Positions 1 to 64,000 of a stretch of 64,000 nt of DNA are shown piece after piece (the stretch's first letter is position 1; the number at the start of each line of letters is the position of its first letter). The notes beneath the pieces are model-generated. The model did not search any database, was not told where the DNA came from, and saw only the letters and a program-made list of their open reading frames with translations. The position numbers were made by a program, and so were the translations under genes. This DNA is from Olsenella sp. An290 (GTDB taxonomy: Bacteria > Actinomycetota > Coriobacteriia > Coriobacteriales > Atopobiaceae): assembly GCF_002159535.1 (NCBI RefSeq), contig NZ_NFIU01000001.1, forward strand, positions 124,001-188,000. Reading direction: 5' to 3'.

Positions 1-1428
1 GATCTTATCTCGGGGTATTCCGTGGCGTGCGATGCCCTTCTGCGTGCAGGAAGAGGGAAAGAGGCCGCAGGATATCGAGATGAACTGACGAGAATCCTTC
101 TCGATATTGACGGGGCAGAGCTAACAGACGCGTTTTGCATGTCAAACGTTCAAGCCGGCTGGTATGTGGCCTTTGCAACTAGTGAGACAATTGGAGAATT
201 GGCAGAAGCGCGAGCGTATGGATACAAATCATTCCAGCTTTTAATGAAAATCCATCGTCTTTGGCCAAACTACCTGGAACCTTCTCAACTGATGCTTCGC
301 GCGCTTTCAGTAACTGGTGCATTTGGCGCGATTGTGGAGCTCGATAAGGAAAGCAGAAAGCAGCTGGAGAGATGCTACCTGTCCTACGTGGCCAACATGG
401 GCGAGGCTATTCGTAACGCACGCTTCCTCCTTGGAGGACAAGCTCTGACGGAGCGATTCATCGAACTTGGTCTGTCCGAGGATGTCGTCGGAATTGCATA
501 CCGGAGCGAGTGCTTCATGCCGTCCGCCCACAAGCATGTGATCGGAGAAGACGTCGACAGGCTCGAAAAGAGGGACCATCTGGACCTTCTCTATGCCTCC
601 TACGAGGAGTTTAGGAGCCGATACGAGGTAAGTGACGAGATTCTTGGCAGCCTGGAGAGAAGCCTGGAGTATCGCATCGACTCTCCTATGGGAAGCATCG
701 TGAATTATCGCCTCCCATGGGAGGAGCGCCTGAAGATGGTAAGGGAGGTAAAGCCGGCAAGAGCGCATGCAATCGAGGTTGGTGTTTTTGATGATGAGAC
801 ACCGGTGGAAGACAGAACGGATGCCAGACTTGCTGAGATTGCCGCCGCCAACAAGGAGCTAAGGCGCGTTTATGCCAACTTGACCGGGCGCTATGACTAT
901 CTTGAGGAGCGTGAGACCGGTCTCCTGAAGAGGTACCTGCGCGTTTCTCGCGAGCTCAAGAAGAGGTCTTCCCAATACTTTGATGCCAGAGAGCATGCAC
1001 GTGCCTGCCTACTCATCGGCTCACAGGACCAGAGAAGAGTGTGCGAAGTCGAAACGTATAAGGCATTGCTGAGGGGTCATGAGATTCTTCCTGTCAACAA
1101 GGAGCTTGCAGAGGACATGAAGCTGCTTGCGGAGGGGGAGGAGGCCGCCCGAATGATGGAGGAGGGTGATGAACGGAACAGGCTGAGAGCGCTATGCTAT
1201 GGATGCATAGCGGATATATGTAGCGTGTTCCCCCTTGAGGACAACCCGGAGAAGAAGAGGTTCGTGCTTGATACCTTGGGACGCGCCATGGTGGGAATTC
1301 ACCTGATCAAAGAGAAAACCGACGAGGACAGGAAGTTCTCTCGTCGTGTCGAGAGTCGCTATCGTCAGCTGAAGGGACATTCTGGTGCAGAGGTGCAAGC
1401 CGTCGATGGTTCTTGCAATCAGGGATAG
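1..1428 (+). CDS. Hypothetical helical protein, 5' end outside the window
   Basis: The frame is open from the first base to the stop at 1426-1428, so the true start lies upstream; a GTG at 22 is only an internal candidate. The 475 or so visible residues are rich in Glu, Arg and Leu and look almost entirely alpha-helical, with a likely coiled-coil stretch around residues 265-330 and no membrane segment. I recognise no domain, catalytic motif or Cys cluster. Base composition differs from the rest of the island: codons are visibly less GC-rich than in the genes after 3 kb, which hints at a separate origin. It is followed by the first of the GTTGCGCAAC palindromes and the small zinc-ribbon gene on the same strand. 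A role in the neighbouring signalling island is possible but rests on position only. Confidence 0.75.
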   Translation, partial: DLISGYSVACDALLRAGRGKEAAGYRDELTRILLDIDGAELTDAFCMSNVQAGWYVAFATSETIGELAEARAYGYKSFQLLMKIHRLWPNYLEPSQLMLRALSVTGAFGAIVELDKESRKQLERCYLSYVANMGEAIRNARFLLGGQALTERFIELGLSEDVVGIAYRSECFMPSAHKHVIGEDVDRLEKRDHLDLLYASYEEFRSRYEVSDEILGSLERSLEYRIDSPMGSIVNYRLPWEERLKMVREVKPARAHAIEVGVFDDETPVEDRTDARLAEIAAANKELRRVYANLTGRYDYLEERETGLLKRYLRVSRELKKRSSQYFDAREHARACLLIGSQDQRRVCEVETYKALLRGHEILPVNKELAEDMKLLAEGEEAARMMEEGDERNRLRALCYGCIADICSVFPLEDNPEKKRFVLDTLGRAMVGIHLIKEKTDEDRKFSRRVESRYRQLKGHSGAEVQAVDGSCNQG

Positions 1429-1491
1429 GCTGTCGGTCAGCGATAGGTATGTTGTGCGGTCCGTTACGCCCGCCTCTTCCGGCGACCGCTC

Positions 1492-1503
1492 CGTTGCGCA
1501 ACG
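1492..1503. promoter_or_regulatory. GTTGCGCAAC palindrome, copy 1
   Basis: A perfect 12-bp palindrome (CGTTGCGCAACG) lies 71 bp before the ATG of the zinc-ribbon gene at 1575. The same 10-bp core recurs five more times in the next 10 kb, always just ahead of a start codon, so an operator for a shared regulator is likely. The regulator is not identified. Confidence 0.55.
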
Positions 1504-1574
1504 TGCGCACGCCTGACAGGGCACCCTTCAATCAAGCGCCTGAGAGGGCGAAGCCCCAAGGAAGGGAGAGTGCC

Positions 1575-1697
1575 ATGGCGGAGGACAAGCAGGGCGAGCG
1601 CGTGGAGATCGACTGCCCGGAGTGCGGCTCGAAGGCATACTACGGGAACGGCGGCATAGCCTGCACCAACCCGGACTGCAAGCACTACGGCGCCTAG
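1575..1697 (+). CDS. 40-residue zinc-ribbon protein
   Basis: A short gene with a good ribosome site (AAGGAAGGGAGAG about 5 bases before the ATG) encoding 40 residues. Two Cys pairs, C-P-E-C at residues 14-17 and C-x4-C at about 29-34, are spaced as in a one-knuckle zinc ribbon, and nothing else is present. It is preceded by palindrome copy 1 and followed directly by a strong terminator, so it is expressed as a single-gene unit. Zinc ribbons of this sort also occur at the N-terminus of the TIR protein and inside the kinase of this island, so it may be a stand-alone protein-binding module. Function is not known. Confidence 0.7.
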   Translation: MAEDKQGERVEIDCPECGSKAYYGNGGIACTNPDCKHYGA

Positions 1698-1714
1698 CAG
1701 CTCCGGCAGGAACG

Positions 1715-1744
1715 AAGAGGGGTCGGGGTTCCGACCCCTCTTTT
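1715..1744 (+). terminator. Rho-independent terminator
   Basis: A 12-bp stem (1715-1726 with 1731-1742) with the tetraloop GGTT is followed by T residues. It starts 18 bases after the stop of the zinc-ribbon gene. Confidence 0.85.
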
Positions 1745-1774
1745 CTGTTGCCTTTCGTCGTATCTCACCTCCGT

Positions 1775-1799
1775 GGTCCGGCTTGTTGCGCAACGGACC
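1775..1799. promoter_or_regulatory. GTTGCGCAAC palindrome, copy 2, nested in GGTCCG arms
   Basis: The core at 1785-1794 is framed by GGTCCG (1775-1780) and CGGACC (1794-1799), giving a nested dyad. It lies about 100 bp before the decayed vWA reading frame, where the promoter of the original gene would be expected. Confidence 0.5.
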
Positions 1800-1828
1800 G
1801 ATTGTCCGTAGGGAACCGTAATTTGTGA

Positions 1829-2230
1829 CGGGCGCGGAGCGGGTCCGCAGGCCCGGAGGAAGCCAAGGAGGATCGCAACGGGTCGGTGTCGATGGTGCTG
1901 ACCGACGGATGGATCACGGATGACGGCGGCAACTCCTGCGCGTTCCCGAGCGAACTCGAGCAGCAGATCGGCGAGCTGTCCGCGAGCCGGGCCGTGTCGA
2001 GCATCGCTATCGGCATCGGTGGGAGCGACCGGGACCTCCTCAGGAAGATCGCGCCTCCCACCAAGAGGAAGGGCAGGATCATCGCCAATGCCCTGCAGCT
2101 CACGGGGTCAATCGACGAGCTCGACTGGGACGCCCTCATCTACTTCATGGCGGAGGGGTCGTCCAAGTCCGCGCACGGTGGGTTCCAGCAGGAGGGCCGC
2201 GTCGTGCACAACGGCGTCATGGTGAGCTAG
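1829..2230 (+). pseudogene. C-terminal remnant of a vWA-domain (TerY-like) protein
   Basis: The frame opens after an in-frame TGA at 1826-1828; possible starts are GTG 1886 or ATG 1892. The readable protein begins inside a vWA fold: a V-L-T-D-G strand (the third metal-binding loop of vWA domains, compare V-M-T-D-G in the intact protein at 6662), followed by an A-I-G-I-G strand and a D-R-D-L-L-R-K-I-A helix. The N-terminal D-x-S-x-S half that makes up the metal site is missing, so this is a 5'-deleted copy. A palindrome of the regulon stands upstream and a broken PP2C-like frame follows 9 bases after the stop, so it appears to be what is left of a second TerY-P-type operon. Confidence 0.6.
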
Positions 2231-2239
2231 GGGGCGGAG

Positions 2240-2362
2240 ATGAGGGAGTACGTCTTCCAGGCAACGGGGGTGACCCACGAGCTCTTTGGCGAGGGGCTCG
2301 AGGACAGGGTCGCGCTCGCCTACTGCACGGGCTCGCCGTCGCTCTTCTCGGTTATTGACATG
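2240..2362 (+). pseudogene. N-terminal remnant of a PP2C-like phosphatase
   Basis: An ATG at 2240 with a GGGGGCGGAG ribosome site 2-3 bases away starts about 40 residues that resemble the first strands of PP2C phosphatases: a G-V-T-H turn, then E-D-R in the place of the Q-D-R/A metal motif, then a strand ending in V-I-D where V-x-D-G is expected. After about 2360 the frame reads through the complement of the TIR gene and stops without further PP2C motifs. I infer a rearrangement junction near 2360 that joined this gene to the 3' part of the oppositely oriented TIR gene. The family call is tentative because only one of the motifs survives. Confidence 0.4.
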
Positions 2363-2817
2363 AGTAGCGGCGGGAACGACTCGGCCGGCTCCCCGTCCGC
2401 GAGGGCGAGAAGAACCCGGTCCCGTCCGTGGTAGGCCGAGAAGAGCTCGACCTCGCGGGCGACCCAGAGGCTCTCGCACATGCGGGGACTGCAGATCACG
2501 ATGAGGAAGCGCGAGCGCCCGAGCGCGTCCCCGATGAGGTTGGGGAGGGAGTCGCTGGTGGGCAGCTCGTCCTCGTCCCGGAAGCACTTGCCGAGGCGCG
2601 TTCTACCGTCTTGTCGGAGCTCCCGGGGGACGCGGTGTCCCTCGATGCGCCGCTGGATGCGCCGAGCGAGCGCGCGGTCCTCGGGCGTGTGGCGATACGA
2701 AATGAAGGCCTCGTAGGCGTAGTCGCCGCATTCCGCGGCGCCGCCTGTGGCGTGCGCGCAGCGCGGGCAGAAGGCGGCGGCCTCGGGCAGCTCGCGGCCG
2801 CAGACGGCGCAGTTCAT
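2320..2817 (-). CDS. Zinc-ribbon + TIR domain protein, C-terminally truncated
   Basis: The 165-residue product starts with a zinc ribbon (C-x2-C at residues 3/6 and C-x2-C at 17/20), followed by a TIR domain from about 35 to 150. TIR landmarks are the Y-E-A-F-I-S-Y box 1 near 35-41, the R-D-E-D-E-L-P-T box near 80-87, an I-V-I-C-S-P strand at 106-111, and W118-V-A-R-E122, where the Glu sits at the position of the NADase glutamate of bacterial TIRs. Such proteins normally continue with a long membrane-spanning and repeat region; here only about 13 unrelated residues follow, encoded across the junction near 2360. It may still make a free TIR domain, but it is more likely a dead end. It is divergent from the AAA+ gene. 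Confidence 0.75.
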   Translation of the reverse strand: MNCAVCGRELPEAAAFCPRCAHATGGAAECGDYAYEAFISYRHTPEDRALARRIQRRIEGHRVPRELRQDGRTRLGKCFRDEDELPTSDSLPNLIGDALGRSRFLIVICSPRMCESLWVAREVELFSAYHGRDRVLLALADGEPAESFPPLLMSITEKSDGEPVQ

Positions 2818-2961
2818 GGGGCCTCCTCTCGGCGTGCGGGGACGAGTGAATTATCGGCCACGCGCGTTCTTCTCGCCCCGGCGAATCGGCGAGAGCGCCT
2901 CGCGCGATGCCGCCCGCTCGTCCGGGTGGCTCCGTCCCCCGCGCTAGCCGTTGCGAGTGCC

Positions 2962-2983
2962 GCACGCGTTGCGCAACGCGTGC
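2962..2983. promoter_or_regulatory. GTTGCGCAAC palindrome, copy 3 (22-bp version)
   Basis: This is the longest copy: the core at 2968-2977 is extended by GCACGC on the left and GCGTGC on the right into a perfect 22-bp palindrome. It lies 55 bp before the ATG of the AAA+ gene and within the divergent spacer shared with the TIR gene. Confidence 0.6.
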
Positions 2984-3038
2984 ACGCGGCCTCTGCCTCA
3001 ATGTCTCCACGCAGCGGAGCGCGGAGCGAGGAGGCAGC

Positions 3039-4199
3039 ATGTTCAAGGAGTTCATCTGCGGGGTTCTTACGGTAAGCGAGCTGGGCGAGCCCGACTGGGG
3101 CGAGGTCGCGGCGCGCCTGGGGCTGACCCAGCAGCTCATGGAGGAGGACGCGACCTTCAAGTTCATGAGCGCCATCAAGAACGACGAGGGCGCTTGGCAG
3201 GTGCCGTTTCTCGCCTACGGCTCGGTGAGCCCCGAGTTCGTCAAGGACCCGATCAGCCGGTTCTGCCCCTATGAGCTCGCGCGCGTGAGCACCGTGCGCC
3301 CGGGGCGCATGCCGCTCGACCGCCTCGAGGACCTTCGCGAGCTCGTCAAGGGCGCGATGGGTCCCGTGAGCGCGTCCGACCTCGCCGGCCGCGCCGCCGC
3401 CTGCCCCCGTCCCGAGGGCGGCGAGGAGGTCTTCTCCGGCCTCGTGGGCATGGAGGAGCAGCGCCTCATGCTCATGAAGCTCGGGACCGCCGTGGCCAAG
3501 CACGGCCGCGGCGCGGTGGACTGCCTCCACTTTGTCTTCGAGGGCAACCCGGGCACGGGCAAGACCGAGCTCGCGAGCCGTCTGGTCTCCTACCTCGACC
3601 GCGTCGGCGTGACCGACGGCACCCACAGGATGGTGCAGGTGGGCGGCAACGACCTCATGGCCCCCTACGCCGGCCAGACCACCCCCAAGGTCAAGAAGAT
3701 CGTCGAGTCCGCCCGCGGCGGGATGCTCTTCATCGACGAGTTTTACTCGCTCATGACGTCGGGGCTCGGTTATGGCCGCGAGGCCATCGACACCCTGACC
3801 GAGCAGCTGGATCGCTGCCGCGACGACCTCGTCTGCGTGATTGCGGGCTACCCGGCCGAGGTCCGGGAGACCCTCGACCTCAACCCCGGCCTGCGCGACC
3901 GCTTTGGCTATCGCATCGAGTTCCCCGACTACTCGACCGACCAGCTCGTGCAGATCTTCTGCCGCATGGCGGGGGATCGCGGCTTCACCGTCGCGTGCGT
4001 CGACGCACTCCCCGGCGCCATGGAGGCGCTGCACCGCTCCGCGGGCTTCTCCAACGCCCGCACGGCGCGCAAGCTCGTGGACCACGCCGTGGTGGAGGCG
4101 TCCTGGGCTCGCGACGAGGCCGTCATCACCGCGGACGACCTCGAGTGCGCCCTGCCCCAGTGCCTCGGCGCCCCGGCGCGCCGCCCCGCGGGGTTCTAG
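3039..4199 (+). CDS. CbxX/CfxQ (SpoVK-like) AAA+ ATPase
   Basis: The 386-residue protein has an unrecognised N-terminal segment of about 130 residues and a single AAA+ module. Visible motifs are Walker A G-N-P-G-T-G-K-T at about 169-176, Walker B M-L-F-I-D-E near 228-233, and an L-R-D-R-F arginine-finger strand near 290. The G-L-x-G-M and Y-A-G-Q-T signatures are those of the CbxX/SpoVK branch, whose members remodel partner proteins as hexamers. I chose the ATG at 3039 because it has a GAGGAGG ribosome site and follows palindrome copy 3 by 55 bp; the frame is open further upstream, but that would run through the palindrome. It lies on the same strand as the TerY-P triad and carries the same operator, so joint expression is likely. 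Its substrate is unknown. Confidence 0.88.
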   Translation: MFKEFICGVLTVSELGEPDWGEVAARLGLTQQLMEEDATFKFMSAIKNDEGAWQVPFLAYGSVSPEFVKDPISRFCPYELARVSTVRPGRMPLDRLEDLRELVKGAMGPVSASDLAGRAAACPRPEGGEEVFSGLVGMEEQRLMLMKLGTAVAKHGRGAVDCLHFVFEGNPGTGKTELASRLVSYLDRVGVTDGTHRMVQVGGNDLMAPYAGQTTPKVKKIVESARGGMLFIDEFYSLMTSGLGYGREAIDTLTEQLDRCRDDLVCVIAGYPAEVRETLDLNPGLRDRFGYRIEFPDYSTDQLVQIFCRMAGDRGFTVACVDALPGAMEALHRSAGFSNARTARKLVDHAVVEASWARDEAVITADDLECALPQCLGAPARRPAGF

Positions 4200-4210
4200 G
4201 CGTCGAGGGT

Positions 4211-4237
4211 GCCCCGGGGCCTGCGCGGCCCCGGGGC
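4211..4237 (+). terminator. GC-rich hairpin after the AAA+ gene
   Basis: An 11-bp all-GC stem (4211-4221 with 4227-4237) with a 5-base loop starts 11 bases after the stop. No T-tract follows, so it may stall or protect transcripts rather than end them alone. The rest of 4238-4346 shows nothing I can name. Confidence 0.4.
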
Positions 4238-4346
4238 CAGGCCCCGGCCCGACGCTGATCCCGTTTCCACCTGAGCCGCGGTTCCGTTGTCGCGCTGGTT
4301 GCGGGTCCGACCCCGTTCCTGCTCGGGCTGCGGCCCTCAACAGCGA

Positions 4347-4423
4347 CGCAGCATACATTCCACGCGGTTCTTCTCGTAAAACGCCTGTTGGCAAGAAGAA
4401 CATCGCGTGGAATGTATGTTGCG
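4347..4423. repeat. Hairpin repeat family A, copy 1
   Basis: Inverted repeat with arms CATACATTCCACGCG near 4352-4366 and its complement near 4404-4418; the arms carry a few mismatches. The 15-16 base loop is the reverse complement of the loop in copy 2 at 5210-5278, so the two copies are inserted in opposite orientation around the pseudogene. No transposase is nearby; it looks like a small non-autonomous element. The AT-richer stretch 4424-4569 that follows holds the presumed promoter of the pseudogene. Confidence 0.7.
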
Positions 4424-4569
4424 TATGGCCTTCGGGCCCACCCAACACCACCGCTCGCAGGCAAAGTCGTGTGACTCACAGAATCGATAATGCAACGCTA
4501 CAATTAATCAGTAATTGTTCTGTATAGCGTATAGATATTATCTATTTAATCAACATCGCCGGAGCCAAC

Positions 4570-5209
4570 ATGCGCCTTGCCGCGAATAAGATGAGCGCGC
4601 TCAGCGTCCTGCGCTCCATTCGGTCTACGCGGGGCAGGCTGGGCGCCCGCTGCGAGCTTCCCGTCCCGGACTCCTCCCCGAGGAAGCGCCTGTCCGCAGC
4701 GACCCTGCCGCTCCGGGCCCTCGCGCTTGAGACGCCTCCTGACCGTCGGCACCCGCTGCACGTTGCCGTGCCGTCTCGCGACGCTCGCGTGCAGGCGTCC
4801 TTTGCCGCCTGCACCGTGTACTCGACGGGTCTCCCTCCACGTGCGTTTGCCGAGGTGGCGGACGGTGTCGTCATTCCCTGTCCGGAGCTCTTGTTCCTTG
4901 AGCTCGCCCCGCTCATGATGCCCGCCGTGCACGCGCTCCTAGGCTACGAGCTGTGCGGCTCGTATGCGCGCGATCCCGCGGACCCGAGAACGGGCCCGTC
5001 TCCTTTGACGTGTCGCCCGTGACCACGGTCGAGCGAATCGCGCGATTTCTCGACGCGTGCCATGGCGTCCGCGGGCTCGAGGTGGCTCGGAGAAACCTTG
5101 CCTACGTCGCAAACAACGCCTGGTCACCCACGGAGTCCATCGTTTCCGCGCTTGCGGCCCTGGGTTGCCTGCGCGCCCCGGTGTATCCCGAGCCACGTCC
5201 TGCCTCTGC
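4570..5209 (+). pseudogene. Frameshifted, truncated hypothetical protein
   Basis: One frame runs from ATG 4570 to a stop at 5022; the conserved-looking reading continues in another frame from about 4990 (V-S-F-D-V-S-P-V-T-T onward) and is cut at 5209 by hairpin repeat copy 2. The overlap shows a frameshift between about 4985 and 5000. The layout (a V-Y-S-T-G strand, a C-P-E-L-L-F-L-E-L helix, G-Y-E-L-C-G-S-Y, then a helical R-N-L-A-Y-V-A-N region) reminds me of coriobacterial hypothetical proteins that carry a nuclease-like domain after this part; that domain is missing. The family assignment is weak, the broken state is clear. Confidence 0.6.
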
Positions 5210-5278
5210 AACATACATTCCACGCGGTTCTTCTCGCCAACAGGCGTTTTACGAGAAGAACCGCGTGGAATGTATGTT
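5210..5278. repeat. Hairpin repeat family A, copy 2
   Basis: Perfect 27-bp arms (5210-5236 with 5252-5278) around a 15-base loop. It is the intact version of the element at 4347 and is inverted relative to it. It cuts off the pseudogene on its left and supplies the last ten codons and the stop of the FtsW-like gene on its right. Confidence 0.85.
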
Positions 5279-6517
5279 AGCCGCAGGGAGGTCGTGCGCC
5301 TCCGTGCCCTCGAGGGACCGGAGCGCCCCCATGCCGACGACCTCCGCGAGGGCGACGCACGTCACGGTGAGCGAAATCAGGCCGGTCGCGCTCGAGGAGA
5401 GGAACGGGAAGGGGAGCGAGGGCACCGGCAGGACGTGGAAGACGTAGGCCAGGTTGCCGAGGGCGCATCCCACGAGGATGGTGCCAAGCGCCACGGCGAG
5501 GGCCTGCTCGGAGGGGTCAAGGACGGGAAGCGCTCGGACGGTCGTTGCCGCGACGCTTGCCACGCAGAGTACGGGCAGCGCGATGCCTGGCACGCCAAAG
5601 GCCGAGACCGCCTGTCCGAGCGTGTAGATGACGGGGAAGTCCGAGGTGAGCAGCGTCCCGACGTCGGGCACGCCCGTTCCTAGGGGCGTCACGCTCCTGA
5701 GGACCTCGTAGAAGAGGTTCAGGTCAAACCCGCTGCCGTAGACGTCTCGTGGAGCGGAGAGCCAGACGAGGAAACGGTACTCCATGAGGTCGATGCCCAG
5801 GAGCCCGATCATGGCCGCCCCGGCAACGACGACCAGGAGGGCATGCCCGCGACGCGGCGAATTCAGCACGTAGAGCGCCGCAATCACGGCGAGCAGCAGA
5901 CAGAGCTCCGCGTATGACTTCGTGAGCACGAGGACCGCGGCGGACGCGCCAAGAGCGACGACGAGGTCCCCGCGCTCGGCGCCACTTGCACGGAACGCCC
6001 CCGTCGCCCCGACCGCAAGCAGCGGCAGGGCGAGAAGTGCGGCGTCGAGGCCCCAGCCCAAGACGCGAATCCACCCCGTTCCGCCGACGAAGCCCAGGGC
6101 CAGGATGCCAACGCCCACCGTTGCCGCGTCGAGACGGGGCGCCCTTGTGAGGAGCTCCCTTCCCGCGATGAGGTAGAGCCCGAGCACGAGCCCCAGGAGG
6201 GCGAGCAGCTCGAGCGTGCCGCTGCCGACGGGAACGCAGCGCAGGTAGATGCCCATCGAGGCAAGGATGACGAGCGGTCCCAGCGGAGCCCCTCGCATCC
6301 AGGGCACACGCGCGAGGGCGAGCATGGCCGCGGCGAGCGCGACGACGAGGCAGCAGACGGTGCCCGCCAAGCTGTCGACCTCGTGGGCGAGCAGGGCGAG
6401 AAGTGCCGCGGCGAGGCTCCCCGCGAGCAGGGACGCTCCTCCCCTCCGGATGACGGCGAGTGCGCACGAGGCGGCTCCGAGCAGCGAAAACGCGAGGACG
6501 ATCAGCTGGGCTTGCAT
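5249..6517 (-). CDS. FtsW/RodA-like (SEDS) membrane protein, C-terminus formed by a repeat
   Basis: The start ATG (6517-6515) has a GGAGA ribosome site. The 422-residue product is made of ten or more hydrophobic segments from about residue 3 to 405. The last segments, with a P-F-P-F-L-S-S-S strand followed by a final helix, resemble the G-x-P-L-P-F-x-S-x-G-G-S signature of FtsW/RodA glycosyltransferases, and a long extracellular loop precedes a D-x-x-x-T-L-G-Q region. Overall similarity to true FtsW looks low, and key polar residues of the signature (the G-G after S) are replaced. The final residues A-N-I-H-S-T-R-F-F-S are encoded by hairpin repeat copy 2, so the original C-terminus was probably lost. 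FtsW/RodA, PP2C, FHA and kinase genes also sit together in the classical actinobacterial cell-wall cluster, which may explain its presence. It is divergent from the triad. Confidence 0.6.
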   Translation of the reverse strand: MQAQLIVLAFSLLGAASCALAVIRRGGASLLAGSLAAALLALLAHEVDSLAGTVCCLVVALAAAMLALARVPWMRGAPLGPLVILASMGIYLRCVPVGSGTLELLALLGLVLGLYLIAGRELLTRAPRLDAATVGVGILALGFVGGTGWIRVLGWGLDAALLALPLLAVGATGAFRASGAERGDLVVALGASAAVLVLTKSYAELCLLLAVIAALYVLNSPRRGHALLVVVAGAAMIGLLGIDLMEYRFLVWLSAPRDVYGSGFDLNLFYEVLRSVTPLGTGVPDVGTLLTSDFPVIYTLGQAVSAFGVPGIALPVLCVASVAATTVRALPVLDPSEQALAVALGTILVGCALGNLAYVFHVLPVPSLPFPFLSSSATGLISLTVTCVALAEVVGMGALRSLEGTEAHDLPAANIHSTRFFS

Positions 6518-6567
6518 GGCTCTCCTTTCTTTCTGGCCATCCCAAACGATGAAAAGGCAGACCCGGC

Positions 6568-6583
6568 CGTGTTGCGCAACACG
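6568..6583. promoter_or_regulatory. GTTGCGCAAC palindrome, copy 4
   Basis: A 16-bp perfect palindrome (CGTGTTGCGCAACACG) 78 bp before the vWA gene, in the divergent spacer with the FtsW-like gene (51 bp from its start), so it could act on both directions. Confidence 0.6.
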
Positions 6584-6661
6584 CGGTCGGGCCGTCGGGA
6601 ACGCTCGTTTACAACACGGGGCGCCAGGCGGGCCGCCCCGATCCGAGAGAAGGGAACCGCA

Positions 6662-7396
6662 ATGTTCAACGAGACCCCGCGCTTTGGCAGCCAGCCCCCC
6701 GTCGCCACGGACAAGGACCACATGTCCGTGCTCATCGCGGTGGACACCTCCGGGTCCGTGGAGGGCGACGCCATCCGTAACATCAACGCCAACCTCAACA
6801 ACTTCAAGAGGATCGTCTGCGAGGACCCCGTCGCGGCCAAGTGCGTCGACGTCTGCGTCATCGCCTTCGACGACAAGGTGCGCGTGATCCAGGACTGGTG
6901 CCCCATCAGGGACATGCAGAGCTTCGAGCTCTCCTGCGGCGGCTGCACCGACCTCAACGGCGCCGTCCTCACGGGCATCCAGAAGATCCGCGAGCGCAGC
7001 CGCGAGTACGTGGAGCGCGGCATCGTGGAGCGCAAGCCGTACCTGATCGTCATGACCGACGGCTTCGACACCGTGACCGGCAGCGTGGACGAGGCGGCCG
7101 ACCTGGCCTACCAGCGCATCACCGGGAACAAGATGAAGCTCTGGTTCCTCGGCTTCGGCCCCTACGACAAGGAGACGGCCTCCAAGCTCTGCCGCGCCAA
7201 CGGCAACTGGTGCTTCGAGGTCAAGAACGGCGACTTCAACTTCAACGACTTCTTCGACTTCGCCGCCAACAGCGTCAAGGCCGTGAGCGTCTCCGCCCCC
7301 GGCCAGGACGTGCAGGTGGACACCAACGTGGGCACCCCGCAGAGCAACGTGGCCATGACGCCGCTGCCCACCGCCAACGCCTGGCTGAACGGCTAG
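6662..7396 (+). CDS. TerY-like vWA-domain protein
   Basis: The 244-residue protein is a single vWA domain with a complete metal-ion-dependent adhesion site: D28-T-S-G-S32, T96 in the G-C-T-D-L loop, and D133 in V-M-T-D-G. A Cys-rich patch (C61, C65, C80, C92, C95) is also present. There is no signal peptide or membrane segment, so it acts in the cytoplasm. With the PP2C and the kinase that follow on the same strand it forms the vWA/phosphatase/kinase set described as the TerY-P triad in comparative genomics and as an antiphage module (Gao et al. 2020). The vWA protein is thought to be the scaffold or phosphorylation target. The ATG at 6662 has a GAAGGGAAC ribosome site. Confidence 0.88.
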   Translation: MFNETPRFGSQPPVATDKDHMSVLIAVDTSGSVEGDAIRNINANLNNFKRIVCEDPVAAKCVDVCVIAFDDKVRVIQDWCPIRDMQSFELSCGGCTDLNGAVLTGIQKIRERSREYVERGIVERKPYLIVMTDGFDTVTGSVDEAADLAYQRITGNKMKLWFLGFGPYDKETASKLCRANGNWCFEVKNGDFNFNDFFDFAANSVKAVSVSAPGQDVQVDTNVGTPQSNVAMTPLPTANAWLNG

Positions 7397-7458
7397 AATC
7401 CCCGTCCCTCACGCCGGCGCGCCGCGCGCCGGCATCCTCTCTCGAAAGGAGTCCTGCC

Positions 7459-8712
7459 ATGCTGCACGCCTATGGCGCTAGCGTCGCCGGTCCGTGGCAT
7501 GCCAAGGCCGGCATCCCCTGCCAGGACGCCCACGCGTCCTGGGTCGCCGACGACGGCGCCCTTGCCGTGGCGGCCGCGAGCGACGGCCTGGGAAGCGAGC
7601 GCTTCTCGCACGTGGGGAGCGCGACTGCGGTCGAGGCGGCCGTCGCGCACTGCCGCGACCACGCGGTCGCCGGCTCCGCGCCCGAGGAGACCCTCAAGGT
7701 CCTGCGCGCCGCGTACGGGGCGGCGTACGCGGCCGTCCTCGACGAGGCGGACGAGATGAGCGAGTCCCCGGGGGAGTTCGACTCCACGCTCTGTCTGGCC
7801 CTGCTCGACGGGAACCGCCTCTTCTGGGGCCACTCCGGCGACTCGGGGCTGGTGGTGGGCATGGATGACGGCACGTATCGGCTGGTCACGACCATGCAGC
7901 GCGACGAGGAGGGCCGGGTGTTCCCCCTCTGCTTCGACGACCACTGGGAGTTCGGCGTGCTCGAGGGCGTCTCCACGGTCCTTCTCTGCACGGACGGCGT
8001 GCTCGAGGGCATGATCGCGCCGCCGATCCTGGGCGCCAACACGGACTGCCCGCTCGACCGCTCCAAGGCGCACATGTTCCTGCACCCCCTCGAGGATGAC
8101 GCCGAGCACCTCGCCGAGGTCGAGCGCCAGGCCGCCGCCTACCTCGAGGCGTACCCGCGCGAGCTCATCGACGACGACAAGACCGTCGTCGTGATCTTCG
8201 ATGACGCGCGCCTTCCCGCCAGCCAGCCCGACGCCTACTACGCCGAGCCCGACTGGGAGGACGTTCGCGCCCGGGCGTACGCGGGCCTCTACGCCTCTCG
8301 TCGGGAGGGGCAGACGCCCCAGGCGGCATGCGCCGACAAGCCCGATGACGCAGTGCGGCAAAGCTCCGCCACGGGCGAGAAGAACCCTCCCTCCGTTACC
8401 GCGGCACCCCCTCGTCCCGTCTCGTCGTCCCGTCCTCGCCCCGCCTCGCCTCGGCCGCAGGTCGTCCCGAACGCGTGCCCGAATCCGGATGCGGCGCGGA
8501 CCATCTGCCGCATGGGGATCGCGGTCTCGAGTTCGGTCCGCTCCTCCTCGCCCGCCCTCAGGCGTGCGGCGGCGGCCACGTTAGAGGCGGGCGCGGCGGT
8601 CGGGCGCGGGTGCGTGAGGGCGGCGACCGAGATGGCTCGCGCCGTCGACGAGTGGCTGAGCGCGCCCGACGGCACGCCTCCCGGCCCTCCGTCCGCCCCG
8701 CCGCGTGACTAG
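7459..8712 (+). CDS. PP2C-family Ser/Thr phosphatase of the TerY-P triad
   Basis: The 417-residue protein has the PP2C metal-binding residues in order: Q22-D23, A-S-D-G-L at 40-44, F-D-S-T near 107-110, H-S-G-D-S at 125-129, C-T-D-G at 177-180 and the closing D-D-D-K at 238-241. It follows a good AAAGGAG ribosome site. Residues from about 290 to 417 form a Pro/Ser/Arg-rich tail without clear fold, ending in P-G-P-P-S-A-P-P. It starts 62 bp after the vWA gene with no palindrome between them, so the two are probably co-transcribed. In the triad it would remove phosphates set by the kinase at 8805. Confidence 0.87.
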   Translation: MLHAYGASVAGPWHAKAGIPCQDAHASWVADDGALAVAAASDGLGSERFSHVGSATAVEAAVAHCRDHAVAGSAPEETLKVLRAAYGAAYAAVLDEADEMSESPGEFDSTLCLALLDGNRLFWGHSGDSGLVVGMDDGTYRLVTTMQRDEEGRVFPLCFDDHWEFGVLEGVSTVLLCTDGVLEGMIAPPILGANTDCPLDRSKAHMFLHPLEDDAEHLAEVERQAAAYLEAYPRELIDDDKTVVVIFDDARLPASQPDAYYAEPDWEDVRARAYAGLYASRREGQTPQAACADKPDDAVRQSSATGEKNPPSVTAAPPRPVSSSRPRPASPRPQVVPNACPNPDAARTICRMGIAVSSSVRSSSPALRRAAAATLEAGAAVGRGCVRAATEMARAVDEWLSAPDGTPPGPPSAPPRD

Positions 8713-8733
8713 CCCCGTCCGCCCGGACGTGCC

Positions 8734-8745
8734 CGTTGCGCAACG
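8734..8745. promoter_or_regulatory. GTTGCGCAAC palindrome, copy 5
   Basis: Core at 8735-8744, 12-bp perfect palindrome, 59 bp before the kinase start and 21 bp after the phosphatase stop. The kinase may thus have its own regulated promoter inside the triad. Confidence 0.6.
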
Positions 8746-8804
8746 CGCCCACCCGGCGCGGCGGACGCTGTTCCCGTCACGCGCCGACGAAAGGAGATCG
8801 CGAG

Positions 8805-10304
8805 ATGATCGTCTACGACCAGAGCGGGACCAAGCTCGAGCTCACGACCAAGCTCGGCGGAGGTGGCGAGGGCAGCGTCTACGCCATCGCGGGCCACCCC
8901 AAGTTCGTGGCCAAGGTCTACTCCGCGGACGCGTCCGCGCACCGCGAGAAGATCGAGGCGATGGTCTCCATGGCCGACCAGGTGGGGAGGATCCCCGCCC
9001 TCGGCACCGTCGCCTGGCCGATGGCGGCCCTCTACTCGGACGCCGCCCGCACCGCGTTCGTGGGCTTTGGCATGTGCTGCGTCAAGACCAGGCACCGGCT
9101 CGAGGAGCTCCACGAGTACCCGGCGCCCGCTGGCATGCGGGTCACGCAGGACCAGAAGGTCGACTTCCTGATCGAGCTCTGTGACATCCTCGCGGCGCTG
9201 CACCAGATCGGCCAGATCGTGGGCGACTTCAACAACGAGAACGTCATCATGTGCGAGAGCGGCCGGCCCGCGCTCGTGGACGCGGACTCGTTCTGCGCCC
9301 GCGTCGGCGGGCGGACCTATCGCTGCGAGGTCTTCAACGACGCGATCGTGGCACCGGAGATCAGCCGCGCCGCCCGCGCGGCCGGTGGCGGCTACGCGAG
9401 CTGCCCCGAGGGCGTGTTCACGAGCCACGCCGATGACTACGCCCTCGCCGTGCACGTCTTTCGCCTGCTCATGAACGGCGTCCACCCCTTCACGTGCGCG
9501 GCCGTCCCGCTGCCCAACGGCTCGGTCCCCGCGCCGGTGAAGACGCTCGTGCGCGTGGAGCGCGGCGAGACGCCGTTCTTCAAGAAGGTTCCCGGCGTGC
9601 GGGTGAGCCCCATGGCCCCCGACCTCAAGGCGTTCCCGCCCTACCTGGTCGAGCTCTTCCGACGTGCCTTCGTGGACGGCCACGCCAACCCCTCCTCCCG
9701 TCCCACGGCGACGGAGTGGAAGGCCGCCCTCACGCGCTACCGCGGCGAGCTCGTGCGCTGCCCGCACGGCCACTGGCACTGGAAGGACGCCTCCTCGTGC
9801 CCGTACTGCGAGGCTGACGCCCGCAACGCCAAGGCCTCCAAGGCCGTCGCCAAGCGACCCTTTGTCCCCAGCCAGACGCCTCCGCCCTTCCGCGGCTCCA
9901 ACCCCGCCGCGCGAGCGGCCAACGGCGTCGCCGCCGCGGTTCAGGCGCCCTCGGCCGCGCAGGCGGCCGGCCTTGGCCTGCCGTACTGGGCGGCGACGCT
10001 GCTCATCGGCGCGTGCGTGTTCACGCTCCTTGGCGTGGTGCTGCCGGTCTGCGAGGCGCTCGGCGTCTCCCTTGGCCTCGGGTACCCCGACTGGCTGCAG
10101 GTGGCCTTCCTCGTCTCCGCGCTCGCCGGCGTCGTCGCCTACAACCTGCTGTTCGTCGAGCGCGTGGAGACCAAGAACTACTTCATCGCGGGGGCTGCCT
10201 CCGCGGGCGGCATGGCAGCGCTGGTCGCCGTGTTCATCGCCCTTGCCATCGCGCTCGTGCTCTTCGTCGTCGGCCTCCTCATCTCCGTGCTCTGCGACTC
10301 CTAG
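8805..10304 (+). CDS. TerY-P type protein kinase with zinc ribbon and membrane tail
   Basis: The ATG at 8805 has an AAAGGAGA ribosome site. The 499 residues start with a kinase fold: glycine loop L-G-G-G-G-E-G-S-V-Y at 17-26, the ATP lysine in A-K-V-Y at 36-39, catalytic loop V-G-D141-F-N-N-E-N146-V, and V-D-A-D-S-F near 158-163 in place of DFG. The catalytic loop lacks the usual His-Arg but keeps Asp and Asn, as in the TerY-linked kinase branch. A zinc ribbon (C-P-H-G-H and C-P-Y-C, about 318-336) matches the TerY-C element. After a Pro/Ala linker there are three hydrophobic segments from about 385 to 499, so the kinase is tethered to the membrane. It completes the triad with the genes at 6662 and 7459. 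Confidence 0.87.
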   Translation: MIVYDQSGTKLELTTKLGGGGEGSVYAIAGHPKFVAKVYSADASAHREKIEAMVSMADQVGRIPALGTVAWPMAALYSDAARTAFVGFGMCCVKTRHRLEELHEYPAPAGMRVTQDQKVDFLIELCDILAALHQIGQIVGDFNNENVIMCESGRPALVDADSFCARVGGRTYRCEVFNDAIVAPEISRAARAAGGGYASCPEGVFTSHADDYALAVHVFRLLMNGVHPFTCAAVPLPNGSVPAPVKTLVRVERGETPFFKKVPGVRVSPMAPDLKAFPPYLVELFRRAFVDGHANPSSRPTATEWKAALTRYRGELVRCPHGHWHWKDASSCPYCEADARNAKASKAVAKRPFVPSQTPPPFRGSNPAARAANGVAAAVQAPSAAQAAGLGLPYWAATLLIGACVFTLLGVVLPVCEALGVSLGLGYPDWLQVAFLVSALAGVVAYNLLFVERVETKNYFIAGAASAGGMAALVAVFIALAIALVLFVVGLLISVLCDS

Positions 10305-10310
10305 CAACGA

Positions 10311-10346
10311 GGCCGCCCGAGGGGGTGACGTCCCCCTCGGGCGGCC
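10311..10346 (+). terminator. 15-bp GC stem after the kinase gene
   Basis: A perfect stem (10311-10325 with 10332-10346), loop TGACGT, starting 6 bases after the kinase stop. No T-tract follows and the next gene starts 13 bases later, so partial attenuation or mRNA processing is more likely than full termination. Confidence 0.5.
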
Positions 10347-10359
10347 GGAAGGGAACCTC

Positions 10360-10668
10360 ATGAACGTCAACGTCACCGAAGAGGGCATCGCGAGGATCCT
10401 CTCCCGCGAGTACGGCTACTCCGCCCGCGCCGCCGAGCAGACGGCGCATGACCTCACGCACTTCGTCTGCGCCGACCACGCCGACCTCGACGAGGCCGTC
10501 GTCCGCTGGGCGCGCGACCGCGATGACCAGACGGACGTCCGCATGGGCGCTCGGAGCGTGCGTGACCTCGTCGAGCAGGGGCTCTCCTACCCCGGCGCCC
10601 TCGTCTTCGCGGACTGGTACCGCAGCGATCCCGAGACGGCCGCACGCGCGCTCGCCGAGCGGATGTGA
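10360..10668 (+). CDS. Small acidic protein coupled to the metallopeptidase
   Basis: A 102-residue protein with a GGAAGGGAA ribosome site. It is helical and acidic (many Asp and Glu, little Lys), without Cys clusters or membrane segments. I recognise no family. Its stop overlaps the GTG start of the metallopeptidase by four bases (GTGA), so the two are translationally coupled and probably act together; an immunity, inhibitor or adaptor role for the peptidase is a reasonable guess but unproven. Confidence 0.75.
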   Translation: MNVNVTEEGIARILSREYGYSARAAEQTAHDLTHFVCADHADLDEAVVRWARDRDDQTDVRMGARSVRDLVEQGLSYPGALVFADWYRSDPETAARALAERM

Positions 10669-11450
10669 GCGCGATGACCTACGAGACCGCGCTTCGCCTG
10701 ACCGACCGGGAGGCCTGGTCCCACCTCACCGAGGAGGGCAAGGTCGAGGTGCTCCAGGCCATCGAGGACCAGGCCGCCGCGGAGTCCGGACGCCTTGCGC
10801 GACCCGTCGCGAGCGAGGCTCTCTACGTCGGGGACGACGGGGTCGAGCTGGGCTGCTACCGGCACGACCAGCAGACCATCTACGTCAACGCCTACCAGCT
10901 GGGGGAGGGTTCGCTCTACGGGGACAACCCGGACAAGCTGGCCGAGGTCGTCCTCCACGAGGGCCGTCATGCCTTCCAGCACGACGTCGCTGAGGGCAAG
11001 GTCCCCTACGACGACGAGGTGGCCGAGGCATGGGCAAAGAACCTCGAGCCGGGCGGGTACGTCTCGTTCCACGAGAACCCGCGCGCCTACTACGAGCAGC
11101 CCGTCGAGGCGGACGCCAGGAGCTTTGCGGCCAGCCGCCTCGCGCAGCTCCAGCAGGAGCGCACGGCGCTTGCGGAACGCGACGCGGCCAAGGAGGCCCA
11201 GGAGTCGGGTCAGGAAGCGCAGGGCCAGGGAGGCGAGAAGAACGCCCCCTCCCAGGGCCCGGGCGAGTCCGGGGGCCTCGGCGGGACTGCCGGCCCGGGG
11301 GAGTCCGACGGGCTCTCGGACGGCGGCCGGGGAGGCGCCGGGCAGGCGGGCGGAGACGGGCACGACGACGCCCGCGCGGCCTTCGAGGCCGCCGGAGAGG
11401 GCGCGCCCGGCGTTGCGCAACGCCACTCCCGCGGCCTTCGCATGATGTAG
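10665..11450 (+). CDS. Zincin-like metallopeptidase
   Basis: The 261-residue product carries H98-E-G-R-H102 in a V-V-L-H-E-x-x-H-A helix, the zinc-binding HExxH motif, followed at about 148-154 by E-A-D-A-R-S-F, the usual place of the third ligand in gluzincin-like toxin peptidases. Residues from about 170 to 235 are a Gly/Ser/Glu low-complexity linker. There is no signal peptide, so action inside the cell is expected. Start is the GTG at 10665 overlapping the previous stop; an ATG three codons later is an alternative. Palindrome copy 6 lies within its last codons. A processing protease that is switched on by the phosphorylation system, or a toxin, would both fit the context. Confidence 0.78.
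   Translation: MSAMTYETALRLTDREAWSHLTEEGKVEVLQAIEDQAAAESGRLARPVASEALYVGDDGVELGCYRHDQQTIYVNAYQLGEGSLYGDNPDKLAEVVLHEGRHAFQHDVAEGKVPYDDEVAEAWAKNLEPGGYVSFHENPRAYYEQPVEADARSFAASRLAQLQQERTALAERDAAKEAQESGQEAQGQGGEKNAPSQGPGESGGLGGTAGPGESDGLSDGGRGGAGQAGGDGHDDARAAFEAAGEGAPGVAQRHSRGLRMM
11409..11424. promoter_or_regulatory. GTTGCGCAAC palindrome, copy 6
   Basis: A perfect 16-bp palindrome (GGCGTTGCGCAACGCC) inside the 3' end of the metallopeptidase gene and 51 bp before the start of the next gene. It probably marks the promoter of the large downstream operon. Confidence 0.55.
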
Positions 11451-11475
11451 GGGAACGACGAGAAGGAGGGGAGAC

Positions 11476-12759
11476 GTGGCGACCCGACGCACGACGATTG
11501 AGGGGCACGACTGGAGGAGGGCCCTGCCCGAGGCCTCCCCGGACGCGGTCGTCCGGCTTGCCGGCACGGTCGCGGGCGCGCCCGCGCGGCTCGAGCTCTC
11601 GCGGGACGACCTCGCGACGCACGTGCTCATGCTCGGCCCCTCGGGCACGGGCAAGACCAACGTGCTGCGCGAGGCGCTCCGTCAGGTGAAGGCCTCGCTG
11701 CGCCCCGGCGACACGATGTGCGTTTTCGACCCCAAGGGCGACTTCCTCCCGCTGCTCGACCCCGCGCGCGACCTTGCCGTCCCCGGTGGGGCCGACGCGT
11801 GGAACGTCTTTGGTGACGTGGTGGCGGACGGCTGGGACGAGGAGAGCGTCGCCGCCAACGCGCGGGAGATCGCGCAGACGGTCTTCGCCGACGCGATCGA
11901 GCGCTCCTCGAGCCCGTTCTTTCCCAAGGCGGCGCGCGACCTCTTCGCGGACGTCCTGGGCGCCCTCAGCGTCTGTTCCGAGAAGGACCGTGCCTTCAGG
12001 GAGAGGAACCTCAACAACCGGGCGCTGCGCGACTACCTGCTCGGCGCCACGACACCCGGGCTCACCGACTTCCTGAGCAGGGAGCGACGCTTCTCGGGCT
12101 CGCTCAAATACCTCGGCGACGGTGCGTCCGAGCAGGCGCTCGGCGTGCTCGCCGAGCTCCAGGAGGCCACCTCCGCGCTCTTTGCGGACGGCTTCGCCGG
12201 TCGCGGGGGCTTCTCCTCTCGCCAGTTCCACCGCGCGGGCACGGGCTCGCTCTTCGTGGAGTACGACATCGCGCGCATGGCCACGCCCGCCTACCAGGTG
12301 ATCATTGACTCCCTCCTCAAGGAGGCCCTGACAGGGAGGCGCTCGGGCGCGAGCACCTACGTGGTGATCGACGAGCTCCCCATGCTCCCGCACCTGCTCT
12401 TCCTGGAGCGCGCCCTCTCATTTGGGCGGAGCCAGGGCGTGAAGGTCATCGCCGCGGCCCAGAGCGTGGAGCAGCTCTATGGCGCCTACGGTCGCGACGC
12501 CGGCGCGGCCCTGGTCTCGGGCTTCCAGACGCTCGTGTGCTTCCGGCCGAGCGACGAGGCCACGCGCGCCTGCGCGCGGGAGCGCTGCGGCGGGCGCCTC
12601 GAGGAGCTCTCCTACCTCTCCGCCTCGGGCCGGGCGAGCTTTGAGCTGCGCGAGGCGCACGTGGTGGAGGACTGGGACCTCGCCGCGCTCGGTCGCGGGG
12701 AGGCCTTCGTCTTTCGCCCGTTCTCCGGTCCGCTGAGGTTCTCGTTTGGGAGGTACTAG
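11476..12759 (+). CDS. VirD4/TraG/HerA-like P-loop ATPase
   Basis: The 427-residue protein has Walker A G-P-S-G-T-G-K-T at 54-61, an F-D-P-K-G-D strand just after, typical of VirD4/TraG and HerA-FtsK ATPases, and Walker B Y-V-V-I-D-E-L near 296-302. A Q-S sensor (A-A-A-Q-S near 330) and the C-terminal strand order also fit. There is no N-terminal membrane anchor, unlike conjugative coupling proteins, so it is a soluble motor. Start is the GTG at 11476 with an AAGGAGG site. It is the first gene of a tight eight-gene row to 27993, and the next gene looks like its degenerate partner. Confidence 0.82.
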   Translation: MATRRTTIEGHDWRRALPEASPDAVVRLAGTVAGAPARLELSRDDLATHVLMLGPSGTGKTNVLREALRQVKASLRPGDTMCVFDPKGDFLPLLDPARDLAVPGGADAWNVFGDVVADGWDEESVAANAREIAQTVFADAIERSSSPFFPKAARDLFADVLGALSVCSEKDRAFRERNLNNRALRDYLLGATTPGLTDFLSRERRFSGSLKYLGDGASEQALGVLAELQEATSALFADGFAGRGGFSSRQFHRAGTGSLFVEYDIARMATPAYQVIIDSLLKEALTGRRSGASTYVVIDELPMLPHLLFLERALSFGRSQGVKVIAAAQSVEQLYGAYGRDAGAALVSGFQTLVCFRPSDEATRACARERCGGRLEELSYLSASGRASFELREAHVVEDWDLAALGRGEAFVFRPFSGPLRFSFGRY

Positions 12760-12760
12760 T

Positions 12761-14032
12761 ATGGCAAGCCTTCTGGGCATGGGTACGGGCCTCGCCGTAT
12801 GGGCGGGCAACGCCGCGATGCGGGGAGGGGCCCTCAGGAAGGCGCGTCGCGAGAACGACGCAGCGCGCGGTCTCGTGCGCTATGGGGAGGTTCCGGCGGC
12901 GGACCTGCTCGTGGGCTCGTCGCATGCTCTCGTCCTGGGTGCCGACCGCGGGGTGAGGGACGCCGCCCTGGCGGGCTTTGCGCTCGAGTCTGCGTCGCGC
13001 GGGGTTCCCGTGGCCGTCGTCGCCGAGGGAGGGCGCTCGATCGAGGCGGCGCTTGTGGGGGCGGGCTGCCCGGGCGTGACCGTCCTCGACGCCGCCCATC
13101 CCTCCTACGAGCCCCTCGCCGGTCTCGGGCCGGACGCCGCCTCCGAGCTCTTGGCGCGTGCCCTCTCGCTCCTGCCGGACGCCCCTCCCGAGGGCGTCGC
13201 CTACCTCGACGCGCTCGTGCGCGTGCTTCATCGCAAGGGGCTTCCCTCCTCCGTCCGCCTGCTCGAGGAGTGCCCTCACAACCGGATGCACGAGGTCATC
13301 GACCGCCTCGAGCTTGCCGGGGCAGTCGACGTCGCTGAGGCGGCCGACCTCAGGTCCTCCCTCGACGTCCCTCCCGCGTGCCGCTCCTTCGTCCAAGGGT
13401 TCTTCCGGGACGTCGTGGCGGAGGGGGCGCTCCTCGCCGACCCTCGGGCGGTTCCCGCCTCCGCGACGACCTCGATCCTGGGGCGGGCCCTCGCCCGGAC
13501 GCCCGGGACGATCGTGCTCGACGTGGGCTCGGGGCAGGCGCGCTCCCTGCTCTCCCTCGTGTTCGCGGAGGTGGGGCTGTGTCTGCGCCGGTTCGCCCCG
13601 GTGACGGTCGTCGTCTGCGTGCGGACGGTCGCGGGCTGGGAGTCGTTCGGCCGTGCCCTCAGGGGCACGGGGCAGGCCGGGTGGGTCGTCGCGACGGACG
13701 AGGCGCTCGAGTTCTTCTCGTCCGAGGAGGAGCTCAGGCGCTGGGTGGCGTCGTCCGACCGCGTGCTCTGCTTCTCGCAGGGGCACGCCTCGGCTGAGCT
13801 GGCGTCGCCCGTCTTTGGCGAGTACGACAAGGTGGACGTCTCGTTCACGCGTTCGGGCGGCGGAGGCTTTGGGACGTTCGGCATCAACTTCTCCAACGGA
13901 AGGAGCGCCACCCGCTCCATCAAACGGGAGCGGGTGGTCAAGCCCGAGGAGCTGCGCTCGCTCGCGCGGGACGAGTTCTTCGTCCTCGAGGACGGCCAGC
14001 CCGGCGCTGGCACGGGAATCGCAAAGAGGTGA
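12761..14032 (+). CDS. Walker-less VirD4/TraG-like partner protein
   Basis: The ATG at 12761 (ribosome site GGGAGG, 1 base after the previous stop) gives 423 residues. The fold seems to follow the VirD4/TraG plan: a V-L-G-A-D-R strand-turn sits where Walker A should be but has no G-K-S/T, a T-I-V-L-D-V-G strand occupies the Walker B position without the acidic pair, and the C-terminus has the K-P-E-E-L-R-S-L ... E-F-F-V-L-E-D-G strand seen at the end of TraG/TraD family proteins. It is therefore probably an inactive structural subunit forming mixed rings with the ATPase at 11476. The homology is inferred from pattern, not alignment. Confidence 0.6.
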   Translation: MASLLGMGTGLAVWAGNAAMRGGALRKARRENDAARGLVRYGEVPAADLLVGSSHALVLGADRGVRDAALAGFALESASRGVPVAVVAEGGRSIEAALVGAGCPGVTVLDAAHPSYEPLAGLGPDAASELLARALSLLPDAPPEGVAYLDALVRVLHRKGLPSSVRLLEECPHNRMHEVIDRLELAGAVDVAEAADLRSSLDVPPACRSFVQGFFRDVVAEGALLADPRAVPASATTSILGRALARTPGTIVLDVGSGQARSLLSLVFAEVGLCLRRFAPVTVVVCVRTVAGWESFGRALRGTGQAGWVVATDEALEFFSSEEELRRWVASSDRVLCFSQGHASAELASPVFGEYDKVDVSFTRSGGGGFGTFGINFSNGRSATRSIKRERVVKPEELRSLARDEFFVLEDGQPGAGTGIAKR

Positions 14033-14038
14033 GGGGTC

Positions 14039-15106
14039 ATGAAGGAAATCAGGGACTACGTGGCGCAGGGGCAGTTTCGCCCGCACCGGCCAAGGAGCGG
14101 GGCGCGCGCGGACGCCTACGACGCGCTCGTCGACGGGCTGCTGGGCTACGAGCGGCGCATCCGCTTTCCCGCCGGCGTGGCGATGCACGACGTCGACGGA
14201 CTGCTCGACCTCGTCAAGATCGACGTGCCCGAGCTCTTCTACGTCGGTCCCGGCAACGTGATGTGCGTGGGGCCTCAGGGGCGCCCGCTCTCCCTCACGC
14301 TCTACCCGACGTATCGCCTGGGCGAGAAGGACGCGATCGCCCTGCTCGACGCCATGGGGCGCGAGGCCGAGGAGCTCGTGCGCAGGGCGGATGAACTGGA
14401 CATGCTGCACCCCTGCCATCCCGGCGCCCGCTGCGGGCTTGACCCCTTTGACATGCTGCTGCCGATACACGACTGGCTCGTCCGGCGCTTCTCGTACGAG
14501 GACGCCGGCCAGCCGCACGCGCATGAGGCTCCCGGTCCCCTGGTCTACGGGAGGGGCGTCTGCGAGGGGGTGGCCAAGGCGATGAAGTACCTGTGCGACC
14601 GCTGCAGACTCGCCTGCGCGGTGGTCTCGGGTGTGGCCCGGGACTCGGGTGACGGCTCGACGGGGCCTCATGCCTGGAACCTGGTTCATGCGGGGCCGGG
14701 CGGCACGGGCTACTGGACCAACGTGGACGTGACGTTTGACGCCGCGCTCTCCCACGGCTTTGTCCGGCACGACTACTTTGGGCGCTCCGATGCCGAGCTC
14801 TCGGTGAGCCACCGGCGAGACGAGCCGAGCCCCCTGCCCCTCGGCGACGGCTCGCTGCGCTACTACGAACGAGAGAGCCTCATGGCGACCTCGGCGTCCT
14901 GTCTCGGCAAGATCGTCGACTGGCACCTCCCCAGGGCGGGCGGGGTCGAGTTCGTCATGCCCTCTCTGTGGGAGGGGCGCTCCGAGCTCGACGCCGCCGT
15001 CCACCACGGCGTGGGCAAGAGCGCGGAGCTCATGGCACGCGGCGGCGCGTACACGCTCTGCCCCAACTACGACCTCTTGGTCTTTGGCCTGGAGGTGGCG
15101 TCGTGA
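14039..15106 (+). CDS. Transglutaminase-like cysteine protein
   Basis: The 355-residue protein has the papain/transglutaminase triad in correct order: C175 in G-R-G-V-C-E-G-V-A, H211 in G-P-H-A-W-N, and D230 in N-V-D-V-T-F-D. The first 130 residues are helical and unassigned. No signal peptide or membrane segment is visible, so it works in the cytoplasm, as a protease, an amidase or a cross-linker. It starts 6 bases after the preceding gene and ends by overlapping the PP2C start (GTGA). In bacterial signalling islands such domains often process partner proteins, so a role as regulated effector is plausible. Confidence 0.83.
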   Translation: MKEIRDYVAQGQFRPHRPRSGARADAYDALVDGLLGYERRIRFPAGVAMHDVDGLLDLVKIDVPELFYVGPGNVMCVGPQGRPLSLTLYPTYRLGEKDAIALLDAMGREAEELVRRADELDMLHPCHPGARCGLDPFDMLLPIHDWLVRRFSYEDAGQPHAHEAPGPLVYGRGVCEGVAKAMKYLCDRCRLACAVVSGVARDSGDGSTGPHAWNLVHAGPGGTGYWTNVDVTFDAALSHGFVRHDYFGRSDAELSVSHRRDEPSPLPLGDGSLRYYERESLMATSASCLGKIVDWHLPRAGGVEFVMPSLWEGRSELDAAVHHGVGKSAELMARGGAYTLCPNYDLLVFGLEVAS

Positions 15107-15795
15107 GCGGGGCCGTTGTCGCGCCCGAGGCTCGCACGATGCGCACGCGGGACTTCGAGATGGCCTTCGCCACGCGGCGGGGCTCGCGGCGCACGGTCAA
15201 CCAGGACCGGGCGCGCCTGTGCGAGCACGGGCTCTGCGTCATCGACGGCATGGGCGGCGGCGAGGCGGGGGAGGTCTTCGCCGAGCTCGCGGCCAACCGG
15301 GTGGAGAGGTCGCTTGCGCTGGGCGAGGGGCCCGAGGGCTCCCTCGCGGGGGCGAGCGCCGACCTCGCGACGCTGCGGCGGGCGGTCCTCCGGGCGCCCG
15401 GTGGGGCGACGGGGTGCGTCTGCGCGTTTGACGAGGGGGGCTCCTGCCAGCTTGCGGCGCTCGGTGACGTGCGCGCCTTCCTCGTGGGGGAGGATGACGT
15501 CGAGGAGGTCTGCGAGCTAGGCAGCTCCTCGCGGGGCTACCTGGGCGACGGCCGTGCCTGCGCGCCTCGCTCCTGCGTCCTTGCCGAGAAGGGCCTGGGC
15601 TCGCGGGTTCTTCTCGTGTGCTCGGACGGGTTCTGGCGTTACGTGACGGCACGCGAGCTCGTGAGAATCGTGCGTGCGGCCCCTTCCCTCGAGGCTGCGG
15701 CCGTGCGCCTCGTGGGACTTGCCCGGTCGTGCGCCTCCCCGGACGACGTGACCGTGGCGCTCTGCCGACCGCTTGCCGAGCTGCCGAAAGACTGA
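15103..15795 (+). CDS. Second PP2C-family phosphatase
   Basis: Starts at GTG 15103 overlapping the previous stop; 230 residues, close to the minimal PP2C core. Motifs in order: R-T-V-N-Q-D35, V-I-D48-G-M-G-G-G, A-L-G-D-V-R in the middle, V-C-S-D-G-F-W and the closing D-D-V-T. The T-T-x-x-x strand is short and the domain lacks the tail of the phosphatase at 7459. It precedes the FHA protein and the kinase-like/RyR gene, so this operon has its own set of phosphosignalling parts next to the TerY-P triad. Confidence 0.85.
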   Translation: MSGAVVAPEARTMRTRDFEMAFATRRGSRRTVNQDRARLCEHGLCVIDGMGGGEAGEVFAELAANRVERSLALGEGPEGSLAGASADLATLRRAVLRAPGGATGCVCAFDEGGSCQLAALGDVRAFLVGEDDVEEVCELGSSSRGYLGDGRACAPRSCVLAEKGLGSRVLLVCSDGFWRYVTARELVRIVRAAPSLEAAAVRLVGLARSCASPDDVTVALCRPLAELPKD

Positions 15796-15842
15796 TGGGG
15801 CGCGTGCTCTACAGTGAGGTGAACCGTGGGGAGGAGTCGCGC

Positions 15843-18284
15843 ATGGCAGCAAAGAATCACATCGCCCTGTATTACGCGAGCGATTCGCTGGGAAAGTTTC
15901 TGAGCAGCAGCTACGGCAAGCGCGATCCTAAGAAGTCCGGGCCCGTCAAGAACGTCTGGGAGATGGTGGGCGTGCGCCCGAGCGAGGGCATGGGTCTCTC
16001 CGACCAGATGCTCACCAACGGCAACTACTTCACCTGCTACGCCTGTGCGGACGCGTATGCACTGCTCAGCGCCGAGCGAGAGGATGTCCCTGAGGCCTGG
16101 GGCACCCTGGAGGAAAGGAGGCGCGCCTACGCCGATCTCCTGAACAAGGCCAAAGGCAACTTCTCCCTCGCGATGTACAGGAAGGCGGAAGGTGCCTCTC
16201 CCAAGAAGCGCGACCAGTCGGGGCGGTTCAAGTACGACAAGCTTGACCTGGAGCGGATTGACGAGAAGTTCAGCAACGAGTGGATCTTCCCCAGGCTCTC
16301 TAAAGATGCGGTAAAGGAGTTGGGCGAAGCCGTTGAACGAGGTGCGGAGGCTGAGCAAGGTTCCGTCGATGCGGCGCTCGGCCGCATCGCCGAGCGGATT
16401 CTGGACGAGGCGAAGTTCTACGAAGACCTCTACGAGAATCGCGTCCCACTGGTAGAAGAGGCTTTTGGCGAGGATAGCGATGAAAGAAGGAGGCTCGACT
16501 GCTTCCGTACGCTGCTTCCCATCTGGGTTTACACCCAGTGCCTTCACGCCAACTCTTCCGACAATGGACTGCCGCTCAATCTCTACAACGTTGACTTCTG
16601 GGACTACGAGGATGACGTTCGGAGCCTTGTCGACGAGCTCTGCAAGCGTTTTGAGGATGACAAGGTTTCCGGCGGTAGGCGCGTGGAGGAATTTAAAACG
16701 CGGGCACTGGAGCTCGCGAAGAGCTGCGCGTTCGACATGGAGAAGATCGAACGGGCCTTTAGGAGCGGGCGTCAGGCGAAAACCCCGACAATCCGAGAGC
16801 TCTTCGAGGGGGGCCTAAACGGCAAGCTCCGCGTGCCCGACTGGGCGGAGAGGCGTGGGGAGCTCATCTGGCTCATCGTCGTCTCCTGCTGCGTGAGCAT
16901 TGAGCGAGCGCTGGAGGTCATGGATCGCAAAACCTCTGACTGCCTTGAGGGGGACGAGTCACTGCTTGACTCCAACGAGCTCGGCCGCGGTTCTGGCAGT
17001 CTCCCGCTGCACGTCAGCGAAGGGAATCGCGACCTTCCCTCCGCGAACCTCAGGCTCGCGGCCGATGCTCCCGAGGACGAGATCCTTTGCGTGCTCGGAC
17101 ACGCCTACGAATCTCGCTTCTGGGAGGTTGTGTGGCTGGAAAGCGCACACAGGCTTCTGGAGGACTTCTTCATGCCCGAGGTGCACCTTGGCTCTAGGGA
17201 AGAGGTCGAGGTCGGAGAGCCGAGGGCCCTTCTCGCCCGTCTCTGGGAGACGGCGGAGTCGTTTGGACGGCGCCCGGTTGGTCGGACCAGTCCTCTTCGC
17301 GGCCTTTCGCGCGTCGAGGCGGTTGCCTCGGGGAGATTGGACGTGGTGGGTGAGCTGCGCTCAGCCCTCGCCTCGAGGCTCTTTGACTGCCTCGAGAGGT
17401 CCTTCTCGCGAGACGAGGGGGCGGGACACGGGCCCGAACTCGTCCTGGGCCCCTCTAGAGGGAGTGGGGGTGAGGGCACGCTCATCGGGGCCGTGTGTGC
17501 CGCGGTCGACGATGTCTGTGAGCTAATCTCCGATGCGTGGAAGATGCAGATGGAGCGTGAGCTTGCGGAGGAGCGGGAGCGCATCGCGCAGATGGACGTT
17601 TCCGCGGAAGAGCGTTGGGAGCTCGAGAAAGCCGCTGAGAGCCGGAGCAAGCGGAGGTCTCCCAACGTGAGGAGCGCCATGCTCAAGCGCCTCTTGAGAG
17701 ACACGCGCGGGTATTTCGAGGAGCAGGGCGTGTTGGGCTGGGGCTCCGAGCGGGTGGGAGGGGAGCCCTCACAGCTCGAGACTCTTTTCCGTCAGTTGGA
17801 ACGGGTGTATGAGGAGAAGTACGGATGCGATCCGTCCATGCGTTTCGCCCTTGCGCGGGTGAGGAGGGAGCTGAGCGGGAGGCTGAAAAAGGCCATTCGT
17901 CTCGATGACGTGTGGGATGTCGTGGGGAGGGTCCTCGCGAGCGTCGCCGATGCGGAGAAGGAGGCCTTCCTCCCGCTGTCCCTGCCTGACGTTTCCGCTC
18001 GCCATGCGGTCCTCTACCTCGAGGGTGGCAGGCTGATGGTCGCGGATGCCGGCTCGCTGAACGGCACCGTCGTGATTCGCCGGCCGTCCGACGGAACGAC
18101 GGTGAGTGATGAGCCTCGCCGTTTTGTCCTCAGGGGTGCCGAGCGCACGAAGGCCGAGCGGGTCGTTGAGGCGACGGACGGGCTGGGGGGTGTTCCGGAG
18201 CCGGCCGACGCGCTCCGGCTCCGCAGGGGTGACGTCATCCGGCTTGCCGGTCGTACGGCAATCGGGGTGGGGAATCGCCTATGA
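15843..18284 (+). CDS. Large protein with C-terminal FHA domain
   Basis: 813 residues from ATG 15843, which has a GGGGAGGAG ribosome site; an in-frame ATG at 15795 overlaps the previous stop (TGATG) and would add 16 residues. The first 700 residues are mostly helical with no domain I know. The last 100 (about 710-813) look like an FHA phosphothreonine-binding domain: V-S-A-R-H (the S-x-x-H core), then D-A-G-S-L-N-G-T, then L-R-R-G-D-V-I-R-L-A-G. The canonical G-R strand before the core is not obvious. It would read the phosphorylation state set by the kinases of the island. Its stop overlaps the next start by four bases (ATGA). Codon use is slightly less GC-rich than in its neighbours. Confidence 0.8.
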   Translation: MAAKNHIALYYASDSLGKFLSSSYGKRDPKKSGPVKNVWEMVGVRPSEGMGLSDQMLTNGNYFTCYACADAYALLSAEREDVPEAWGTLEERRRAYADLLNKAKGNFSLAMYRKAEGASPKKRDQSGRFKYDKLDLERIDEKFSNEWIFPRLSKDAVKELGEAVERGAEAEQGSVDAALGRIAERILDEAKFYEDLYENRVPLVEEAFGEDSDERRRLDCFRTLLPIWVYTQCLHANSSDNGLPLNLYNVDFWDYEDDVRSLVDELCKRFEDDKVSGGRRVEEFKTRALELAKSCAFDMEKIERAFRSGRQAKTPTIRELFEGGLNGKLRVPDWAERRGELIWLIVVSCCVSIERALEVMDRKTSDCLEGDESLLDSNELGRGSGSLPLHVSEGNRDLPSANLRLAADAPEDEILCVLGHAYESRFWEVVWLESAHRLLEDFFMPEVHLGSREEVEVGEPRALLARLWETAESFGRRPVGRTSPLRGLSRVEAVASGRLDVVGELRSALASRLFDCLERSFSRDEGAGHGPELVLGPSRGSGGEGTLIGAVCAAVDDVCELISDAWKMQMERELAEERERIAQMDVSAEERWELEKAAESRSKRRSPNVRSAMLKRLLRDTRGYFEEQGVLGWGSERVGGEPSQLETLFRQLERVYEEKYGCDPSMRFALARVRRELSGRLKKAIRLDDVWDVVGRVLASVADAEKEAFLPLSLPDVSARHAVLYLEGGRLMVADAGSLNGTVVIRRPSDGTTVSDEPRRFVLRGAERTKAERVVEATDGLGGVPEPADALRLRRGDVIRLAGRTAIGVGNRL

Positions 18285-19807
18285 CCGAGGACCTTATCGA
18301 CGGCGGTCCCGTGAGCTTGGCCCCTGCGCACTCCGTCTCCTTCGATGGCGGCTACTTCCTCTTTGCCGAGCCTCTTCCGTCCCGTGGGCAGGCGCGGTCG
18401 AGTTCGGGGAAGAAGTACGTGTATCGCGGCGTTTACGTGCGCACGTCGGGTGCGCGCGAGATTCGTACGCCCGCGTGCGCGGTGTATTTTGCGCGCGAGA
18501 CGGGAGGGATTGACTATGCGCGGGAGCGCCTGGGACTTGCCTTGGGCGGTGCTCTGGGAGTGGGCCCCCGCACGCTGGAGGCGGACGCGCGGCGTCGGCT
18601 GCCGGATGCGGGGGACGGCGAGGAGCCGCTTGCGCTCCTGATCGAAGAGGATGTGGGCGTGAGCCTGGAAGACGCCTTGCGCGGTGCGCCAATCCCGCTG
18701 TTCTCCGAGGGGCGCGAGCATGACGGGATTCCGCTTCCCGACCCTTCCACTCCGGAGGGCGAGCGGGTGGCGCACAAGATTCTCTTTGACGTGCTATCCC
18801 AGGTGCAGGTTCTTCAGGGGCAGGGGCTCTACCACCGGGACCTGCGCTCCGCCAACATTGCCCTACGCTCGTGGGGGCCTGGCGCGGAGGGCATCCGCGC
18901 AACCTTGCTCGACCTCGAGTTTCTTACGGGGGAGCATCGTGGGTGGGTGCATAGCGCGGGCTACTACGACCGACTCTTCGGTGAGGGTGGGCTTGTCCCT
19001 TTGGGTCGTGAGCCCACACTGCTCGAGCAGGACCAGGGGTATCTCGCCGTCGTAGCGGCGGAGGTCCTGAGCGGGCACCCCGTTGAGGAGCTCCCCGATG
19101 ATACCGTGCTCTCCATATTGAGCTCGGCCCGTGCGCCCTTGAGAGTGGGGCCGGGCGGCGTCTTCGTGCGGAGGCTCGTGTTGCGCGACGTGTGGCAGGA
19201 GGCGCGCCTTGCGGGCCTTGCCACGGCGCGGGAGACGTACGGACACCTTTCGGAGTGGGCCGTCTCGCTGACGGACTACCAGACTCGTCATGCAGGTTAC
19301 GTAGACACGCTGGATAGGATTAGACTTGAGGGGAGCGTCGAAATGATTTTGGAGCAGAGCACGGTGGAGCGCCTTTCGCGTGCCATCTTCGAGAACTATC
19401 GGGAGCACCTTCGCCGTGACGGCAAGGAAGTCAAGTACGAGCGCTACGACGATCAGCCGGAAGACTACAAGGAGTCCTGTTTCGCGCAGGCTCGCTCGTA
19501 CTACGACAAGGTTCGTCTCCTGGGCTACGAGATCGTTCGCGAGGAGGAGTGCGACGAGGCGCGTCGCGTGAGGGCGTTCACCGACGACGAGGTTGAGTTC
19601 CTTGCGCACGAGGAGCACGACCGCTGGGTCGAGGAGCGCGTGCGCGCCGGCTGGGTGTACGGCCCGGTGAAAGACGAGGAACGGAAGGTCTCCCCGTACC
19701 TGGCTCCCTGGTCCGAGCTTGACGATGGCATTCGCGAGTACGACCGTGACCCCGTGCGGGAGATGATCGGGCTCGTGGAGTCTGCGGGACTCGCGATTAT
19801 TCGTTAG
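18281..19807 (+). CDS. Kinase-like domain fused to a RyR domain
   Basis: 508 residues. The N-terminal part is kinase-like: a catalytic loop L-Y-H185-R-D187-L-R-S-A-N192-I-A is intact, and L-L-D-L-E-F-L about 20 residues later takes the DFG position with D-L-E. No clear glycine-rich loop or ATP lysine can be seen in the first 100 residues, so activity is uncertain. The C-terminal part from about 364 (E-R-L-S-R-A-I-F-E-N-Y) through F-T-D-D-E-V-E-F-L-A-H-E-E-H-D-R-W ... G-W-V-Y-G near 432-462 matches the ryanodine-receptor (RyR) repeat domain found in prokaryotes. RyR domains are thought to bind small ligands, possibly nucleotides, so the protein may sense a signal and hand it to the phosphorelay. 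It overlaps the FHA gene by four bases. Confidence 0.8.
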   Translation: MTEDLIDGGPVSLAPAHSVSFDGGYFLFAEPLPSRGQARSSSGKKYVYRGVYVRTSGAREIRTPACAVYFARETGGIDYARERLGLALGGALGVGPRTLEADARRRLPDAGDGEEPLALLIEEDVGVSLEDALRGAPIPLFSEGREHDGIPLPDPSTPEGERVAHKILFDVLSQVQVLQGQGLYHRDLRSANIALRSWGPGAEGIRATLLDLEFLTGEHRGWVHSAGYYDRLFGEGGLVPLGREPTLLEQDQGYLAVVAAEVLSGHPVEELPDDTVLSILSSARAPLRVGPGGVFVRRLVLRDVWQEARLAGLATARETYGHLSEWAVSLTDYQTRHAGYVDTLDRIRLEGSVEMILEQSTVERLSRAIFENYREHLRRDGKEVKYERYDDQPEDYKESCFAQARSYYDKVRLLGYEIVREEECDEARRVRAFTDDEVEFLAHEEHDRWVEERVRAGWVYGPVKDEERKVSPYLAPWSELDDGIREYDRDPVREMIGLVESAGLAIIR

Positions 19808-19870
19808 GGCCCACGCGCCATCGAGTCGTTCCACCTGCTTTTCCGCCGGGCCCGGAGAAGGGACTTTCTG

Positions 19871-22800
19871 ATGAGCAAGACCACGACGAGCTACGGCCTG
19901 ACGGCCGACTTCTCCCGCTGCGCCTGGGAGCTGCGCGACCGGATGCACGACAAGGGCATCCAGGTCATCCAGCTCACCAACCTGGTGGGCGCGGACGGTC
20001 TCTGCGGGCCGGGGACGTACTTCTCGGACCGCTACAAGTCGGCCAAGATGCTCGGTCGCAAGCTCTCGCTCTTCCTCGAGGACGTCATCGACGCTTCCGA
20101 GGACGACATCCTGTGCGTGGGATATTGGGAGACGCCTGCGCGGACGAGGGTCTATGCGCTCTTTGCCTACGAGGGGGCCGAGGATCCGGGCAGGGAGCTC
20201 CTGAGCAGCCTGGGGAGGGTCCTCGCGTGTACGGCCGAGAGGACGACGAGTGCGCTCTCGCTCGAGGGACTCTCCGAGTCGTCTGAGGTAAGTTCGGTGC
20301 TGGGCGGTCTTTACGCGTACTTCTCGGGGGACTGGGGAAAGGTCGCCCAGGCGATCTCCTCGATGGGCGCGGTGGGCATCGAGGCGCAGCAGTCCGGAGG
20401 CGCCGTTCGTCACGTGGTGAGACCTCTGGGTGAGGGGGGGCCTTCTGCGGTGGAGCACGTGGCAAAGCCCGCGCCCGCGCCCCCGAGCGTCTCCTCGAGC
20501 GGAATGGCGAACGTGGGCGGCGTCATGATACCGGGGTATCCGCCGCACGCGTTCGTGAGCGAGTCGTCGGCGGCGGTCAGGCGCCGGGTGACCGAGCTCA
20601 CGTCGCGGCTGCGCGTGGAGGACTGGCCCCGTCGCTGCGAGGAGCTTCGCTCCCTCACCGGCCACGAAGGGGCGAAGGAGGAGGCGTGGCTCGCCATCGT
20701 GGCGAAGCAGATCTCGGAGTCGCGAGTGGTTGAGCCCGGCCCCGGCGTCCCCGGCTACGTCCGGCTCCCCCTGCTCTTCGACCGCGGTGGTCGCCCGCTC
20801 TTTGCCATCCTCAGGGCGTCATCAGATCCCGCGGACGTGCGCCCCTCCCTCGTGGCGATCATGGACCACGAGGGTGCCGCCGCCAACGTTCCCATCGGCG
20901 TGGCACCGACGTTCGACCCGACCTTTCACGTGCTCGACCATCTCTCCTATCTGAACAACCGGGCGTCACGTCTTGCGCGCTCCGTGGGGAGGGACGACCT
21001 CGAGGCCCTCGCCGCGTGCGTGGCCGAGGGCCGGCCCATTGCCGCGGACGCGCTGGAGAGGATCTCCGAATACGCGCGGACGTGGTCCGAGATGCGCAGC
21101 GCGCTCGAGGGGGTCGGCCGACCCGACGCTCTGACCCTCGATAAGGTGGGGGAGCTGGTCGACGACTGGTTCGCAAAGGCGTCAAGGCGGCTCGACTATC
21201 GCGAGGCGGTGCGCGAGGTGGTCGAGGAGTGCTCGGAGCGCTTCAAGGCGGTCGTCCCCTGGGGACACCCGGTGATCGTTGCCGACCTGGCACGGCTCGA
21301 CGACCCGGATGACCTCAGCGAGCAGGGCGTCAGAGAGCTCGAGGGTGTCTACGAGGCGCTCGTTGACGAGATGGCGCGCGACGACCCCTACGAGAGCCGG
21401 GGCCTGCAGCTCGAGAAGGTGGAGAAGCACCTTGGTCCCCTGGGCGCCATGTTCGAGATGCTGCGCGCCGCGTTCGCAGCCAATCCGGTGAGCTTGGGAC
21501 GACTCAGGCACGCAAACGCTCCGTGTCCTGCCGCTGTGGGTGACGCGCCCGTCGCGCCGGAGCCGGAAGACGAGCCTGCGGACGACTTCGCCGATTTCGC
21601 GGAGCGCGTCGAGCGAGAGGTGGGGGCAGCCACGGAGCTTGCCCCGGAGAGCCAGCCCATCGTTCCTCTCGCCGTTTCGGCGTCCACCCTCGACGAGGCA
21701 CCCCTTCTCGACGAGGTGCCCTCGTTCCGACCCGATACGCCTGCGCAGCCGCAGGAGCTCGAGGCTGACGAGCTCATCCAGATCGAGACATTCGCCGCCT
21801 CGGCGGCGATTCCTTCGCCAATCGCGGAAGAGGAGGTCTCCTCCGATTCCGAGCCGGATGCCGGCCTGCGAGATCGGTTCCCCGGCGAGTATCGCGAGGG
21901 ACGCGAGACGGGGGTCGCCTGCAACTTCTCCCTTCTCTTCGAGCTCGGCTCGAGGAGGGTCTGGCCCCGCCTGGCGCCGCGCGAGGGAACGGACGTGTTC
22001 TCGCGGTGCGCGCTCATGGGTTCCCGTGACGTCGCCGACGTGCTCGACTGCGCGGAGGAGGCGCTGCGCGACGGCGTGAGGCCCGCCCATGCGTATCGCA
22101 TCCTTGATCCCGTCCGCGGATCTGTGCCCGACGACCCGTCGGCCCGGGACTACCAGAGGTTCTGGTTTCTCGCCGCGCTCGCCGATCGCCTGGGCTTCGC
22201 CGCGGGCGAGGTCTCGTCCTCCCAGCTGCTCGAGGACTGCGAGTACCTCATGCTCTGTGACGCGCCGCTCTCCCTGGGGCCGGGAGCCGCCGCGCTTCTC
22301 GCCGAGGCGTTCCTGACCGCGGTCACGCATCACCTCTCCGGCAGGACCGTGGGGATGTTCCGATCCCTTCTCGACCTTCTTGACGAGAAGGACGTCCAGA
22401 GAGCGGCTCTCCAGGGGCTCTCTTCCGGCCTCGGGAAGCTCCTCTCCGAGCTCGAGAAGAACTTCGCCTACAACCCCACGACCGACTACTCGGCCATGAC
22501 GCTCCCTGCCCTTGGGGCCACGCGCGTGCGGGAGCAGCTCGACGCGCTCTCCCGCGAGGCTGTTCGAAAGCGCGACATGCCTCCTTCGACCAACTACCTG
22601 CCCGCGAAGATCTTCTGGACGGGCATGGCGAGCAGGGAGGAACCGGAGTCCCGCCTCAAGGTGGGCGTTCTTCTGGCAGACATGGCGAGCGGGGGCACGA
22701 GCGCCCGCGTCGACCGTCGTGGGCTCAGGGCGCTCAGGGATGACCTTGACGACTCCCTCGACTCCGACCATAAGAACCTGTTCTGGACGGCGCAGGGGCA

Positions 22801-25800
22801 CGGAGCCTACGAGCGGATCGTGGGCCAGGCTCGCCAGGCGCTCATCTCGTCCATACGCGAGGTGTACGACCTCTACGAGCGCTATCTCGGCCTCCTTGAC
22901 GAGGGCGCGACCAAAACGCTGCCCGGTGCGAGCGCGTCGGTCGCCGCGGAGCTCGCCGGCGTGGACAGGGACGTGCTCAGCTCCCTGCGAGGCCTCAACG
23001 CAGAGCGAAGGGGCGGGTGGGACGCCCTCGTCGAGCTCGTGCTGAGCCTGCAGGCGGACTACCCCTTCGAGCGCCTTTCCGACGACGAGCCGCTTCCCGC
23101 GGACTTCTCGGGAGACGCGCTTCCCGCCGACCTGCGGACGGAGCCGGGGCGCGCCCTCGTCGAGATCATGCTCCATGCGTCCCTGAGGCGGTCCGATGGG
23201 AGGCTCGAGGTTCCGAACTCCGGGCAGCTGGTCGAGCGGGTCGAGAATGAGCACGAGGCCCTTGCCCGCGCGTTCACGTTCAACGCGGTCGGCGAGAGGC
23301 TCTACGGTCTCCTCAGCGCGACGCTCGCCCGGACGCTTGGTGTGGCGGACTCCGTCGGCGGTGCCCCGCAGGGTCGGGATGCGACCAGCGCCGTGCTTGC
23401 GGGTTGGACGCTCGACCTGGTGGGCTCTCGGGTCGACGCGCTTGGCCGTGAGCTCATCTCGCGCGCGGCACGCCTGCTCGAGGAGGGGTCGGGGCTTGAT
23501 CCCGCGGCGCGCTCGCTCCTGGAGGACGCGGTCTCGAGCGGTGACCTGGCGCGCGTCTTTGCCTACGCGGACTACGAGGTCGACAATGCGGTCCTCTCCC
23601 TCTCGGACCCTCCGAGGAGCTACGAGGACGAGTTCTACGGCGGCGCGGACGGCTCGCTCGGCCTCATCGACCCTATCTGTCGCGGGCTGAGCGTCAACCC
23701 AAGGCAGTTTGGCTATCGCAACCTCCCGTTCGATCCCGAGCTGACCAATCCCTATGGGGAAGACCGCGCCGACCTCGCCCTCTCTGTCTTCAACGAGCTT
23801 CGACGGGCCCTCAGCAGCCTCAAGGCCTGCGCGAGGGAGCATCGCCTTCCGCTGGACGGAGCCTCCGTCGTCACGGCGGGCGAGGGGGTCTCGCACTCGA
23901 CGGTGCAGGCACTGGACGCCTTCTCCCGCCACCTTCGCACGCTCTTCTCGGTTCTTGGTTTCGAGGATGCCGAGGTGGTCCCCTTCGTCAGCCATGCCGA
24001 CGTCGCGGCGCCGGTCTCCTCGTGGCGCCTGCGATTCTTTGCCCGTCCCTCCGAGACGGACTCGCGCGGGGAGCTGGTGTGCCCGCTTCGGGAGTTCGTC
24101 ACCCTTGTCGACCCGCAAGACGGCGTCGGTCCGGCGCGCGTGGAGTACGAGGTCGAGGTGTTCACCAGCTATGACGCGCTCGAGCGCGCCTTCCTGAGGG
24201 AGATGCCGGACGGTGGCGCCAAGCGCCTCGCCCTCCATCTCGCCCTTTCCGAGTCCGACCTGCTCACCCCGCAGGGCAGACGCGACCTCATGCCCGCCCG
24301 GAGGACTCCGAGGAGCCTGAGGGCGACGGGCATGCTCCTGTTGGACGAGGTTCTTATCGCCTATCTGGCGAGCGTGCCAAGGACGCGCAGGAGCAACGAC
24401 CGTCTCTCCGCGTTCTTCCGCTGCGCGCTGCCCTTCACGGCTCCCCATCCCTATGGCGACGACGTTCGCAAGAGCGCGTCGTCGGGCTTCCGGGGTGGGG
24501 CGGGCGCGTGGCAGCCGCCCCTGTTCTACGGGCGCGGGACCATCTTGCAGCAGCTCAGGACCAGGACCGGAACCACCTTCATCTACGGTGCCCGTCGCAT
24601 GGGCAAGACGTCGATCCTCCGCGAGCTCGCCGCCGAGGAGCGGGCGAGCCTGCATGATCCGCAGCAAGCGTCAGGCGAGCGCGTCTGCGTCTCCTACGTC
24701 GATGCGATGGGCTTTGCCGGTATCGACCTCGACAACTTCTGGATTCAGTTCGTGGGACGCGGGTTTGTTCGCGACGTTCCCCAGTTCGAGAGCGCTCGGA
24801 GCGCGGACGAGGTGCGAAGGGTCCTGACCGAGGCCTCGGCGGAGGCGCGCTTCTACCTGCTCATAGACGAGGCCGACGACCTCCTGCGCTATGACTCGTT
24901 CCTGCGCGTGGGCCATCCGCGCAACGCCATCATGAACAGCCTCGTCGAGTACATGCAGGAGAACGAGAAGTTCCGCGTCATCCTGGGCGGACTTCACGCC
25001 ACGATGCGCTACGCTGACGAGCGGGCGCGTTCCAACCAGACGAGGGGGCAGCTCGGGCATGCGGTGGTCGTGGGGCCGCTCTGGGAGGGTGGTGCTTACG
25101 AGGACGCCGTGCGTCTCGTGCGCGAGCCGCTCAAGACGATGGGCTACGTCCTGCGCGACGAGGACGTCCTCAAGATCCTGAGCAAGGCCTGCTACTTCCC
25201 CAACCTCATCAACATCGTCTGCGAGCAGCTGCTCGTCACCCTTCGACAGCAGCGTCGCCCCAGCTCTCCCGGAACGTTCGTGCAGGTCCCCGGAACCACC
25301 GTCGACACGGTCCTGCGCGAGGCGTCCGGAGCGCTTGCCGAGAAGTTCCAGCTCACGATCGAGCTCGACCCGGGCTACGACGTGGCAATCTCCTCCCTCA
25401 TGTCCCTGGAGGCCGACAGCGCCGCCCAGGGCGCCTGCCGTCGCGCGTTCACGGGGGATGAGCTCCTACGGCAGGTCGTCGACGTGTGCGTGAGCAAGGA
25501 CGGCGGCGGCTCCGTGACGGAGCGAGACCTCGCCGACTCCGGCCTGCCGGATGGCCTGGGGGGTGACGTCGACGAGCTCGTGCGCTTTGGGATACTCAAG
25601 AAGGTCGACGGGCTCGTCATGCTGCGGGATGGCTCCATGCGCGCCCTCGTGGGTCGGCAGCTGGAGCCCGAGAGCGCCCGCATGGCGCTTCTGGCGGCAT
25701 GTCGGCGCTACCTCGACCGCGACGTGCTCGAGGGCCGCTTCGATGATGCCGAGGCAAGAAACGTCGTCCCTGTGGATGGCGTGACGATCTACTCGCCCGT

Positions 25801-26731
25801 CAACGCCCGTGACGTCGGGGCCATCGAGCGGGCTCTTAGCGCCTTTGGCCACTGCGTGCTCTCCCTCGGTGACGTTGCGGGAGCCGACCTTCTGGTTGGC
25901 AGGTTTGACGAGCTGCTCCCAGGACTCTGTCATGGGTCGCGTCCCACGGTCATCGATGGCTCCGAGCTTGGGGCTCTTCTTGATGCCGGCCTCACCGAGG
26001 GGCTCGTGGTCGCCACAGATGGCTGGGGGGCGGATGATCTGCGCGCGCTTCGAGAGAGGGGAAGCTCGCCTCTCGTCGGGTCCGGCGTGTTGCTCGTGGC
26101 GTCGCCGCGCACCGTCTGGGAGCTCAGGAGCGAACTTACGGACGCCGATGACGTCGTGTCTCCCACCGCTTGGAGCGACTGGACCTGCCTTGCGTGGGTG
26201 CGCAGCTACACCGAGCACTTCGAGAGGAGCACCGCGGGCACCATCCAGCCGCGCGCGCAGCGCTCCCTGGCGGCGCTGCTGAAGGACTACTGCGGCGGAC
26301 AGGCCGGTGCGGTCGCGCGGGTCGTCCGGGGCATGTCCGGGGGCGGCTCGTCCTTCTCGCTGCGAGAGGAGATGAGGTCCTTCTCGCAAAGCGCGCTTGA
26401 CGGGGGCGACTTTGCCTGGGCGCTCGACGGGTCGCTTGCCGGGGCTCGGGCGATCAGGCTCGTCTGGGAGCAGCTCGCGGGATTCGCGGACCCTGGGGCG
26501 GAGCATCCACTCGACGCGTGCTACGGCGTGTGCGACTGGCTCGGGCTCATGGGCCCCGAGACCGGGCTTTCAGAGTCCGACCTGTCTGCCGTGCTCGACT
26601 GGATGGCCCAAACGGGGCTCGCGCGACGTGTTGCCTCGGATGCGGGCGACCTCTTTGAGATGCGTGACTGGTTCATGCGCGCGCTTCTCGCCCGCATGGC
26701 AGGCGGCGAAGAGGAGGGGGAGGCGTCATGA
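19871..26731 (+). CDS. Giant 2286-residue STAND-like ATPase
   Basis: By far the largest gene of the window. Residues 1-150 form a small alpha/beta domain, 190-230 a Pro-rich linker, and 580-680 an acidic Pro/Glu/Ala linker; the rest up to 1550 is mostly helical with no recognised domain. A P-loop NTPase domain lies at about 1560-1800: Walker A I-Y-G-A-R-R-M-G-K-T-S near 1570-1580 and Walker B F-Y-L-L-I-D-E-A-D-D near 1660-1670. The G-A-R-R-M-G-K-T form is typical of STAND-like ATPases that switch between an inactive and an oligomeric active state after sensing a trigger. A winged-helix-like and a further alpha/beta segment follow. No membrane span is visible. It starts 63 bp after the RyR gene with a GGAGAAGG site, and its stop overlaps the next start. 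Confidence 0.82.
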   Translation: MSKTTTSYGLTADFSRCAWELRDRMHDKGIQVIQLTNLVGADGLCGPGTYFSDRYKSAKMLGRKLSLFLEDVIDASEDDILCVGYWETPARTRVYALFAYEGAEDPGRELLSSLGRVLACTAERTTSALSLEGLSESSEVSSVLGGLYAYFSGDWGKVAQAISSMGAVGIEAQQSGGAVRHVVRPLGEGGPSAVEHVAKPAPAPPSVSSSGMANVGGVMIPGYPPHAFVSESSAAVRRRVTELTSRLRVEDWPRRCEELRSLTGHEGAKEEAWLAIVAKQISESRVVEPGPGVPGYVRLPLLFDRGGRPLFAILRASSDPADVRPSLVAIMDHEGAAANVPIGVAPTFDPTFHVLDHLSYLNNRASRLARSVGRDDLEALAACVAEGRPIAADALERISEYARTWSEMRSALEGVGRPDALTLDKVGELVDDWFAKASRRLDYREAVREVVEECSERFKAVVPWGHPVIVADLARLDDPDDLSEQGVRELEGVYEALVDEMARDDPYESRGLQLEKVEKHLGPLGAMFEMLRAAFAANPVSLGRLRHANAPCPAAVGDAPVAPEPEDEPADDFADFAERVEREVGAATELAPESQPIVPLAVSASTLDEAPLLDEVPSFRPDTPAQPQELEADELIQIETFAASAAIPSPIAEEEVSSDSEPDAGLRDRFPGEYREGRETGVACNFSLLFELGSRRVWPRLAPREGTDVFSRCALMGSRDVADVLDCAEEALRDGVRPAHAYRILDPVRGSVPDDPSARDYQRFWFLAALADRLGFAAGEVSSSQLLEDCEYLMLCDAPLSLGPGAAALLAEAFLTAVTHHLSGRTVGMFRSLLDLLDEKDVQRAALQGLSSGLGKLLSELEKNFAYNPTTDYSAMTLPALGATRVREQLDALSREAVRKRDMPPSTNYLPAKIFWTGMASREEPESRLKVGVLLADMASGGTSARVDRRGLRALRDDLDDSLDSDHKNLFWTAQGHGAYERIVGQARQALISSIREVYDLYERYLGLLDEGATKTLPGASASVAAELAGVDRDVLSSLRGLNAERRGGWDALVELVLSLQADYPFERLSDDEPLPADFSGDALPADLRTEPGRALVEIMLHASLRRSDGRLEVPNSGQLVERVENEHEALARAFTFNAVGERLYGLLSATLARTLGVADSVGGAPQGRDATSAVLAGWTLDLVGSRVDALGRELISRAARLLEEGSGLDPAARSLLEDAVSSGDLARVFAYADYEVDNAVLSLSDPPRSYEDEFYGGADGSLGLIDPICRGLSVNPRQFGYRNLPFDPELTNPYGEDRADLALSVFNELRRALSSLKACAREHRLPLDGASVVTAGEGVSHSTVQALDAFSRHLRTLFSVLGFEDAEVVPFVSHADVAAPVSSWRLRFFARPSETDSRGELVCPLREFVTLVDPQDGVGPARVEYEVEVFTSYDALERAFLREMPDGGAKRLALHLALSESDLLTPQGRRDLMPARRTPRSLRATGMLLLDEVLIAYLASVPRTRRSNDRLSAFFRCALPFTAPHPYGDDVRKSASSGFRGGAGAWQPPLFYGRGTILQQLRTRTGTTFIYGARRMGKTSILRELAAEERASLHDPQQASGERVCVSYVDAMGFAGIDLDNFWIQFVGRGFVRDVPQFESARSADEVRRVLTEASAEARFYLLIDEADDLLRYDSFLRVGHPRNAIMNSLVEYMQENEKFRVILGGLHATMRYADERARSNQTRGQLGHAVVVGPLWEGGAYEDAVRLVREPLKTMGYVLRDEDVLKILSKACYFPNLINIVCEQLLVTLRQQRRPSSPGTFVQVPGTTVDTVLREASGALAEKFQLTIELDPGYDVAISSLMSLEADSAAQGACRRAFTGDELLRQVVDVCVSKDGGGSVTERDLADSGLPDGLGGDVDELVRFGILKKVDGLVMLRDGSMRALVGRQLEPESARMALLAACRRYLDRDVLEGRFDDAEARNVVPVDGVTIYSPVNARDVGAIERALSAFGHCVLSLGDVAGADLLVGRFDELLPGLCHGSRPTVIDGSELGALLDAGLTEGLVVATDGWGADDLRALRERGSSPLVGSGVLLVASPRTVWELRSELTDADDVVSPTAWSDWTCLAWVRSYTEHFERSTAGTIQPRAQRSLAALLKDYCGGQAGAVARVVRGMSGGGSSFSLREEMRSFSQSALDGGDFAWALDGSLAGARAIRLVWEQLAGFADPGAEHPLDACYGVCDWLGLMGPETGLSESDLSAVLDWMAQTGLARRVASDAGDLFEMRDWFMRALLARMAGGEEEGEAS

Positions 26732-27993
26732 TTGGCTCCCCGAATCCCTTCCTCTCGGTGCCGACGCTGCTGACGTTTGCGCGCGAGGTGGCATCCGACC
26801 TTGCCGCGGGCACTCGTGTGCTCGCGGTGCTGGGACCCTACCGTCCCCAGCAGTTTCTTCGAGCCGTCTCGAGGCTGACCTCCATCGACGATGCGAGTGT
26901 CCCGATCCTCGAGAGCACCGAGCTCGTGCGCGGGGCATCGGGGGTCGACTCCGCCCGCCTCGTGGTGGCGAGTTCCCTCCACGTCTGCCCCGAGCTCTAC
27001 GCAGGACGCGGATGCGAGGGCTGGTACGGCTCCGTGCGCATCTGCCCGATGGGCCTCACGCGCACAGAGCTCCGCAACCTCGCCTTCTCCATGATTGCCG
27101 GAGAGCGGATGTCGGGCGCTTTTCGCACCATGGTGATTGACTTCTGCTGCGAGCTCTGTGCCGGTAGCGTTGAGGCCCTCGCGGACGCGCTCGAGGTGTG
27201 CCTGCGGGGGGAGTACCGTCCTCCAAACGCCTTCGTTCACCCCAACGTGGTTGCGGAAGAGTGCGCCCAGAGACAGGTGGCGCGTCTTCAGGCCGGCGCG
27301 CTCCCCAGCGAGGGCTTCGGTGCCCCATCTGCCCTCGTCGCGCGCTTCAGGCGCACTCTCATGGGAAGCCTTTCCGCTGCGGACGCGCTCCAGGGCGCGG
27401 CGGATTCCTCGGCGCGCTCTGTCCGGCTCGACCTTATGTGGTGGCTCAACTGGTCCTACGGCCTCTGCGCCCGCCTCGATGGGGTCTGGTGTCCCAGCTG
27501 GGGCGTCCTCATGGTCGGAGAGCGTGCCTGGGAGCCCGCCGACGATGCGACGGCCTCCTTCGACGCGTGTCGGGCGTCCACGGTCTTCGCGGACGTGGTC
27601 AAATGCCGCGAGGCGAGCGCGATGCAGGTCGCGTTCGGTCCCGTCTGGGAGCGATACAAGGCCCATGCGGTCGCACGGCTGCTGGACTCCGCGGGGCGGC
27701 CCGACGAAGACCTCGGTCGGTTCCAGTACAACGGCGAATCCCGCGTCGTCCGTCGCTTCAGCGACATGCCCCAGGTGGGAGAGCTCGCGCAGCAGGACTC
27801 GGAGCGATGGGACCGCGCCAATGACGACGGCGTGAACTTCCGCCTCGTCAAAGAGCTTCGCAACAACGTGAGCCACGGTCAGGTCGACCGCGTTGGGTGG
27901 CGTGACCTCAAGGCGCTCGGGGAGATGCTCGCCGAGCTGGAGCGACACGAGTCGAACCCCGCCGCCCCGCGCTACCGGCGCTGCTTCTGCTAG
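26728..27993 (+). CDS. Protein with C-terminal HEPN-like R-N-x3-H motif
   Basis: 421 residues; the ATG overlaps the stop of the giant ATPase by four bases, so the two are co-translated. The N-terminal 100 residues contain an L-A-V-L-G-P-Y strand-turn that recalls a degenerate P-loop, and several Cys-rich strands near 128-140. Near residue 378 the sequence K-E-L-R-N-N-V-S-H-G matches the R-N-x3-H catalytic signature of HEPN ribonucleases, placed in a helix as required, with another helix before it (about 300-330). HEPN domains are common effectors of defence systems. I cannot confirm the four-helix fold from the sequence alone; a non-catalytic HEPN or chance match is possible. It is the last gene of the operon. 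Confidence 0.65.
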   Translation: MIGSPNPFLSVPTLLTFAREVASDLAAGTRVLAVLGPYRPQQFLRAVSRLTSIDDASVPILESTELVRGASGVDSARLVVASSLHVCPELYAGRGCEGWYGSVRICPMGLTRTELRNLAFSMIAGERMSGAFRTMVIDFCCELCAGSVEALADALEVCLRGEYRPPNAFVHPNVVAEECAQRQVARLQAGALPSEGFGAPSALVARFRRTLMGSLSAADALQGAADSSARSVRLDLMWWLNWSYGLCARLDGVWCPSWGVLMVGERAWEPADDATASFDACRASTVFADVVKCREASAMQVAFGPVWERYKAHAVARLLDSAGRPDEDLGRFQYNGESRVVRRFSDMPQVGELAQQDSERWDRANDDGVNFRLVKELRNNVSHGQVDRVGWRDLKALGEMLAELERHESNPAAPRYRRCFC

Positions 27994-28022
27994 CTTGCGG
28001 CTGGCGCGAAGCCGGCGCGCTA

Positions 28023-28100
28023 AATAACGGACCTTTTCACGATTGCGTCTGACACTCAACTGGGATTTCGTCAGAGGCAATCGTCATAATGTCCGTTATT
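28023..28100. repeat. Long interrupted hairpin after the island operon
   Basis: Outer arms AATAACGGAC (28023-28032) and GTCCGTTATT (28091-28100) and inner arms ACGATTGC..TCTGAC (28039-28053) with their complement (28070-28084) pair, with a short internal loop between. It is AT-rich against the surroundings and sits 30 bp after the last gene of the island, at its boundary with core genes. Confidence 0.6.
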
Positions 28101-28130
28101 CAGGATGCGGGGTGACCCGCGTCACGAAAT

Positions 28131-28175
28131 GCCCCGCGCCGCGGCGTGCGACGCGGGGCCCGCGCGTTCTTCTCG
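28131..28175 (+). terminator. Terminator-like hairpin between convergent genes
   Basis: An 8-bp GC stem (28131-28138 with 28152-28159) is followed by a T/C-rich tail containing TTCTTCT. It lies 22-50 bp from the end of the convergent LCP gene. Confidence 0.5.
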
Positions 28176-28181
28176 CCAACG

Positions 28182-29705
28182 CTAGGCCTGGTCGGCCCCC
28201 AGGATCACCACGACGTCGTAGGCGGTGGTGTAGCCCCCGGTGTTCTCCGCGACGTTGGACTCGTCCACGCCGAGGATCTGGGCGACGCCGAGGGCTGTCG
28301 CCTCCTTGCCGGCGTTGTAGTAGACCTTGCTCGTGGTGACGCCGCTCTCCTGGGCGTTGTCGGCCGTGGCGGTGAAGCCGGCGCCCTTGAGCTCCGTTGC
28401 CTTGCTGCCCGCAAGGCCGCTCACGCCGGCACCGTTGAGGGCGAGGACGCTGCCCTCAAAGACGGGCTCGACGGCCTGCGCGTCATCGGTGGCGTCGCCG
28501 TCCGCATCACCTCCCTGGCCACCGTTGCCCACGGAGCCCGCGATGCCGGCCGTGAAGTCCTGGCTCGGGTCGGAGTAGGGGGTCTTGCCGGCCTCGACGC
28601 GCTCCATCATCTCCTTCCAGGCCGCCTCGTCAGGTAGCTCGTACCAGATGCCGCTGATCTGCTCGGAGATGGTGGGCGTCTGGCCGGAGTAGATGTCGTT
28701 GTCCGTGTCGAGGTTCATGAACTGGCCAGCGAGGCTCAGGATGTCCGTGACGCTGAGGTCGGTGGTGACGCTGCCCGCGAGCTCGGAGATGGTCCCGGTG
28801 ATGGAGAAGGGGTCGAGCTTCAGGACCTTCTTCACGATGGAGGCGATGACCATGCGCTGGTTGGCGGCGCGGAAGAAGTCGCCGCCACCGTACTCGTCAT
28901 AGGCGTGGCGCGCGCGGCACAGGCCCAGGGCCTGGGCGCCGTTGATGACCTGCGTGCCCGCCGGAAGGTCGATCTCGGCGAGCTCGTCGTGGACGGCCTT
29001 GGGAAGGGTGACCTCCACGCCCCCGATGGTGTCGACAATCGAGGTGAACTGCTCGAAGTCAATCTCGGCGTAGTGGGAGATCTCGACGCCGGCAAAGTCG
29101 GAGACCACCTCGGTCATGTAGGAGGGGCCACCAAAGGAATAGGCGGAGTTGATCTTCTGCTCGCCGTGCTCGCCCATGTCGACGAGGGTGTCGCGTGGAA
29201 TGGAGACCAGGGTGACCTTCTGCGCGGGAGGGTCGACGCGCGTGAGGATGATCGTGTCGGAGCGGAAGTTGGCGTAGCTGTCCCCCCACTCGCCCGAGCG
29301 CCCCTCGCTCTTGTCGACGCCCAGAAGCAGCATGTAGAAGGGCTTCTGGGGCTCTACGGCCACGAGCTTCTGGCGCAGGTCCTCGGGGACCTCGCCGCTC
29401 AGGCGGCTGTTGATGTCCGCAAGGTAGAGTCCCGCCGCGGTGCCGACGCCCGCCAGGACCAGGAGAAGCGAGACAAGGACGACGCGCAGGACGCGGCCGC
29501 GGCTCTTCTTGCGGCGGCGCTTGGAGTAGGCCTCGACGCCCTCGGCGCGCGAGTGGCGCGCGGGAGCGTGGGACCCGCTCGCGCGGCGCGCGGCGCGCGT
29601 GTCGGGGGCAATGCGGTCGCTGGCGGCTCCGGCGCCGTAGCGACTTTCGGAGAGGCGTGCCTGCTCGGCGCTGGACATGCGCCTGTGGGTTTTTCTGTCG
29701 GCCAC
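28182..29705 (-). CDS. LytR-CpsA-Psr (LCP) family cell-wall ligase
   Basis: 507 residues. A basic cytoplasmic head of about 74 residues (many Arg) precedes one membrane segment at about 75-97 (V-L-R-V-V-L-V-S-L-L-L-V-L). The extracellular LCP domain spans about 125-300: the L-L-G-V-D strand, R-S-D-T-I-I-L, S-I-P-R-D and the R-A-R-H and R-A-x-x-Q-R polyprenyl-phosphate-binding arginines are all present. A LytR C-terminal domain follows at about 405-505. LCP proteins move anionic glycopolymers from lipid carriers to peptidoglycan. The GTG start has an AAGGGG site; an ATG nine codons later is possible. It is divergent from guaA and converges with the island operon. Confidence 0.92.
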   Translation of the reverse strand: MADRKTHRRMSSAEQARLSESRYGAGAASDRIAPDTRAARRASGSHAPARHSRAEGVEAYSKRRRKKSRGRVLRVVLVSLLLVLAGVGTAAGLYLADINSRLSGEVPEDLRQKLVAVEPQKPFYMLLLGVDKSEGRSGEWGDSYANFRSDTIILTRVDPPAQKVTLVSIPRDTLVDMGEHGEQKINSAYSFGGPSYMTEVVSDFAGVEISHYAEIDFEQFTSIVDTIGGVEVTLPKAVHDELAEIDLPAGTQVINGAQALGLCRARHAYDEYGGGDFFRAANQRMVIASIVKKVLKLDPFSITGTISELAGSVTTDLSVTDILSLAGQFMNLDTDNDIYSGQTPTISEQISGIWYELPDEAAWKEMMERVEAGKTPYSDPSQDFTAGIAGSVGNGGQGGDADGDATDDAQAVEPVFEGSVLALNGAGVSGLAGSKATELKGAGFTATADNAQESGVTTSKVYYNAGKEATALGVAQILGVDESNVAENTGGYTTAYDVVVILGADQA

Positions 29706-29892
29706 GACGACCCCTTCTGTCGTTGGGGGCAGTACCCCGCAAGCGGCTCAGATACAATCGGAGCATGATACGAGAGCGAGATGTAATGCGCATGAAGGCC
29801 CAAGAAATGGCCGTCATTCTTACGAAAATGCAATAATGGTACGGATTTGTGCAAAGCGCGCCGAGGCGCGTGGCGAGAAGACCGGAGGATGT

Positions 29893-31482
29893 ATGAGCGA
29901 GGCTATGCCCAAGCAGTTCGTGGCGGTTCTGGACTTCGGCGCCCAGTACGGGCAGCTGATCGCGCGGCGCGTGCGCGACCTGTGCGTGTACTCGGAGATC
30001 GTCCCGTGCGACATCTCCGCGGACGAGCTCGCCGCGATGGGCCCCTCGGCGCTGATTCTCTCCGGCGGCCCGGCGAGCGTGTACGCCGAGGACGCGCCGA
30101 GCGTGGACCCCGCGATCTTTGAGCTGGGCCTGCCCGTGCTGGGCTTCTGCTACGGCCACCAGATCATGGCCGTGACGCTGGGCGGCGAGGTCGCGCACTC
30201 CGAGGTGGGCGAGTACGGCCCGGCGCGCATCACGCGCGACGGCGAGTCCGCGCTGTTTGCGGGCACACCCGACGAGCAGACCGTGTGGATGAGCCACCGC
30301 GACGCCGTGAGCCGCGCACCGGAGGGGTTTGTCGTCACGTCGTCGACCGACGTCTGCCCCGTGGCCTCCATGGAGGATCCGGCGCGCCGGTTCTTCTCGA
30401 CGCAGTTCCACCCGGAGGTGCGTCACACCGAGTTTGGCAGCAAGCTGCTTGAGAACTTCCTCTTTGGCATCTGCGGGCTTGCCGCCAGCTGGACCATGGA
30501 CAACATCATTGACGAGAAGGTCGCGGAGATTCGCGCTCAGGTGGGGGACCGCAAGGTGATCCTGGCGCTCTCCGGCGGCGTGGACTCCTCCGTGGTGGCC
30601 GCGCTCGTGCACCGCGCGATCGGCGACCAGCTCACGTGCGTCTTCGTGAACCACGGGATGCTCCGCAAGGGCGAGCCCGAGATGGTGGAGGAGGTCTTCC
30701 GCGGCCAGTTCCAGGTGCCGCTCGTGCACGTGCACGCCGAGGAGCGCTATGCGGCGCTGCTCGCGGGCGTGACCGAGCCGGAGGAGAAGCGCCGCCGCAT
30801 CGGCACGGAGTTCTGGAAGGTCTTCTTTGACGAGGCGCAGAAGATCGGCGGCGTTGAGATGCTCGCGCAGGGCACCATCTACCCCGACATCATCGAGTCC
30901 GGCGCGCGCAAGACCGGGGGCAAGGCGGCCACGATCAAGAGCCACCACAACCTGATCCCGTTCCCCGAGGGCGTGCACTTTGACCTTATCGAGCCGCTCG
31001 ACCACTTCTTCAAGGACGAGGTGCGCGAGCTGGGCGTGGCGCTCGGCCTGCCCGACAAGATGGTCTACCGCCAGCCCTTCCCGGGCCCGGGTCTTGCCAT
31101 CCGCATCATCGGCGAGGTGACGCCGGAGAAGCTGGAGATCCTGAAGAATGCCGATGCCATCGTGCGCGAGGAGCTGGACGCCTACAACGAGCGCCTCTTC
31201 GAGGAGACGGGCGAGCGTAACTCCGAGCACAGCTGCTGGCAGTACTTTGCCGTGCTGCCCGACATCCGCTCCGTGGGCGTGATGGGCGACGAGCGCACCT
31301 ACGCGCGTCCGGTGATCGTGCGCGCCGTGGAGTCGAGCGACGCGATGACCGCAGACTGGGCGAAGCTGCCCTACGACGTGCTGGGCCGCATCTCCAGCCG
31401 CATCGTGGCCGAGGTCCCCGGCGTGAACCGCGTCGTGTACGACGTCACGCCTAAGCCTCCGGCGACGATCGAGTGGGAATAG
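29893..31482 (+). CDS. guaA: GMP synthase (glutamine-hydrolysing)
   Basis: Makes GMP from XMP, ATP and glutamine in the cytoplasm. The 529 residues carry the full two-part enzyme: a class I glutaminase domain with C86 in G-F-C-Y-G-H, H173 and E175 in F-H-P-E-V, then the ATP pyrophosphatase with L-S227-G-G-V-D-S-S, and the C-terminal dimerisation part ending in T-I-E-W-E, the usual family end. The ATG at 29893 has a CGGAGGA site, and the length is normal. The 187-bp leader shared with the divergent LCP gene shows no purine-riboswitch core that I can see. A second, glutaminase-less copy stands at 38980. Confidence 0.97.
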   Translation: MSEAMPKQFVAVLDFGAQYGQLIARRVRDLCVYSEIVPCDISADELAAMGPSALILSGGPASVYAEDAPSVDPAIFELGLPVLGFCYGHQIMAVTLGGEVAHSEVGEYGPARITRDGESALFAGTPDEQTVWMSHRDAVSRAPEGFVVTSSTDVCPVASMEDPARRFFSTQFHPEVRHTEFGSKLLENFLFGICGLAASWTMDNIIDEKVAEIRAQVGDRKVILALSGGVDSSVVAALVHRAIGDQLTCVFVNHGMLRKGEPEMVEEVFRGQFQVPLVHVHAEERYAALLAGVTEPEEKRRRIGTEFWKVFFDEAQKIGGVEMLAQGTIYPDIIESGARKTGGKAATIKSHHNLIPFPEGVHFDLIEPLDHFFKDEVRELGVALGLPDKMVYRQPFPGPGLAIRIIGEVTPEKLEILKNADAIVREELDAYNERLFEETGERNSEHSCWQYFAVLPDIRSVGVMGDERTYARPVIVRAVESSDAMTADWAKLPYDVLGRISSRIVAEVPGVNRVVYDVTPKPPATIEWE

Positions 31483-31519
31483 CAACTTCCGCCTGATTCT
31501 CTCCAATAATGGCTTTATT

Positions 31520-31559
31520 ACGGCCTTGTTTTCGCCAGCTAATGCGAAAACAAGGCCGT
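31520..31559. terminator. Bidirectional terminator
   Basis: Perfect 16-bp stem (31520-31535 with 31544-31559), 8-base loop, between the convergent guaA and phosphatase genes. The stem itself contains an A/T run on both strands. Confidence 0.8.
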
Positions 31560-31576
31560 GTTCATTATCTCCAGGC

Positions 31577-32353
31577 CTACGCCGCGACGAACTTGCGGCG
31601 CAGCTCGGAGCGGGCCGCCTCGTCGACGCCGAGCGCTTCGGCGAGATACGCGTCGAGCGAGCCGTACGCCTTGTCGATCGCATCAAGCGCCGCGCGGAGA
31701 TAGCGGGCGTCCACGCCGCCGACGTCGAACATGTTCTGCGCCGCGCCCTTCGCCTCGATCAGTTCGTTCGTGGCGAGATAGTCCTTCTCGATGAGGTCCC
31801 AGGGGACGCCAAGCGCCGTCTCCACCAGCACGGAGGCCATGCCGCAGCGGTCCTTGCCGGCGGAGCAGTGCCAGAGCGCCGCTCCCTCCTCGAGGCAAAG
31901 GAGCTCACGGAAGAGGCCGTGGTAGGCGGCGATTCCGTCCTCGCCGAGCACGAAGCGCGGGTAGAGGTCGGCGAACAGGTCGGCGATGTCCAGCTCGCCG
32001 CTCTTGAGCTTCTCGCCCAGCGTCCTTATCGCCTCCTGCGCGTCTCCGCCGCCCGGCGCCCGGAACACGGGCAGGCGGACGAGGCGTGCTCCCGGGAGGA
32101 GCTCCATGGGGTCGGGCCAGCGCCCCGCCTCCTCGTCGGTGCGAAGGTCTATGACGAGACGAACGTCATAGACGTCTCGCAGCACCCTCGTGTCCTCGGT
32201 CGTTGCCGGCCCGAGCATCCCGGAGCGCAGCAGGCGGCGCGGCAGGATGTGCGCGCCGCCCGCGGGAAGCCCTCCCAGGTCGCGGGTGTTGTGCAACCCC
32301 TCGAGGGCGATCTTCCCGTAGTTGGACCCATATGGCTCGACGATGTCCCGCAT
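31577..32353 (-). CDS. Tyrosine-phosphatase-like protein (Y_phosphatase3 type)
   Basis: 258 residues with the cysteine phosphatase loop H162-C163-S-A-G-K-D-R169 and the upstream N-T-R-D-L-G-G signature at about 22-28 and V-I-D-L-R-T near 67-72, as in the bacterial dual-specificity/tyrosine phosphatases related to LipA of Listeria. It has no signal peptide, so the substrate is cytoplasmic: a phosphotyrosine protein or a phosphoinositide. The start ATG has a GAAGGGGCAT context. It converges with guaA across the 31520 terminator and is separated from the lipoprotein gene by about 80 bp. Confidence 0.9.
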   Translation of the reverse strand: MRDIVEPYGSNYGKIALEGLHNTRDLGGLPAGGAHILPRRLLRSGMLGPATTEDTRVLRDVYDVRLVIDLRTDEEAGRWPDPMELLPGARLVRLPVFRAPGGGDAQEAIRTLGEKLKSGELDIADLFADLYPRFVLGEDGIAAYHGLFRELLCLEEGAALWHCSAGKDRCGMASVLVETALGVPWDLIEKDYLATNELIEAKGAAQNMFDVGGVDARYLRAALDAIDKAYGSLDAYLAEALGVDEAARSELRRKFVAA

Positions 32354-32432
32354 GTGATGCCCCTTCAGCTCGTCTCACGTCACCGTGGGTTCTTATTCCC
32401 CGCGCGCGTCCGGCGCACGCGGGGCCGGGCGC

Positions 32433-33806
32433 CTACATCCTGACGAGCAGCATCGGCTCCTCCTCGTACAGGACGTTCGTACCGTACTGGAAGCCGTTTG
32501 CCAGCGTCTCCGGTCGCATCCGCACCACTTCGAGGGGCGGTGCGCCCTCGAAGTCCTCGGCGGCGGCGTTCTTCTCGACCGTGTACAGGGAGGGGTCGAG
32601 CGTGCCGGGCGTTATGCCGAGGCGCTCCAGCCCCGTTTCCGGGTCCGTGTTGTCATAGGCGAGCCTGACGCTGAACCATCCCTTGTCGCGTACGTCAGGT
32701 GACGATTCGAAGAGACCGGGGGCCGCCCTGAGCTCGTATGACTCGAAGGCGGCGGGAGAGGGGCTGCGGCCCTCGATCTCTGCGAGGTCCCCGTCTGCCC
32801 AGAGCTCGTCGTAGGAATACGGGTCATCGACCACCTCCAGCGTCACGTCGCCGGAGCGCAGACGTACGCCGCACTCGTCGGAGGTGACGTAGGCCCCCTT
32901 GCCCACGGGGACCCAGTCGACGATGAGCCAGCTTCCGGTCTCGCCCGCGTCGCGGAAGGGGTCGAGCTCTCCGAGCTTCCCATCCTCCGCTCCGGCGATG
33001 GCCGTGTCCGGTGGGAACGCCTGGTAGACGGCGACCTTTGTGGCGGGGTCTCCGCCGGTCAGCGGGAGGAGCGACCGGCAGGTCGCGTCGACGGGCTCGA
33101 CCCACGAGGGGCGCTCGGGAACATTTGTTGGGAAGGCGTCGGCGTAGTCCGCGTCCGGTCCGGATATGTCGATCTCGACGTCGCACATGCCAAGCCTGAC
33201 GCGGGACGCCTCCTCCTCGAAGAACCGGTCGTCCCCCGTGTAGAGCGCATGGAAGAACGACCCGCTCTCTCGCTCGGCCTCGTCCTTCTCGCCCCACTCG
33301 TATGTCGAGATGCATCCGTCGAAGAACCCGTCCTCGGCGGGAGAGACGCCGTTGATCAGCACGAGCGTGACGGTATAGCCGGCGTCCTCGAGACGCCGCC
33401 GCCCGCGCCCGAGCTCCTCGCGGAAGCGCCGCTCGTATGCGGCCGTGATTTCGTCCTGCTGCCTGTTGTCGCCGACAACGCCCTCCTCGAAGTCGACGAG
33501 CACCGTGGTGCCGTCGTCCATGGTGCAGAAGGCCATGTCCGTCGACTGATAGCCGAACAGGACGTACGAGCGCCCCTCCCAGATGTCGACCACCTCGGCG
33601 TCTGCGCCGTACTTCTCGACGTAGTAGCCCTCTGCCTGGCGCGCGACCGAGCGCTCGTCATAGTTCCCGAGGTCGGAGCACCCCACGACCAGAAGCGAGG
33701 CAAGGCAGGCGTACAGAATGCAGAGCGCGCGCGACAAGGGCGGGTGCGGCTTCGCGCCCGTCGCGGGGCAGGGGCGCGCGGGCGCCCGGTCGGTCGTCTG
33801 GGGCAT
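32433..33806 (-). CDS. Predicted lipoprotein of unknown function
   Basis: 457 residues. Residues 1-43 form a lipoprotein signal: an Arg-rich start, a hydrophobic stretch near 27-42 and the lipobox L-V-V-G-C43. The mature part is acidic, of mixed alpha/beta type, with a few Cys but no motif I recognise. The start ATG (33806-33804) is chosen for its GGGAGAT site; the frame is open far upstream only because it mirrors the high-GC Tex gene on the other strand. It would be anchored to the outer face of the membrane. Confidence 0.8.
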   Translation of the reverse strand: MPQTTDRAPARPCPATGAKPHPPLSRALCILYACLASLLVVGCSDLGNYDERSVARQAEGYYVEKYGADAEVVDIWEGRSYVLFGYQSTDMAFCTMDDGTTVLVDFEEGVVGDNRQQDEITAAYERRFREELGRGRRRLEDAGYTVTLVLINGVSPAEDGFFDGCISTYEWGEKDEAERESGSFFHALYTGDDRFFEEEASRVRLGMCDVEIDISGPDADYADAFPTNVPERPSWVEPVDATCRSLLPLTGGDPATKVAVYQAFPPDTAIAGAEDGKLGELDPFRDAGETGSWLIVDWVPVGKGAYVTSDECGVRLRSGDVTLEVVDDPYSYDELWADGDLAEIEGRSPSPAAFESYELRAAPGLFESSPDVRDKGWFSVRLAYDNTDPETGLERLGITPGTLDPSLYTVEKNAAAEDFEGAPPLEVVRMRPETLANGFQYGTNVLYEEEPMLLVRM

Positions 33807-33971
33807 GCGATCATCTCCCTCGGCTGATGCCGTGCCTCCCATTTTCGTCGAGCGCGGGGTGCCGCTCAACGGGCGGCGGCATGGCGCGGGGGTCGGCGGC
33901 GCCTTGTTCCCGCCCGAGCGGGCGGGTATGCTAGGTGGCTCTTGCACGCAACCGTTTGGAGCTACAGACAC

Positions 33972-36140
33972 ATGGACATCATCGCCACGCTTGCCGAGGA
34001 GCTCGGCCTCAAGGCCGAGGCCGTCGAGGCGGCCGTCAAGCTCATCGACGAGGGCAGCACGATCCCCTTCATCGCCCGCTACCGCAAGGAGGCCACGGGC
34101 GGCATGGACGACGTGGCCCTGCGCGCGCTCAGCGATCGCCTGGCCTACCTGCGCAACCTTGAGCAGCGCAAGGAGGACGTCATCCTGCTCATCGGCGCCC
34201 AGGGCAAGCTCACCCCGGAGCTCGAGGCCGAGATTCGTTCCGCCACGCAGCTCCAGCGCGTGGAGGACCTCTACAAGCCCTATCGCAAGAAGCGCATGAC
34301 GCGAGCGCAGAAGGCACGCGAGGCGGGCCTGGAGCCGCTTGCCAACATGATTATCATGCAGGTCACGACCAAGGGGTCGGCGCTCGACGAGGCGGCGCGC
34401 TTTGTGACGCCGGAGGCTGCCGAGGCGGGCTTCGACACGCCGGAGCGGGCCCTTGCGGGCGCCTCGGACATCGTGGCCGAGACCGTTGCCGAGGACGCCG
34501 AGAACGTCGCCGACCTGCGCGACTTCACCATGGCCACGGCCGAGATCGTCTCGGTGGCAACGAACCCGGACGAGAAGACCCCCTACGAGCCCTACTACGA
34601 CTTCGCCGAGCCCGTGTCCAAGATCCCCAACCACCGCGTGCTGGCCATCGACCGCGGCGAGCGCGAGGAGAAGCTCCGCGTTCGCGTGCGCGTCGACGCG
34701 GAGGCGGCCGTGGCGCGTCTGGGATCGCGCTGGCCGCGCCGCCAGGGCGTCTTTGCCCCGGTCTTTGACGCCGCCATCGCCGACGGCTACCGCCGCCTCA
34801 TGGCGCCCTCGCTCGAGCGCGAGGCTCGCGCCAAGCTGACGGCGCGCGCGCAGATGGACGCCATCAAGGTGTTTGCCAAGAACGCGGAGAGCCTGCTCTC
34901 CGCCCGCCCGGTGCGCGGCGCGCGCATCATCGCGCTCGACCCGGGCTTTCGTACGGGCTGCAAGCTGGCGGTGCTCGACGAGACGGGCAAGCTCCTCGAC
35001 CACGGCGTGGTCTACCCCACGGTTCCGCGCCGTGACGTGGCGGGCACCAAGCGCACGCTCTCCCGCCTGGTCGAGAAGTACCACGTCAACACCATCGTCA
35101 TCGGCAACGGCACGGCCAGCCGCGAGACCGAGGAGGTCGTCTCCGAGTTCATTGCCGAGTCCGCGCCGGACCTGCGCTACACGATCGTCAACGAGGCGGG
35201 CGCCTCGGTCTACTCGGCCTCCGAGCTCGCGAGCCAGGAGTACCCGGACCTTGACGTCACCACGCGCGGCGCCATGAGCCTGGGCCGTCGCCTCCAGGAC
35301 CCGCTCGCCGAGCTCGTCAAGATTCCGCCCCAGTCCATCGGCGTGGGGCAGTACCAGCACGACCTTGATCAGACCGAGCTTGCCTACGCGCTCGGCAACG
35401 TGGTCGAGGACGTGGTCAACCGCGTGGGCGTGGACGTCAACACGGCAAGCGCGAGCCTTCTGGGCTACGTCTCGGGCATCACGTCCACCGTGGCCAAGAA
35501 CATCGTCTCGTACCGCGAGGAGCACGGCGCCTTTACCGACCGCCGGGAGCTCAAGAAGGTGCCCCAGCTCGGCCCCAAGGCCTTCCTCAACAGCGCGGGC
35601 TTCCTGCGCATCACGGGCGGCGCCAACCCGCTCGACGCCACGAGCGTCCACCCGGAGAGCTACGCCGTCGCAACGGCCGTGCTCGAGCGCGCGGGCGTGA
35701 CCGCCGACGAGCTCACCCGTGGCGGCGTGCCGGACATCGAGCGCCGCGTGGGGAGCGTCGCGACCCTCGCCGGCGAGCTCGACTGCGGCATCATGACCCT
35801 CATCGACATTGTGCACGAGCTCGAGAAGCCCGGTCGGGACCCGCGCGACGACGCGCCCGAGGTGGTCTTTAGCCGCGCGGCGCTCTCCATCGACGACCTC
35901 CAGCCGGGCATGGAGCTCACGGGCACCGTCCGCAACGTCGTTGACTTTGGCGCCTTCGTGGACGTGGGCGTGCACCAGGACGGTCTCGTGCACATCTCAA
36001 AGCTGGCGCGACGCTTTGTCAGGCACCCGTCCGACGTGGTCGCCGTGGGCGATACCGTGAAGGTGTGGGTCGAGAAGGTCGACCGCGACCGCGGCAAGAT
36101 CTCGCTCACCATGGTCAAGAGCGGGGAGGGGCGCTCGTGA
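33972..36140 (+). CDS. tex: Tex-family RNA-binding transcription accessory protein
   Basis: 722 residues with the full Tex layout: helical N-terminus (about 1-200), the YqgF/RNase-H-like domain at about 320-460 starting A-L-D-P-G-F-R-T-G-C, tandem helix-hairpin-helix motifs near 480-560, and the C-terminal S1 domain from about 640 (G-T-V-R-N-V-V-D-F-G-A-F-V-D-V-G). Tex binds nucleic acids and affects transcription and stress survival. The ATG at 33972 has only a weak GGAG ten bases before it; the frame opens ten codons earlier. Its stop overlaps the GTG of the next gene. Confidence 0.95.
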   Translation: MDIIATLAEELGLKAEAVEAAVKLIDEGSTIPFIARYRKEATGGMDDVALRALSDRLAYLRNLEQRKEDVILLIGAQGKLTPELEAEIRSATQLQRVEDLYKPYRKKRMTRAQKAREAGLEPLANMIIMQVTTKGSALDEAARFVTPEAAEAGFDTPERALAGASDIVAETVAEDAENVADLRDFTMATAEIVSVATNPDEKTPYEPYYDFAEPVSKIPNHRVLAIDRGEREEKLRVRVRVDAEAAVARLGSRWPRRQGVFAPVFDAAIADGYRRLMAPSLEREARAKLTARAQMDAIKVFAKNAESLLSARPVRGARIIALDPGFRTGCKLAVLDETGKLLDHGVVYPTVPRRDVAGTKRTLSRLVEKYHVNTIVIGNGTASRETEEVVSEFIAESAPDLRYTIVNEAGASVYSASELASQEYPDLDVTTRGAMSLGRRLQDPLAELVKIPPQSIGVGQYQHDLDQTELAYALGNVVEDVVNRVGVDVNTASASLLGYVSGITSTVAKNIVSYREEHGAFTDRRELKKVPQLGPKAFLNSAGFLRITGGANPLDATSVHPESYAVATAVLERAGVTADELTRGGVPDIERRVGSVATLAGELDCGIMTLIDIVHELEKPGRDPRDDAPEVVFSRAALSIDDLQPGMELTGTVRNVVDFGAFVDVGVHQDGLVHISKLARRFVRHPSDVVAVGDTVKVWVEKVDRDRGKISLTMVKSGEGRS

Positions 36141-36478
36141 ACGTTCAGGTCTTTGGCACCCGGAAGAGCTTCGACACCAAGAAGGCGCAGCGTTGGTTCA
36201 AGGAGCGCCGGATTCGCTTCCAGTTCGTCGACCTTAAGGAGAAGGGGATGAGCCGGGGAGAGCTCCAGAGCGTCATGCGCGCCGTCGGCGGGCTCGAGGT
36301 CCTTCTCGACCCCAAGGCCAAGGACCAGGACACCCTTGCGCTCGTCTCCCACCTTGCCGAGTCGCAGCGCTTTGACAAGCTGCTCGAGAACCAGCAGGTG
36401 CTCCGCGAGCCGATCGTGCGCAACGGCCGTCAGGCAACCGTCGGCTACGCGCCCGAGACCTGGCAGACCTGGGAGTAG
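36137..36478 (+). CDS. ArsC/Spx-like protein without the active cysteine
   Basis: 113 residues with the thioredoxin-like ArsC/Spx plan: an N-terminal strand N-V-Q-V-F-G-T, K-A-Q-R-W-F, F-V-D-L-K-E, and the cis-Pro strand R-E-P-I-V. In active arsenate reductases and Spx the first turn has Cys (C-x-x-C or C-x-x-S); here it reads T-R-K-S-F-D, with no Cys anywhere in the protein, so reductase activity is unlikely. Starts with GTG overlapping the Tex stop (GTGA). It may act as a protein-binding module, as Spx does with RNA polymerase. Confidence 0.85.
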   Translation: MNVQVFGTRKSFDTKKAQRWFKERRIRFQFVDLKEKGMSRGELQSVMRAVGGLEVLLDPKAKDQDTLALVSHLAESQRFDKLLENQQVLREPIVRNGRQATVGYAPETWQTWE

Positions 36479-36574
36479 CCGCCTCGCCTGCCGCTCCCGC
36501 GGACTTTCCCCTTGCGTTCAGGTCCCCGACCCGGTACACCTCTATGGGGCACCTGCGGACGAGAGGGGGAGGGC

Positions 36575-36868
36575 ATGCTTACGATGGCCCTGATGTGCCT
36601 GGGCGCGGTGGTGGGAAGGTTCGTGCTGCCGCACTGGTGGGCGCGCGCCAACAGCCGCGTCCAGCTGGTCCTGACCGTCCTTTTGATCTTCACGATGGGC
36701 GTGAGCATTGGGAGGAACGAGGACCTGCTGCACAACCTCGGCACCATCGGCCTTGACAGCGCCCTCTTCTGCCTGATTCCCATGGCCGTCTCCATTGCCC
36801 TGGCGCACCTGCTCGCCAAGCGAGTCTTCGGCGCGGGAGAGGGTGCGGGAGAGGGCGAGGGGGAGTAG
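36575..36868 (+). CDS. LysO-type lysine exporter, N-terminal half
   Basis: 97 residues with three hydrophobic segments (about 2-20, 28-47, 58-82) ending in a Gly/Glu tail. Matches the N-terminal part of LysO (DUF340), which exports lysine through the membrane. The C-terminal half is a separate gene two bases further on, so the exporter is made of two chains. The ATG follows a GAGAGGGGGAGG site. Confidence 0.75.
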   Translation: MLTMALMCLGAVVGRFVLPHWWARANSRVQLVLTVLLIFTMGVSIGRNEDLLHNLGTIGLDSALFCLIPMAVSIALAHLLAKRVFGAGEGAGEGEGE

Positions 36869-36870
36869 CC

Positions 36871-37473
36871 ATGGTGTTTCTCGCGTTTGGGGCGCTTGCC
36901 CTGGGGGTCCTCTGTGGGCGGCTCGGCTCGGGCCTTGCCGCGGTGGACGTGCTCCTCTCCTCGAGCGACCTCATCCTCAACCTGCTCATGGTCTCGGTGG
37001 GCGTGGGCATTGGGATGCAGCGCGGCATCGTGCGCAAGATCTGCCAGTACCACCTCAAGGCCCTCGTCATTCCCCTGGGCGTCACGGTTGGCTCGATCCT
37101 GGGAGGGGCGGCCTGCTCGCTCGTCACGGGCTACCCCCTCGCCGAGGGCGTCTCCATCGCCGGGTGCATGGGGTGGTACAGCCTCGGCGGCGTGACGATC
37201 GGCGCCCTCTCGGGCGGCGTCTATGGCGGCGTGGCGTTTCTCAGCAACCTCATGCGGGAGATGCTCTCGTTCTTCTGCATCCCGCTGCTCGCGCGCTACC
37301 TGGGGCCCGCCGCCTGCATCGCGGCCGCCGGCGCCACGAGCGAGGACACCACCCTGCCCATGATGATGAAGTACACCAACGAGGAGAGCGTGGTGCTCTC
37401 GGTGCTCAACGGGGCCACCTGCTCCGCTCTCGTCCCCGTGCTCATCTCGCTCAGCTACCAGCTCCTTGGCTAG
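36871..37473 (+). CDS. LysO-type lysine exporter, C-terminal half
   Basis: 200 residues, six hydrophobic segments, with the G-W-Y-S-L-G-G and A-G-A-T-S-E-D-T-T-L-P signatures of the LysO family in segments 4-6. It starts two bases after the stop of the N-terminal half with a GGGGGAG site, so both are co-translated and very probably form one transporter. Its stop overlaps the end of the convergent DUF1275 gene by four bases. Confidence 0.82.
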   Translation: MVFLAFGALALGVLCGRLGSGLAAVDVLLSSSDLILNLLMVSVGVGIGMQRGIVRKICQYHLKALVIPLGVTVGSILGGAACSLVTGYPLAEGVSIAGCMGWYSLGGVTIGALSGGVYGGVAFLSNLMREMLSFFCIPLLARYLGPAACIAAAGATSEDTTLPMMMKYTNEESVVLSVLNGATCSALVPVLISLSYQLLG

Positions 37474-38162
37474 GGGCGGGCCGACTGGGCGCGGGGCTCG
37501 GTCTCGGTCACGTAGCGCAGCGACAGGATGAAGAGCGCACTGATCGCGAGGCTTGCCCAGCCGCCCGCGACGTCAATGAGCAGCTTGCAGCAGACGGCCC
37601 CGACGCAGAACGAGAGAATGAGGGCTGCGTAGCGCGCCGAGCGGTGGAGCTCGTGTCGGTTGCCGGCGATGAGGCCGTCGTAGAGGGTCTCGCCGAGCGA
37701 GCGGAGGTTGCCCGTGCAGAAGACGCTCGCATACGCCGACTTGGTGCCGAAGGTGCGGAAGTTCTCAAAGGAGAGCGCCGCACAGAAGGAAATCGCGCAG
37801 TTGACGGGCAGGTCGGGCACGCCTGGGGGCAGCAGCGCCATGAGGGCAAAGACCAGGGCCTCAAAGACGGCGACCGTGCGCTGCATGCGGTGGCTGCTGC
37901 CGTTGTGGACGCGCACCAGCACGTGCTTGGAGAGGACGATGCCCGTGACAAAGGCGAGGATCGACGCCAGGTAGTGGAGGACCCCGAGCCAGGCCCCATC
38001 GGCGAGGTTCAGGCACAGGAGCACGATGTTGCCGGTCTGCCCCGTGGCAAATACCTTGCCGTGGAGGAGGTAGGAGTAGGCGTCCATGAAGCCGCCCGCG
38101 CAGATGACGGTGAGGCCCAGCCTCACGGGCACCTTGGTTCTTGCTGCCGTCCCCTGCTCCAT
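37470..38162 (-). CDS. DUF1275 (YoaK-like) membrane protein
   Basis: 230 residues with six hydrophobic segments and the family signature G-F-M-D-A-Y-S-Y-L ... A-T-G-Q-T-G-N at about 24-44. I chose the ATG at 38162 because of its GGGAGG site; an in-frame GTG at 38195 has no ribosome site. Function of the family is unknown, transport or membrane stress being the usual suggestions. Confidence 0.88.
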   Translation of the reverse strand: MEQGTAARTKVPVRLGLTVICAGGFMDAYSYLLHGKVFATGQTGNIVLLCLNLADGAWLGVLHYLASILAFVTGIVLSKHVLVRVHNGSSHRMQRTVAVFEALVFALMALLPPGVPDLPVNCAISFCAALSFENFRTFGTKSAYASVFCTGNLRSLGETLYDGLIAGNRHELHRSARYAALILSFCVGAVCCKLLIDVAGGWASLAISALFILSLRYVTETEPRAQSARP

Positions 38163-38231
38163 GCGCGCCTCCCTGCTCGACTCTGCGCGGGCCACGTGTC
38201 ATGCTAGTGCACATGGGCGAGAAGAACGGCG

Positions 38232-38942
38232 GTGAGCGAGGCGTTGACAGAAGTTTCTGAAGAGGCGATGCTCGCGGCCTCGGCAGCCGGGCTCGAGCTG
38301 CGGCGCGATGACGGGGGGCTTGCGCTCGTGGGGGACGGCATGGTGCTGCGGGCCGACCTCGCGCGCCTGCTGCCGCGCCTGCGGCCGGACCGGCTGGGCC
38401 GCGAGCTCCTCGTGCGGGCGGCACGGGTGCGCGGCGTCCCCGCGCCCACGGCCGTGGACGCGACGGCAGGGCTCGGCGAGGATGCGCTGCTGCTGGCCGC
38501 GGCCGGGTTCACGGTCACGCTGTTCGAGAAGGACCCGGTGATCGCGGCGCTCCTGCGCGACGCGCTCGAGCGGGCCGCGGGCGAGCCGCAGCTTGCGGGC
38601 ATCGTTTCACGGATGGAGCTCGTGGAGGGCGACTCCGTTGCGGGGCTGCACGCGCTGGGGCTGCGCGACCACGCGCCCGACGTGGTGTTTCTTGACCCGA
38701 TGTTTCCCGAGCGCACCAAGAGCGCGGCCGTGAAGAAGAAGTTCCAGCTCCTGCACCATCTCGAGCGGCCCTGCGAGGACGAGGCGCGGCTTCTGGATGC
38801 GGCGCGCGCCGCGCGTCCGCGCAAGATCGTGGTCAAGCGGCCGCCCAAGGGGCCGTGGCTCGCGGGCGCCAAGCCGAGCCACTCGCTTGCCGGAAAGGCC
38901 GTTCGCTACGACGTCCTCGTGCCGCCGCCCAGCTCACGATAG
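38232..38942 (+). CDS. rsmJ: 16S rRNA m2G1516 methyltransferase, RsmJ-like
   Basis: 236 residues. The SAM-binding site is [10 protein letters not shown] near 76-85, followed by F-E-K-D at about 98-101 and the catalytic F-L-D-P-M-F-P strand near 154-160 with the family motif K-K-K-F-Q-L-L. RsmJ methylates a guanine in the 3' part of 16S rRNA. The GTG start follows a GAGAAG stretch; an ATG 12 codons later is possible. The 37 bases to the next gene leave room for co-transcription. Confidence 0.88.
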
Positions 38943-38979
38943 AATCGGGGGTGTTGATTCCCCGTTCAAAGGAGCTGGC

Positions 38980-39966
38980 ATGGACCTCCCGAACAAGCGC
39001 CCCGACGACATGGCGCGCATCACCACTCCCGAGCTCGCGCAGGCCTTCATTGAGGAGCAGGTCGCGGCCGTGCGCGCGCAGGTCGGCGACAAGAAGGTGC
39101 TGCTGGCCCTCTCTGGCGGCGTGGACTCCTCCGTGGTTGCCGCGCTGCTCATCAAGGCCATCGGCAGGCAGCTCATCTGCGTGCACGTGAACCACGGCCT
39201 CATGCGCAAGGGCGAGTCCGAGCAGGTCGTCGACGTCTTCAAGAACCAGATGGACGCCAACCTCGTCTACGTGGACGCCACGGACCGCTTCCTCGACCTC
39301 TTGGCCGGCGTGGCCGAGCCCGAGCGCAAGCGCAAGATCATCGGCGCCGAGTTCATCCGCGTCTTTGAGGAGGAGGCGCGCAAGGTCGCCGACGACGTGG
39401 ACTTCCTCGCGCAGGGCACCATCTACCCGGACATCGTGGAGTCCGACGGCGTGAAGGCGCACCACAACGTGGGCGGCCTGCCCGACGACCTGCAGTTCGA
39501 GCTCGTCGAGCCCGTGCGCCTGCTCTTCAAGGACGAGGTTCGCGTGGTGGGCCGCGCGCTGGGGCTCCCCGAGGGCATGGTCGAGCGCCAGCCGTTTCCG
39601 GGCCCGGGCCTGGGCGTGCGCTGCCTCGGCGCGATCACCCGCGACCGCCTGGAGGCGCTGCGCGAGGCGGATGCCATCCTGCGCGAGGAGTTTGCGGAGG
39701 CCGGGCTTGCCGGCAAGGTGTGGCAGTACTTCGTCGTGGTGCCCGACATGCGCGCGACCGGCGTGCGCGACGGCAAGCGCGCCTACGACTGGCCAGCCAT
39801 CATCCGCGCCGTAAACACCGTCGACGCCATGACCGCCACGGTGCCCGAGCTCGACTGGGCGCTCTTGAAGCGCGTCACCGACCGCATCCTCGCCGAGGTT
39901 CCGGGCATCTGCCGCGTGACGTACGACCTGACGCCCAAGCCTGTCGGCACGATCGAGTGGGAATAA
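38980..39966 (+). CDS. GMP synthase ATPase subunit without glutaminase domain
   Basis: 328 residues that correspond to the C-terminal two thirds of GuaA: P-loop L-S45-G-G-V-D-S-S51, the long A-Q-G-T-I-Y-P-D-I segment, G-P-G-L-G-V-R and the family end T-I-E-W-E. The Cys-His-Glu glutaminase is absent, and no separate glutaminase gene is adjacent, so it must use free ammonia, borrow a partner as archaeal GuaAb does, or act on a different substrate. It is clearly diverged from the full-length guaA only 7.5 kb away. The ATG has an AAAGGAG site and is followed by a terminator. Confidence 0.9.
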
Positions 39967-39984
39967 GAAATTAAACCAAATTCT

Positions 39985-40016
39985 GAGCGTCCGCCGTCTC
40001 TGTGCGGCGGGCGCTC
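39985..40016 (+). terminator. Terminator hairpin after the second GMP synthase
   Basis: 12-bp stem with one G-U pair (39985-39996 with 40005-40016), 8-base loop, short T-containing tail. Confidence 0.6.
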
Positions 40017-40044
40017 GCTTGTCTGGCAAGAAGAAGGGGGCTCG

Positions 40045-40671
40045 ATGGACCTCGCGGAAGTGCGGCGGCGCATGGCCGACGGCCGGCTCTACGCGTGCAA
40101 CAGCCCGGAGCTCTTTGCCGAGCAGGAGCGCCGGCGTGACGTGCTGGACGCCTACAACGCCCTGCCGTTCAGCAGCTCGGAGGAGCGCGGCGCGCTTCTC
40201 GCAAGGCTCGTGGCCGAGGTGGGCGAGGGCTGCATGATCGAGTCGCCCCTCCATGCCAACTGGGGCGGCGCCAACCTGCACCTGGGCAGCAACGTCTACG
40301 CCAACATGGGCCTCACGCTGGTAGACGACGCGGACATCTTCATCGAGGACGACGTCATGATCGGCCCCAACGTCACCATCTGTACGGCGTCGCATCCCGT
40401 CTCGCCGCGTCTGCGCGCCAAGGGCCTGCAGTACAACAAGCCCGTTCGCATCTGCAGGGGTGCCTGGCTCGGTGCTGGGTGCGTGGTGCTGCCGGGCGTG
40501 ACGGTGGGAGCCGGTTCGGTGGTGGGTGCGGGCAGCGTGGTCACGCGCGACGTGCCTGCCGGTGTGGTGGCCGCGGGCAACCCGTGCCGCGTGCTTCGCT
40601 CGATTGACGAGCAAGATGATCGCGTCTACGACCACGACAGGCCGGTCGAGGAGTTCTGGCTCGATGCCTGA
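40045..40671 (+). CDS. Maltose/galactoside-type O-acetyltransferase
   Basis: 208 residues of left-handed beta-helix hexapeptide repeats, with the N-terminal cap helix M-A-D-G-R-L-Y-x-x-N that marks the Maa/LacA/NodL branch and the catalytic H in T-A-S-H-P-V (about 115). It transfers acetyl groups from acetyl-CoA to sugars. AAGAAGGGGG ribosome site. Its last eight bases overlap the start of the methyltransferase. Confidence 0.93.
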   Translation: MDLAEVRRRMADGRLYACNSPELFAEQERRRDVLDAYNALPFSSSEERGALLARLVAEVGEGCMIESPLHANWGGANLHLGSNVYANMGLTLVDDADIFIEDDVMIGPNVTICTASHPVSPRLRAKGLQYNKPVRICRGAWLGAGCVVLPGVTVGAGSVVGAGSVVTRDVPAGVVAAGNPCRVLRSIDEQDDRVYDHDRPVEEFWLDA

Positions 40672-41245
40672 CGCTGACCTGCTGCGCGATCTGGCCGTTG
40701 CCGGCCGCTCGCTCGAGCGCGCCGAGAGGACCCGCCATGCCGCGGCAGGCGCCCATGACCCCACGGCCACGCCCTACTTTGTGCTCGAGGACCTCCTTGG
40801 CGGGCTGGGCCTCGACGCGGACTCTCACCTGCTCGACGTGGGCTGCGGAGCCGGTCGCGTGCTTGCATACTTCGTGGGTGCGGGGCTGCCCGGGCGCGCG
40901 ACGGGCGTAGAGCTGGATCCGGCGCTCGCGGCGGAGGCTGCCGCGTGGTCGGCGCGCTACCCCAACGTGCACGTTGTTGCTGGCAGCGCGCTCGACCTGC
41001 CGCTTGCCGGCTTCACGCACGTCTACCTGTTCAACCCGTTTGATACTCCGGTGCTCACAGCGTTTCTCGACAAGCTTGAGCGCGAGGCCGCGGGACCCGT
41101 GACGCTCGTGCACATGTCGGACAACGGCGAGTGGCTCGCCTATGCGGGACGAGAGCGCTGGACCGTTCTGCGCGAGGGCGCCTTCAACCTGCCGGGCGAG
41201 GAGGGCGATTGTCCGCAGCACTTCACCATCAGAAGGCTTGGGTAA
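40664..41245 (+). CDS. SAM-dependent methyltransferase, class I
   Basis: 193 residues with motif I L-L-D-V-G-C-G-A-G-R at about 56-65, an acidic motif II G-V-E-L-D at 81-85 and Y-L-F-N-P-F in the motif IV position near 120-125. The N-P-F suggests N- or small-molecule methylation rather than O-methylation of catechols. Coupled by overlap to the acetyltransferase. Substrate unknown. Confidence 0.83.
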   Translation: MPDADLLRDLAVAGRSLERAERTRHAAAGAHDPTATPYFVLEDLLGGLGLDADSHLLDVGCGAGRVLAYFVGAGLPGRATGVELDPALAAEAAAWSARYPNVHVVAGSALDLPLAGFTHVYLFNPFDTPVLTAFLDKLEREAAGPVTLVHMSDNGEWLAYAGRERWTVLREGAFNLPGEEGDCPQHFTIRRLG

Positions 41246-41346
41246 ATGGGGGTCTCCCGGCGCGCGCTCGTGGCGCTGAGTCCGATTGCGCGTCCGGCCG
41301 AGGCGTTACGCTCCCTGGGCAGACGTAAATCGAGGCCTGCGCAAAG

Positions 41347-41464
41347 GTTGTGCACTTTTTTGGCTCCCCTCGAAGTACTACTGACGAGGTGCCATTTTTC
41401 TACCTGCGATTCTGCGAGACCACTGCTGCGGACTACTTGGCGGCCATGTGAAAAAGTGCACAAC
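41347..41464. repeat. 118-bp dispersed element, copy 1
   Basis: Bounded by GTTGTGCACTTTTT (41347-41360) and its exact complement (41451-41464). Position 43-62 of the element reads GTGCCATTTTTCTACCTGCG, and the same 20-mer stands at the same offset in the 118-bp copy at 62483. It holds no gene. It fills most of the otherwise featureless 376-bp gap 41246-41621, ahead of the Rrf2 gene. Confidence 0.75.
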
Positions 41465-41621
41465 ACTTGGGATTGCGCCGCCATGGCGCCTGTCATTTGC
41501 GCAAGCGCGCCCTTGTCCCCTGGCACGACGTCACGTGTTGGGCCATCCTGCTTGGGCTATAGTCCACGTGTGCGGGGGTGCTTTGACCTCGTAGTTCGAG
41601 CCATTGAGGGTTGGGAGGCCC

Positions 41622-42068
41622 ATGCACGCTTCGTCAAAGTTCACCATGGCCGTTCACCTGCTGGCCTGCGTGGAGGTTTTTTCTGACCATAGGGTGACCA
41701 GCGACCTCATCGCCAGCAGCATCGGCACCAACCCGGTGGTCGTACGCCGGCTCCTGCAACGTCTCAAGGCGGCGAACATCGTAGAGGTGGCTCGAGGGGC
41801 GAGGGGCATCACCCTTTCGCGCCCGGCCGACCAAATCACCCTGCTCGACATTTATCGCGCCGTAGAAGAGGGGGCGGAGGGGACCCTCTTCCGCTTTCAC
41901 GAGAACCCCAACCCGGCATGTCCCGTTGGGCGCGCCATCCACCAGGCGCTCGACCCCCAACTTGGGCGCGCGCAGAAGGCGTTTGAGCGGGAGCTTGCGT
42001 CGTCGACCCTGACGGACGTGCTCTCCGGCATCACACGGGAGGCGGGTGGGCAAGATTCCGATGAATAG
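41622..42068 (+). CDS. Rrf2-family transcription regulator
   Basis: 148 residues: winged helix at about 5-70 (D-L-I-A-S-S-I-G-T-N-P-V-V-V-R-R-L recognition region), a wing A-R-G-A-R-G-I-T-L, and the C-terminal part with one conserved Cys in N-P-A-C-P-V-G. The three-Cys cluster of Fe-S members such as IscR is missing, so it resembles the YwnA branch, which responds to thiol or electrophile stress. The ATG at 41622 follows a GGGAGG site. It probably controls itself and the cupin gene 78 bp downstream, whose promoter has a dyad. Confidence 0.88.
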   Translation: MHASSKFTMAVHLLACVEVFSDHRVTSDLIASSIGTNPVVVRRLLQRLKAANIVEVARGARGITLSRPADQITLLDIYRAVEEGAEGTLFRFHENPNPACPVGRAIHQALDPQLGRAQKAFERELASSTLTDVLSGITREAGGQDSDE

Positions 42069-42106
42069 TCGGTGACGAGGCCCGCAGGCCACGTCTCATG
42101 CTATGA

Positions 42107-42125
42107 TGTAACAATACTGGTTACA
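42107..42125. promoter_or_regulatory. TGTAAC-N7-GTTACA dyad
   Basis: Inverted hexamers TGTAAC and GTTACA, 7 bases apart, in an AT-rich promoter 21 bp before the cupin ATG. A likely operator for the upstream Rrf2 regulator. Confidence 0.6.
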
Positions 42126-42145
42126 ATAAATCGGAAGGGGCCCAT

Positions 42146-42496
42146 ATGAGCACGTACAGCATCACCCACGTCGGTACAGACGCTCGCACCGAGCTTCATG
42201 ATGTCCTCGGGCTCACGGGCGCGGAGATCAGCATCAACAACCTGCCTGCCGGCGCGAGCGTGCCCTTCGTGCACGCGCACAAGAAGAACGAGGAGATTTA
42301 CGGCGTGCTTGCCGGCAGCGGTCGCGTGGTTATCGATGGCGAGTCCGTCGAGCTTTCCACCGGCGATTGGGTGCGCATTGCCCCCGAGGGCAAGCGCCAG
42401 TTCTTTGCGGCCGTGGACGAGGGCATCACCTATGTCTGCGTCCAGGTGAGGGCCGGCTCGCTGGAGGAGTATACGGCCGCCGATGCGCTTGCGTAG
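42146..42496 (+). CDS. Small cupin-domain protein
   Basis: 116 residues, one cupin barrel: motif 1 P-F-V-H-A-H-K-K-N-E-E at about 39-49 with both His and the Glu metal ligands, motif 2 near 70-85 (G-D-W-V-R-I-A-P). It may bind a metal and sense or detoxify a small molecule. AAGGGG site before the ATG. Confidence 0.87.
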   Translation: MSTYSITHVGTDARTELHDVLGLTGAEISINNLPAGASVPFVHAHKKNEEIYGVLAGSGRVVIDGESVELSTGDWVRIAPEGKRQFFAAVDEGITYVCVQVRAGSLEEYTAADALA

Positions 42497-42537
42497 CGCC
42501 AGGACGATTCGAAAGCGCTGACGAGAAGACCTGTCGT

Positions 42538-42566
42538 GCCGCGGGGAGCACGCATGGCCCCGCGGC
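42538..42566. terminator. Hairpin between convergent cupin and LysR genes
   Basis: 9-bp perfect GC stem (42538-42546 with 42558-42566), 11-base loop, no T-tract. Confidence 0.5.
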
Positions 42567-42577
42567 ATCGCCGCGCA

Positions 42578-43489
42578 TTATGCCGGGGGCGCTGATTCCG
42601 GCGCGGTTGGGCGGCCCGCGCGCCAGGCACGGGCGAGCGCGCGATATCGATTCGCGTAGCGGCTGCCGCGCTGCCAGACGAGGGAGAAGTCGTGGGTGAT
42701 GGCGCAGTCGGCAGGCGTGACGTCCACGAGCGTGCCCGCCGCGAGCTCGCGCTCCACCGCCACGCGGTAGAGAAAGCTCACGCCCGCGCCGGCGGCCACG
42801 CACGCCTTGATCGCAGGTATGCTGGCGAGCTCGATGACCCCTGCGAAGTCGCTCACGGAGAGCTCGCGCGCCGCAAGGTGCCGCTCGAGGATTTCCCTCG
42901 TGCCCGATCCCGGCTCGCGCAGTACGAGGTGCCGATCGAGAAGGTCGGTGACGCTCGCGGCGCGCTCTCCGGCTGCCGCCACCGCCACGAACGGCTCGCG
43001 CGAGAGGGTCTCGCTCTCGAAGGCGCGTCGGTCGAACGAGCCCTCCATCAGGGCAAAGTCAATCTCCCCGGCATCCATGAGCGTTACGAGCTCGGTTGTG
43101 TTTCCGGTTCGCATGAGGACGTGCTCGTCGGGGTGGCGGCTGAGGTGCGCCGCCAGCAGACGTGGTGCCACGTAGTCCGCTATCGTGCGCGTGCAGCCAA
43201 AGCGCAGCGGAGGGCGCGCGTTCTTCTCGGCCGTATGCGCGTCAAGCTCTGACCGTAGTCGGGCCTCGTCATTCTCGGCGGCGCAAAGCGCCTGGTAGAG
43301 AAGTTGTCCCGCCTCCGTGGGCTCCACGCCGCGACCGCTCTTCGCAAAGAGCGCGCAGCCGTAGTGCACCTCCAGCTGCCGGATGTGCTGCGAGACGGCC
43401 GGCTGGGTCACGTGCAGCTCCGTGGCGGCGCGCGTGTAGCTACCGGTGCGGCAGACGGTCAGGAACGTGTGCGTGCGATAGTCGAGCAT
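42578..43489 (-). CDS. LysR-family transcription regulator
   Basis: 303 residues. N-terminal winged helix at 1-60 (F-L-T-V-C-R-T-G-S-Y-T-R-A-A-T-E-L-H-V-T-Q-P-A, shortened family signature), linker helix to about 85, then a periplasmic-binding-like effector domain. It is divergent from the YeiH transporter, as in the CysB-like/YeiE pairs, and very likely controls it. Confidence 0.93.
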   Translation of the reverse strand: MLDYRTHTFLTVCRTGSYTRAATELHVTQPAVSQHIRQLEVHYGCALFAKSGRGVEPTEAGQLLYQALCAAENDEARLRSELDAHTAEKNARPPLRFGCTRTIADYVAPRLLAAHLSRHPDEHVLMRTGNTTELVTLMDAGEIDFALMEGSFDRRAFESETLSREPFVAVAAAGERAASVTDLLDRHLVLREPGSGTREILERHLAARELSVSDFAGVIELASIPAIKACVAAGAGVSFLYRVAVERELAAGTLVDVTPADCAITHDFSLVWQRGSRYANRYRALARAWRAGRPTAPESAPPA

Positions 43490-43599
43490 GCGACCTTCTT
43501 GGCAAACAAATACTTATGAGTAGATAACTAATTCATCAGAATAGATTATAGCAGCGAAGCGTAGCCTACCCCTTGATACGCGCGAGAGGGGAAGGTCGC
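43490..43599. promoter_or_regulatory. Divergent LysR/YeiH promoter region
   Basis: 110-bp AT-rich spacer. An imperfect dyad around 43511-43550 (CTTATGAG ... CTAATTCATCAG) of T-N11-A form is the best LysR-box candidate. It overlaps the likely -35/-10 region for the transporter. Confidence 0.4.
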
Positions 43600-44634
43600 A
43601 TGGAACTCATCAAGGACTTTGGCAAGATGTGGAAGGGCGTGCTGTTTGCGCTGGTCGTCGCCGTGCCGGCGTGGCTTCTGGGCAAGCGGTTCGAGGTCGT
43701 GGGCGGACCGGTGTTCGCCATTCTCATCGGCATGGTGCTGGCGCTTGCGGTGCCGGCCGAGAAGGGCGCGCCGCTTGCCGCCGGCATCAAGTTCACGTCC
43801 AAGAAGGTGCTCCAGTGGGCGGTGATTCTCCTGGGCTTTGGCCTCAACCTTGCGCAGATCGCGCAGGTGGGCACCATGTCGCTGCCGATCATCCTCTCCA
43901 CCATCACGACGTCGCTCGTAGTGTCCTATGTGCTCTGCCGTGCGCTCAACATCCCGGGCAAGATCTCCACGCTCATTGGCGTGGGCTCTTCCATCTGCGG
44001 CGGCTCGGCCATCGCGGCTACCGCGCCCGTGATCGAGGCGGAGGACGAGGAGGTGGCCCAGGCCATCAGCGTGATTTTCCTCTTCAACGTGATCGCGGCG
44101 CTCGTGTTTCCCACGCTCGGCGGCATGCTCGGCCTCACCAACGAGGGCTTTGGTCTCTTTGCGGGCACGGCGGTGAACGACACCTCCTCCGTCACGGCCG
44201 CGGCGGCCGCGTGGGACGGCATGCACCCCGGCGCCAACACGCTCGACGCCGCCACGATCGTCAAGCTTACGCGCACGCTGGCCATCATCCCCATCACTCT
44301 GGCGCTTGCGTTCTGGCAGGTCCGCCAGGCCCGCCGTGCGGGCGGCGAGGCGAGAAACACCTTCAGCCTGCGGCGCGCCTTCCCGTTCTTTATCGTGTTC
44401 TTCGTGCTGGCAAGCGTGGTGACCACGGTATTTTCGCTGCCGGCCGCCGTGACTGCGCCGATCAAGGAGCTCTCCAAGTTCTTCATCGTCATGGCGATGG
44501 CGGCCATTGGCTTTAATACCAACGTCGTCAAGCTGGTGCGCACGGGCGGCAAGCCGATCCTCATGGGCCTTTGCTGCTGGGTGGCCATTGCGGCCGTGAG
44601 CCTTGGCATGCAGCACCTGCTCGGCATCTGGTAA
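43600..44634 (+). CDS. YeiH-family putative sulfate/anion exporter
   Basis: 344 residues, about ten hydrophobic segments. The family signatures [12 protein letters not shown] (about 127-138) and [10 protein letters not shown] (about 189-198) are present. The ATG at 43600 has a GAGGGGAAGG site. The stop codon TAA is the first triplet of the long palindrome at 44632, which ends the transcript. Confidence 0.9.
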
Positions 44635-44748
44635 TTGGGGACGGGTTATTTCTCTCAGAGCTTTTGGGACAGGCCCGCCCGGACGCTGGAATGGCGTCCG
44701 GGCGGGCCTGTCCCAAAAGCTCTGAGAGAAATAACCCGTCCCCAATTA
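44632..44748. repeat. Perfect 55-bp inverted repeat, family B
   Basis: Arms 44632-44686 and 44694-44748 are exact complements around a 7-base loop (TGGAATG). The outer part GGGGACGGGTTATTTCTC ... TTTTGGGACAGGCC is shared with the element at 53393. It fills the gap between convergent genes and supplies the stop codon of YeiH, so it doubles as a terminator. Confidence 0.9.
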
Positions 44749-44753
44749 CACAA

Positions 44754-45452
44754 TTACAGGCGGCGGATGGCGGCGATGAGGGGGAGACGCGCGTTGAAGA
44801 CGTTCACGATGGGGCCAACGGCGAGCGCGGAGATTACGGTGCCCACGCCCAGGCCATTGAGATAGCCAAAGAACAGCACGGAAAGCGCGCAGGCAATGGC
44901 CACGAGCGAGCCGTCAAAGCAGAGCTTGCAGGTGCCAAACGGCTTATCCAGCACGGAAGAGATTGCGCGCACCACGCCCTCGCCGGGCACCACGATCACG
45001 TTGGGAGCCACCTCCACGGAGATGCCGAACCCCAGGATGCAGCAGCCCAGCAGCAGCGACGCCGCGCACGCGAGGACGCTCGTGGGGCTCAGCCACCACA
45101 GCAGCCCCATGCTCACGTCGATGAACGCGCTGAAGATGAGGTTGGCCACCACCTGTAGCAGCTGAATCGGCTGGAAGTCCTTTCTCAGCAGCACGACCTG
45201 CGCCACGATGTAGACCATGTTGAGCACAAAGGTGAACTCGCCAAAGGTCGGCTGAAATCGCAGGTCAAGCACATAGGGAATGCTCGAGATGGGGGAGGTG
45301 CCAAGCGCTGCCTTAGTGATGAAGGCCACGCCGAACGAGTTGATTAGCAGTCCCGTGACAAAGCAGAGGTAGCGCAGGGCCATCCTGTCCATACCGCGCG
45401 CCCCGTCCTCACCGACGACCGTCCACCGCAGCTTTGCGACCAGCTCACTCAT
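44754..45452 (-). CDS. YczE-type membrane protein
   Basis: 232 residues with about five or six hydrophobic segments and the family feature G-L-L-I-N-S-F-G-V-A-F-I-T-K-A-x-L-G-T-S-P near 40-60. The ATG at 45452 is chosen for its GAGGG site; it overlaps the MarR stop. Function of the family is unknown; transport is suspected. It belongs to a two-gene operon with the MarR regulator. Confidence 0.83.
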   Translation of the reverse strand: MSELVAKLRWTVVGEDGARGMDRMALRYLCFVTGLLINSFGVAFITKAALGTSPISSIPYVLDLRFQPTFGEFTFVLNMVYIVAQVVLLRKDFQPIQLLQVVANLIFSAFIDVSMGLLWWLSPTSVLACAASLLLGCCILGFGISVEVAPNVIVVPGEGVVRAISSVLDKPFGTCKLCFDGSLVAIACALSVLFFGYLNGLGVGTVISALAVGPIVNVFNARLPLIAAIRRL

Positions 45453-45888
45453 GCGCATCCCTCTGTTCTTCTCGCTCAAAGTTCTCGATCATGCGGGTCA
45501 GCAGCCGCGAGAGCTCCTCGCGCTCGGCGACGCTCATGCCCGCGCACGCTATCTCGTCAACCTCCGCCCCACAGCAGGCAACGCGCTCGGCGGCCTCCCA
45601 GCCGCCGTCGGAAAGCCTGACCTCGAGCGCACGCCGGTCCCCCTGCTTGGGACGGCGCTCGACGAGCCCCGACTCCTCCATGCGCGTCAGGACGCCCGTG
45701 ACCGTTGCCCGGTCCATCACGCACGCCCGTGCGATGTCGCGCTGAAGGCAGCCCTCGTGCTCGGCCAGGTGCTCGAGAACCTTGGGCTGGCCCGGCATGA
45801 GGCCAAACGCCCGCGTGCGCGACGTCATGGCGCGGTTTGAGTGGTTGAACGCCATGAGCAGCAGATGGTGGATCGTGTCGGTCTCCAC
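45445..45888 (-). CDS. MarR-family transcription regulator
   Basis: 147 residues, winged helix at about 25-100: L-Q-R-D-I-A-R-A, the recognition helix D-R-A-T-V-T-G-V-L-T-R-M and the wing R-R-P-K-Q-G-D-R-R-A-L, the MarR D-R-R signature. GTG start with a GGAGG site. A 14-bp palindrome stands 36 bp upstream, so self-control together with YczE is likely. Confidence 0.92.
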   Translation of the reverse strand: METDTIHHLLLMAFNHSNRAMTSRTRAFGLMPGQPKVLEHLAEHEGCLQRDIARACVMDRATVTGVLTRMEESGLVERRPKQGDRRALEVRLSDGGWEAAERVACCGAEVDEIACAGMSVAEREELSRLLTRMIENFEREEQRDAHE

Positions 45889-45923
45889 GGTGCCTCCGCG
45901 TCAAGGTTGTTAGGATAGCAACG

Positions 45924-45937
45924 GTTAGTATACTAAC
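45924..45937. promoter_or_regulatory. MarR operator candidate
   Basis: Perfect palindrome GTTAGTATACTAAC, 36 bp before the MarR start, with a second TAGGATAGC-type half nearby. Confidence 0.65.
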
Positions 45938-46021
45938 AGTTATCGGGAAGATGCGTGCCGACCAGTTGAAGCCCGTCGTGACAACGGGCGGCCTTCGTGT
46001 GCAGCGGGCCGCTATCGCAAT

Positions 46022-46501
46022 CTACATGGCGCCCTCCGCCCATGCGCGCAGCTCGTCCGCATCCAGGCGGCCGTTGAGCAGCCGGCCCTCGAGGACCGTG
46101 GCTTCCGGCACGAGCGCGGCCATGCGCTCCGGCGCGCGCCCAAGGCCGCTGCCACCGCTCGTGGCAAACGGGACAACGGTCTTGCCGGCAAGGTCGTGGG
46201 CCTCGGTCTCGAGGAAGGTATCAATGATGCGCGGCTCCACGTACCACCAGATGGGGAAGCCCACGAAGACGGTGTCATACGCGTCCATGCTGTCCACGCG
46301 CCCGGCGATGGCGGGGCGGCTGCCCTCGTCCGCCATCTCGCGCGAGCTGCGGCTGCTCTTGTTGTTCCAGTCGAGGTCCGCGGGCGTGTAGGGCCGCTCG
46401 GGCGCGATCTCAAAGAGGTCGGCTCCGATGGCGCCGGCAAGCTCGCGCGCGACGCGAGCCGTGGTGCCGGTGGCGGAGAAGTACGTTACCAGAGCGCTCA
46501 T
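46022..46501 (-). CDS. Flavodoxin
   Basis: 159 residues with the FMN phosphate loop S-A-T-G-T-T at 9-14 and the W-W-Y and T-S-G-G-S-G-L-G isoalloxazine-binding loops near 85-87 and 113-120. The N-N-K-S-S-R-S insertion marks the short-chain group that also includes NADPH-dependent members. An electron carrier or quinone reductase. A dyad (46521) controls its promoter. Confidence 0.9.
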   Translation of the reverse strand: MSALVTYFSATGTTARVARELAGAIGADLFEIAPERPYTPADLDWNNKSSRSSREMADEGSRPAIAGRVDSMDAYDTVFVGFPIWWYVEPRIIDTFLETEAHDLAGKTVVPFATSGGSGLGRAPERMAALVPEATVLEGRLLNGRLDADELRAWAEGAM

Positions 46502-46520
46502 TATGCTACCCTTCCTTTAC

Positions 46521-46535
46521 GTGACGATACGTCAC
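46521..46535. promoter_or_regulatory. GTGACG-ATA-CGTCAC dyad
   Basis: Inverted hexamers 3 bases apart, 20 bp before the flavodoxin start, within the spacer to the divergent esterase. Operator candidate; the regulator is not next to it. Confidence 0.55.
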
Positions 46536-46644
46536 TTGTAAGGATACCCAACGTCGCCGGCGTCGAGCCGTGAAAAGCAGCGCGCCGTCAGGCTGCGCGA
46601 TGGCCCGCTCTGCGCCGGCGGGCTCGAATCGTATGGGGGCATGC

Positions 46645-47304
46645 ATGATGGACGGCCGCTGCGAGGCGCGTGGATTGGCGGGGCCCACCGCGCCCGTCAT
46701 CTACGTCATTGACTCGCCGGAGCACCCGATGGACGTGGCGGTGGCCGCGGAGGGGCTGCGCTCGCGCGTGGTGAGCGTGCCGGTTGCGGACTGGGGCGGC
46801 GCGCTCACGCCGTGGCCCGCCCCCGCGCTGCGCCCGGGCGAGAAGGACTTTGGCGGCCGGGCGGACGAGACGCTCGCTGCGCTTGCTCAGGAGCTCGACC
46901 GTGCGTCCGGCCCCCGCGCCATCTGCGGTTACTCGCTCGGCGGACTCTTTGCGCTCTACGCGTTCGTGCGCGAGCCGCGGCTTGCGGCCTGTGCCTGCCT
47001 CTCGGGCTCGGTCTGGTACGAGGGCTGGGTCGACTGGCTGCGCGCAAACGCACCAGACTGCGCCGGGCGCTACGCGTTCTTCTCGGTGGGGAAGAAGGAG
47101 AAGCGCGCGGGTCTGCCGTTTCGCCACGTGGAGGAGGACCTTGCCGCCTGTGCGGACGTTCTGCGGGCACACGGGTGCCAGGTCGAGGCGGCGCTCGGTC
47201 CCGGCAACCACATGCAGCACGTGACCGAGCGCCTTGCGACGGGCCTTGCCGCGCTCGACACGTTTCTCGCCGACGCCGGGCGGGGCGGCGCGGTCCGTCC
47301 CTAG
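46645..47304 (+). CDS. Alpha/beta-hydrolase, putative esterase
   Basis: About 219 residues with the nucleophile elbow G-Y-S-L-G-G (about 95-100) and a G-N-H-M histidine loop near 195. Resembles the esterase D/siderophore-esterase group. The start is uncertain: ATG 46645 has a GGGGG stretch six bases ahead, while the frame is open to 46570. Its end overlaps the convergent RhuM-Fic gene by four bases. Confidence 0.75.
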   Translation: MMDGRCEARGLAGPTAPVIYVIDSPEHPMDVAVAAEGLRSRVVSVPVADWGGALTPWPAPALRPGEKDFGGRADETLAALAQELDRASGPRAICGYSLGGLFALYAFVREPRLAACACLSGSVWYEGWVDWLRANAPDCAGRYAFFSVGKKEKRAGLPFRHVEEDLAACADVLRAHGCQVEAALGPGNHMQHVTERLATGLAALDTFLADAGRGGAVRP

Positions 47305-48251
47305 CCTCGCCGTATGAAGTGCATGACGAGTGCCACCATCACCTCCTTCTCCTCCGGCTTTGACTCGGCGATGAGGATGGTCATGGCCACGAGCGCGCTG
47401 TCGTCGATGGCCTTCTCGCCCGTGGGCGTGAGCAGCGCCCCGTTTCGGTCGAGGAAGTACAGGAAGACCGCGGCGGCGATGCGCTTGTTGCCGTCGAGGA
47501 AGCTGTGGTCCTTCACGACGAAGTAGAGCAGGTGGGCCGCCTTCTCCTCGAGCGTGGGATAGAGGTCGTGTCCGTCGAAGCTCTGGAAGACGTTGCCGAC
47601 GGCACCCCTGAACGAGGCGTCCTTCTCCACGCCAAAGAGCGTGCTCTCTCCGCCAAAGCGCAGGGAGTCGATCACCTCGCGGCACTCCTCGTAGGAGATC
47701 GCGCGTGTGGAGGGCGTGCCCTCGGGCGCCGTCACGCGGAGGTGGTCGTAGTCGTCCAGCAGGTCGAGCGCCCCGGTGTAGCTCTGGACGATGTCGAGGA
47801 TTTGACGGGACTCCAGGCTCTCGGGGACGCGCGCCATGATCTTGGTGACCCGGCCCAGCTGCTCGAGCCGCCGCTCGTTCTCCGCGTGGCCGGTCACGAT
47901 GTAGCGACGCAGCACGTCTGTGGCCCAGCGGCGGAACTCAACGCCGCGTACGGACTTCACGCGATAGCCGACGGAGAGGACCATGTCGAGGTTGTAGTGC
48001 TCGGTCTGGTACGTCTTGCCGTCGCGGGCAGTTGTCGCAAATTTTGCGACAACTCGATTCTCGGACCCCGCAAGCTCCTCCCGTAGCGCGTTGGCGACGT
48101 GCTTGCCGATGGTCTTGACGTCGCGCCCAAAGAGAGCCGAGAGCTGCGCGCGGCTCAGCCAGACGTCCTCTCGCTCCGGGTCGAGCCTCACCGGCAGCTC
48201 AATCGCCCCGTCGGCCGACTCAAACAGTACGATGCCCTTCCCTGCGTCCAT
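47301..48251 (-). CDS. RhuM-like + Fic/DOC fusion protein
   Basis: 316 residues. The N-terminal half (about 1-110) is a RhuM-type domain (V-W-L-S-R-A-Q-L-S-A-L-F near 30-42, helix-turn-helix-like). The C-terminal half is a Fic/DOC fold with H-S-F-L-D-G-N-K-R near 247-255, matching H-x-F-x-D-G-N-K-R, the AMP-/phospho-transferase active site. No separate antitoxin is adjacent, though an internal N-terminal inhibitor is possible. It follows the SirTM gene by 83 bp on the same strand, so it may share an operon with the ADP-ribosylation pair. Confidence 0.88.
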   Translation of the reverse strand: MDAGKGIVLFESADGAIELPVRLDPEREDVWLSRAQLSALFGRDVKTIGKHVANALREELAGSENRVVAKFATTARDGKTYQTEHYNLDMVLSVGYRVKSVRGVEFRRWATDVLRRYIVTGHAENERRLEQLGRVTKIMARVPESLESRQILDIVQSYTGALDLLDDYDHLRVTAPEGTPSTRAISYEECREVIDSLRFGGESTLFGVEKDASFRGAVGNVFQSFDGHDLYPTLEEKAAHLLYFVVKDHSFLDGNKRIAAAVFLYFLDRNGALLTPTGEKAIDDSALVAMTILIAESKPEEKEVMVALVMHFIRRG

Positions 48252-48334
48252 GCGTGCCTCCGTTCTGCCGCTCCTTCGGTAGAACAAACGTACGCTATGG
48301 ACCGGATAGTAATTGACCGGGGGTCGCCGCGTCG

Positions 48335-49207
48335 TCAGCCGCGCAGCGCGTCCACCACGTCCGCCGCGCTTGCGTCGAGAAGGACGCTCCGCTCGGCGAT
48401 CTCCGCCGGCGCGCATGCCTCGCCAAGGTTCACGCAGGCATAGGTGGCATGCGGGTTCTCGGCCGCCATGCGCCAGAACGGGAACTTGATGATGACGGGG
48501 GTGTTGCCGCCCACGCCAAGCTCCAGAAGGATCAGTCGCGACCCCCGGTGGCGGCGAACGAAGTCCTGGTAACGCGCTGCGGCGGCGTGCCAGCCCTCGT
48601 CCTCCACGAAGGTGTCGTCCGCGCGCAGGTTCATGGTCATGGGCGCACCGCAGATCGGGCAGCGCGGCACGAGCTCCGCGGGCACGCGCATGTTGCGCTG
48701 CTCGGCGACCATGCACCGGACCTGCGCCTCGTTGTCGTAGGTGCGCGCGTGGCACGGCACGCTGCACTGCCAGAGGCCGTAGTCGCCCTGCGCGTAGAAG
48801 AGCCGTTCCTTAGGGAGGCCCGCGCGCTGGAAGCAGTGGTCCACGTTGGTGGTGAGGACAAAGAGGTCCTTCTCGGCCAGCAGCTCAAGAAGCTGCTCGT
48901 AGAGCGGGGTGGGCACCGGGTCGTAGCGGTTGATCTTGATGTGGCGGCTCCAGTACGCCCAGCGCTCCTCCTCCGTCGGGAACGGGAAGAATCCGCCGGA
49001 GTACATGTCCGGGAAGTCGTACTTCTCGATGAAGTCGGAGAAGTGCTCGCAGAAGCGTGCGCCGGAGTACGTGAGTCCGGCGGCCGTGGAGAGGCCGGCC
49101 CCGGCGCCCACAAGCACGGTGTCGGCCGCGTCAAGCGCCGTGGCGAGCCGCTCGAGCTCCGTCGAGAAGCTCCTGGTAGATGCGCTGGTCAGCGGGGAGA
49201 AAAACAT
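48335..49207 (-). CDS. SirTM-class sirtuin (protein ADP-ribosyltransferase)
   Basis: 290 residues. NAD loop G-A-G-A-G-L-S near 34-40, T-T-N-V-D-H and a zinc site with C-P-I-C-G near 183. In deacetylating sirtuins a catalytic His follows (H-G); here the place reads A-Q-G-D-Y, with Gln for His, as in the SirTM class that ADP-ribosylates proteins. Its start overlaps the end of the macrodomain gene, which would remove the mark. The lipoyl-carrier GcvH-L and LplA2 genes found with SirTM in some pathogens are not seen here. Confidence 0.88.
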   Translation of the reverse strand: MFFSPLTSASTRSFSTELERLATALDAADTVLVGAGAGLSTAAGLTYSGARFCEHFSDFIEKYDFPDMYSGGFFPFPTEEERWAYWSRHIKINRYDPVPTPLYEQLLELLAEKDLFVLTTNVDHCFQRAGLPKERLFYAQGDYGLWQCSVPCHARTYDNEAQVRCMVAEQRNMRVPAELVPRCPICGAPMTMNLRADDTFVEDEGWHAAAARYQDFVRRHRGSRLILLELGVGGNTPVIIKFPFWRMAAENPHATYACVNLGEACAPAEIAERSVLLDASAADVVDALRG

Positions 49208-49955
49208 CGAAGATCACCTTGAGCCCGTGGTCGTTGTTTGCGAGGTGGTCGAGGACGGTGCGCACGGCGATGCGCGCAGCCTCCTCCTGCGGAAAGCCGA
49301 AGACGCCCGTGGAGATACAGCAGAACGCGAGCGTCCGGAGCCCGCGGCGCGTGGCCTCCGCTAGACATGCCTGGTAGCAGTTGGCGAGAAGGTCCCCATC
49401 GTGCGGCGTCGGCCGTCCGCCCCGCACGATGGGCCCCACCGTGTGGAAGACGAGCCCGCTCGGCAGGTTGTGTGCGGATGTGACCTTGACCTGGCCCGTG
49501 GGCTCCGCGTGGCCCTGCGCGGCCATGAGCTCGGCGCAGTCCAGGCGCAGCTGCATACCCGCAAACGTGTGGATTGCGTTGTCGATGCAGTGGTGGCCGG
49601 GCACAAAACAGCCGAGCATTTGGTCGTTGGCGGCGTTCACGACGGCGTCCGCCGCGAGGCGCGTGATGTCCCCGCGCCAGAGGGCCACGCGGGAGAGCGC
49701 GGGGTCTGCGGCGTCAACGGCCGGCAGCGCCGCCGCGTCCACCGCCCCGCCGCGCTCGCGCAGACGCTCCGCGAGGTAGGCGTCCTGCACGGCCAGCACC
49801 TCTGCCGCCACGGGCGCGGGCGAGCGAACGTTCATGAGCGCGCGCAGGAGGGCCCGCTGGCCGTCGGTGCCCTCCGGCACCACGATCTTCTCGCCATCCG
49901 CGCGCTCGGCGAGCAGTGCCTCGATGAGGTAGATCCTGCGTTTGTCCTGGGTCAT
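49131..49955 (-). CDS. Macrodomain protein-ADP-ribose hydrolase (zinc type)
   Basis: 274 residues. A helical N-terminal part (about 1-85) precedes the macrodomain: G-D-I-T-R-L-A-A-D-A-V-V-N-A-A-N near 94-109, then the C-F-V-P-G-H-H-C loop whose Cys/His residues fit the zinc-containing subclass linked with SirTM, and G-V-F-G-F-P near 215. It reverses ADP-ribosylation. It overlaps the SirTM gene by 77 bases and starts 30 bases after the SDR-like gene, so SDR-macro-SirTM probably form one transcript. Confidence 0.88.
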   Translation of the reverse strand: MTQDKRRIYLIEALLAERADGEKIVVPEGTDGQRALLRALMNVRSPAPVAAEVLAVQDAYLAERLRERGGAVDAAALPAVDAADPALSRVALWRGDITRLAADAVVNAANDQMLGCFVPGHHCIDNAIHTFAGMQLRLDCAELMAAQGHAEPTGQVKVTSAHNLPSGLVFHTVGPIVRGGRPTPHDGDLLANCYQACLAEATRRGLRTLAFCCISTGVFGFPQEEAARIAVRTVLDHLANNDHGLKVIFDVFLPADQRIYQELLDGARAARHGA

Positions 49956-49985
49956 GACCGTCGCCCCGCCCTTCTTGCCGTGTCG

Positions 49986-50630
49986 CTACTTGCTCACCAC
50001 GGAGACGCGCTCGCGCACGTGCTCGCCGCTCTCGAGGAGGTCCACGATCGCGATGGCGTAGTCGGCGTAGCTCACCGTGGACTGACCGGCAGCGTTGAGC
50101 GTGAGCTCCTCGCCGGCCAGCGTGTACTCGCCGGTGCGTGCGCCGTCCGCCTGGAAGTCCGCGGCGGGGGAGACGTAGGTCCACGCCACGTCCGCGCGCT
50201 CGCGCAGGTTGGCGAGGGCGGCGCCGTGGGCGGCCGAGAGCGGCTTCCAGTCCTCGGGGAAATCGGGCCCCTGGTCAACGGTGGCGGCGTGCTCCGGGTT
50301 CACGAAGAGGCTGCCCGCCCCGCCCACGACGACGAGGGGCGTGGGCGTGCCGGCCACGCAGTCAGCCAGGTGGATGGCCACGTTGGTGATCGCGGGGATG
50401 GTCTCGGGCGTCCAGCCGCCCGCGGCGTCCACCACGGCGTCAAAGCCGACGAGGTCGGCGGCGGTGAGCTCGAGCGCGTCCTTCGCAAGGGCCTTCTCGG
50501 CGGCCGTGCGGTTCTCGCCGCGCACGATGGCGGTGACGTCCATGCCGCGTTCCACCGCCTCCTTCACCACGAGCTGGCCCACGCGACCGTTGGCGGCGAC
50601 GACGGCGACCTTGAGGTTCTTCTGGGGCAT
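49986..50630 (-). CDS. NAD(P)-binding NmrA/SDR-like protein
   Basis: 214 residues, Rossmann start V-A-V-V-A-A-N-G-R-V-G at 8-18, as in atypical SDRs of the NmrA group. ATG 50630 has an AAAGGAA site. It is divergent from the HxlR regulator, a common pairing in which HxlR senses quinones or aldehydes and the reductase removes them. It is also the first gene ahead of the macrodomain/SirTM pair. Confidence 0.85.
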   Translation of the reverse strand: MPQKNLKVAVVAANGRVGQLVVKEAVERGMDVTAIVRGENRTAAEKALAKDALELTAADLVGFDAVVDAAGGWTPETIPAITNVAIHLADCVAGTPTPLVVVGGAGSLFVNPEHAATVDQGPDFPEDWKPLSAAHGAALANLRERADVAWTYVSPAADFQADGARTGEYTLAGEELTLNAAGQSTVSYADYAIAIVDLLESGEHVRERVSVVSK

Positions 50631-50752
50631 TGCGGTTCCTTTCTCTTGCGCTTTTGGGGACAGCGGTATAGTCTCTCCATTGGTGCACAAGAGAAAGTAG
50701 GCACAATAAAGTGCGGTAAGTACCTTTTGGTAACTATTGGTGGTGAGCAGCG
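50631..50752. promoter_or_regulatory. Divergent SDR/HxlR promoter with operator candidates
   Basis: Contains GCAC-N6-GTGC (50701-50714), the dyad GGTA-AG-TACC (50715-50724) and a further GGTAACT half-site at 50729. These are plausible HxlR sites. Confidence 0.5.
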
Positions 50753-51091
50753 ATGAACGAGAAGAACTTCAAACAGCGAGAATGGCCGGCGTGCCCGGTG
50801 GAGACCACGCTCTCGCTCATCGGCGACAAGTGGAAGGTGCTCATCCTGCGCGAGCTCCTGGGTGGGACCAGGCGCTTCGGCGAGCTTCAGCGCGGCGTCG
50901 GACGCGTCTCGCAGAAGGTGCTCACGAGCCAGCTGCGGGCAATGGAGGCCGACGGGCTCGTCCGCCGGGAGGTCTTTGCCGAGGTGCCGCCGCGCGTGGA
51001 GTACTCGCTCACGCCGCTGGGGGAGAGCCTCGCCCCGGTGATCGCTGCGCTCAAGTCCTGGGGCGAGAGTTTCAAGGCGCAGTTCGCGTGA
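50753..51091 (+). CDS. HxlR-family transcription regulator
   Basis: 112 residues: the family start C-P-V-E-T-T-L-S-L-I-G-D-K-W-K-V at about 14-29, recognition region R-F-G-E-L-Q-R-G-V, and the wing E-V-P-P-R-V-E-Y-S-L-T-P-L-G. The Cys at residue 15 is the redox-sensing position of the family. It converges with the DUF1848 gene. Confidence 0.94.
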   Translation: MNEKNFKQREWPACPVETTLSLIGDKWKVLILRELLGGTRRFGELQRGVGRVSQKVLTSQLRAMEADGLVRREVFAEVPPRVEYSLTPLGESLAPVIAALKSWGESFKAQFA

Positions 51092-51128
51092 CGTGACGCG
51101 TCCCAGACGAGAACGCGATCTTGTCGCG

Positions 51129-52061
51129 TCAGAGCAGCGCGGGCTGCAGGCGGCGGAGCGGCCTCTGCGCGCCCTGGGTCACCGTGTCCTCGGGGCGCAG
51201 GTGGCCCAGGAGCAGGGGCGACTCCGGGTCGTGCTGCGTGCGGTAGTTCCGGAGCGCGCGCTCGGGGTCCTTGTTGGCGTAGCAGTAGCGACAGCCGTTG
51301 GGACAGGAGTCGTACGCGCCGATGTCGCGGCTCTCGATGCAGCCGCAGCCGGCGCGCTGGCCCTTGTGCTTGCGCGGCGCGAACTTGATACCGTTGGCGG
51401 CGCCCAGGATGTCGAGCGTGGTGCAGCCGCTTGGGTGGATGCCGTAGGCGCTCCAGTCGCCGTTGGAGCCGCAGGTCTGGAGCCAGATGCCGTGTTCGGC
51501 GGCGATGGCCCCCATGCCGCGAGCGAGCCGGTCCATGTCCTCGGGGCCGATGGGGGCGAGCTCGGGCATGTTGAACCGCAGCTTCTTGTAGAGCTCCACG
51601 AACGAGAAGATGCAGCGGTCCACGTGGCCGGAAAGGCGGCCGCACAGGTGGTCGAACGTTTCCAGATGGCGCTCCACGGTGTAGGCGGGCGTGAGGAGCA
51701 CCGGGTCGTAGCGCCAGGCGATGCGCCGCGCGCCCACGATCTTCTCGAGGTCGTAGAGGGTCTCCACGGAGTCCTCGATGCTGGGGACGCGCGGTTCGAC
51801 GTCTGGGCCGTAGGCGGTGATGGTGTAGTGGAAGTAGGTGTTGAAGCGGCCTGTGATCTCGTGCAGGCGCGGCAGGATGGGCGCGTAGTTCTTGGAGCAG
51901 AAGATCACGACGTCAACCACGTCCGGCGTGAGCTCGTAGCGCGTCACCTTGGTGGGGAAGAGCGGGTTTCTTGCCAGCGCGAACCCCTCCTCAAAGCGCC
52001 TGAGCAGCCAGGGCGTGTACCACTGCGCGGTGTCCGTGCGCGCGCCGGTGTTGATGATCAT
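51129..52061 (-). CDS. DUF1848 protein
   Basis: 310 residues. A TIM-barrel-like core with the C-terminal Cys cluster C-G-C ... C-P-N-G-C-R-Y-C near 250-275, which suggests an Fe-S or metal site. The start ATG has a GAGGGGG site. Function is unknown; members are often annotated as radical-SAM-like. A perfect palindrome lies 27 bp upstream. Confidence 0.87.
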   Translation of the reverse strand: MIINTGARTDTAQWYTPWLLRRFEEGFALARNPLFPTKVTRYELTPDVVDVVIFCSKNYAPILPRLHEITGRFNTYFHYTITAYGPDVEPRVPSIEDSVETLYDLEKIVGARRIAWRYDPVLLTPAYTVERHLETFDHLCGRLSGHVDRCIFSFVELYKKLRFNMPELAPIGPEDMDRLARGMGAIAAEHGIWLQTCGSNGDWSAYGIHPSGCTTLDILGAANGIKFAPRKHKGQRAGCGCIESRDIGAYDSCPNGCRYCYANKDPERALRNYRTQHDPESPLLLGHLRPEDTVTQGAQRPLRRLQPALL

Positions 52062-52087
52062 GCTGCCCCCTCGTAATACCCTCTTAC

Positions 52088-52103
52088 AAGAACAAGTGTT
52101 CTT
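52088..52103. promoter_or_regulatory. AAGAACA-AG-TGTTCTT palindrome
   Basis: Perfect 16-bp dyad 27 bp before the DUF1848 start. Operator candidate; it may also serve other genes, as no regulator is adjacent. Confidence 0.6.
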
Positions 52104-52264
52104 ACCATGATAGCGTGAGGGGCGTGTCGGCTCAACCATGTGGGCGGGCCCACGTCCGCGATTGGCGCCTCGCAGTGCGACGCGGAGGCCCCGGAGCCCG
52201 CATGATTTGGTGAATGGATAATATACTAATATACGAAATCGGCGACCTACTCCTGATGCCCGTG

Positions 52265-52344
52265 AAAAAGTACCCAACAGATGAGGCTCTAGGAAGCACT
52301 AACAGGGGTTCTCCGTTTCGAGCCTCATCTGTTGGGCACTTTTT
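52265..52344. repeat. Long inverted repeat with T-tract
   Basis: Arms 52265-52289 and 52320-52344 match at all but one position, loop 30 bases, ending in a T run. The GTTGGGCACTTTTTT end is similar to the ends of the 118-bp element family, so it may be a diverged relative. The rest of the 446-bp gap 52062-52507 holds the DUF1848 and EamA promoters. Confidence 0.65.
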
Positions 52345-52507
52345 TGCGGTGTGCTCAAGTATGGGGGTACAACCCGTCTGCACGTTATCCTAGATTCGTG
52401 CGCGGGGCAGGGAAAAGGTGCGATGGCGCCCGCACATTCGTAGAGAATCGAGGCGGAATGGCGCGCCAAGCCCCCTAAAAACGACGGCTGCCGACGAGAG
52501 GGGAGAC

Positions 52508-53386
52508 ATGCTGGGTCGTAACAGCCGGGCGGGCATCGCGCTCGCGCTTCTTGCCGCGGCGCTCTACGCGCTGAGCACGCCGTTCTCAAAGCTGCTGCTT
52601 GGCGGCGTTGCCCCCAACATGATGGCGGCCCTGCTCTACCTGGGCGCCGGCGCGGGGATGACGGTCCTTGCGCTCGGGCGCCGGGCGATGGCCCGCGGGG
52701 ATGCCGCGGCGGGTAACCCGCTCGTGCGCGAGGACGCGCCCTACGTGCTCGCCATGATCGCGCTGGACGTGGCGGCGCCCATCCTGCTCATGGCGGGGCT
52801 CTCGCTCTCCTCTGCAGAGACCGTCTCGCTGCTCAACAACTTCGAGATCGTGGCCACGGCCGTCGTGGCGCGCCTGGCCTTCGGGGAGCGGGTCGGCGGG
52901 CGGGCGGCCCTGGGCATCGGCGTCATTACCGTGGCATGCCTGCTGCTCTCGTGGGACGGTGCGGGCGTGAGCCTCTCGACGGGGTCGCTGCTCGTTCTGG
53001 GCGCGTGCGTGTGCTGGGGCGTGGAGAACAACTGCACCAACCGCCTCTCGGAGCGCGACCCGGTCCAGGTGGTCGTTGCAAAGGGCTGGGGCTCGGGTGC
53101 CGGGGCGCTCGTCGTGGCGCTTTTTGCGGGGGACGCGCTGCCAGCGGCCGCTGACGCCGTCTGCGCGCTGGCGCTGGGCTTTGTTGCGTATGGCCTCTCA
53201 ATCGCCTGCTACGTGCGGGCGCAGCGCGAGCTCGGCGCCGCGCGCACGAGCGCCTTCTACGCCGTGAGCCCGTTCATTGGGAGCGCGCTGGGCCTCGCGC
53301 TGTTCCAGACGCCGCTCGCGCCGACCTTCGTTGCCGCGCTCGCGCTCATGGTGGTGGGCACGTGGCTCACCGCGCCGCGCCTGTAG
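52508..53386 (+). CDS. EamA/DMT-family transporter
   Basis: 292 residues, ten hydrophobic segments in two EamA halves; the second half starts near 155 (L-L-V-L-G-A-C-V-C-W-G-V-E-N-N). The C-T-N-R-L-S motif after helix 6 marks the drug/metabolite transporter group. GAGGGGAGA site. It ends 6 bp before a long palindrome. Confidence 0.9.
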   Translation: MLGRNSRAGIALALLAAALYALSTPFSKLLLGGVAPNMMAALLYLGAGAGMTVLALGRRAMARGDAAAGNPLVREDAPYVLAMIALDVAAPILLMAGLSLSSAETVSLLNNFEIVATAVVARLAFGERVGGRAALGIGVITVACLLLSWDGAGVSLSTGSLLVLGACVCWGVENNCTNRLSERDPVQVVVAKGWGSGAGALVVALFAGDALPAAADAVCALALGFVAYGLSIACYVRAQRELGAARTSAFYAVSPFIGSALGLALFQTPLAPTFVAALALMVVGTWLTAPRL

Positions 53387-53392
53387 TTTAGG

Positions 53393-53504
53393 GTAGTTTG
53401 GGGACGGGTTATTTCTCTCAGAGTTTTTGGGACAGGCCTGGGGCGCAGCATCGCCCCAGGCCTGTCCCAAAAACTCTGAGAGAAATAACCCGTCCCCAAA
53501 CTAC
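53393..53504. repeat. Perfect 53-bp inverted repeat, family B
   Basis: Arms 53393-53445 and 53452-53504 are exact complements around a 6-base loop (CAGCAT). It shares about 40 bp per arm with the element at 44632 but has a different inner stem. Between convergent genes. Confidence 0.9.
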
Positions 53505-53522
53505 ACTCCCGCCGCTCCCGGC

Positions 53523-53972
53523 CTATCGGCGCATGTAGAGCAGCGGGTAGGGGCGACTCTCCTCGTCCGTCTCGGTGCGCTGGTACGTGGAGAAGCCCAT
53601 GTGCTCGTAGAAGCCCACGGCCTGGGGGTTCTGCTCGTTGACGGTGAGCTCGGTGACGCCGAGGTGCTCGATGCCGTATGTGAGGAGCATGCGGCCAAGC
53701 CCCTGCCCGCGCACGTCGGGGTCGAGGAAGAGCATCTCGAGGCGCCCGCCCTCAACGCCCATGAACCCCACGGGCGCATCCTCCCTCTCGGCCACGACGA
53801 GCGTGCCCACCCCCGCGAGGGCCTGCGGGACAAACGGCTTGATCTGGGCGACCTCCGCGTCGGAGAGAAACGCGTGCGTGGCGCGCACGGAGCGCTCCCA
53901 TACGGCGACGAGCTGCTCGACGAGTCCTGGCGTACGGTCGGGTGCGGTACGAAGCTGAACGTTGCAAGACAC
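53523..53972 (-). CDS. GNAT N-acetyltransferase
   Basis: 149 residues. The acetyl-CoA loop is D-V-R-G-Q-G-L-G-R near 85-93, with Q-N-P-Q-A-V-G-F-Y-E-H-M-G-F near 112-126. Resembles YjaB/ElaA-type acetyltransferases of unknown substrate. GTG start with an AAGGAG site. Confidence 0.92.
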   Translation of the reverse strand: MSCNVQLRTAPDRTPGLVEQLVAVWERSVRATHAFLSDAEVAQIKPFVPQALAGVGTLVVAEREDAPVGFMGVEGGRLEMLFLDPDVRGQGLGRMLLTYGIEHLGVTELTVNEQNPQAVGFYEHMGFSTYQRTETDEESRPYPLLYMRR

Positions 53973-54072
53973 GTGGGCTCCTTTTTTGGAAGGTGTCTGC
54001 TGAGATGGGGCTCAGGCCCCGCCGTGCATGCTACGGGATCCGGGCGCGGCGCGGCCAATCTCCCCGCGCCCG

Positions 54073-54330
54073 TTAGCGCGTCATGAAGAAGAGGGCAATG
54101 TTGCTCGCGAGGGAGAGGACCGGCACCACAAAGCAGAGGAGCGTGCCCGTGATCGAGCAGAGCATACCGATGGCGGTGGTGAGGTCCTTGCGGTAGTCGG
54201 CCTTCTTGGCCTTGCGCGCGAGCACGATGCCCGCGATGCCCACAAAGCCTCCCACGACCTGCAGCCAGATGAACGGGGTGAACGCCGTGGCAAGCGAGAA
54301 AACTCCGAGCACGATGGAGGCGATGTCCAT
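54073..54330 (-). CDS. Small DUF4190-like membrane protein
   Basis: 85 residues with two or three hydrophobic segments separated by a basic loop (A-R-K-A-K-K-A-D-Y-R-K). GGGAGG site before the ATG. No enzymatic motif. Confidence 0.75.
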   Translation of the reverse strand: MDIASIVLGVFSLATAFTPFIWLQVVGGFVGIAGIVLARKAKKADYRKDLTTAIGMLCSITGTLLCFVVPVLSLASNIALFFMTR

Positions 54331-54668
54331 GGGACCTCCCGGGAAGAGTCAGCCAGTAACGTCATGATACGGCAAGCGCCGCCCTGCGGGGCAGGAGCAA
54401 AACGCGAGGTCGTTGACAATGACCCTGCGTCGTCTCGTAGTGTGGGCCAAAGATGCGGGCGCAGCAGGCGCCCTGTAAGAATCGAGGAACGCGCATGACA
54501 CGAAGAGGCTGGCCGCGCACGACGTGGATGTGCTGTGAAGCGGCGAAATGCTGTCTTTGAAGTAGCAATTTGGGTACGTGTTAGCTGACTGAACAAAGAG
54601 GGGCCCTGTTCCCTGGTGCGCGGGCGTTTCGCCGGCGTCGCGGGGAGGGGCCCGAGGGGAGGGCTACG
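54331..54668. other. Gap without a clear gene; possible promoter and mini-ORF
   Basis: 338 bp ahead of the MerR gene. It has a TTGACA at 54413-54418 with a poor -10 19 bases on, the spacing seen in MerR-type promoters, and a 21-codon ATG frame (54495-54560) with GAGGAAC before it and C-C ... C-C near its end. Both are weak; I do not call them as genes. Confidence 0.3.
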
Positions 54669-55421
54669 ATGCCAGAGTACTGGACCGTTGGGGAGCTTGC
54701 GCGCCGCGCTGGGGTGACGGTTCGGACCATTCAGTTCTATGACCAGCAGAAGCTGCTGGCGCCCTCTGCGAAGGGCCCGCAGAACCGGAGGCTCTACTCC
54801 GAGGAGGACGAGCGGGAGCTCCAGCGAATCCTGGTCCTCAAGTTTCTGGGGAACTCGCTCTCGGACATCCGGAGGGTCGTCTCGCACGAGCTCGACGGCG
54901 AGGAGCTCGAGGGGCTTATCGACCAGCAGGTCGAGGTGCTCGGGCATGACCTCGCGCGCCTCATGCGCCGCATGGCCGCGCTCCGCGCGATCCGCCGTCG
55001 CGTTCGGCAGGGGGACGACCCCGACTGGGCCGAGATCGCCCTCACCATCGACCCGTCCGGCTCCCAGCCCTCCGCGATGCGCCACTCCCAGCACGAGAGC
55101 GCCGGCGTGGGGACGGGCGCGGTCGCGAGCGGCGAGGGGGGTGCCCAGTGGCGCGGCGTCATCGTGAGCGCCCTCGGCCTCATGGCGGCCGGCGTGCAGC
55201 CCGACGACCCGTGGGCCCACGAGCTTGCGGCTCGCTACCAGGCCCTTTGCGAGCGCCTGGGGAACCACCTCCCCAGAGAGTTCATCCCGCTTGACGGGAA
55301 GATGCACGAGGACGCCGTCGCGGGGGATGACACCATCGAGGAGCTCCGGCGCTCCGTGGACGAGTATCTCGCGCTGGCGGGGGCGCCGGCGGCGGCCGTT
55401 GCGCTTGCCGGGCGGGAGTAG
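54669..55421 (+). CDS. MerR-family transcription regulator
   Basis: 250 residues. DNA-binding part at 1-75: W-T-V-G-E-L-A-R-R-A-G-V-T-V-R-T-I-Q-F-Y-D then R-R-L-Y. Coiled coil at 80-120. The rest is a longer helical effector domain (to 250) without a Cys metal site, so it answers a protein or organic ligand rather than a metal. GGGGAGGG site. Confidence 0.92.
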   Translation: MPEYWTVGELARRAGVTVRTIQFYDQQKLLAPSAKGPQNRRLYSEEDERELQRILVLKFLGNSLSDIRRVVSHELDGEELEGLIDQQVEVLGHDLARLMRRMAALRAIRRRVRQGDDPDWAEIALTIDPSGSQPSAMRHSQHESAGVGTGAVASGEGGAQWRGVIVSALGLMAAGVQPDDPWAHELAARYQALCERLGNHLPREFIPLDGKMHEDAVAGDDTIEELRRSVDEYLALAGAPAAAVALAGRE

Positions 55422-55477
55422 CCGCCTTCCGGTGTCGCCGCTTTCCGGGCCTCACGGCGCGGGCGAGAAGTACCTCG

Positions 55478-55519
55478 TGTGCCCCCAGGGCGTGGCACCA
55501 TGTGCCCCCAGGGCGTGGC
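55478..55519. repeat. Two-copy direct repeat
   Basis: TGTGCCCCCAGGGCGTGGC occurs at 55478-55496 and 55501-55519, 4 bases apart, in the gap between the MerR and TrmL genes. Possibly a slippage duplication. Confidence 0.6.
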
Positions 55520-55538
55520 GCCTCCGGGGCCCGCGGGC

Positions 55539-56135
55539 TCAGGAGGGCCCCATCCCCGGAAAGCCCGTCTGGCGCAGCGCCTCGTAGAGGACGATCGCCG
55601 CTGCGTTTGAGAGGTTGAGCGCGCTGATGCGATAGTCCTCCGGATCGACGAAGTTGCCGCAGACGTCCTGCCTGAGAAGCGCCCTGTGGTCTTGTCCCTC
55701 CGCCGGCGCCCAGTCGTCCGCGTCCCCGAGCGACTGGGCGTCGGCCAGCATGGGGATGCGCTCGCAGCACGTGGGGTGCGCGGCGAGCAGCCCCTCGGCA
55801 AGCCCCGTGCTTTCCCGGCCAAAGACGAGGAAGTCGCCCGTGGCGTAGCGCGCCTCGGCGTAGGTCTTCCGGGCCTTTTTGGTGAGGAGGTGCAGCCGCG
55901 CGTCTGCGGACCTCGTCGCGAGGTCGTTGCGCGCAAGGAAGTCCTCCCAGCTCTCGTAGACGGTCACGTCGAGGCTCCGCCAGTAGCCGAGCCCCGCGCG
56001 GCGGAGCGCGCGCTCCTCGAGGGAGAAGCCAAGCGGCCCGACGAGATGGAGCCGCGACCCTGTGACCACGCAGGTCCGGCCGATGTTGCCGGTGTTTGCC
56101 GGAATCTCCGGCTCAACGAGCACAATGTTGAACAC
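55539..56135 (-). CDS. trmL: tRNA (cytidine/uridine-34-2'-O)-methyltransferase
   Basis: 198 residues, SPOUT-knot fold: N-terminal P-E-I-P-x-N-T-G-N-I-G-R-T and the C-terminal SAM knot with F-G-R-E-S-T-G-L, and L-N-L-S-N-A near 180. TrmL methylates the wobble base of two leucine tRNAs. GTG start with a GAGGGGG site. Confidence 0.93.
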   Translation of the reverse strand: MFNIVLVEPEIPANTGNIGRTCVVTGSRLHLVGPLGFSLEERALRRAGLGYWRSLDVTVYESWEDFLARNDLATRSADARLHLLTKKARKTYAEARYATGDFLVFGRESTGLAEGLLAAHPTCCERIPMLADAQSLGDADDWAPAEGQDHRALLRQDVCGNFVDPEDYRISALNLSNAAAIVLYEALRQTGFPGMGPS

Positions 56136-56254
56136 GGCATCCCCCTCCCGCCGCCGCGCGGCGCATCCGGCCGGCCGGCGCACGGGATGGATTTGCGCCC
56201 GCCGACTCCCGCTATACTGGTCCGTGCAACGAAAGCTGACCCGAAGGGAACCAC

Positions 56255-56674
56255 ATGATCAAGGACCTGGTGCACGACGAGGCCGTTCTTTCCGTTCCGT
56301 GCGAGCCCGCGACCGTTGAGGACGCGGCCGTCGCGCAGGACCTGCTCGACACCCTCGCCTCGATCGAGGACGCGGCCTGCCTGGCCGCCAACCAGATCGG
56401 CGTGACCAAGGCCATCATCGTCTTCCAGGACGAGAGTGGCAAGGCGCACGTCATGTATAACCCGCGCATCCTCATGGGCCTTGCCGCCACAAAGGTGCCC
56501 GAGAGCTGCCTCACGCACGAGGAGGAGACGCGCGTCACGCGCTTCGCCAAGATCAAGGTTGCCTTTGACGAGCTCGTCGACGGCGCGTTCAAGCCGCGCA
56601 AGCGCGACTACCTGGGCTGGGAGGCCCAGATGATCCAGCACATGGTCGACCACTGCAAGGGCAAGCTGATCTAG
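56255..56674 (+). CDS. Peptide-deformylase-like protein lacking the catalytic Glu
   Basis: 139 residues with the deformylase fold. Motif 1 reads C-L-A-A-N-Q-I-G (usually G-L-A-A-x-Q), motif 2 E-S-C-L-T (usually E-G-C-L-S; the metal Cys is kept), motif 3 Q-H-M-V-D-H (usually Q-H-E-x-D-H). Both zinc His remain but the catalytic Glu is Met, so ordinary deformylation is unlikely. It may be a second, altered paralog, with the housekeeping def elsewhere. Its stop lies directly before the UvrA-like GTG. Confidence 0.85.
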   Translation: MIKDLVHDEAVLSVPCEPATVEDAAVAQDLLDTLASIEDAACLAANQIGVTKAIIVFQDESGKAHVMYNPRILMGLAATKVPESCLTHEEETRVTRFAKIKVAFDELVDGAFKPRKRDYLGWEAQMIQHMVDHCKGKLI

Positions 56675-59188
56675 GTGGCCGTCCGCGCCGCCTCCGCGGC
56701 GCCCGACCACATCGAGGTTCGCGGCGCGCGCGTGCACAACCTGCGGGACGTGAGCGTTGACGTGCCCCTGAACGAGCTCGTGGCCGTGGCGGGCGTCTCC
56801 GGCTCCGGCAAGAGCTCGCTCGCGCTGGGCGTGCTCTACGCCGAGGGCTCGCGACGCTACCTCGAGTCTCTCTCAACCTATACGCGCCGGCGCATGACGC
56901 AGGCGGGCCACGCCGCCGTGGACGACGTTCGCTACGTCCCGGCGGCGCTCGCGCTTCACCAGCGGCCCGCGGTCCCGGGGGTGCGCAGCACCTTTGGCAC
57001 CATGTCCGAGCTCCTCAACAGTCTGCGCCTGCTCTTCTCGCGCGTGGCGAGCCACCGCTGCCCGCACTGCGGCTCCTACGCCCCTCCCTCGTTCGCCGTG
57101 GCCCTGGACCAGCCCATCGTCTGCCCTGCCTGCGGCGAGAGGTTCTTTGGCCCTGGCGCCGAGGACCTTGCGTTCAACAGCGGCGGCGCCTGTCCCACCT
57201 GCGAGGGGACGGGCGTGGTCCGCACGGTCAACGAGGCCGCTCTCGTGCCTGACGAGAGCCTTACCATCGACGAGGGCGCGGTGGCCCCCTGGGGCAGCCT
57301 CATGTGGGACCTCATGAAGCAGGTCTGCGGCGCCATGGGCGTGCGGACGGACGTGCCCTTCCGCGAGCTCACGCCTGAGGAGCGCGACATCGTCTTCCAC
57401 GGGCCGGCCGAGAAGCGCCACATCCTCTACAAGTCCAAGAAGGGCGACGACTTCGCCGAGCTTGACTTCACCTACTACAACGCGGTCTACACCGTTGAGA
57501 ACGCGCTTTCCAAGGTCAAGGACGAGAAAGGCCTCAAGCGCGTGAGCCGCTTCCTCACGGAGGGGCCCTGCCCGGACTGCGGCGGAACGCGCCTCTCGGA
57601 CGCGGCGCGCGCCCCGCGCGTGGCGGGCATCTCCCTTGACGCCGCTGCGGCCATGACGCTCTCCGATGCGGCGGCGTGGGTGTCCACGGTGCCGGCGGGC
57701 CTGGACGCCGAGCTGCGACCCATGGCGCAGAGCATCTGCGAGTCCTTCCTGCACACGGCGCGGCGCCTGCTGGACCTGGGGCTCGGCTATCTCGCGCTCG
57801 ACCGCGCGGGATCTACGCTCTCAACCGGAGAGCGCCAGCGCGTGCAGCTGGCCCGCGCCGTCCGCAACCGCACGACCGGCGTGCTCTACGTGCTCGACGA
57901 GCCGTCGATCGGCCTTCACCCCGCCAACGTGGACGGCCTTCTCGGCGTCATGCGCGACCTTCTGGCGGACGGCAACTCCGTCGTCATGGTCGACCACGAC
58001 GCGCACATCCTCGCCGAGGCCGACCACCTCATCGAGCTGGGCCCGGGCGCCGGCGCGGACGGCGGGCGCGTGGTCAGTCAGGGGACCGTCGCCGAGGTGG
58101 CGGCGGATCCGGCGTCGCGCATCGGCCCGTACCTTGCGGGCGAGAAGGACCGCGCCCTGCGGCCCCGCGCGGAGGAAGGCGAGCTCTTCGACCTCGGGCG
58201 CATCGCGTTGGGGACCGGTACGCTCCATACCGTGCGCCCGCTCCACGTGGAGGTACCGCGCGGCAGGCTCGTGGCGGTGACGGGCGTCTCGGGCTCGGGA
58301 AAGACGACGCTCGTGCTGGAGACGCTGGTGCCGGCGCTTGCCGCCGCGGCGGCGGGGGAACCGCTGCCCGCGCACGTGCGCTGGGTGGACGCCGAGGGCG
58401 TGCGACGCGTGAACCTCATCGACGCCACGCCGATCGGCATCAACGTGCGCTCCACCGTGGCCACCTACGCGGGCGTCCACGATGAGCTGCGCCGCGCCTA
58501 TGCCCGCACGGAGGAGGCGCGCGCCGCCGGCTACAAGGCCGGCGACTTCTCCTACAACACGGGGTGCCTGCGCTGCCCCACCTGTGACGGCACGGGCGAG
58601 GTGTCGCTTGACGTGCAGTTTCTGCCGGACGTGGACATTCCCTGTCCGGACTGCCGGGGCTCGCGCTACGCCCCGGCGGCGGACGGCGTGCATCGCCCGC
58701 GCTCGGGCGAGCCGGCGGGCACCGGCCTCACGCTGCCGCAGCTCATGGCCCTCTCCGTTGATGAGGCGCTTGACGCATGCTCCGACCTGCGGCGCGTTGC
58801 CGCGCGGCTTCAGGTGCTGCACGACCTGGGCCTGGGTTATCTCACGCTCGGGGAGGCCACGCCGGCGCTCTCCGGCGGCGAGGCGCAGCGCCTCAAGCTT
58901 GCGAGCGAGATGGGGCGCGCGCAGGACGACGCCGTCTTCGTCTTTGACGAGCCCACGATCGGCCTCCATCCGCTCGACGTGCGCACGCTGCTCGGCGTGT
59001 TCCAGCGGCTTGTTGAGGCGGGCGCCACCGTTCTGGTGGTGGAGCACGACCTCGACGTCATCCGCTCTGCGGACTACGTGATCGACATGGGGCCCGGCGG
59101 TGGCGAGTCCGGCGGCCGCATCGTCTGCGCCGGCACGCCCGAGCAGGTCGCCGCCTGCCCGGAGAGCGTCACCGGCCGCTACCTGTAA
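56675..59188 (+). CDS. Class II UvrA-like ABC ATPase
   Basis: 837 residues, about 100 shorter than UvrA, in keeping with the UvrA2 type that lacks the UvrB-binding domain. Two ABC modules: Walker A G-V-S-G-S-G-K-S near 41-48 and G-V-S-G-S-G-K-T near 540-547, with matching signature (L-S-T-G-E / L-S-G-G-E) and Walker B (V-L-D-E-P / V-F-D-E-P) motifs. Zinc modules: C-P-H-C/C-P-A-C near 130-155 and C-P-T-C/C-P-D-C near 640-670. These proteins act in drug or DNA-damage tolerance. GTG start one codon after the deformylase-like stop. Confidence 0.92.
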   Translation: MAVRAASAAPDHIEVRGARVHNLRDVSVDVPLNELVAVAGVSGSGKSSLALGVLYAEGSRRYLESLSTYTRRRMTQAGHAAVDDVRYVPAALALHQRPAVPGVRSTFGTMSELLNSLRLLFSRVASHRCPHCGSYAPPSFAVALDQPIVCPACGERFFGPGAEDLAFNSGGACPTCEGTGVVRTVNEAALVPDESLTIDEGAVAPWGSLMWDLMKQVCGAMGVRTDVPFRELTPEERDIVFHGPAEKRHILYKSKKGDDFAELDFTYYNAVYTVENALSKVKDEKGLKRVSRFLTEGPCPDCGGTRLSDAARAPRVAGISLDAAAAMTLSDAAAWVSTVPAGLDAELRPMAQSICESFLHTARRLLDLGLGYLALDRAGSTLSTGERQRVQLARAVRNRTTGVLYVLDEPSIGLHPANVDGLLGVMRDLLADGNSVVMVDHDAHILAEADHLIELGPGAGADGGRVVSQGTVAEVAADPASRIGPYLAGEKDRALRPRAEEGELFDLGRIALGTGTLHTVRPLHVEVPRGRLVAVTGVSGSGKTTLVLETLVPALAAAAAGEPLPAHVRWVDAEGVRRVNLIDATPIGINVRSTVATYAGVHDELRRAYARTEEARAAGYKAGDFSYNTGCLRCPTCDGTGEVSLDVQFLPDVDIPCPDCRGSRYAPAADGVHRPRSGEPAGTGLTLPQLMALSVDEALDACSDLRRVAARLQVLHDLGLGYLTLGEATPALSGGEAQRLKLASEMGRAQDDAVFVFDEPTIGLHPLDVRTLLGVFQRLVEAGATVLVVEHDLDVIRSADYVIDMGPGGGESGGRIVCAGTPEQVAACPESVTGRYL

Positions 59189-59214
59189 AAAGAGTCGGGC
59201 GCGGAGCCGCGAGG

Positions 59215-59329
59215 GGGGGCGGTGCAAGGGGGACAGTCGGTGCAAGGGGGACAGTCACTTTTGCACAAGTTCTCAGTGTGCAAAAGTGACTGTCCCCCTT
59301 GCACCGACTGTCCCCCTTGCACCGCCCCC
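59215..59329. repeat. Perfect 52-bp inverted repeat with duplicated arms
   Basis: Arms 59215-59266 and 59278-59329, loop 11 bases. Each arm contains GGTGCAAGGGGGACAGTC twice in tandem (59221-59238, 59239-59256). It has the GGGGACAG core type of family B but is otherwise unrelated in sequence. Between convergent uvrA-like and nth genes. Confidence 0.9.
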
Positions 59330-59332
59330 ACC

Positions 59333-59995
59333 TCAGCAGCGATGGGCGCTGGGGCAGATGTCCTCGAGGACGCAGCCGTCGCAGTGCGGGCTGCGCGCCG
59401 TGCAGGTGTCGCGCCCGTGGCGGATCCACTGGTGGTTGACCGGCCCCCAGAGCTCGCGCGGCAGCAGGCGCAGCAGGTCCTGCTCGGTCTTGAGCGGCTC
59501 CTTCTCGTGCGTCTTGGGCGAGAGCGCGAGGCGATGCGCGATGCGGTTGACGTGCGTGTCCACCGCGATGCCCTCCACGATGCCAAACCCCACGTTCATC
59601 ACGATGTTGGCCGTCTTGCGCCCCACGCCGGGCAGGCGCGTGAGCTCCTCCATCGTGTGCGGCACCTCTCCGCCGAACTCGCTCACGATCATCTGGGCGC
59701 ACTCAACGCAGTGTCGTGCCTTCGACTTGTAGAACCCCAGGCTGTGGATGTACTCGGCGATCTCCTCGGGCGTGGCCGCCGCCATCGCCCCCGGTGTGGG
59801 GAAGCGCTCAAAGAGCGCCGGTGTGACCTTGTTGACCTGGGCGTCCGTGGTCTGTGCGGAGAGCAGCACGGCAATGGTCAGGCGAAACGGGTTCGCATGG
59901 TCAAGAAAGCACTCGACCGGGCCGTACTTCTCGTCAAGGCGGCGGCACACCTCGACGGCGCGCTCCACCTTGGCCTTCTTGGTCTCTCGGGGCAT
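59333..59995 (-). CDS. nth: Endonuclease III
   Basis: 220 residues. Helix-hairpin-helix L-P-G-V-G-R-K-T-A with the catalytic Lys near 125-130, V-D-T-H-V with the catalytic Asp, and the Fe-S cluster C-x6-C-x2-C-x5-C (from about 197 on). A DNA glycosylase/AP lyase of base-excision repair for oxidised pyrimidines. The ATG follows a GGGAGGA site. Confidence 0.96.
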   Translation of the reverse strand: MPRETKKAKVERAVEVCRRLDEKYGPVECFLDHANPFRLTIAVLLSAQTTDAQVNKVTPALFERFPTPGAMAAATPEEIAEYIHSLGFYKSKARHCVECAQMIVSEFGGEVPHTMEELTRLPGVGRKTANIVMNVGFGIVEGIAVDTHVNRIAHRLALSPKTHEKEPLKTEQDLLRLLPRELWGPVNHQWIRHGRDTCTARSPHCDGCVLEDICPSAHRC

Positions 59996-60053
59996 GGGTC
60001 CTCCCTCCCGCGTTCGTCCCATCATACCTGAGGGGCTCGGCGCCCGGCGCGTG

Positions 60054-60722
60054 CTAGCCCTGATACGCGTCGAGGGCGGGGATGAGGTCGCCCACGGAGT
60101 CGAGCATCCAGGTGCCGCCCTCCTGCCGGTAGCCAAAGCGCTCGTCGCGCTTGACGGCAACGGGGATGCCCGCGCCGCGCGCCGCCGCGATGCCGGCGTC
60201 GGAGTCCTCAACGGCTACGCACGCCGAGCCCGGCAGGCCGAGCAGCCCCAGCGTGTGAAGGTAGATGGCAGGGTTGGGCTTGGACTCGGTGAAGTCCTCT
60301 CCGCTCACGATGACCTCAAAGCACGTCGTGAGGCCGCAGTCGCGCACGACGCGCTCGATCTTCTCGCGCCGAGACGAGGACGCCAGGGCCACGCGCACGC
60401 CGCGTCGCCGCAGCTCGGCGATGGTCTCGCGGACGCCGGGGTTGATGAGCGTGCCGTAGTCGGTGATCTGCTCGAACGCCTCGCCGGTTGCGGCGGAGGG
60501 GCCGAGCTCGAGGTCGCGTTCGGAGAGACGAGGCGCCCGCGACCACCAGAGCCCGATCATCTTCTGGTAGATGCCGCCCGCCCCGCCCGCGAGCCGGTGC
60601 AGCTCCTCGTCGGGAATCTCGAGGCCGCGCTCGCGAAAGAACGCGCGCAGCACGTCCTGGTAGGCACGCTCGGTGTCCACGAGCACGCCGTCCATGTCAA
60701 AGATGACCGCCTGGGGGTTCAT
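60054..60722 (-). CDS. HAD-superfamily phosphatase (PGM-like)
   Basis: 222 residues. Motif I D-M-D-G-V near 9-13, motif II S-S near 114, motif III K-P-N-P near 147, motif IV E-D-S near 173-175, the set of the beta-phosphoglucomutase/GPH branch. Substrate unknown: a small phosphosugar is likely. Confidence 0.9.
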   Translation of the reverse strand: MNPQAVIFDMDGVLVDTERAYQDVLRAFFRERGLEIPDEELHRLAGGAGGIYQKMIGLWWSRAPRLSERDLELGPSAATGEAFEQITDYGTLINPGVRETIAELRRRGVRVALASSSRREKIERVVRDCGLTTCFEVIVSGEDFTESKPNPAIYLHTLGLLGLPGSACVAVEDSDAGIAAARGAGIPVAVKRDERFGYRQEGGTWMLDSVGDLIPALDAYQG

Positions 60723-60829
60723 GGGGGTTCCTCTCGTCGCTTTTCCGCCGCATATTCTAGCGGCTCGGCGGCGAGCGGTCGGGTTGCGCGGACGGGCGTT
60801 TGCGGGACGTTCCGAGTACGTTTTGCGAG

Positions 60830-60911
60830 AAGTTCAAAATAGGTTTGTGGTAGAGTGGCAGCATTGAACTTTTTTGCGTGAGAAGTTCAATTTTGACCTG
60901 AAATTGAACTT
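60830..60911. promoter_or_regulatory. Four AAGTTCAA half-sites in alternating orientation
   Basis: AAGTTCAA at 60830 and 60883, its complement TTGAACTT at 60864 and 60904. They cover the promoter and the ribosome site of the XRE-aminotransferase fusion, whose own helix-turn-helix is the obvious binder. Confidence 0.75.
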
Positions 60912-60924
60912 TTTGGAGGGATGC

Positions 60925-62436
60925 ATGGAGCAGACCGTCTTCTCGGAGCGCCTCAGGCAGGCCATGGCCGAGAAGGGCCTCAAGCAGGCCGACCTTGTCC
61001 AGGCGGCCGCCACGCGTGGCCGCAAGCTGGGAAAGAGCCAGGTCAGCCAGTACGTGAGCGGAAAGGTCGAGCCTCGGCCCGGCGTCTGCTCCCTGCTTGC
61101 CGACATCCTGGGCGTTGACGCGAGGTGGCTCGCAACGGGCGAGCGCGCGCGAGCTTCCGCGCGGCCTGAGACCGCGAGCCAGCCCGCCTCCGCCACCACC
61201 CGTCAAAGGAGCACCTCAATGCGCGAATTCAAGAAGTCCGCCAAGCTCGACAACGTCCTCTATGACGTCCGCGGCCCCGTCGCCGACGAGGCGGCCCGCA
61301 TGGAGGACGAGGGCGTCCGCATCCTGAAGCTCAACATCGGAAACCCGGCGCCGTTTGGCTTCCGCACGCCGGACGAGGTCGTCCACGACATGCGCCAGCA
61401 GCTGCCCGAGTGCGAGGGCTACTCGGACTCCCGCGGCCTTTTCTCCGCCCGCAAGGCCATCATGCAGTACGCGCAGCTCAAGCACCTGCCCAACGTGAGC
61501 ATGGACGGCATCTACACCGGCAACGGCGTCTCCGAGCTCATCCAGCTCTGCATGAACGTCCTGCTCAACACCGGCGACGAGATCCTCATCCCGAGCCCCG
61601 ACTACCCGCTCTGGACCGCGTGCGCCACGCTTGCCGGCGGCACGGCCGTCCATTACCTCTGCGACGAGCAGGCCGAGTGGACGCCCGATCTTGCCGACAT
61701 CGAGTCCAAGGTCACGAGCAACACCAAGGCGATTGTCATCATCAACCCCAACAACCCCACGGGCGCCGTCTACCCGCGCGAGGTTCTCGAGCAGATTGTG
61801 GAGATTGCCCGGCGCCACCAGCTCATGATCTTCTCGGACGAGATCTACGACCGCCTCTGCATGGATGGGCACGAGCACGTCTCCATTGCGGCGCTGGCGC
61901 CGGACCTGCCGTGCGTCACGTTCTCGGGCCTCTCCAAGTCTCACATGGTGGCCGGCTACCGCATCGGGTGGATGGTCCTCTCGGGCAACAAGCGCTGCAT
62001 GAGCGACTTCATCTACGGCGTCAACATGCTCTCCAACATGCGCCTGTGCTCCAACGTGCCCGCGCAGTCCATCGTTCAGACCGCTCTCGGCGGCTACCAG
62101 AGCGTGGAGCGCTACGTGGAGCCGGGAGGGCGCATCTACGAGCAGCGCAACTTTGTCTACGAGGCGCTCAACGCCATCGACGGCATCACGGCGGTAAAGC
62201 CCAAGGCGGCGTTCTACATCTTCCCCAAGATCGATGTGAAAAAGTTCAATATCACCGATGACGAGCAGTTTGCCCTCGACCTGCTGCACGAGAAGCATAT
62301 CCTCGTGACGCGCGGCGGCGGCTTTAACTGGTCGGAGCCCGACCACTTCCGCATTGTCTACCTGCCCCGCATGGAGGTCCTGCGGGAATGCATGGAGGAT
62401 CTGGCCGACTTCCTCGAGCACTATCGCCAGCGTTAG
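60925..62436 (+). CDS. XRE regulator fused to AlaA-like aminotransferase
   Basis: 503 residues. Residues 6-75 are a helix-turn-helix of the XRE type (F-S-E-R-L-R-Q-A-M, K-S-Q-V-S-Q-Y). After an Ala/Ser linker (about 75-96) comes a fold-type I PLP aminotransferase: N-P-N-N-P-T-G, S-D-E-I-Y, and the PLP lysine in S-G-L-S-K-S-H near 330. It is close to AlaA, glutamate-pyruvate transaminase. Four half-sites upstream suggest self-repression, so enzyme state may be coupled to expression. GGAGGG site. Confidence 0.93.
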   Translation: MEQTVFSERLRQAMAEKGLKQADLVQAAATRGRKLGKSQVSQYVSGKVEPRPGVCSLLADILGVDARWLATGERARASARPETASQPASATTRQRSTSMREFKKSAKLDNVLYDVRGPVADEAARMEDEGVRILKLNIGNPAPFGFRTPDEVVHDMRQQLPECEGYSDSRGLFSARKAIMQYAQLKHLPNVSMDGIYTGNGVSELIQLCMNVLLNTGDEILIPSPDYPLWTACATLAGGTAVHYLCDEQAEWTPDLADIESKVTSNTKAIVIINPNNPTGAVYPREVLEQIVEIARRHQLMIFSDEIYDRLCMDGHEHVSIAALAPDLPCVTFSGLSKSHMVAGYRIGWMVLSGNKRCMSDFIYGVNMLSNMRLCSNVPAQSIVQTALGGYQSVERYVEPGGRIYEQRNFVYEALNAIDGITAVKPKAAFYIFPKIDVKKFNITDDEQFALDLLHEKHILVTRGGGFNWSEPDHFRIVYLPRMEVLRECMEDLADFLEHYRQR

Positions 62437-62482
62437 GCCAAAGGCAAGGGCTCGGAGCCGCCCTTTGGCCGCGGTTTTAAAT

Positions 62483-62600
62483 GTTAGGTACTTTTTCGGG
62501 CGCCTCTCAAGTACTGCTTGGGAGGTGCCATTTTTCTACCTGCGCAAATAGGAGCCTATAAATGTTGGGTACTTGCCCGGCGCTCAAAAAAGTGCACAAC
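62483..62600. repeat. 118-bp dispersed element, copy 2
   Basis: Same length and same internal GTGCCATTTTTCTACCTGCG (62525-62544) as the copy at 41347, same orientation. The left end is diverged (GTTAGGTACTTTTTCGGGCG), the right end kept. It fills the gap between the convergent aminotransferase and YolD genes. Confidence 0.75.
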
Positions 62601-62675
62601 ACTCGCTGAGACAATGCGCGTCGGCCCCGAGGCGACCCCGGAAGCCCTTCCGCCCCCCCCGAGGCCGGCGAGGGC

Positions 62676-63020
62676 TCAGCCAAAGACTCGCTCCACGCGC
62701 CATACGTCGTCAAAGCTGATGCGGGTGCGCACGACCGTGAGCTCGCGCGCCGCAAGGTCCACGCTCGTGACCAGGCCCTCCCGCGTAACATAGGCCCCGT
62801 CGGCATAGTGCGTCACGCGCACGAGCTCCCGCGGCCGTATCCGCGCGAGCTCGGAGGAGATGCGTGCCGCGTCCTCCTCGGAGGGGTCGCGCCGCGGCTC
62901 GACGACGCGCTCCTGCGCGCGCACGAGGTCGTAGTAGCCGGTGAGCGCCGCGAAGGGCATGAACTGCGCCGCGCGGTCTGCGTGGCGCCCTGACGGCGAG
63001 GATGCCCCGGGGCTACTCAT
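62676..63020 (-). CDS. YolD-like protein
   Basis: 114 residues: Q-F-M-P-F-A-A-L-T-G-Y near 20-30 and the small beta-barrel with D-G-x-Y-V. YolD-like proteins go with Y-family polymerases (YolD/UvrX in Bacillus) and may assist UmuC-type translesion synthesis. Starts inside the last codons of the polymerase (8-base overlap). Confidence 0.87.
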   Translation of the reverse strand: MSSPGASSPSGRHADRAAQFMPFAALTGYYDLVRAQERVVEPRRDPSEEDAARISSELARIRPRELVRVTHYADGAYVTREGLVTSVDLAARELTVVRTRISFDDVWRVERVFG

Positions 63021-64000
63021 GGTGCCCTCCCACCTGCCGGTTGCGCTCGCGCGCCGTTGCGCCGGGGCGCCAGCTGATACCCCGTACGAGGGCGTTTTTT
63101 CCAAAGCGCCGCTTGACCGCAATGGTTGCCTCGGCGAGGCGATGCTCGGCGGCCTCGGCCTCGGGGCTCGAGAAGAGGGTGAGCTCGGCGAGCTCCTCCG
63201 GCACGAGCCCGCCTACGGCAAGGTTGAGCCTCCTCACGCCGCGGTTGGGGTCCACGATCTCAGAGAAGAGGGAGAGGAAGGCGGCCGTGAGGGTCTCGCG
63301 CGAGTTGGTGGCCGCGCCGATGCCCCGGGAGGCGCTCGCCCCCTCGCCGTGGCGCCCGACGACGCGCGTTCCGTGCTCCCCCGTAAACGTTTCCGCCGGC
63401 ATCTCCGAGGAGCTCCGTTCCCCAAGCTCCTCCAGCGGCCCCCGCTCGCGCGCGTACCCCACAAAGAGCGAGACGTGGTTGCCGGCGAGCCCCTTCTCCA
63501 CGAGGTCGAGCGCGAGGGCGTCCACCATCTCGCGCAGGACCACCCGTGCCTCCTCGAACGCGTAGTCGCGCATGAGGACCTGCCCGGAGCACACCGAGCG
63601 CGCCTGCGGGCGGTACGCGTGAATCTCCGCCATCGTGCAGGGCTCGATGCCCCAGGCATGGTCTATGAGCAGCTCCGCATTGATGCCAAATTCCTCGTAG
63701 AGCGCCCGCTCGGGCAAGAGGGCCACCTCGCCCATGCACCGTGCTCCCATCGCCTCGAGCCGTCGCGCGATGCCGGGGCCGATCCCCCAGATGTCCGTGA
63801 TTGGCTGGTGCGGCCAGATCAGGCACTTGTAGCGCTCCTCGTCGAGCTCGCCAATGTTGTCTCGCGCGTGCTTGGCGGCGACGTCAAGCGCCACCTTTGC
63901 GAGGAAGAGGTTCGTGCCGACGCCCGCGGTGGCGCAGACGCCCGTCTCACGGCGCACCATCTCGATGAGCTCGACCGCAAGCTCGCGCGCGGTCTTTCCG
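63013..64000 (-). CDS. Y-family DNA polymerase, 5' end outside the window
   Basis: The frame is open to the window edge (about 328 residues visible). A palm segment S-V/A-G-V-G-T-N-L-F-L-A-K, helix-hairpin-helix D-I-W-G-I-G-P-G-I-A-R-R-L, and the little-finger domain from about 150 to 300 are seen; the catalytic acidic residues of the N-terminus lie outside. Resembles the UvrX/YqjW branch of DinB/UmuC polymerases for translesion synthesis, supported by the adjoining YolD gene. Confidence 0.9.
   Translation of the reverse strand, partial: GKTARELAVELIEMVRRETGVCATAGVGTNLFLAKVALDVAAKHARDNIGELDEERYKCLIWPHQPITDIWGIGPGIARRLEAMGARCMGEVALLPERALYEEFGINAELLIDHAWGIEPCTMAEIHAYRPQARSVCSGQVLMRDYAFEEARVVLREMVDALALDLVEKGLAGNHVSLFVGYARERGPLEELGERSSSEMPAETFTGEHGTRVVGRHGEGASASRGIGAATNSRETLTAAFLSLFSEIVDPNRGVRRLNLAVGGLVPEELAELTLFSSPEAEAAEHRLAEATIAVKRRFGKNALVRGISWRPGATARERNRQVGGHHE

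Follow-up and report, generated by a model that had tools for sequence, protein, structure and literature searches.

Can a ligand-sensing module be joined to a kinase in a single bacterial protein, and what signal would such a protein carry? We addressed this question at one gene in a 64,000-nucleotide stretch of DNA from Olsenella sp. An290 (referred to as the window). The gene, at positions 18281 to 19807 of the forward strand, is an open reading frame with an ATG start and a product of 508 amino acids. A sequence-only reading had described it as a kinase-like domain fused to an RyR domain. Our analysis confirmed the fusion: the Pfam RyR match is C-terminal and the profile similarity to kinases is N-terminal. 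The C-terminal fold is RyR-like, and the N-terminal part resembles a kinase by sequence profiles. The features of the gene are as follows.

18281 to 19807, forward strand: kinase-RyR fusion gene, open reading frame of 508 amino acids, with similar loci in other genomes
18389 to 19180, forward strand: kinase-like domain, about residues 37 to 300 (homologue profile against PDB kinases, hhalign, Pkinase matches in the family)
18413 to 18415, forward strand: Lys45 of the glycine loop, proposed to be the catalytic lysine in a new position (lysine swap pattern across the family)
18524 to 18526, forward strand: Glu82, predicted alpha-C glutamate, invariant in 19 of 19 members
18833 to 18856, forward strand: catalytic loop H185-R-D-L-R-S-A-N192, in which all 19 members keep D187 and N192
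18911 to 18913, forward strand: Asp211, the DFG-type aspartate, here in a D-L-E motif and invariant in all 19 members
19337 to 19804, forward strand: two-repeat, R12-like RyR module, residues 353 to 508 (VIA-align Z 12.7; profile A3 E 1e-40)
19616 to 19744, forward strand: predicted ligand pocket of His446, Trp449, Ser471 and Asp488 (offsets +3, +25 and +42, as in RyDEP, a phage RyR-domain defence evasion protein; PMC13232231)

A kinase part with an RyR module reaching position 488 was present at 16 loci in 15 genomes, including the window locus and G281, which was counted although its kinase part lacks the N-lobe. In a search of the phylum (E ≤ 1e-8), full-length matches were confined to the window's own genome, the same genus and the same order. 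Searching genome contigs with the kinase-RyR alignment added at least one distant locus, in a Candidatus Aminicenantes MAG (L022). None was confirmed in viral contigs searched with the full kinase-RyR alignment, and the RyR alignment found 15 RyR loci there, 11 of which were aligned. Phages were searched with the RyR part alone, which matched 85 records; the kinase part had no match in plasmids.

The RyR module and its predicted pocket

Pfam RyR (PF02026) matched residues 438 to 506 with 52.7 bits (E 5.3e-14), above its cut-off of 27.4. A phmmer search of the PDB with the window protein returned RyR1-3 as well as 3nrt, an RyR protein of Bacteroides, and the RyR profile A3 matched RyR chains with an E of 1e-40. 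Over residues 351 to 508, blocks of the predicted model have a pLDDT of 82 to 96. When residues 353 to 508 of this model were superimposed by VIA-align on Repeat12 of human RyR3 (9ls7_D), 145 residues were aligned with a Z score of 12.7 and an rmsd of 3.0. As modeled, this segment is a two-repeat, R12-like RyR module. The C-terminal RyR domain of the sequence-only reading therefore stands, by PF02026 and by the R12 fold of the model, and its size does not, since the two-repeat module has roughly double the length of the Pfam match.

RyDEP has a pocket formed by H75, W78, H100 and D117 (PMC13232231). Residues His446, Trp449, Ser471 and Asp488 correspond to these by their offsets of +3, +25 and +42, the mapping being by offset only. 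His446 and Trp449 were conserved in 45 of 45 aligned RyR rows, from which segments shorter than 100 amino acids were left out. Position 488 varied among D, N, T, A and a gap: 5 of the 18 distinct kinase genes have Asn there (20 rows, with G021 and G006 each included twice), and all 13 genes that fuse RyR to the uncharacterized domain X described below have Asn or Thr. Position 471 was S, H, N or T across the rows. The phosphate-contacting histidine of RyDEP, H100, belongs to a subsite outside the Pfam RyR definition; it is replaced by Ser471 in the window protein, and some relatives have His, Asn or Thr. This replacement counts against reading the module as an ADPR/cADPR receptor.

The kinase-like domain and a candidate relocated lysine

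By itself, the window protein scored 10.4 bits against Pfam Pkinase (E 0.42), below the cut-off of 31.7, and we therefore classed it as kinase-like rather than as a Pkinase member of the canonical type. The profile built from 19 homologues matched PDB protein kinases with a best E of 1.8e-6 (profile positions 151 to 271). Compared by hhalign with eight ordinary Ser/Thr kinases, it gave a probability of 97.4 and an E of 1.3e-11 over residues 73 to 272. Pkinase was matched at E ≤ 1 by 16 of the 19 family members, the best at 1.7e-5. Predicted structures were dropped as a basis for the kinase fold because of low confidence. A kinase-only prediction made with no alignment had a mean pLDDT of 34, and the kinase half of the full-length model was mostly below 65. 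The alignment for the latter comprised the window protein and viral loci, the rows of which span only the RyR part and thus leave the kinase half without depth. VIA-align with the low-confidence residues 1 to 350 listed no protein kinase catalytic domain, which is uninformative with such a model.

The catalytic H-R-D...N loop had been described as intact, and H185, R186, D187 and N192 are indeed in place. The glycine loop and the ATP lysine had been described as not visible. This description did not hold: alignment with relatives reveals the loop and a candidate ATP lysine in the segment S41-S-G-K-K45-Y-V-Y-R-G50. In the family alignment, Tyr69 occupies the beta-3 position where the lysine is missing from the window protein. 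Position 45 is Lys in 17 of 17 family members without the beta-3 lysine and Ser in the two that have it, and K45 is invariant in 15 of 15 aligned kinase-RyR proteins; G281, with no N-lobe in its frame, is outside the Lys45 count. From this pattern, the ATP lysine seems to have been relocated from beta-3 into the glycine loop in a WNK-like manner, and the kinase may be active despite the missing beta-3 lysine.

Gene neighborhood in the window

The genes near the fusion gene, several of which form a conserved cluster, are listed here.

2320 to 2817, reverse strand: short TIR protein with a zinc ribbon, 165 amino acids, no propeller (TIR_2 E 2.9e-10)
6383 to 7396, forward strand: VWA-domain protein, coordinates of the open reading frame, with a likely start near 6662 (Pfam VWA E 8.1e-5, just below cut-off; synteny)
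8736 to 10304, forward strand: second kinase-like protein, Kin2 (NCBIfam LanL model E 7.1e-8, under its cut-off; synteny, kept in G019 and G021)
11476 to 12759, forward strand: TraD/VirD4-like ATPase of the conserved cluster (TrwB_AAD_bind E 3.1e-28)
14039 to 15106, forward strand: transglutaminase-like protein of the conserved cluster (Transglut_core E 2.1e-7)
15139 to 15795, forward strand: PP2C-type phosphatase (Pfam PP2C E 4.2e-7; NCBIfam Stp1 model E 8e-18, under its cut-off)
15843 to 18284, forward strand: X-FHA protein, uncharacterized domain X with a C-terminal FHA domain (FHA E 2.3e-5)
19871 to 26731, forward strand: very large protein of the same cluster with an AAA-type ATPase region (AAA_22 E 1.1e-5, just below cut-off), with a conserved counterpart in G019 and a shorter one in G021

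The PP2C, FHA, VWA and second kinase-like neighbors indicate that this is Ser/Thr-type phosphosignaling and not a His-Asp relay. The earlier proposal that a ligand-sensing RyR module is tied through a kinase-like domain to the phosphorelay is thus well supported in its architecture, with the kinase fold resting on sequence profiles, and is not supported in the word phosphorelay. The window block and a smaller set in G006 occupy a LytR/guaA site common to four genomes. The short TIR protein, in which no propeller match was found, is 59 to 60% identical to the TIR domain of a receptor in G006.

Domain X of the X-FHA protein also occurs in the X-RyR proteins: two-gene TIR systems have it joined to RyR, and in kinase systems its fusion partner is FHA. 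Against Pfam at E ≤ 0.1, no family was matched by more than a single one of the 13 members. The best PDB match, to apolipoprotein E, was weak (E 0.0033) and was taken as chance helical similarity.

RyR genes lie near TIR genes

Among RyR matches in the window's bacterial class, 28 of 52 had a TIR gene within 10 kb (17 of 28 genera), against 0.8 expected under an even spread of TIR genes across each genome. For two control families in the same 46 genomes, the corresponding numbers were 1 of 44 (HsdR) and 2 of 64 (AbiEii), and two of these three TIR neighbors sit at RyR-TIR loci. The 42 RyR-negative genomes were a hand-picked, nonrandom set. Outside the class, comparison by eye placed a TIR within 10 kb of 8 of the 16 listed RyR matches at E ≤ 1e-8. 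Of the 16 kinase loci at which RyR reached position 488, 11 had a TIR within 10 kb, as did 1 of the 4 other kinase loci (G335, a weak TIR); these numbers are too small to prove co-loss. Three of the 11 (G292, G330 and G395) carry a different kind of TIR, and X-FHA was not found there. A literature search found no published description of a host TIR-RyR pairing. A small-molecule signal for RyR had been suggested from the sequence; the ligand-sensing architecture agrees with it, and the TIR linkage favors cADPR/ADPR-type messengers over nucleotides in general.

A single TIR-propeller family recurs at 20 loci. All 20 proteins examined have a predicted membrane helix directly after the TIR domain, with more Lys and Arg on the TIR side. 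They presumably resemble receptors, with a cytosolic TIR, a single membrane helix and a propeller on the outside. In G390, a kinase takes the place of the TIR in one kinase-helix-propeller protein, adjoined by PP2C and X-FHA; neither an RyR match nor a TIR was found in this genome (81% complete). PP2C was missing from the fetched DNA at three of the eight kinase loci with a TIR-propeller protein.

Proposed pathway and alternatives

Based on the observed architecture, residue conservation and gene neighborhood, the fusion protein probably responds to a nucleotide signal made by a TIR and relays it by phosphorylating proteins. Where the system is more complete, the single-pass receptor would sense a stimulus through its presumed external propeller, and its TIR would make an ADPR/cADPR-type messenger from NAD. 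The two-repeat RyR module would bind this messenger and switch the kinase on or off. The kinase could then pass the signal to the neighboring X-FHA protein, with X as the putative output, and PP2C, where present, would reverse it. In the window, the messenger might come from the short TIR or from a TIR elsewhere in the genome. We regard this reading, a Ser/Thr-type kinase that uses Lys45 and is gated by an RyR receptor, with X-FHA as target and PP2C for reversal, as evenly poised between right and wrong. The wider scheme is more tentative and falls somewhat short of even: a prokaryotic cascade from a membrane TIR receptor through a cADPR-type messenger and an RyR domain to a WNK-like kinase, in which the host-side receptor of TIR signals has the R12 fold of animal RyRs. 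The nearest TIR to the window, G019 and G021 clusters lies 17, 23 and 28 kb away, and the absence of the TIR-helix-propeller receptor from these clusters counts against the full cascade there. The genome-wide absence of a TIR in G281 and G357, despite an RyR module that reaches position 488, also counts against the cascade.

The module could instead sense ordinary adenine nucleotides (ATP, ADP, AMP or NAD), making the kinase an energy reporter and the TIR neighbors no source of its signal. RyR3 Repeat12 structures were solved with AMP-PCP, ATP or ADP according to their entry titles, and the TIR of the window is distant and short. We nevertheless consider this unlikely in view of the RyR-TIR adjacency, far above that of the control families, and of the one TIR-propeller family at 20 loci. 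That RyR and TIR genes simply share defense islands is highly improbable. Defense genes do cluster in genomes, and the LytR/guaA site holds both the window block and the G006 set, but the two defense families tested in the same 46 genomes were nearly free of TIR adjacency, and most of the exceptions were at RyR-TIR loci.

Other alternatives concern the two domains. A pseudokinase acting as a ligand-gated scaffold with no phosphotransfer would fit the absent beta-3 lysine, a glycine loop with only G43 and G50 of the usual glycines, and D-L-E in place of DFG. E82, D187, N192 and D211 are nevertheless invariant, Lys45 is invariant where it is needed, and the PP2C and FHA neighbors suggest genuine phosphorylation, which makes a pseudokinase quite unlikely. 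Still harder to credit is an RyR module that works as a RyDEP-like glycosidase, destroying the messenger as a brake rather than sensing it. His446 and Asp488 of the window protein correspond by offset to the RyDEP catalytic pair; against this, the Asn and Thr residues at position 488 of many kinase and X-RyR genes depart from that pair, and the remaining phage homologues tested in the RyDEP preprint left 2'/3'cADPR uncleaved (PMC13232231).

Direct binding of cADPR by animal ryanodine receptors is a question of long standing. For the R12 domain, it is taken up in the RyDEP preprint (PMC13232231). Here the same two-repeat fold is found in a bacterial protein together with a kinase-like domain, often beside a TIR potentially able to make the ligand, so that ligand, receptor and output could be examined with only a few small proteins. 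If the proposed pathway is true, TIR signaling would gain a class of receptor on the host side and phosphorylation as an output, and the WNK lysine swap would gain a bacterial instance.

Comparison with known systems

In phages, RyR domains bind 2'/3'cADPR or cleave it, and the window protein resembles RyDEP in its PF02026 domain, in the spacing of His, Trp and Asp and in the tie to TIR-made cADPR signals (PMC13232231). RyDEP differs in being phage encoded, in blocking defense and in forming a homodimer, whereas the window protein is host encoded, has two repeats per chain and is fused to a kinase-like domain. The likeness to RyR3 Repeat12 extends over the two-repeat fold of the entire module, but animal RyR3 is part of a calcium channel and has no kinase.

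By alignment, a glycine-loop lysine replaces the beta-3 lysine in the window protein, and we take Lys45 to be at a WNK-like position, assuming the WNK spacing. The window protein is prokaryotic and was compared by lysine placement alone; the likeness is presumably convergent. Among the best 60 of 1385 PDB profile matches there is no WNK, a ranking that is no measure of WNK kinship. WNK kinases themselves carry a lysine in the glycine loop or beta-2 instead of the beta-3 lysine (PMC4718504, PMC5346417).

Thoeris likewise has a TIR gene alongside a second gene for a candidate receptor that recognizes an ADPR-type signal. Here, in contrast, the TIR belongs to a predicted membrane receptor and the output would be a kinase or domain X. 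Thoeris models had no match among 10 window-cluster proteins (the short TIR left out). Among seven proteins of related loci, ThsA had none, and one TIR (L075) matched ThsB weakly (E 0.0015).

The TerY-P triad is a set of kinase, PP2C and vWA genes. The window resembles it, and the GAP1-N2 systems, in having the kinase at 8736, the PP2C at 15139 and the VWA gene at 6383 close together. GAP1-N2 systems include kinase, PP2C and vWA gene sets, and the excerpted descriptions of these sets mention none of the other parts present here, namely the RyR kinase, the X-FHA protein and the TIR (PMC7159879).

RyR module and kinase-like part of the 508-aa protein

The open reading frame at 18281-19807 (+) encodes a 508-aa protein, which the sequence-only reading had described as a kinase-like domain fused to a RyR domain. 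Pfam matches RyR at its C-terminus (E 5.3e-14) and leaves a first repeat (residues ~353-430) unreported. The AlphaFold model is confident over residues 353-508, and this stretch can be aligned over its full length to the two-repeat R12 domain of human RyR3 (145 aligned residues, Z 12.7, rmsd 3.0), compared to only 83 residues for Bacteroides 3nrt (Z 10.1). Moreover, a profile built from 20 such modules matched RyR chains at 1e-40. As modeled, the module has the RyR fold and is longer than its Pfam match.

Searched alone, the N-terminal part stayed under every cutoff. A class-level search (Coriobacteriia) gathered 19 kinase-part sequences, including that of the window. Their profile matched Ser/Thr kinases in the PDB (best E 1.8e-6; best 60 of 1,385 matches at E<=10) and aligned with 97.4% probability to eight ordinary kinases drawn from the genomes searched, which establishes kinase homology. 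Glu82, Asp187, Asn192, Asp211, and Asp251 are conserved unchanged in 19/19; as read from the alignment, they would be the alpha-C, HRD, catalytic-loop, DFG, and alpha-F positions, respectively. His185 and Arg186 vary. A pseudokinase was weighed as a rival explanation, and 17/19 sequences indeed have Tyr, Phe, Glu, Val, Leu, Ile, Thr, or Ala in place of the beta-3 Lys. The same 17 carry Lys45, their sole conserved N-lobe Lys, at the third-glycine position, two residues ahead of the glycine loop's valine-like residue, with Arg or Lys at position 44. The two sequences that keep the beta-3 Lys, one column off in the alignment (genomes G076 and G307), have Ser at position 45 and Arg at position 44; because they look related, this retention does not represent two independent events.

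Predicted ligand site

The preprint on RyDEP, a phage RyR-domain defense evasion protein, names residues H75, W78, H100, and D117 (PMC13232231). Mapped by offset, these correspond to His446, Trp449, Ser471, and Asp488 of the kinase-RyR protein. His446 and Trp449 are kept in all 45 aligned rows (18 distinct kinase genes, 13 genes for X-RyR, in which an uncharacterized domain X of ~300 aa is fused to RyR, and 12 others). Among the kinase genes, 11 have Asp, 5 have Asn, and 2 have a gap at position 488; all 13 X-RyR genes have either Asn or Thr there, the others have Asp (11) or Ala (1), and every viral relative aligned (11 of 15) has Asp. The same preprint describes complexes with 2'/3'cADPR for 6/8 homologues; apart from the DyoEdafos protein, none of the homologues tested for cleavage cut it (PMC13232231). 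Degradation of a messenger was a further rival; since the binding residues are kept and one catalytic residue is often lost, a sensor fits the module better than an enzyme.

RyR genes often lie near TIR genes

PF02026 occurs in 46/396 genomes of the class (52 matches). We searched TIR_2 in these 46 and in five more with related kinases. A TIR gene lies within 10 kb of 28/52 RyR matches, spread over 17/28 genera, versus 0.8 expected from TIR density; the TIR counts here and below draw partly on related genomes and should not be read as independent events. As for mere co-location, control genes in the same 46 genomes had a TIR within 10 kb in 1/44 (HsdR) and 2/64 (AbiEii) cases. TIR was found in 38/46 RyR-positive and in 9/42 hand-picked RyR-negative genomes. 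Outside the class, 8 of the 16 RyR matches listed at E<=1e-8 (14 genomes) have a TIR within 10 kb, counted by eye. Counting against a TIR-RyR model, the TIR_2 search found no TIR in the RyR-bearing genomes G281 and G357.

Simple and elaborate loci

Architectures were read on the loci fetched. In the simple type, a TIR-propeller gene, encoding TIR, a predicted membrane helix, and a propeller, adjoins X-RyR at 11/13 X-RyR loci (L068, L070-L077, L079, and L020), and this two-gene set is a candidate TIR signaling system. The exceptions, L019 and L069, are on short contigs, L069 with a fragment of a propeller where its contig stops. In the elaborate type, eight kinase-RyR loci have a TIR-propeller gene (G006, G278, G147 [two], G367, G250, G325, and G275); within the fetched DNA, X-FHA (X fused to FHA) is present in 8/8, PP2C in 5/8, and VWA in G278, G147 (one of two), G367, and G325. 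Three further kinase-RyR loci (G292, G330, and G395) carry PP2C along with a different kind of TIR, and X-FHA was not found there. Domain X is common to X-RyR and X-FHA; therefore, FHA and the kinase were seemingly inserted between RyR and X.

Other arrangements were seen. L054 and L056 each have one TIR-propeller gene flanked by two X-FHA genes, L078:8656-15631 has two neighboring RyR proteins directly ahead of a TIR-propeller gene, and L021:12124-14655 (G089) fuses the RyR module to an AAA-type ATPase, with a TIR 4 kb off on the same contig.

The predicted TIR-propeller receptor and its possible replacement

A helix is predicted just past the TIR in 20/20 TIR-propeller proteins, with 4 to 8 Lys/Arg among the 15 residues preceding it and 0 to 3 following it; the L054 protein has a second, weak predicted segment within the propeller. 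If the prediction holds, the propeller would be outside and the TIR inside. The Glu that we take to be catalytic is unchanged in 11/11 aligned TIRs (10 of the 20, plus the window's short TIR).

One genome, G390, encodes a single protein of a different build:

L065:3599-7492, kinase-helix-propeller protein, 1,298 aa

PP2C and X-FHA adjoin this gene, and no RyR match or TIR was found in the genome (81% complete). The protein is a candidate bacterial receptor kinase taking the TIR receptor's place. This swap points to TIR and RyR as one unit, a detachable wire linking the receptor to the kinase.

The cluster in the window

Genes of the window cluster (start positions), all kept in G019 and G021
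6383, VWA
8736, Kin2, a second kinase-like protein
10665, gene
11476, TraD-like ATPase
12746, gene
14039, transglutaminase
15139, PP2C
15843, X-FHA
18281 (+), kinase-RyR
19871, giant AAA protein
26728, gene

This ~20-kb cluster (6383-27993) is kept in three species, bordered in each by the same LytR and guaA genes (guaA named by eye). At the same site, G006 carries TIR-propeller, X-FHA, and kinase-RyR. The window clade is without the TIR-propeller receptor. The window's TIR (165 aa) lies 17 kb from the kinase-RyR gene; the nearest TIRs in G019 and G021, 23 and 28 kb off, do not match the TIR profile of the architecture survey. Two more TIR genes belong to the window's genome: the first lies ~5 kb upstream of the window, and the second is on a different contig. 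It is uncertain where the window's own messenger would come from, which counts against the TIR-RyR model.

Two further window genes were noted. A SpoVK/CbbX-like AAA ATPase (2907-4199; NCBIfam SpoVK model E 1.2e-44, under its cutoff) has a relative in G021 that lies within the cluster, flanked by PP2C and transglutaminase. A 114-aa ORF near the short TIR (1886-2230) is similar to just a portion of a VWA domain (E 0.025) and is possibly a gene remnant.

Proposed mechanism and known systems

Energy sensing was also weighed as a rival. In the TIR-RyR model, the messenger would be ADPR/cADPR-like, and its binding by RyR would switch the kinase. The FHA of X-FHA would read the phosphorylation, PP2C would reset it, and X may act as the output.

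A full-text literature search, with most subscription journals outside its reach, turned up no description of paired TIR and RyR genes in hosts or of an RyR-kinase, and an earlier mention is possible. The word RyR is absent from the main text of a survey of NAD-ADPr systems (PMC9503650), and within the literature reached, only the RyDEP preprint mentioned both an RyR domain and a TIR domain (PMC13232231). In WNK kinases, too, the Lys sits in the glycine loop (PMC4718504, PMC5346417), as Lys45 does in the 17 sequences without the beta-3 Lys.
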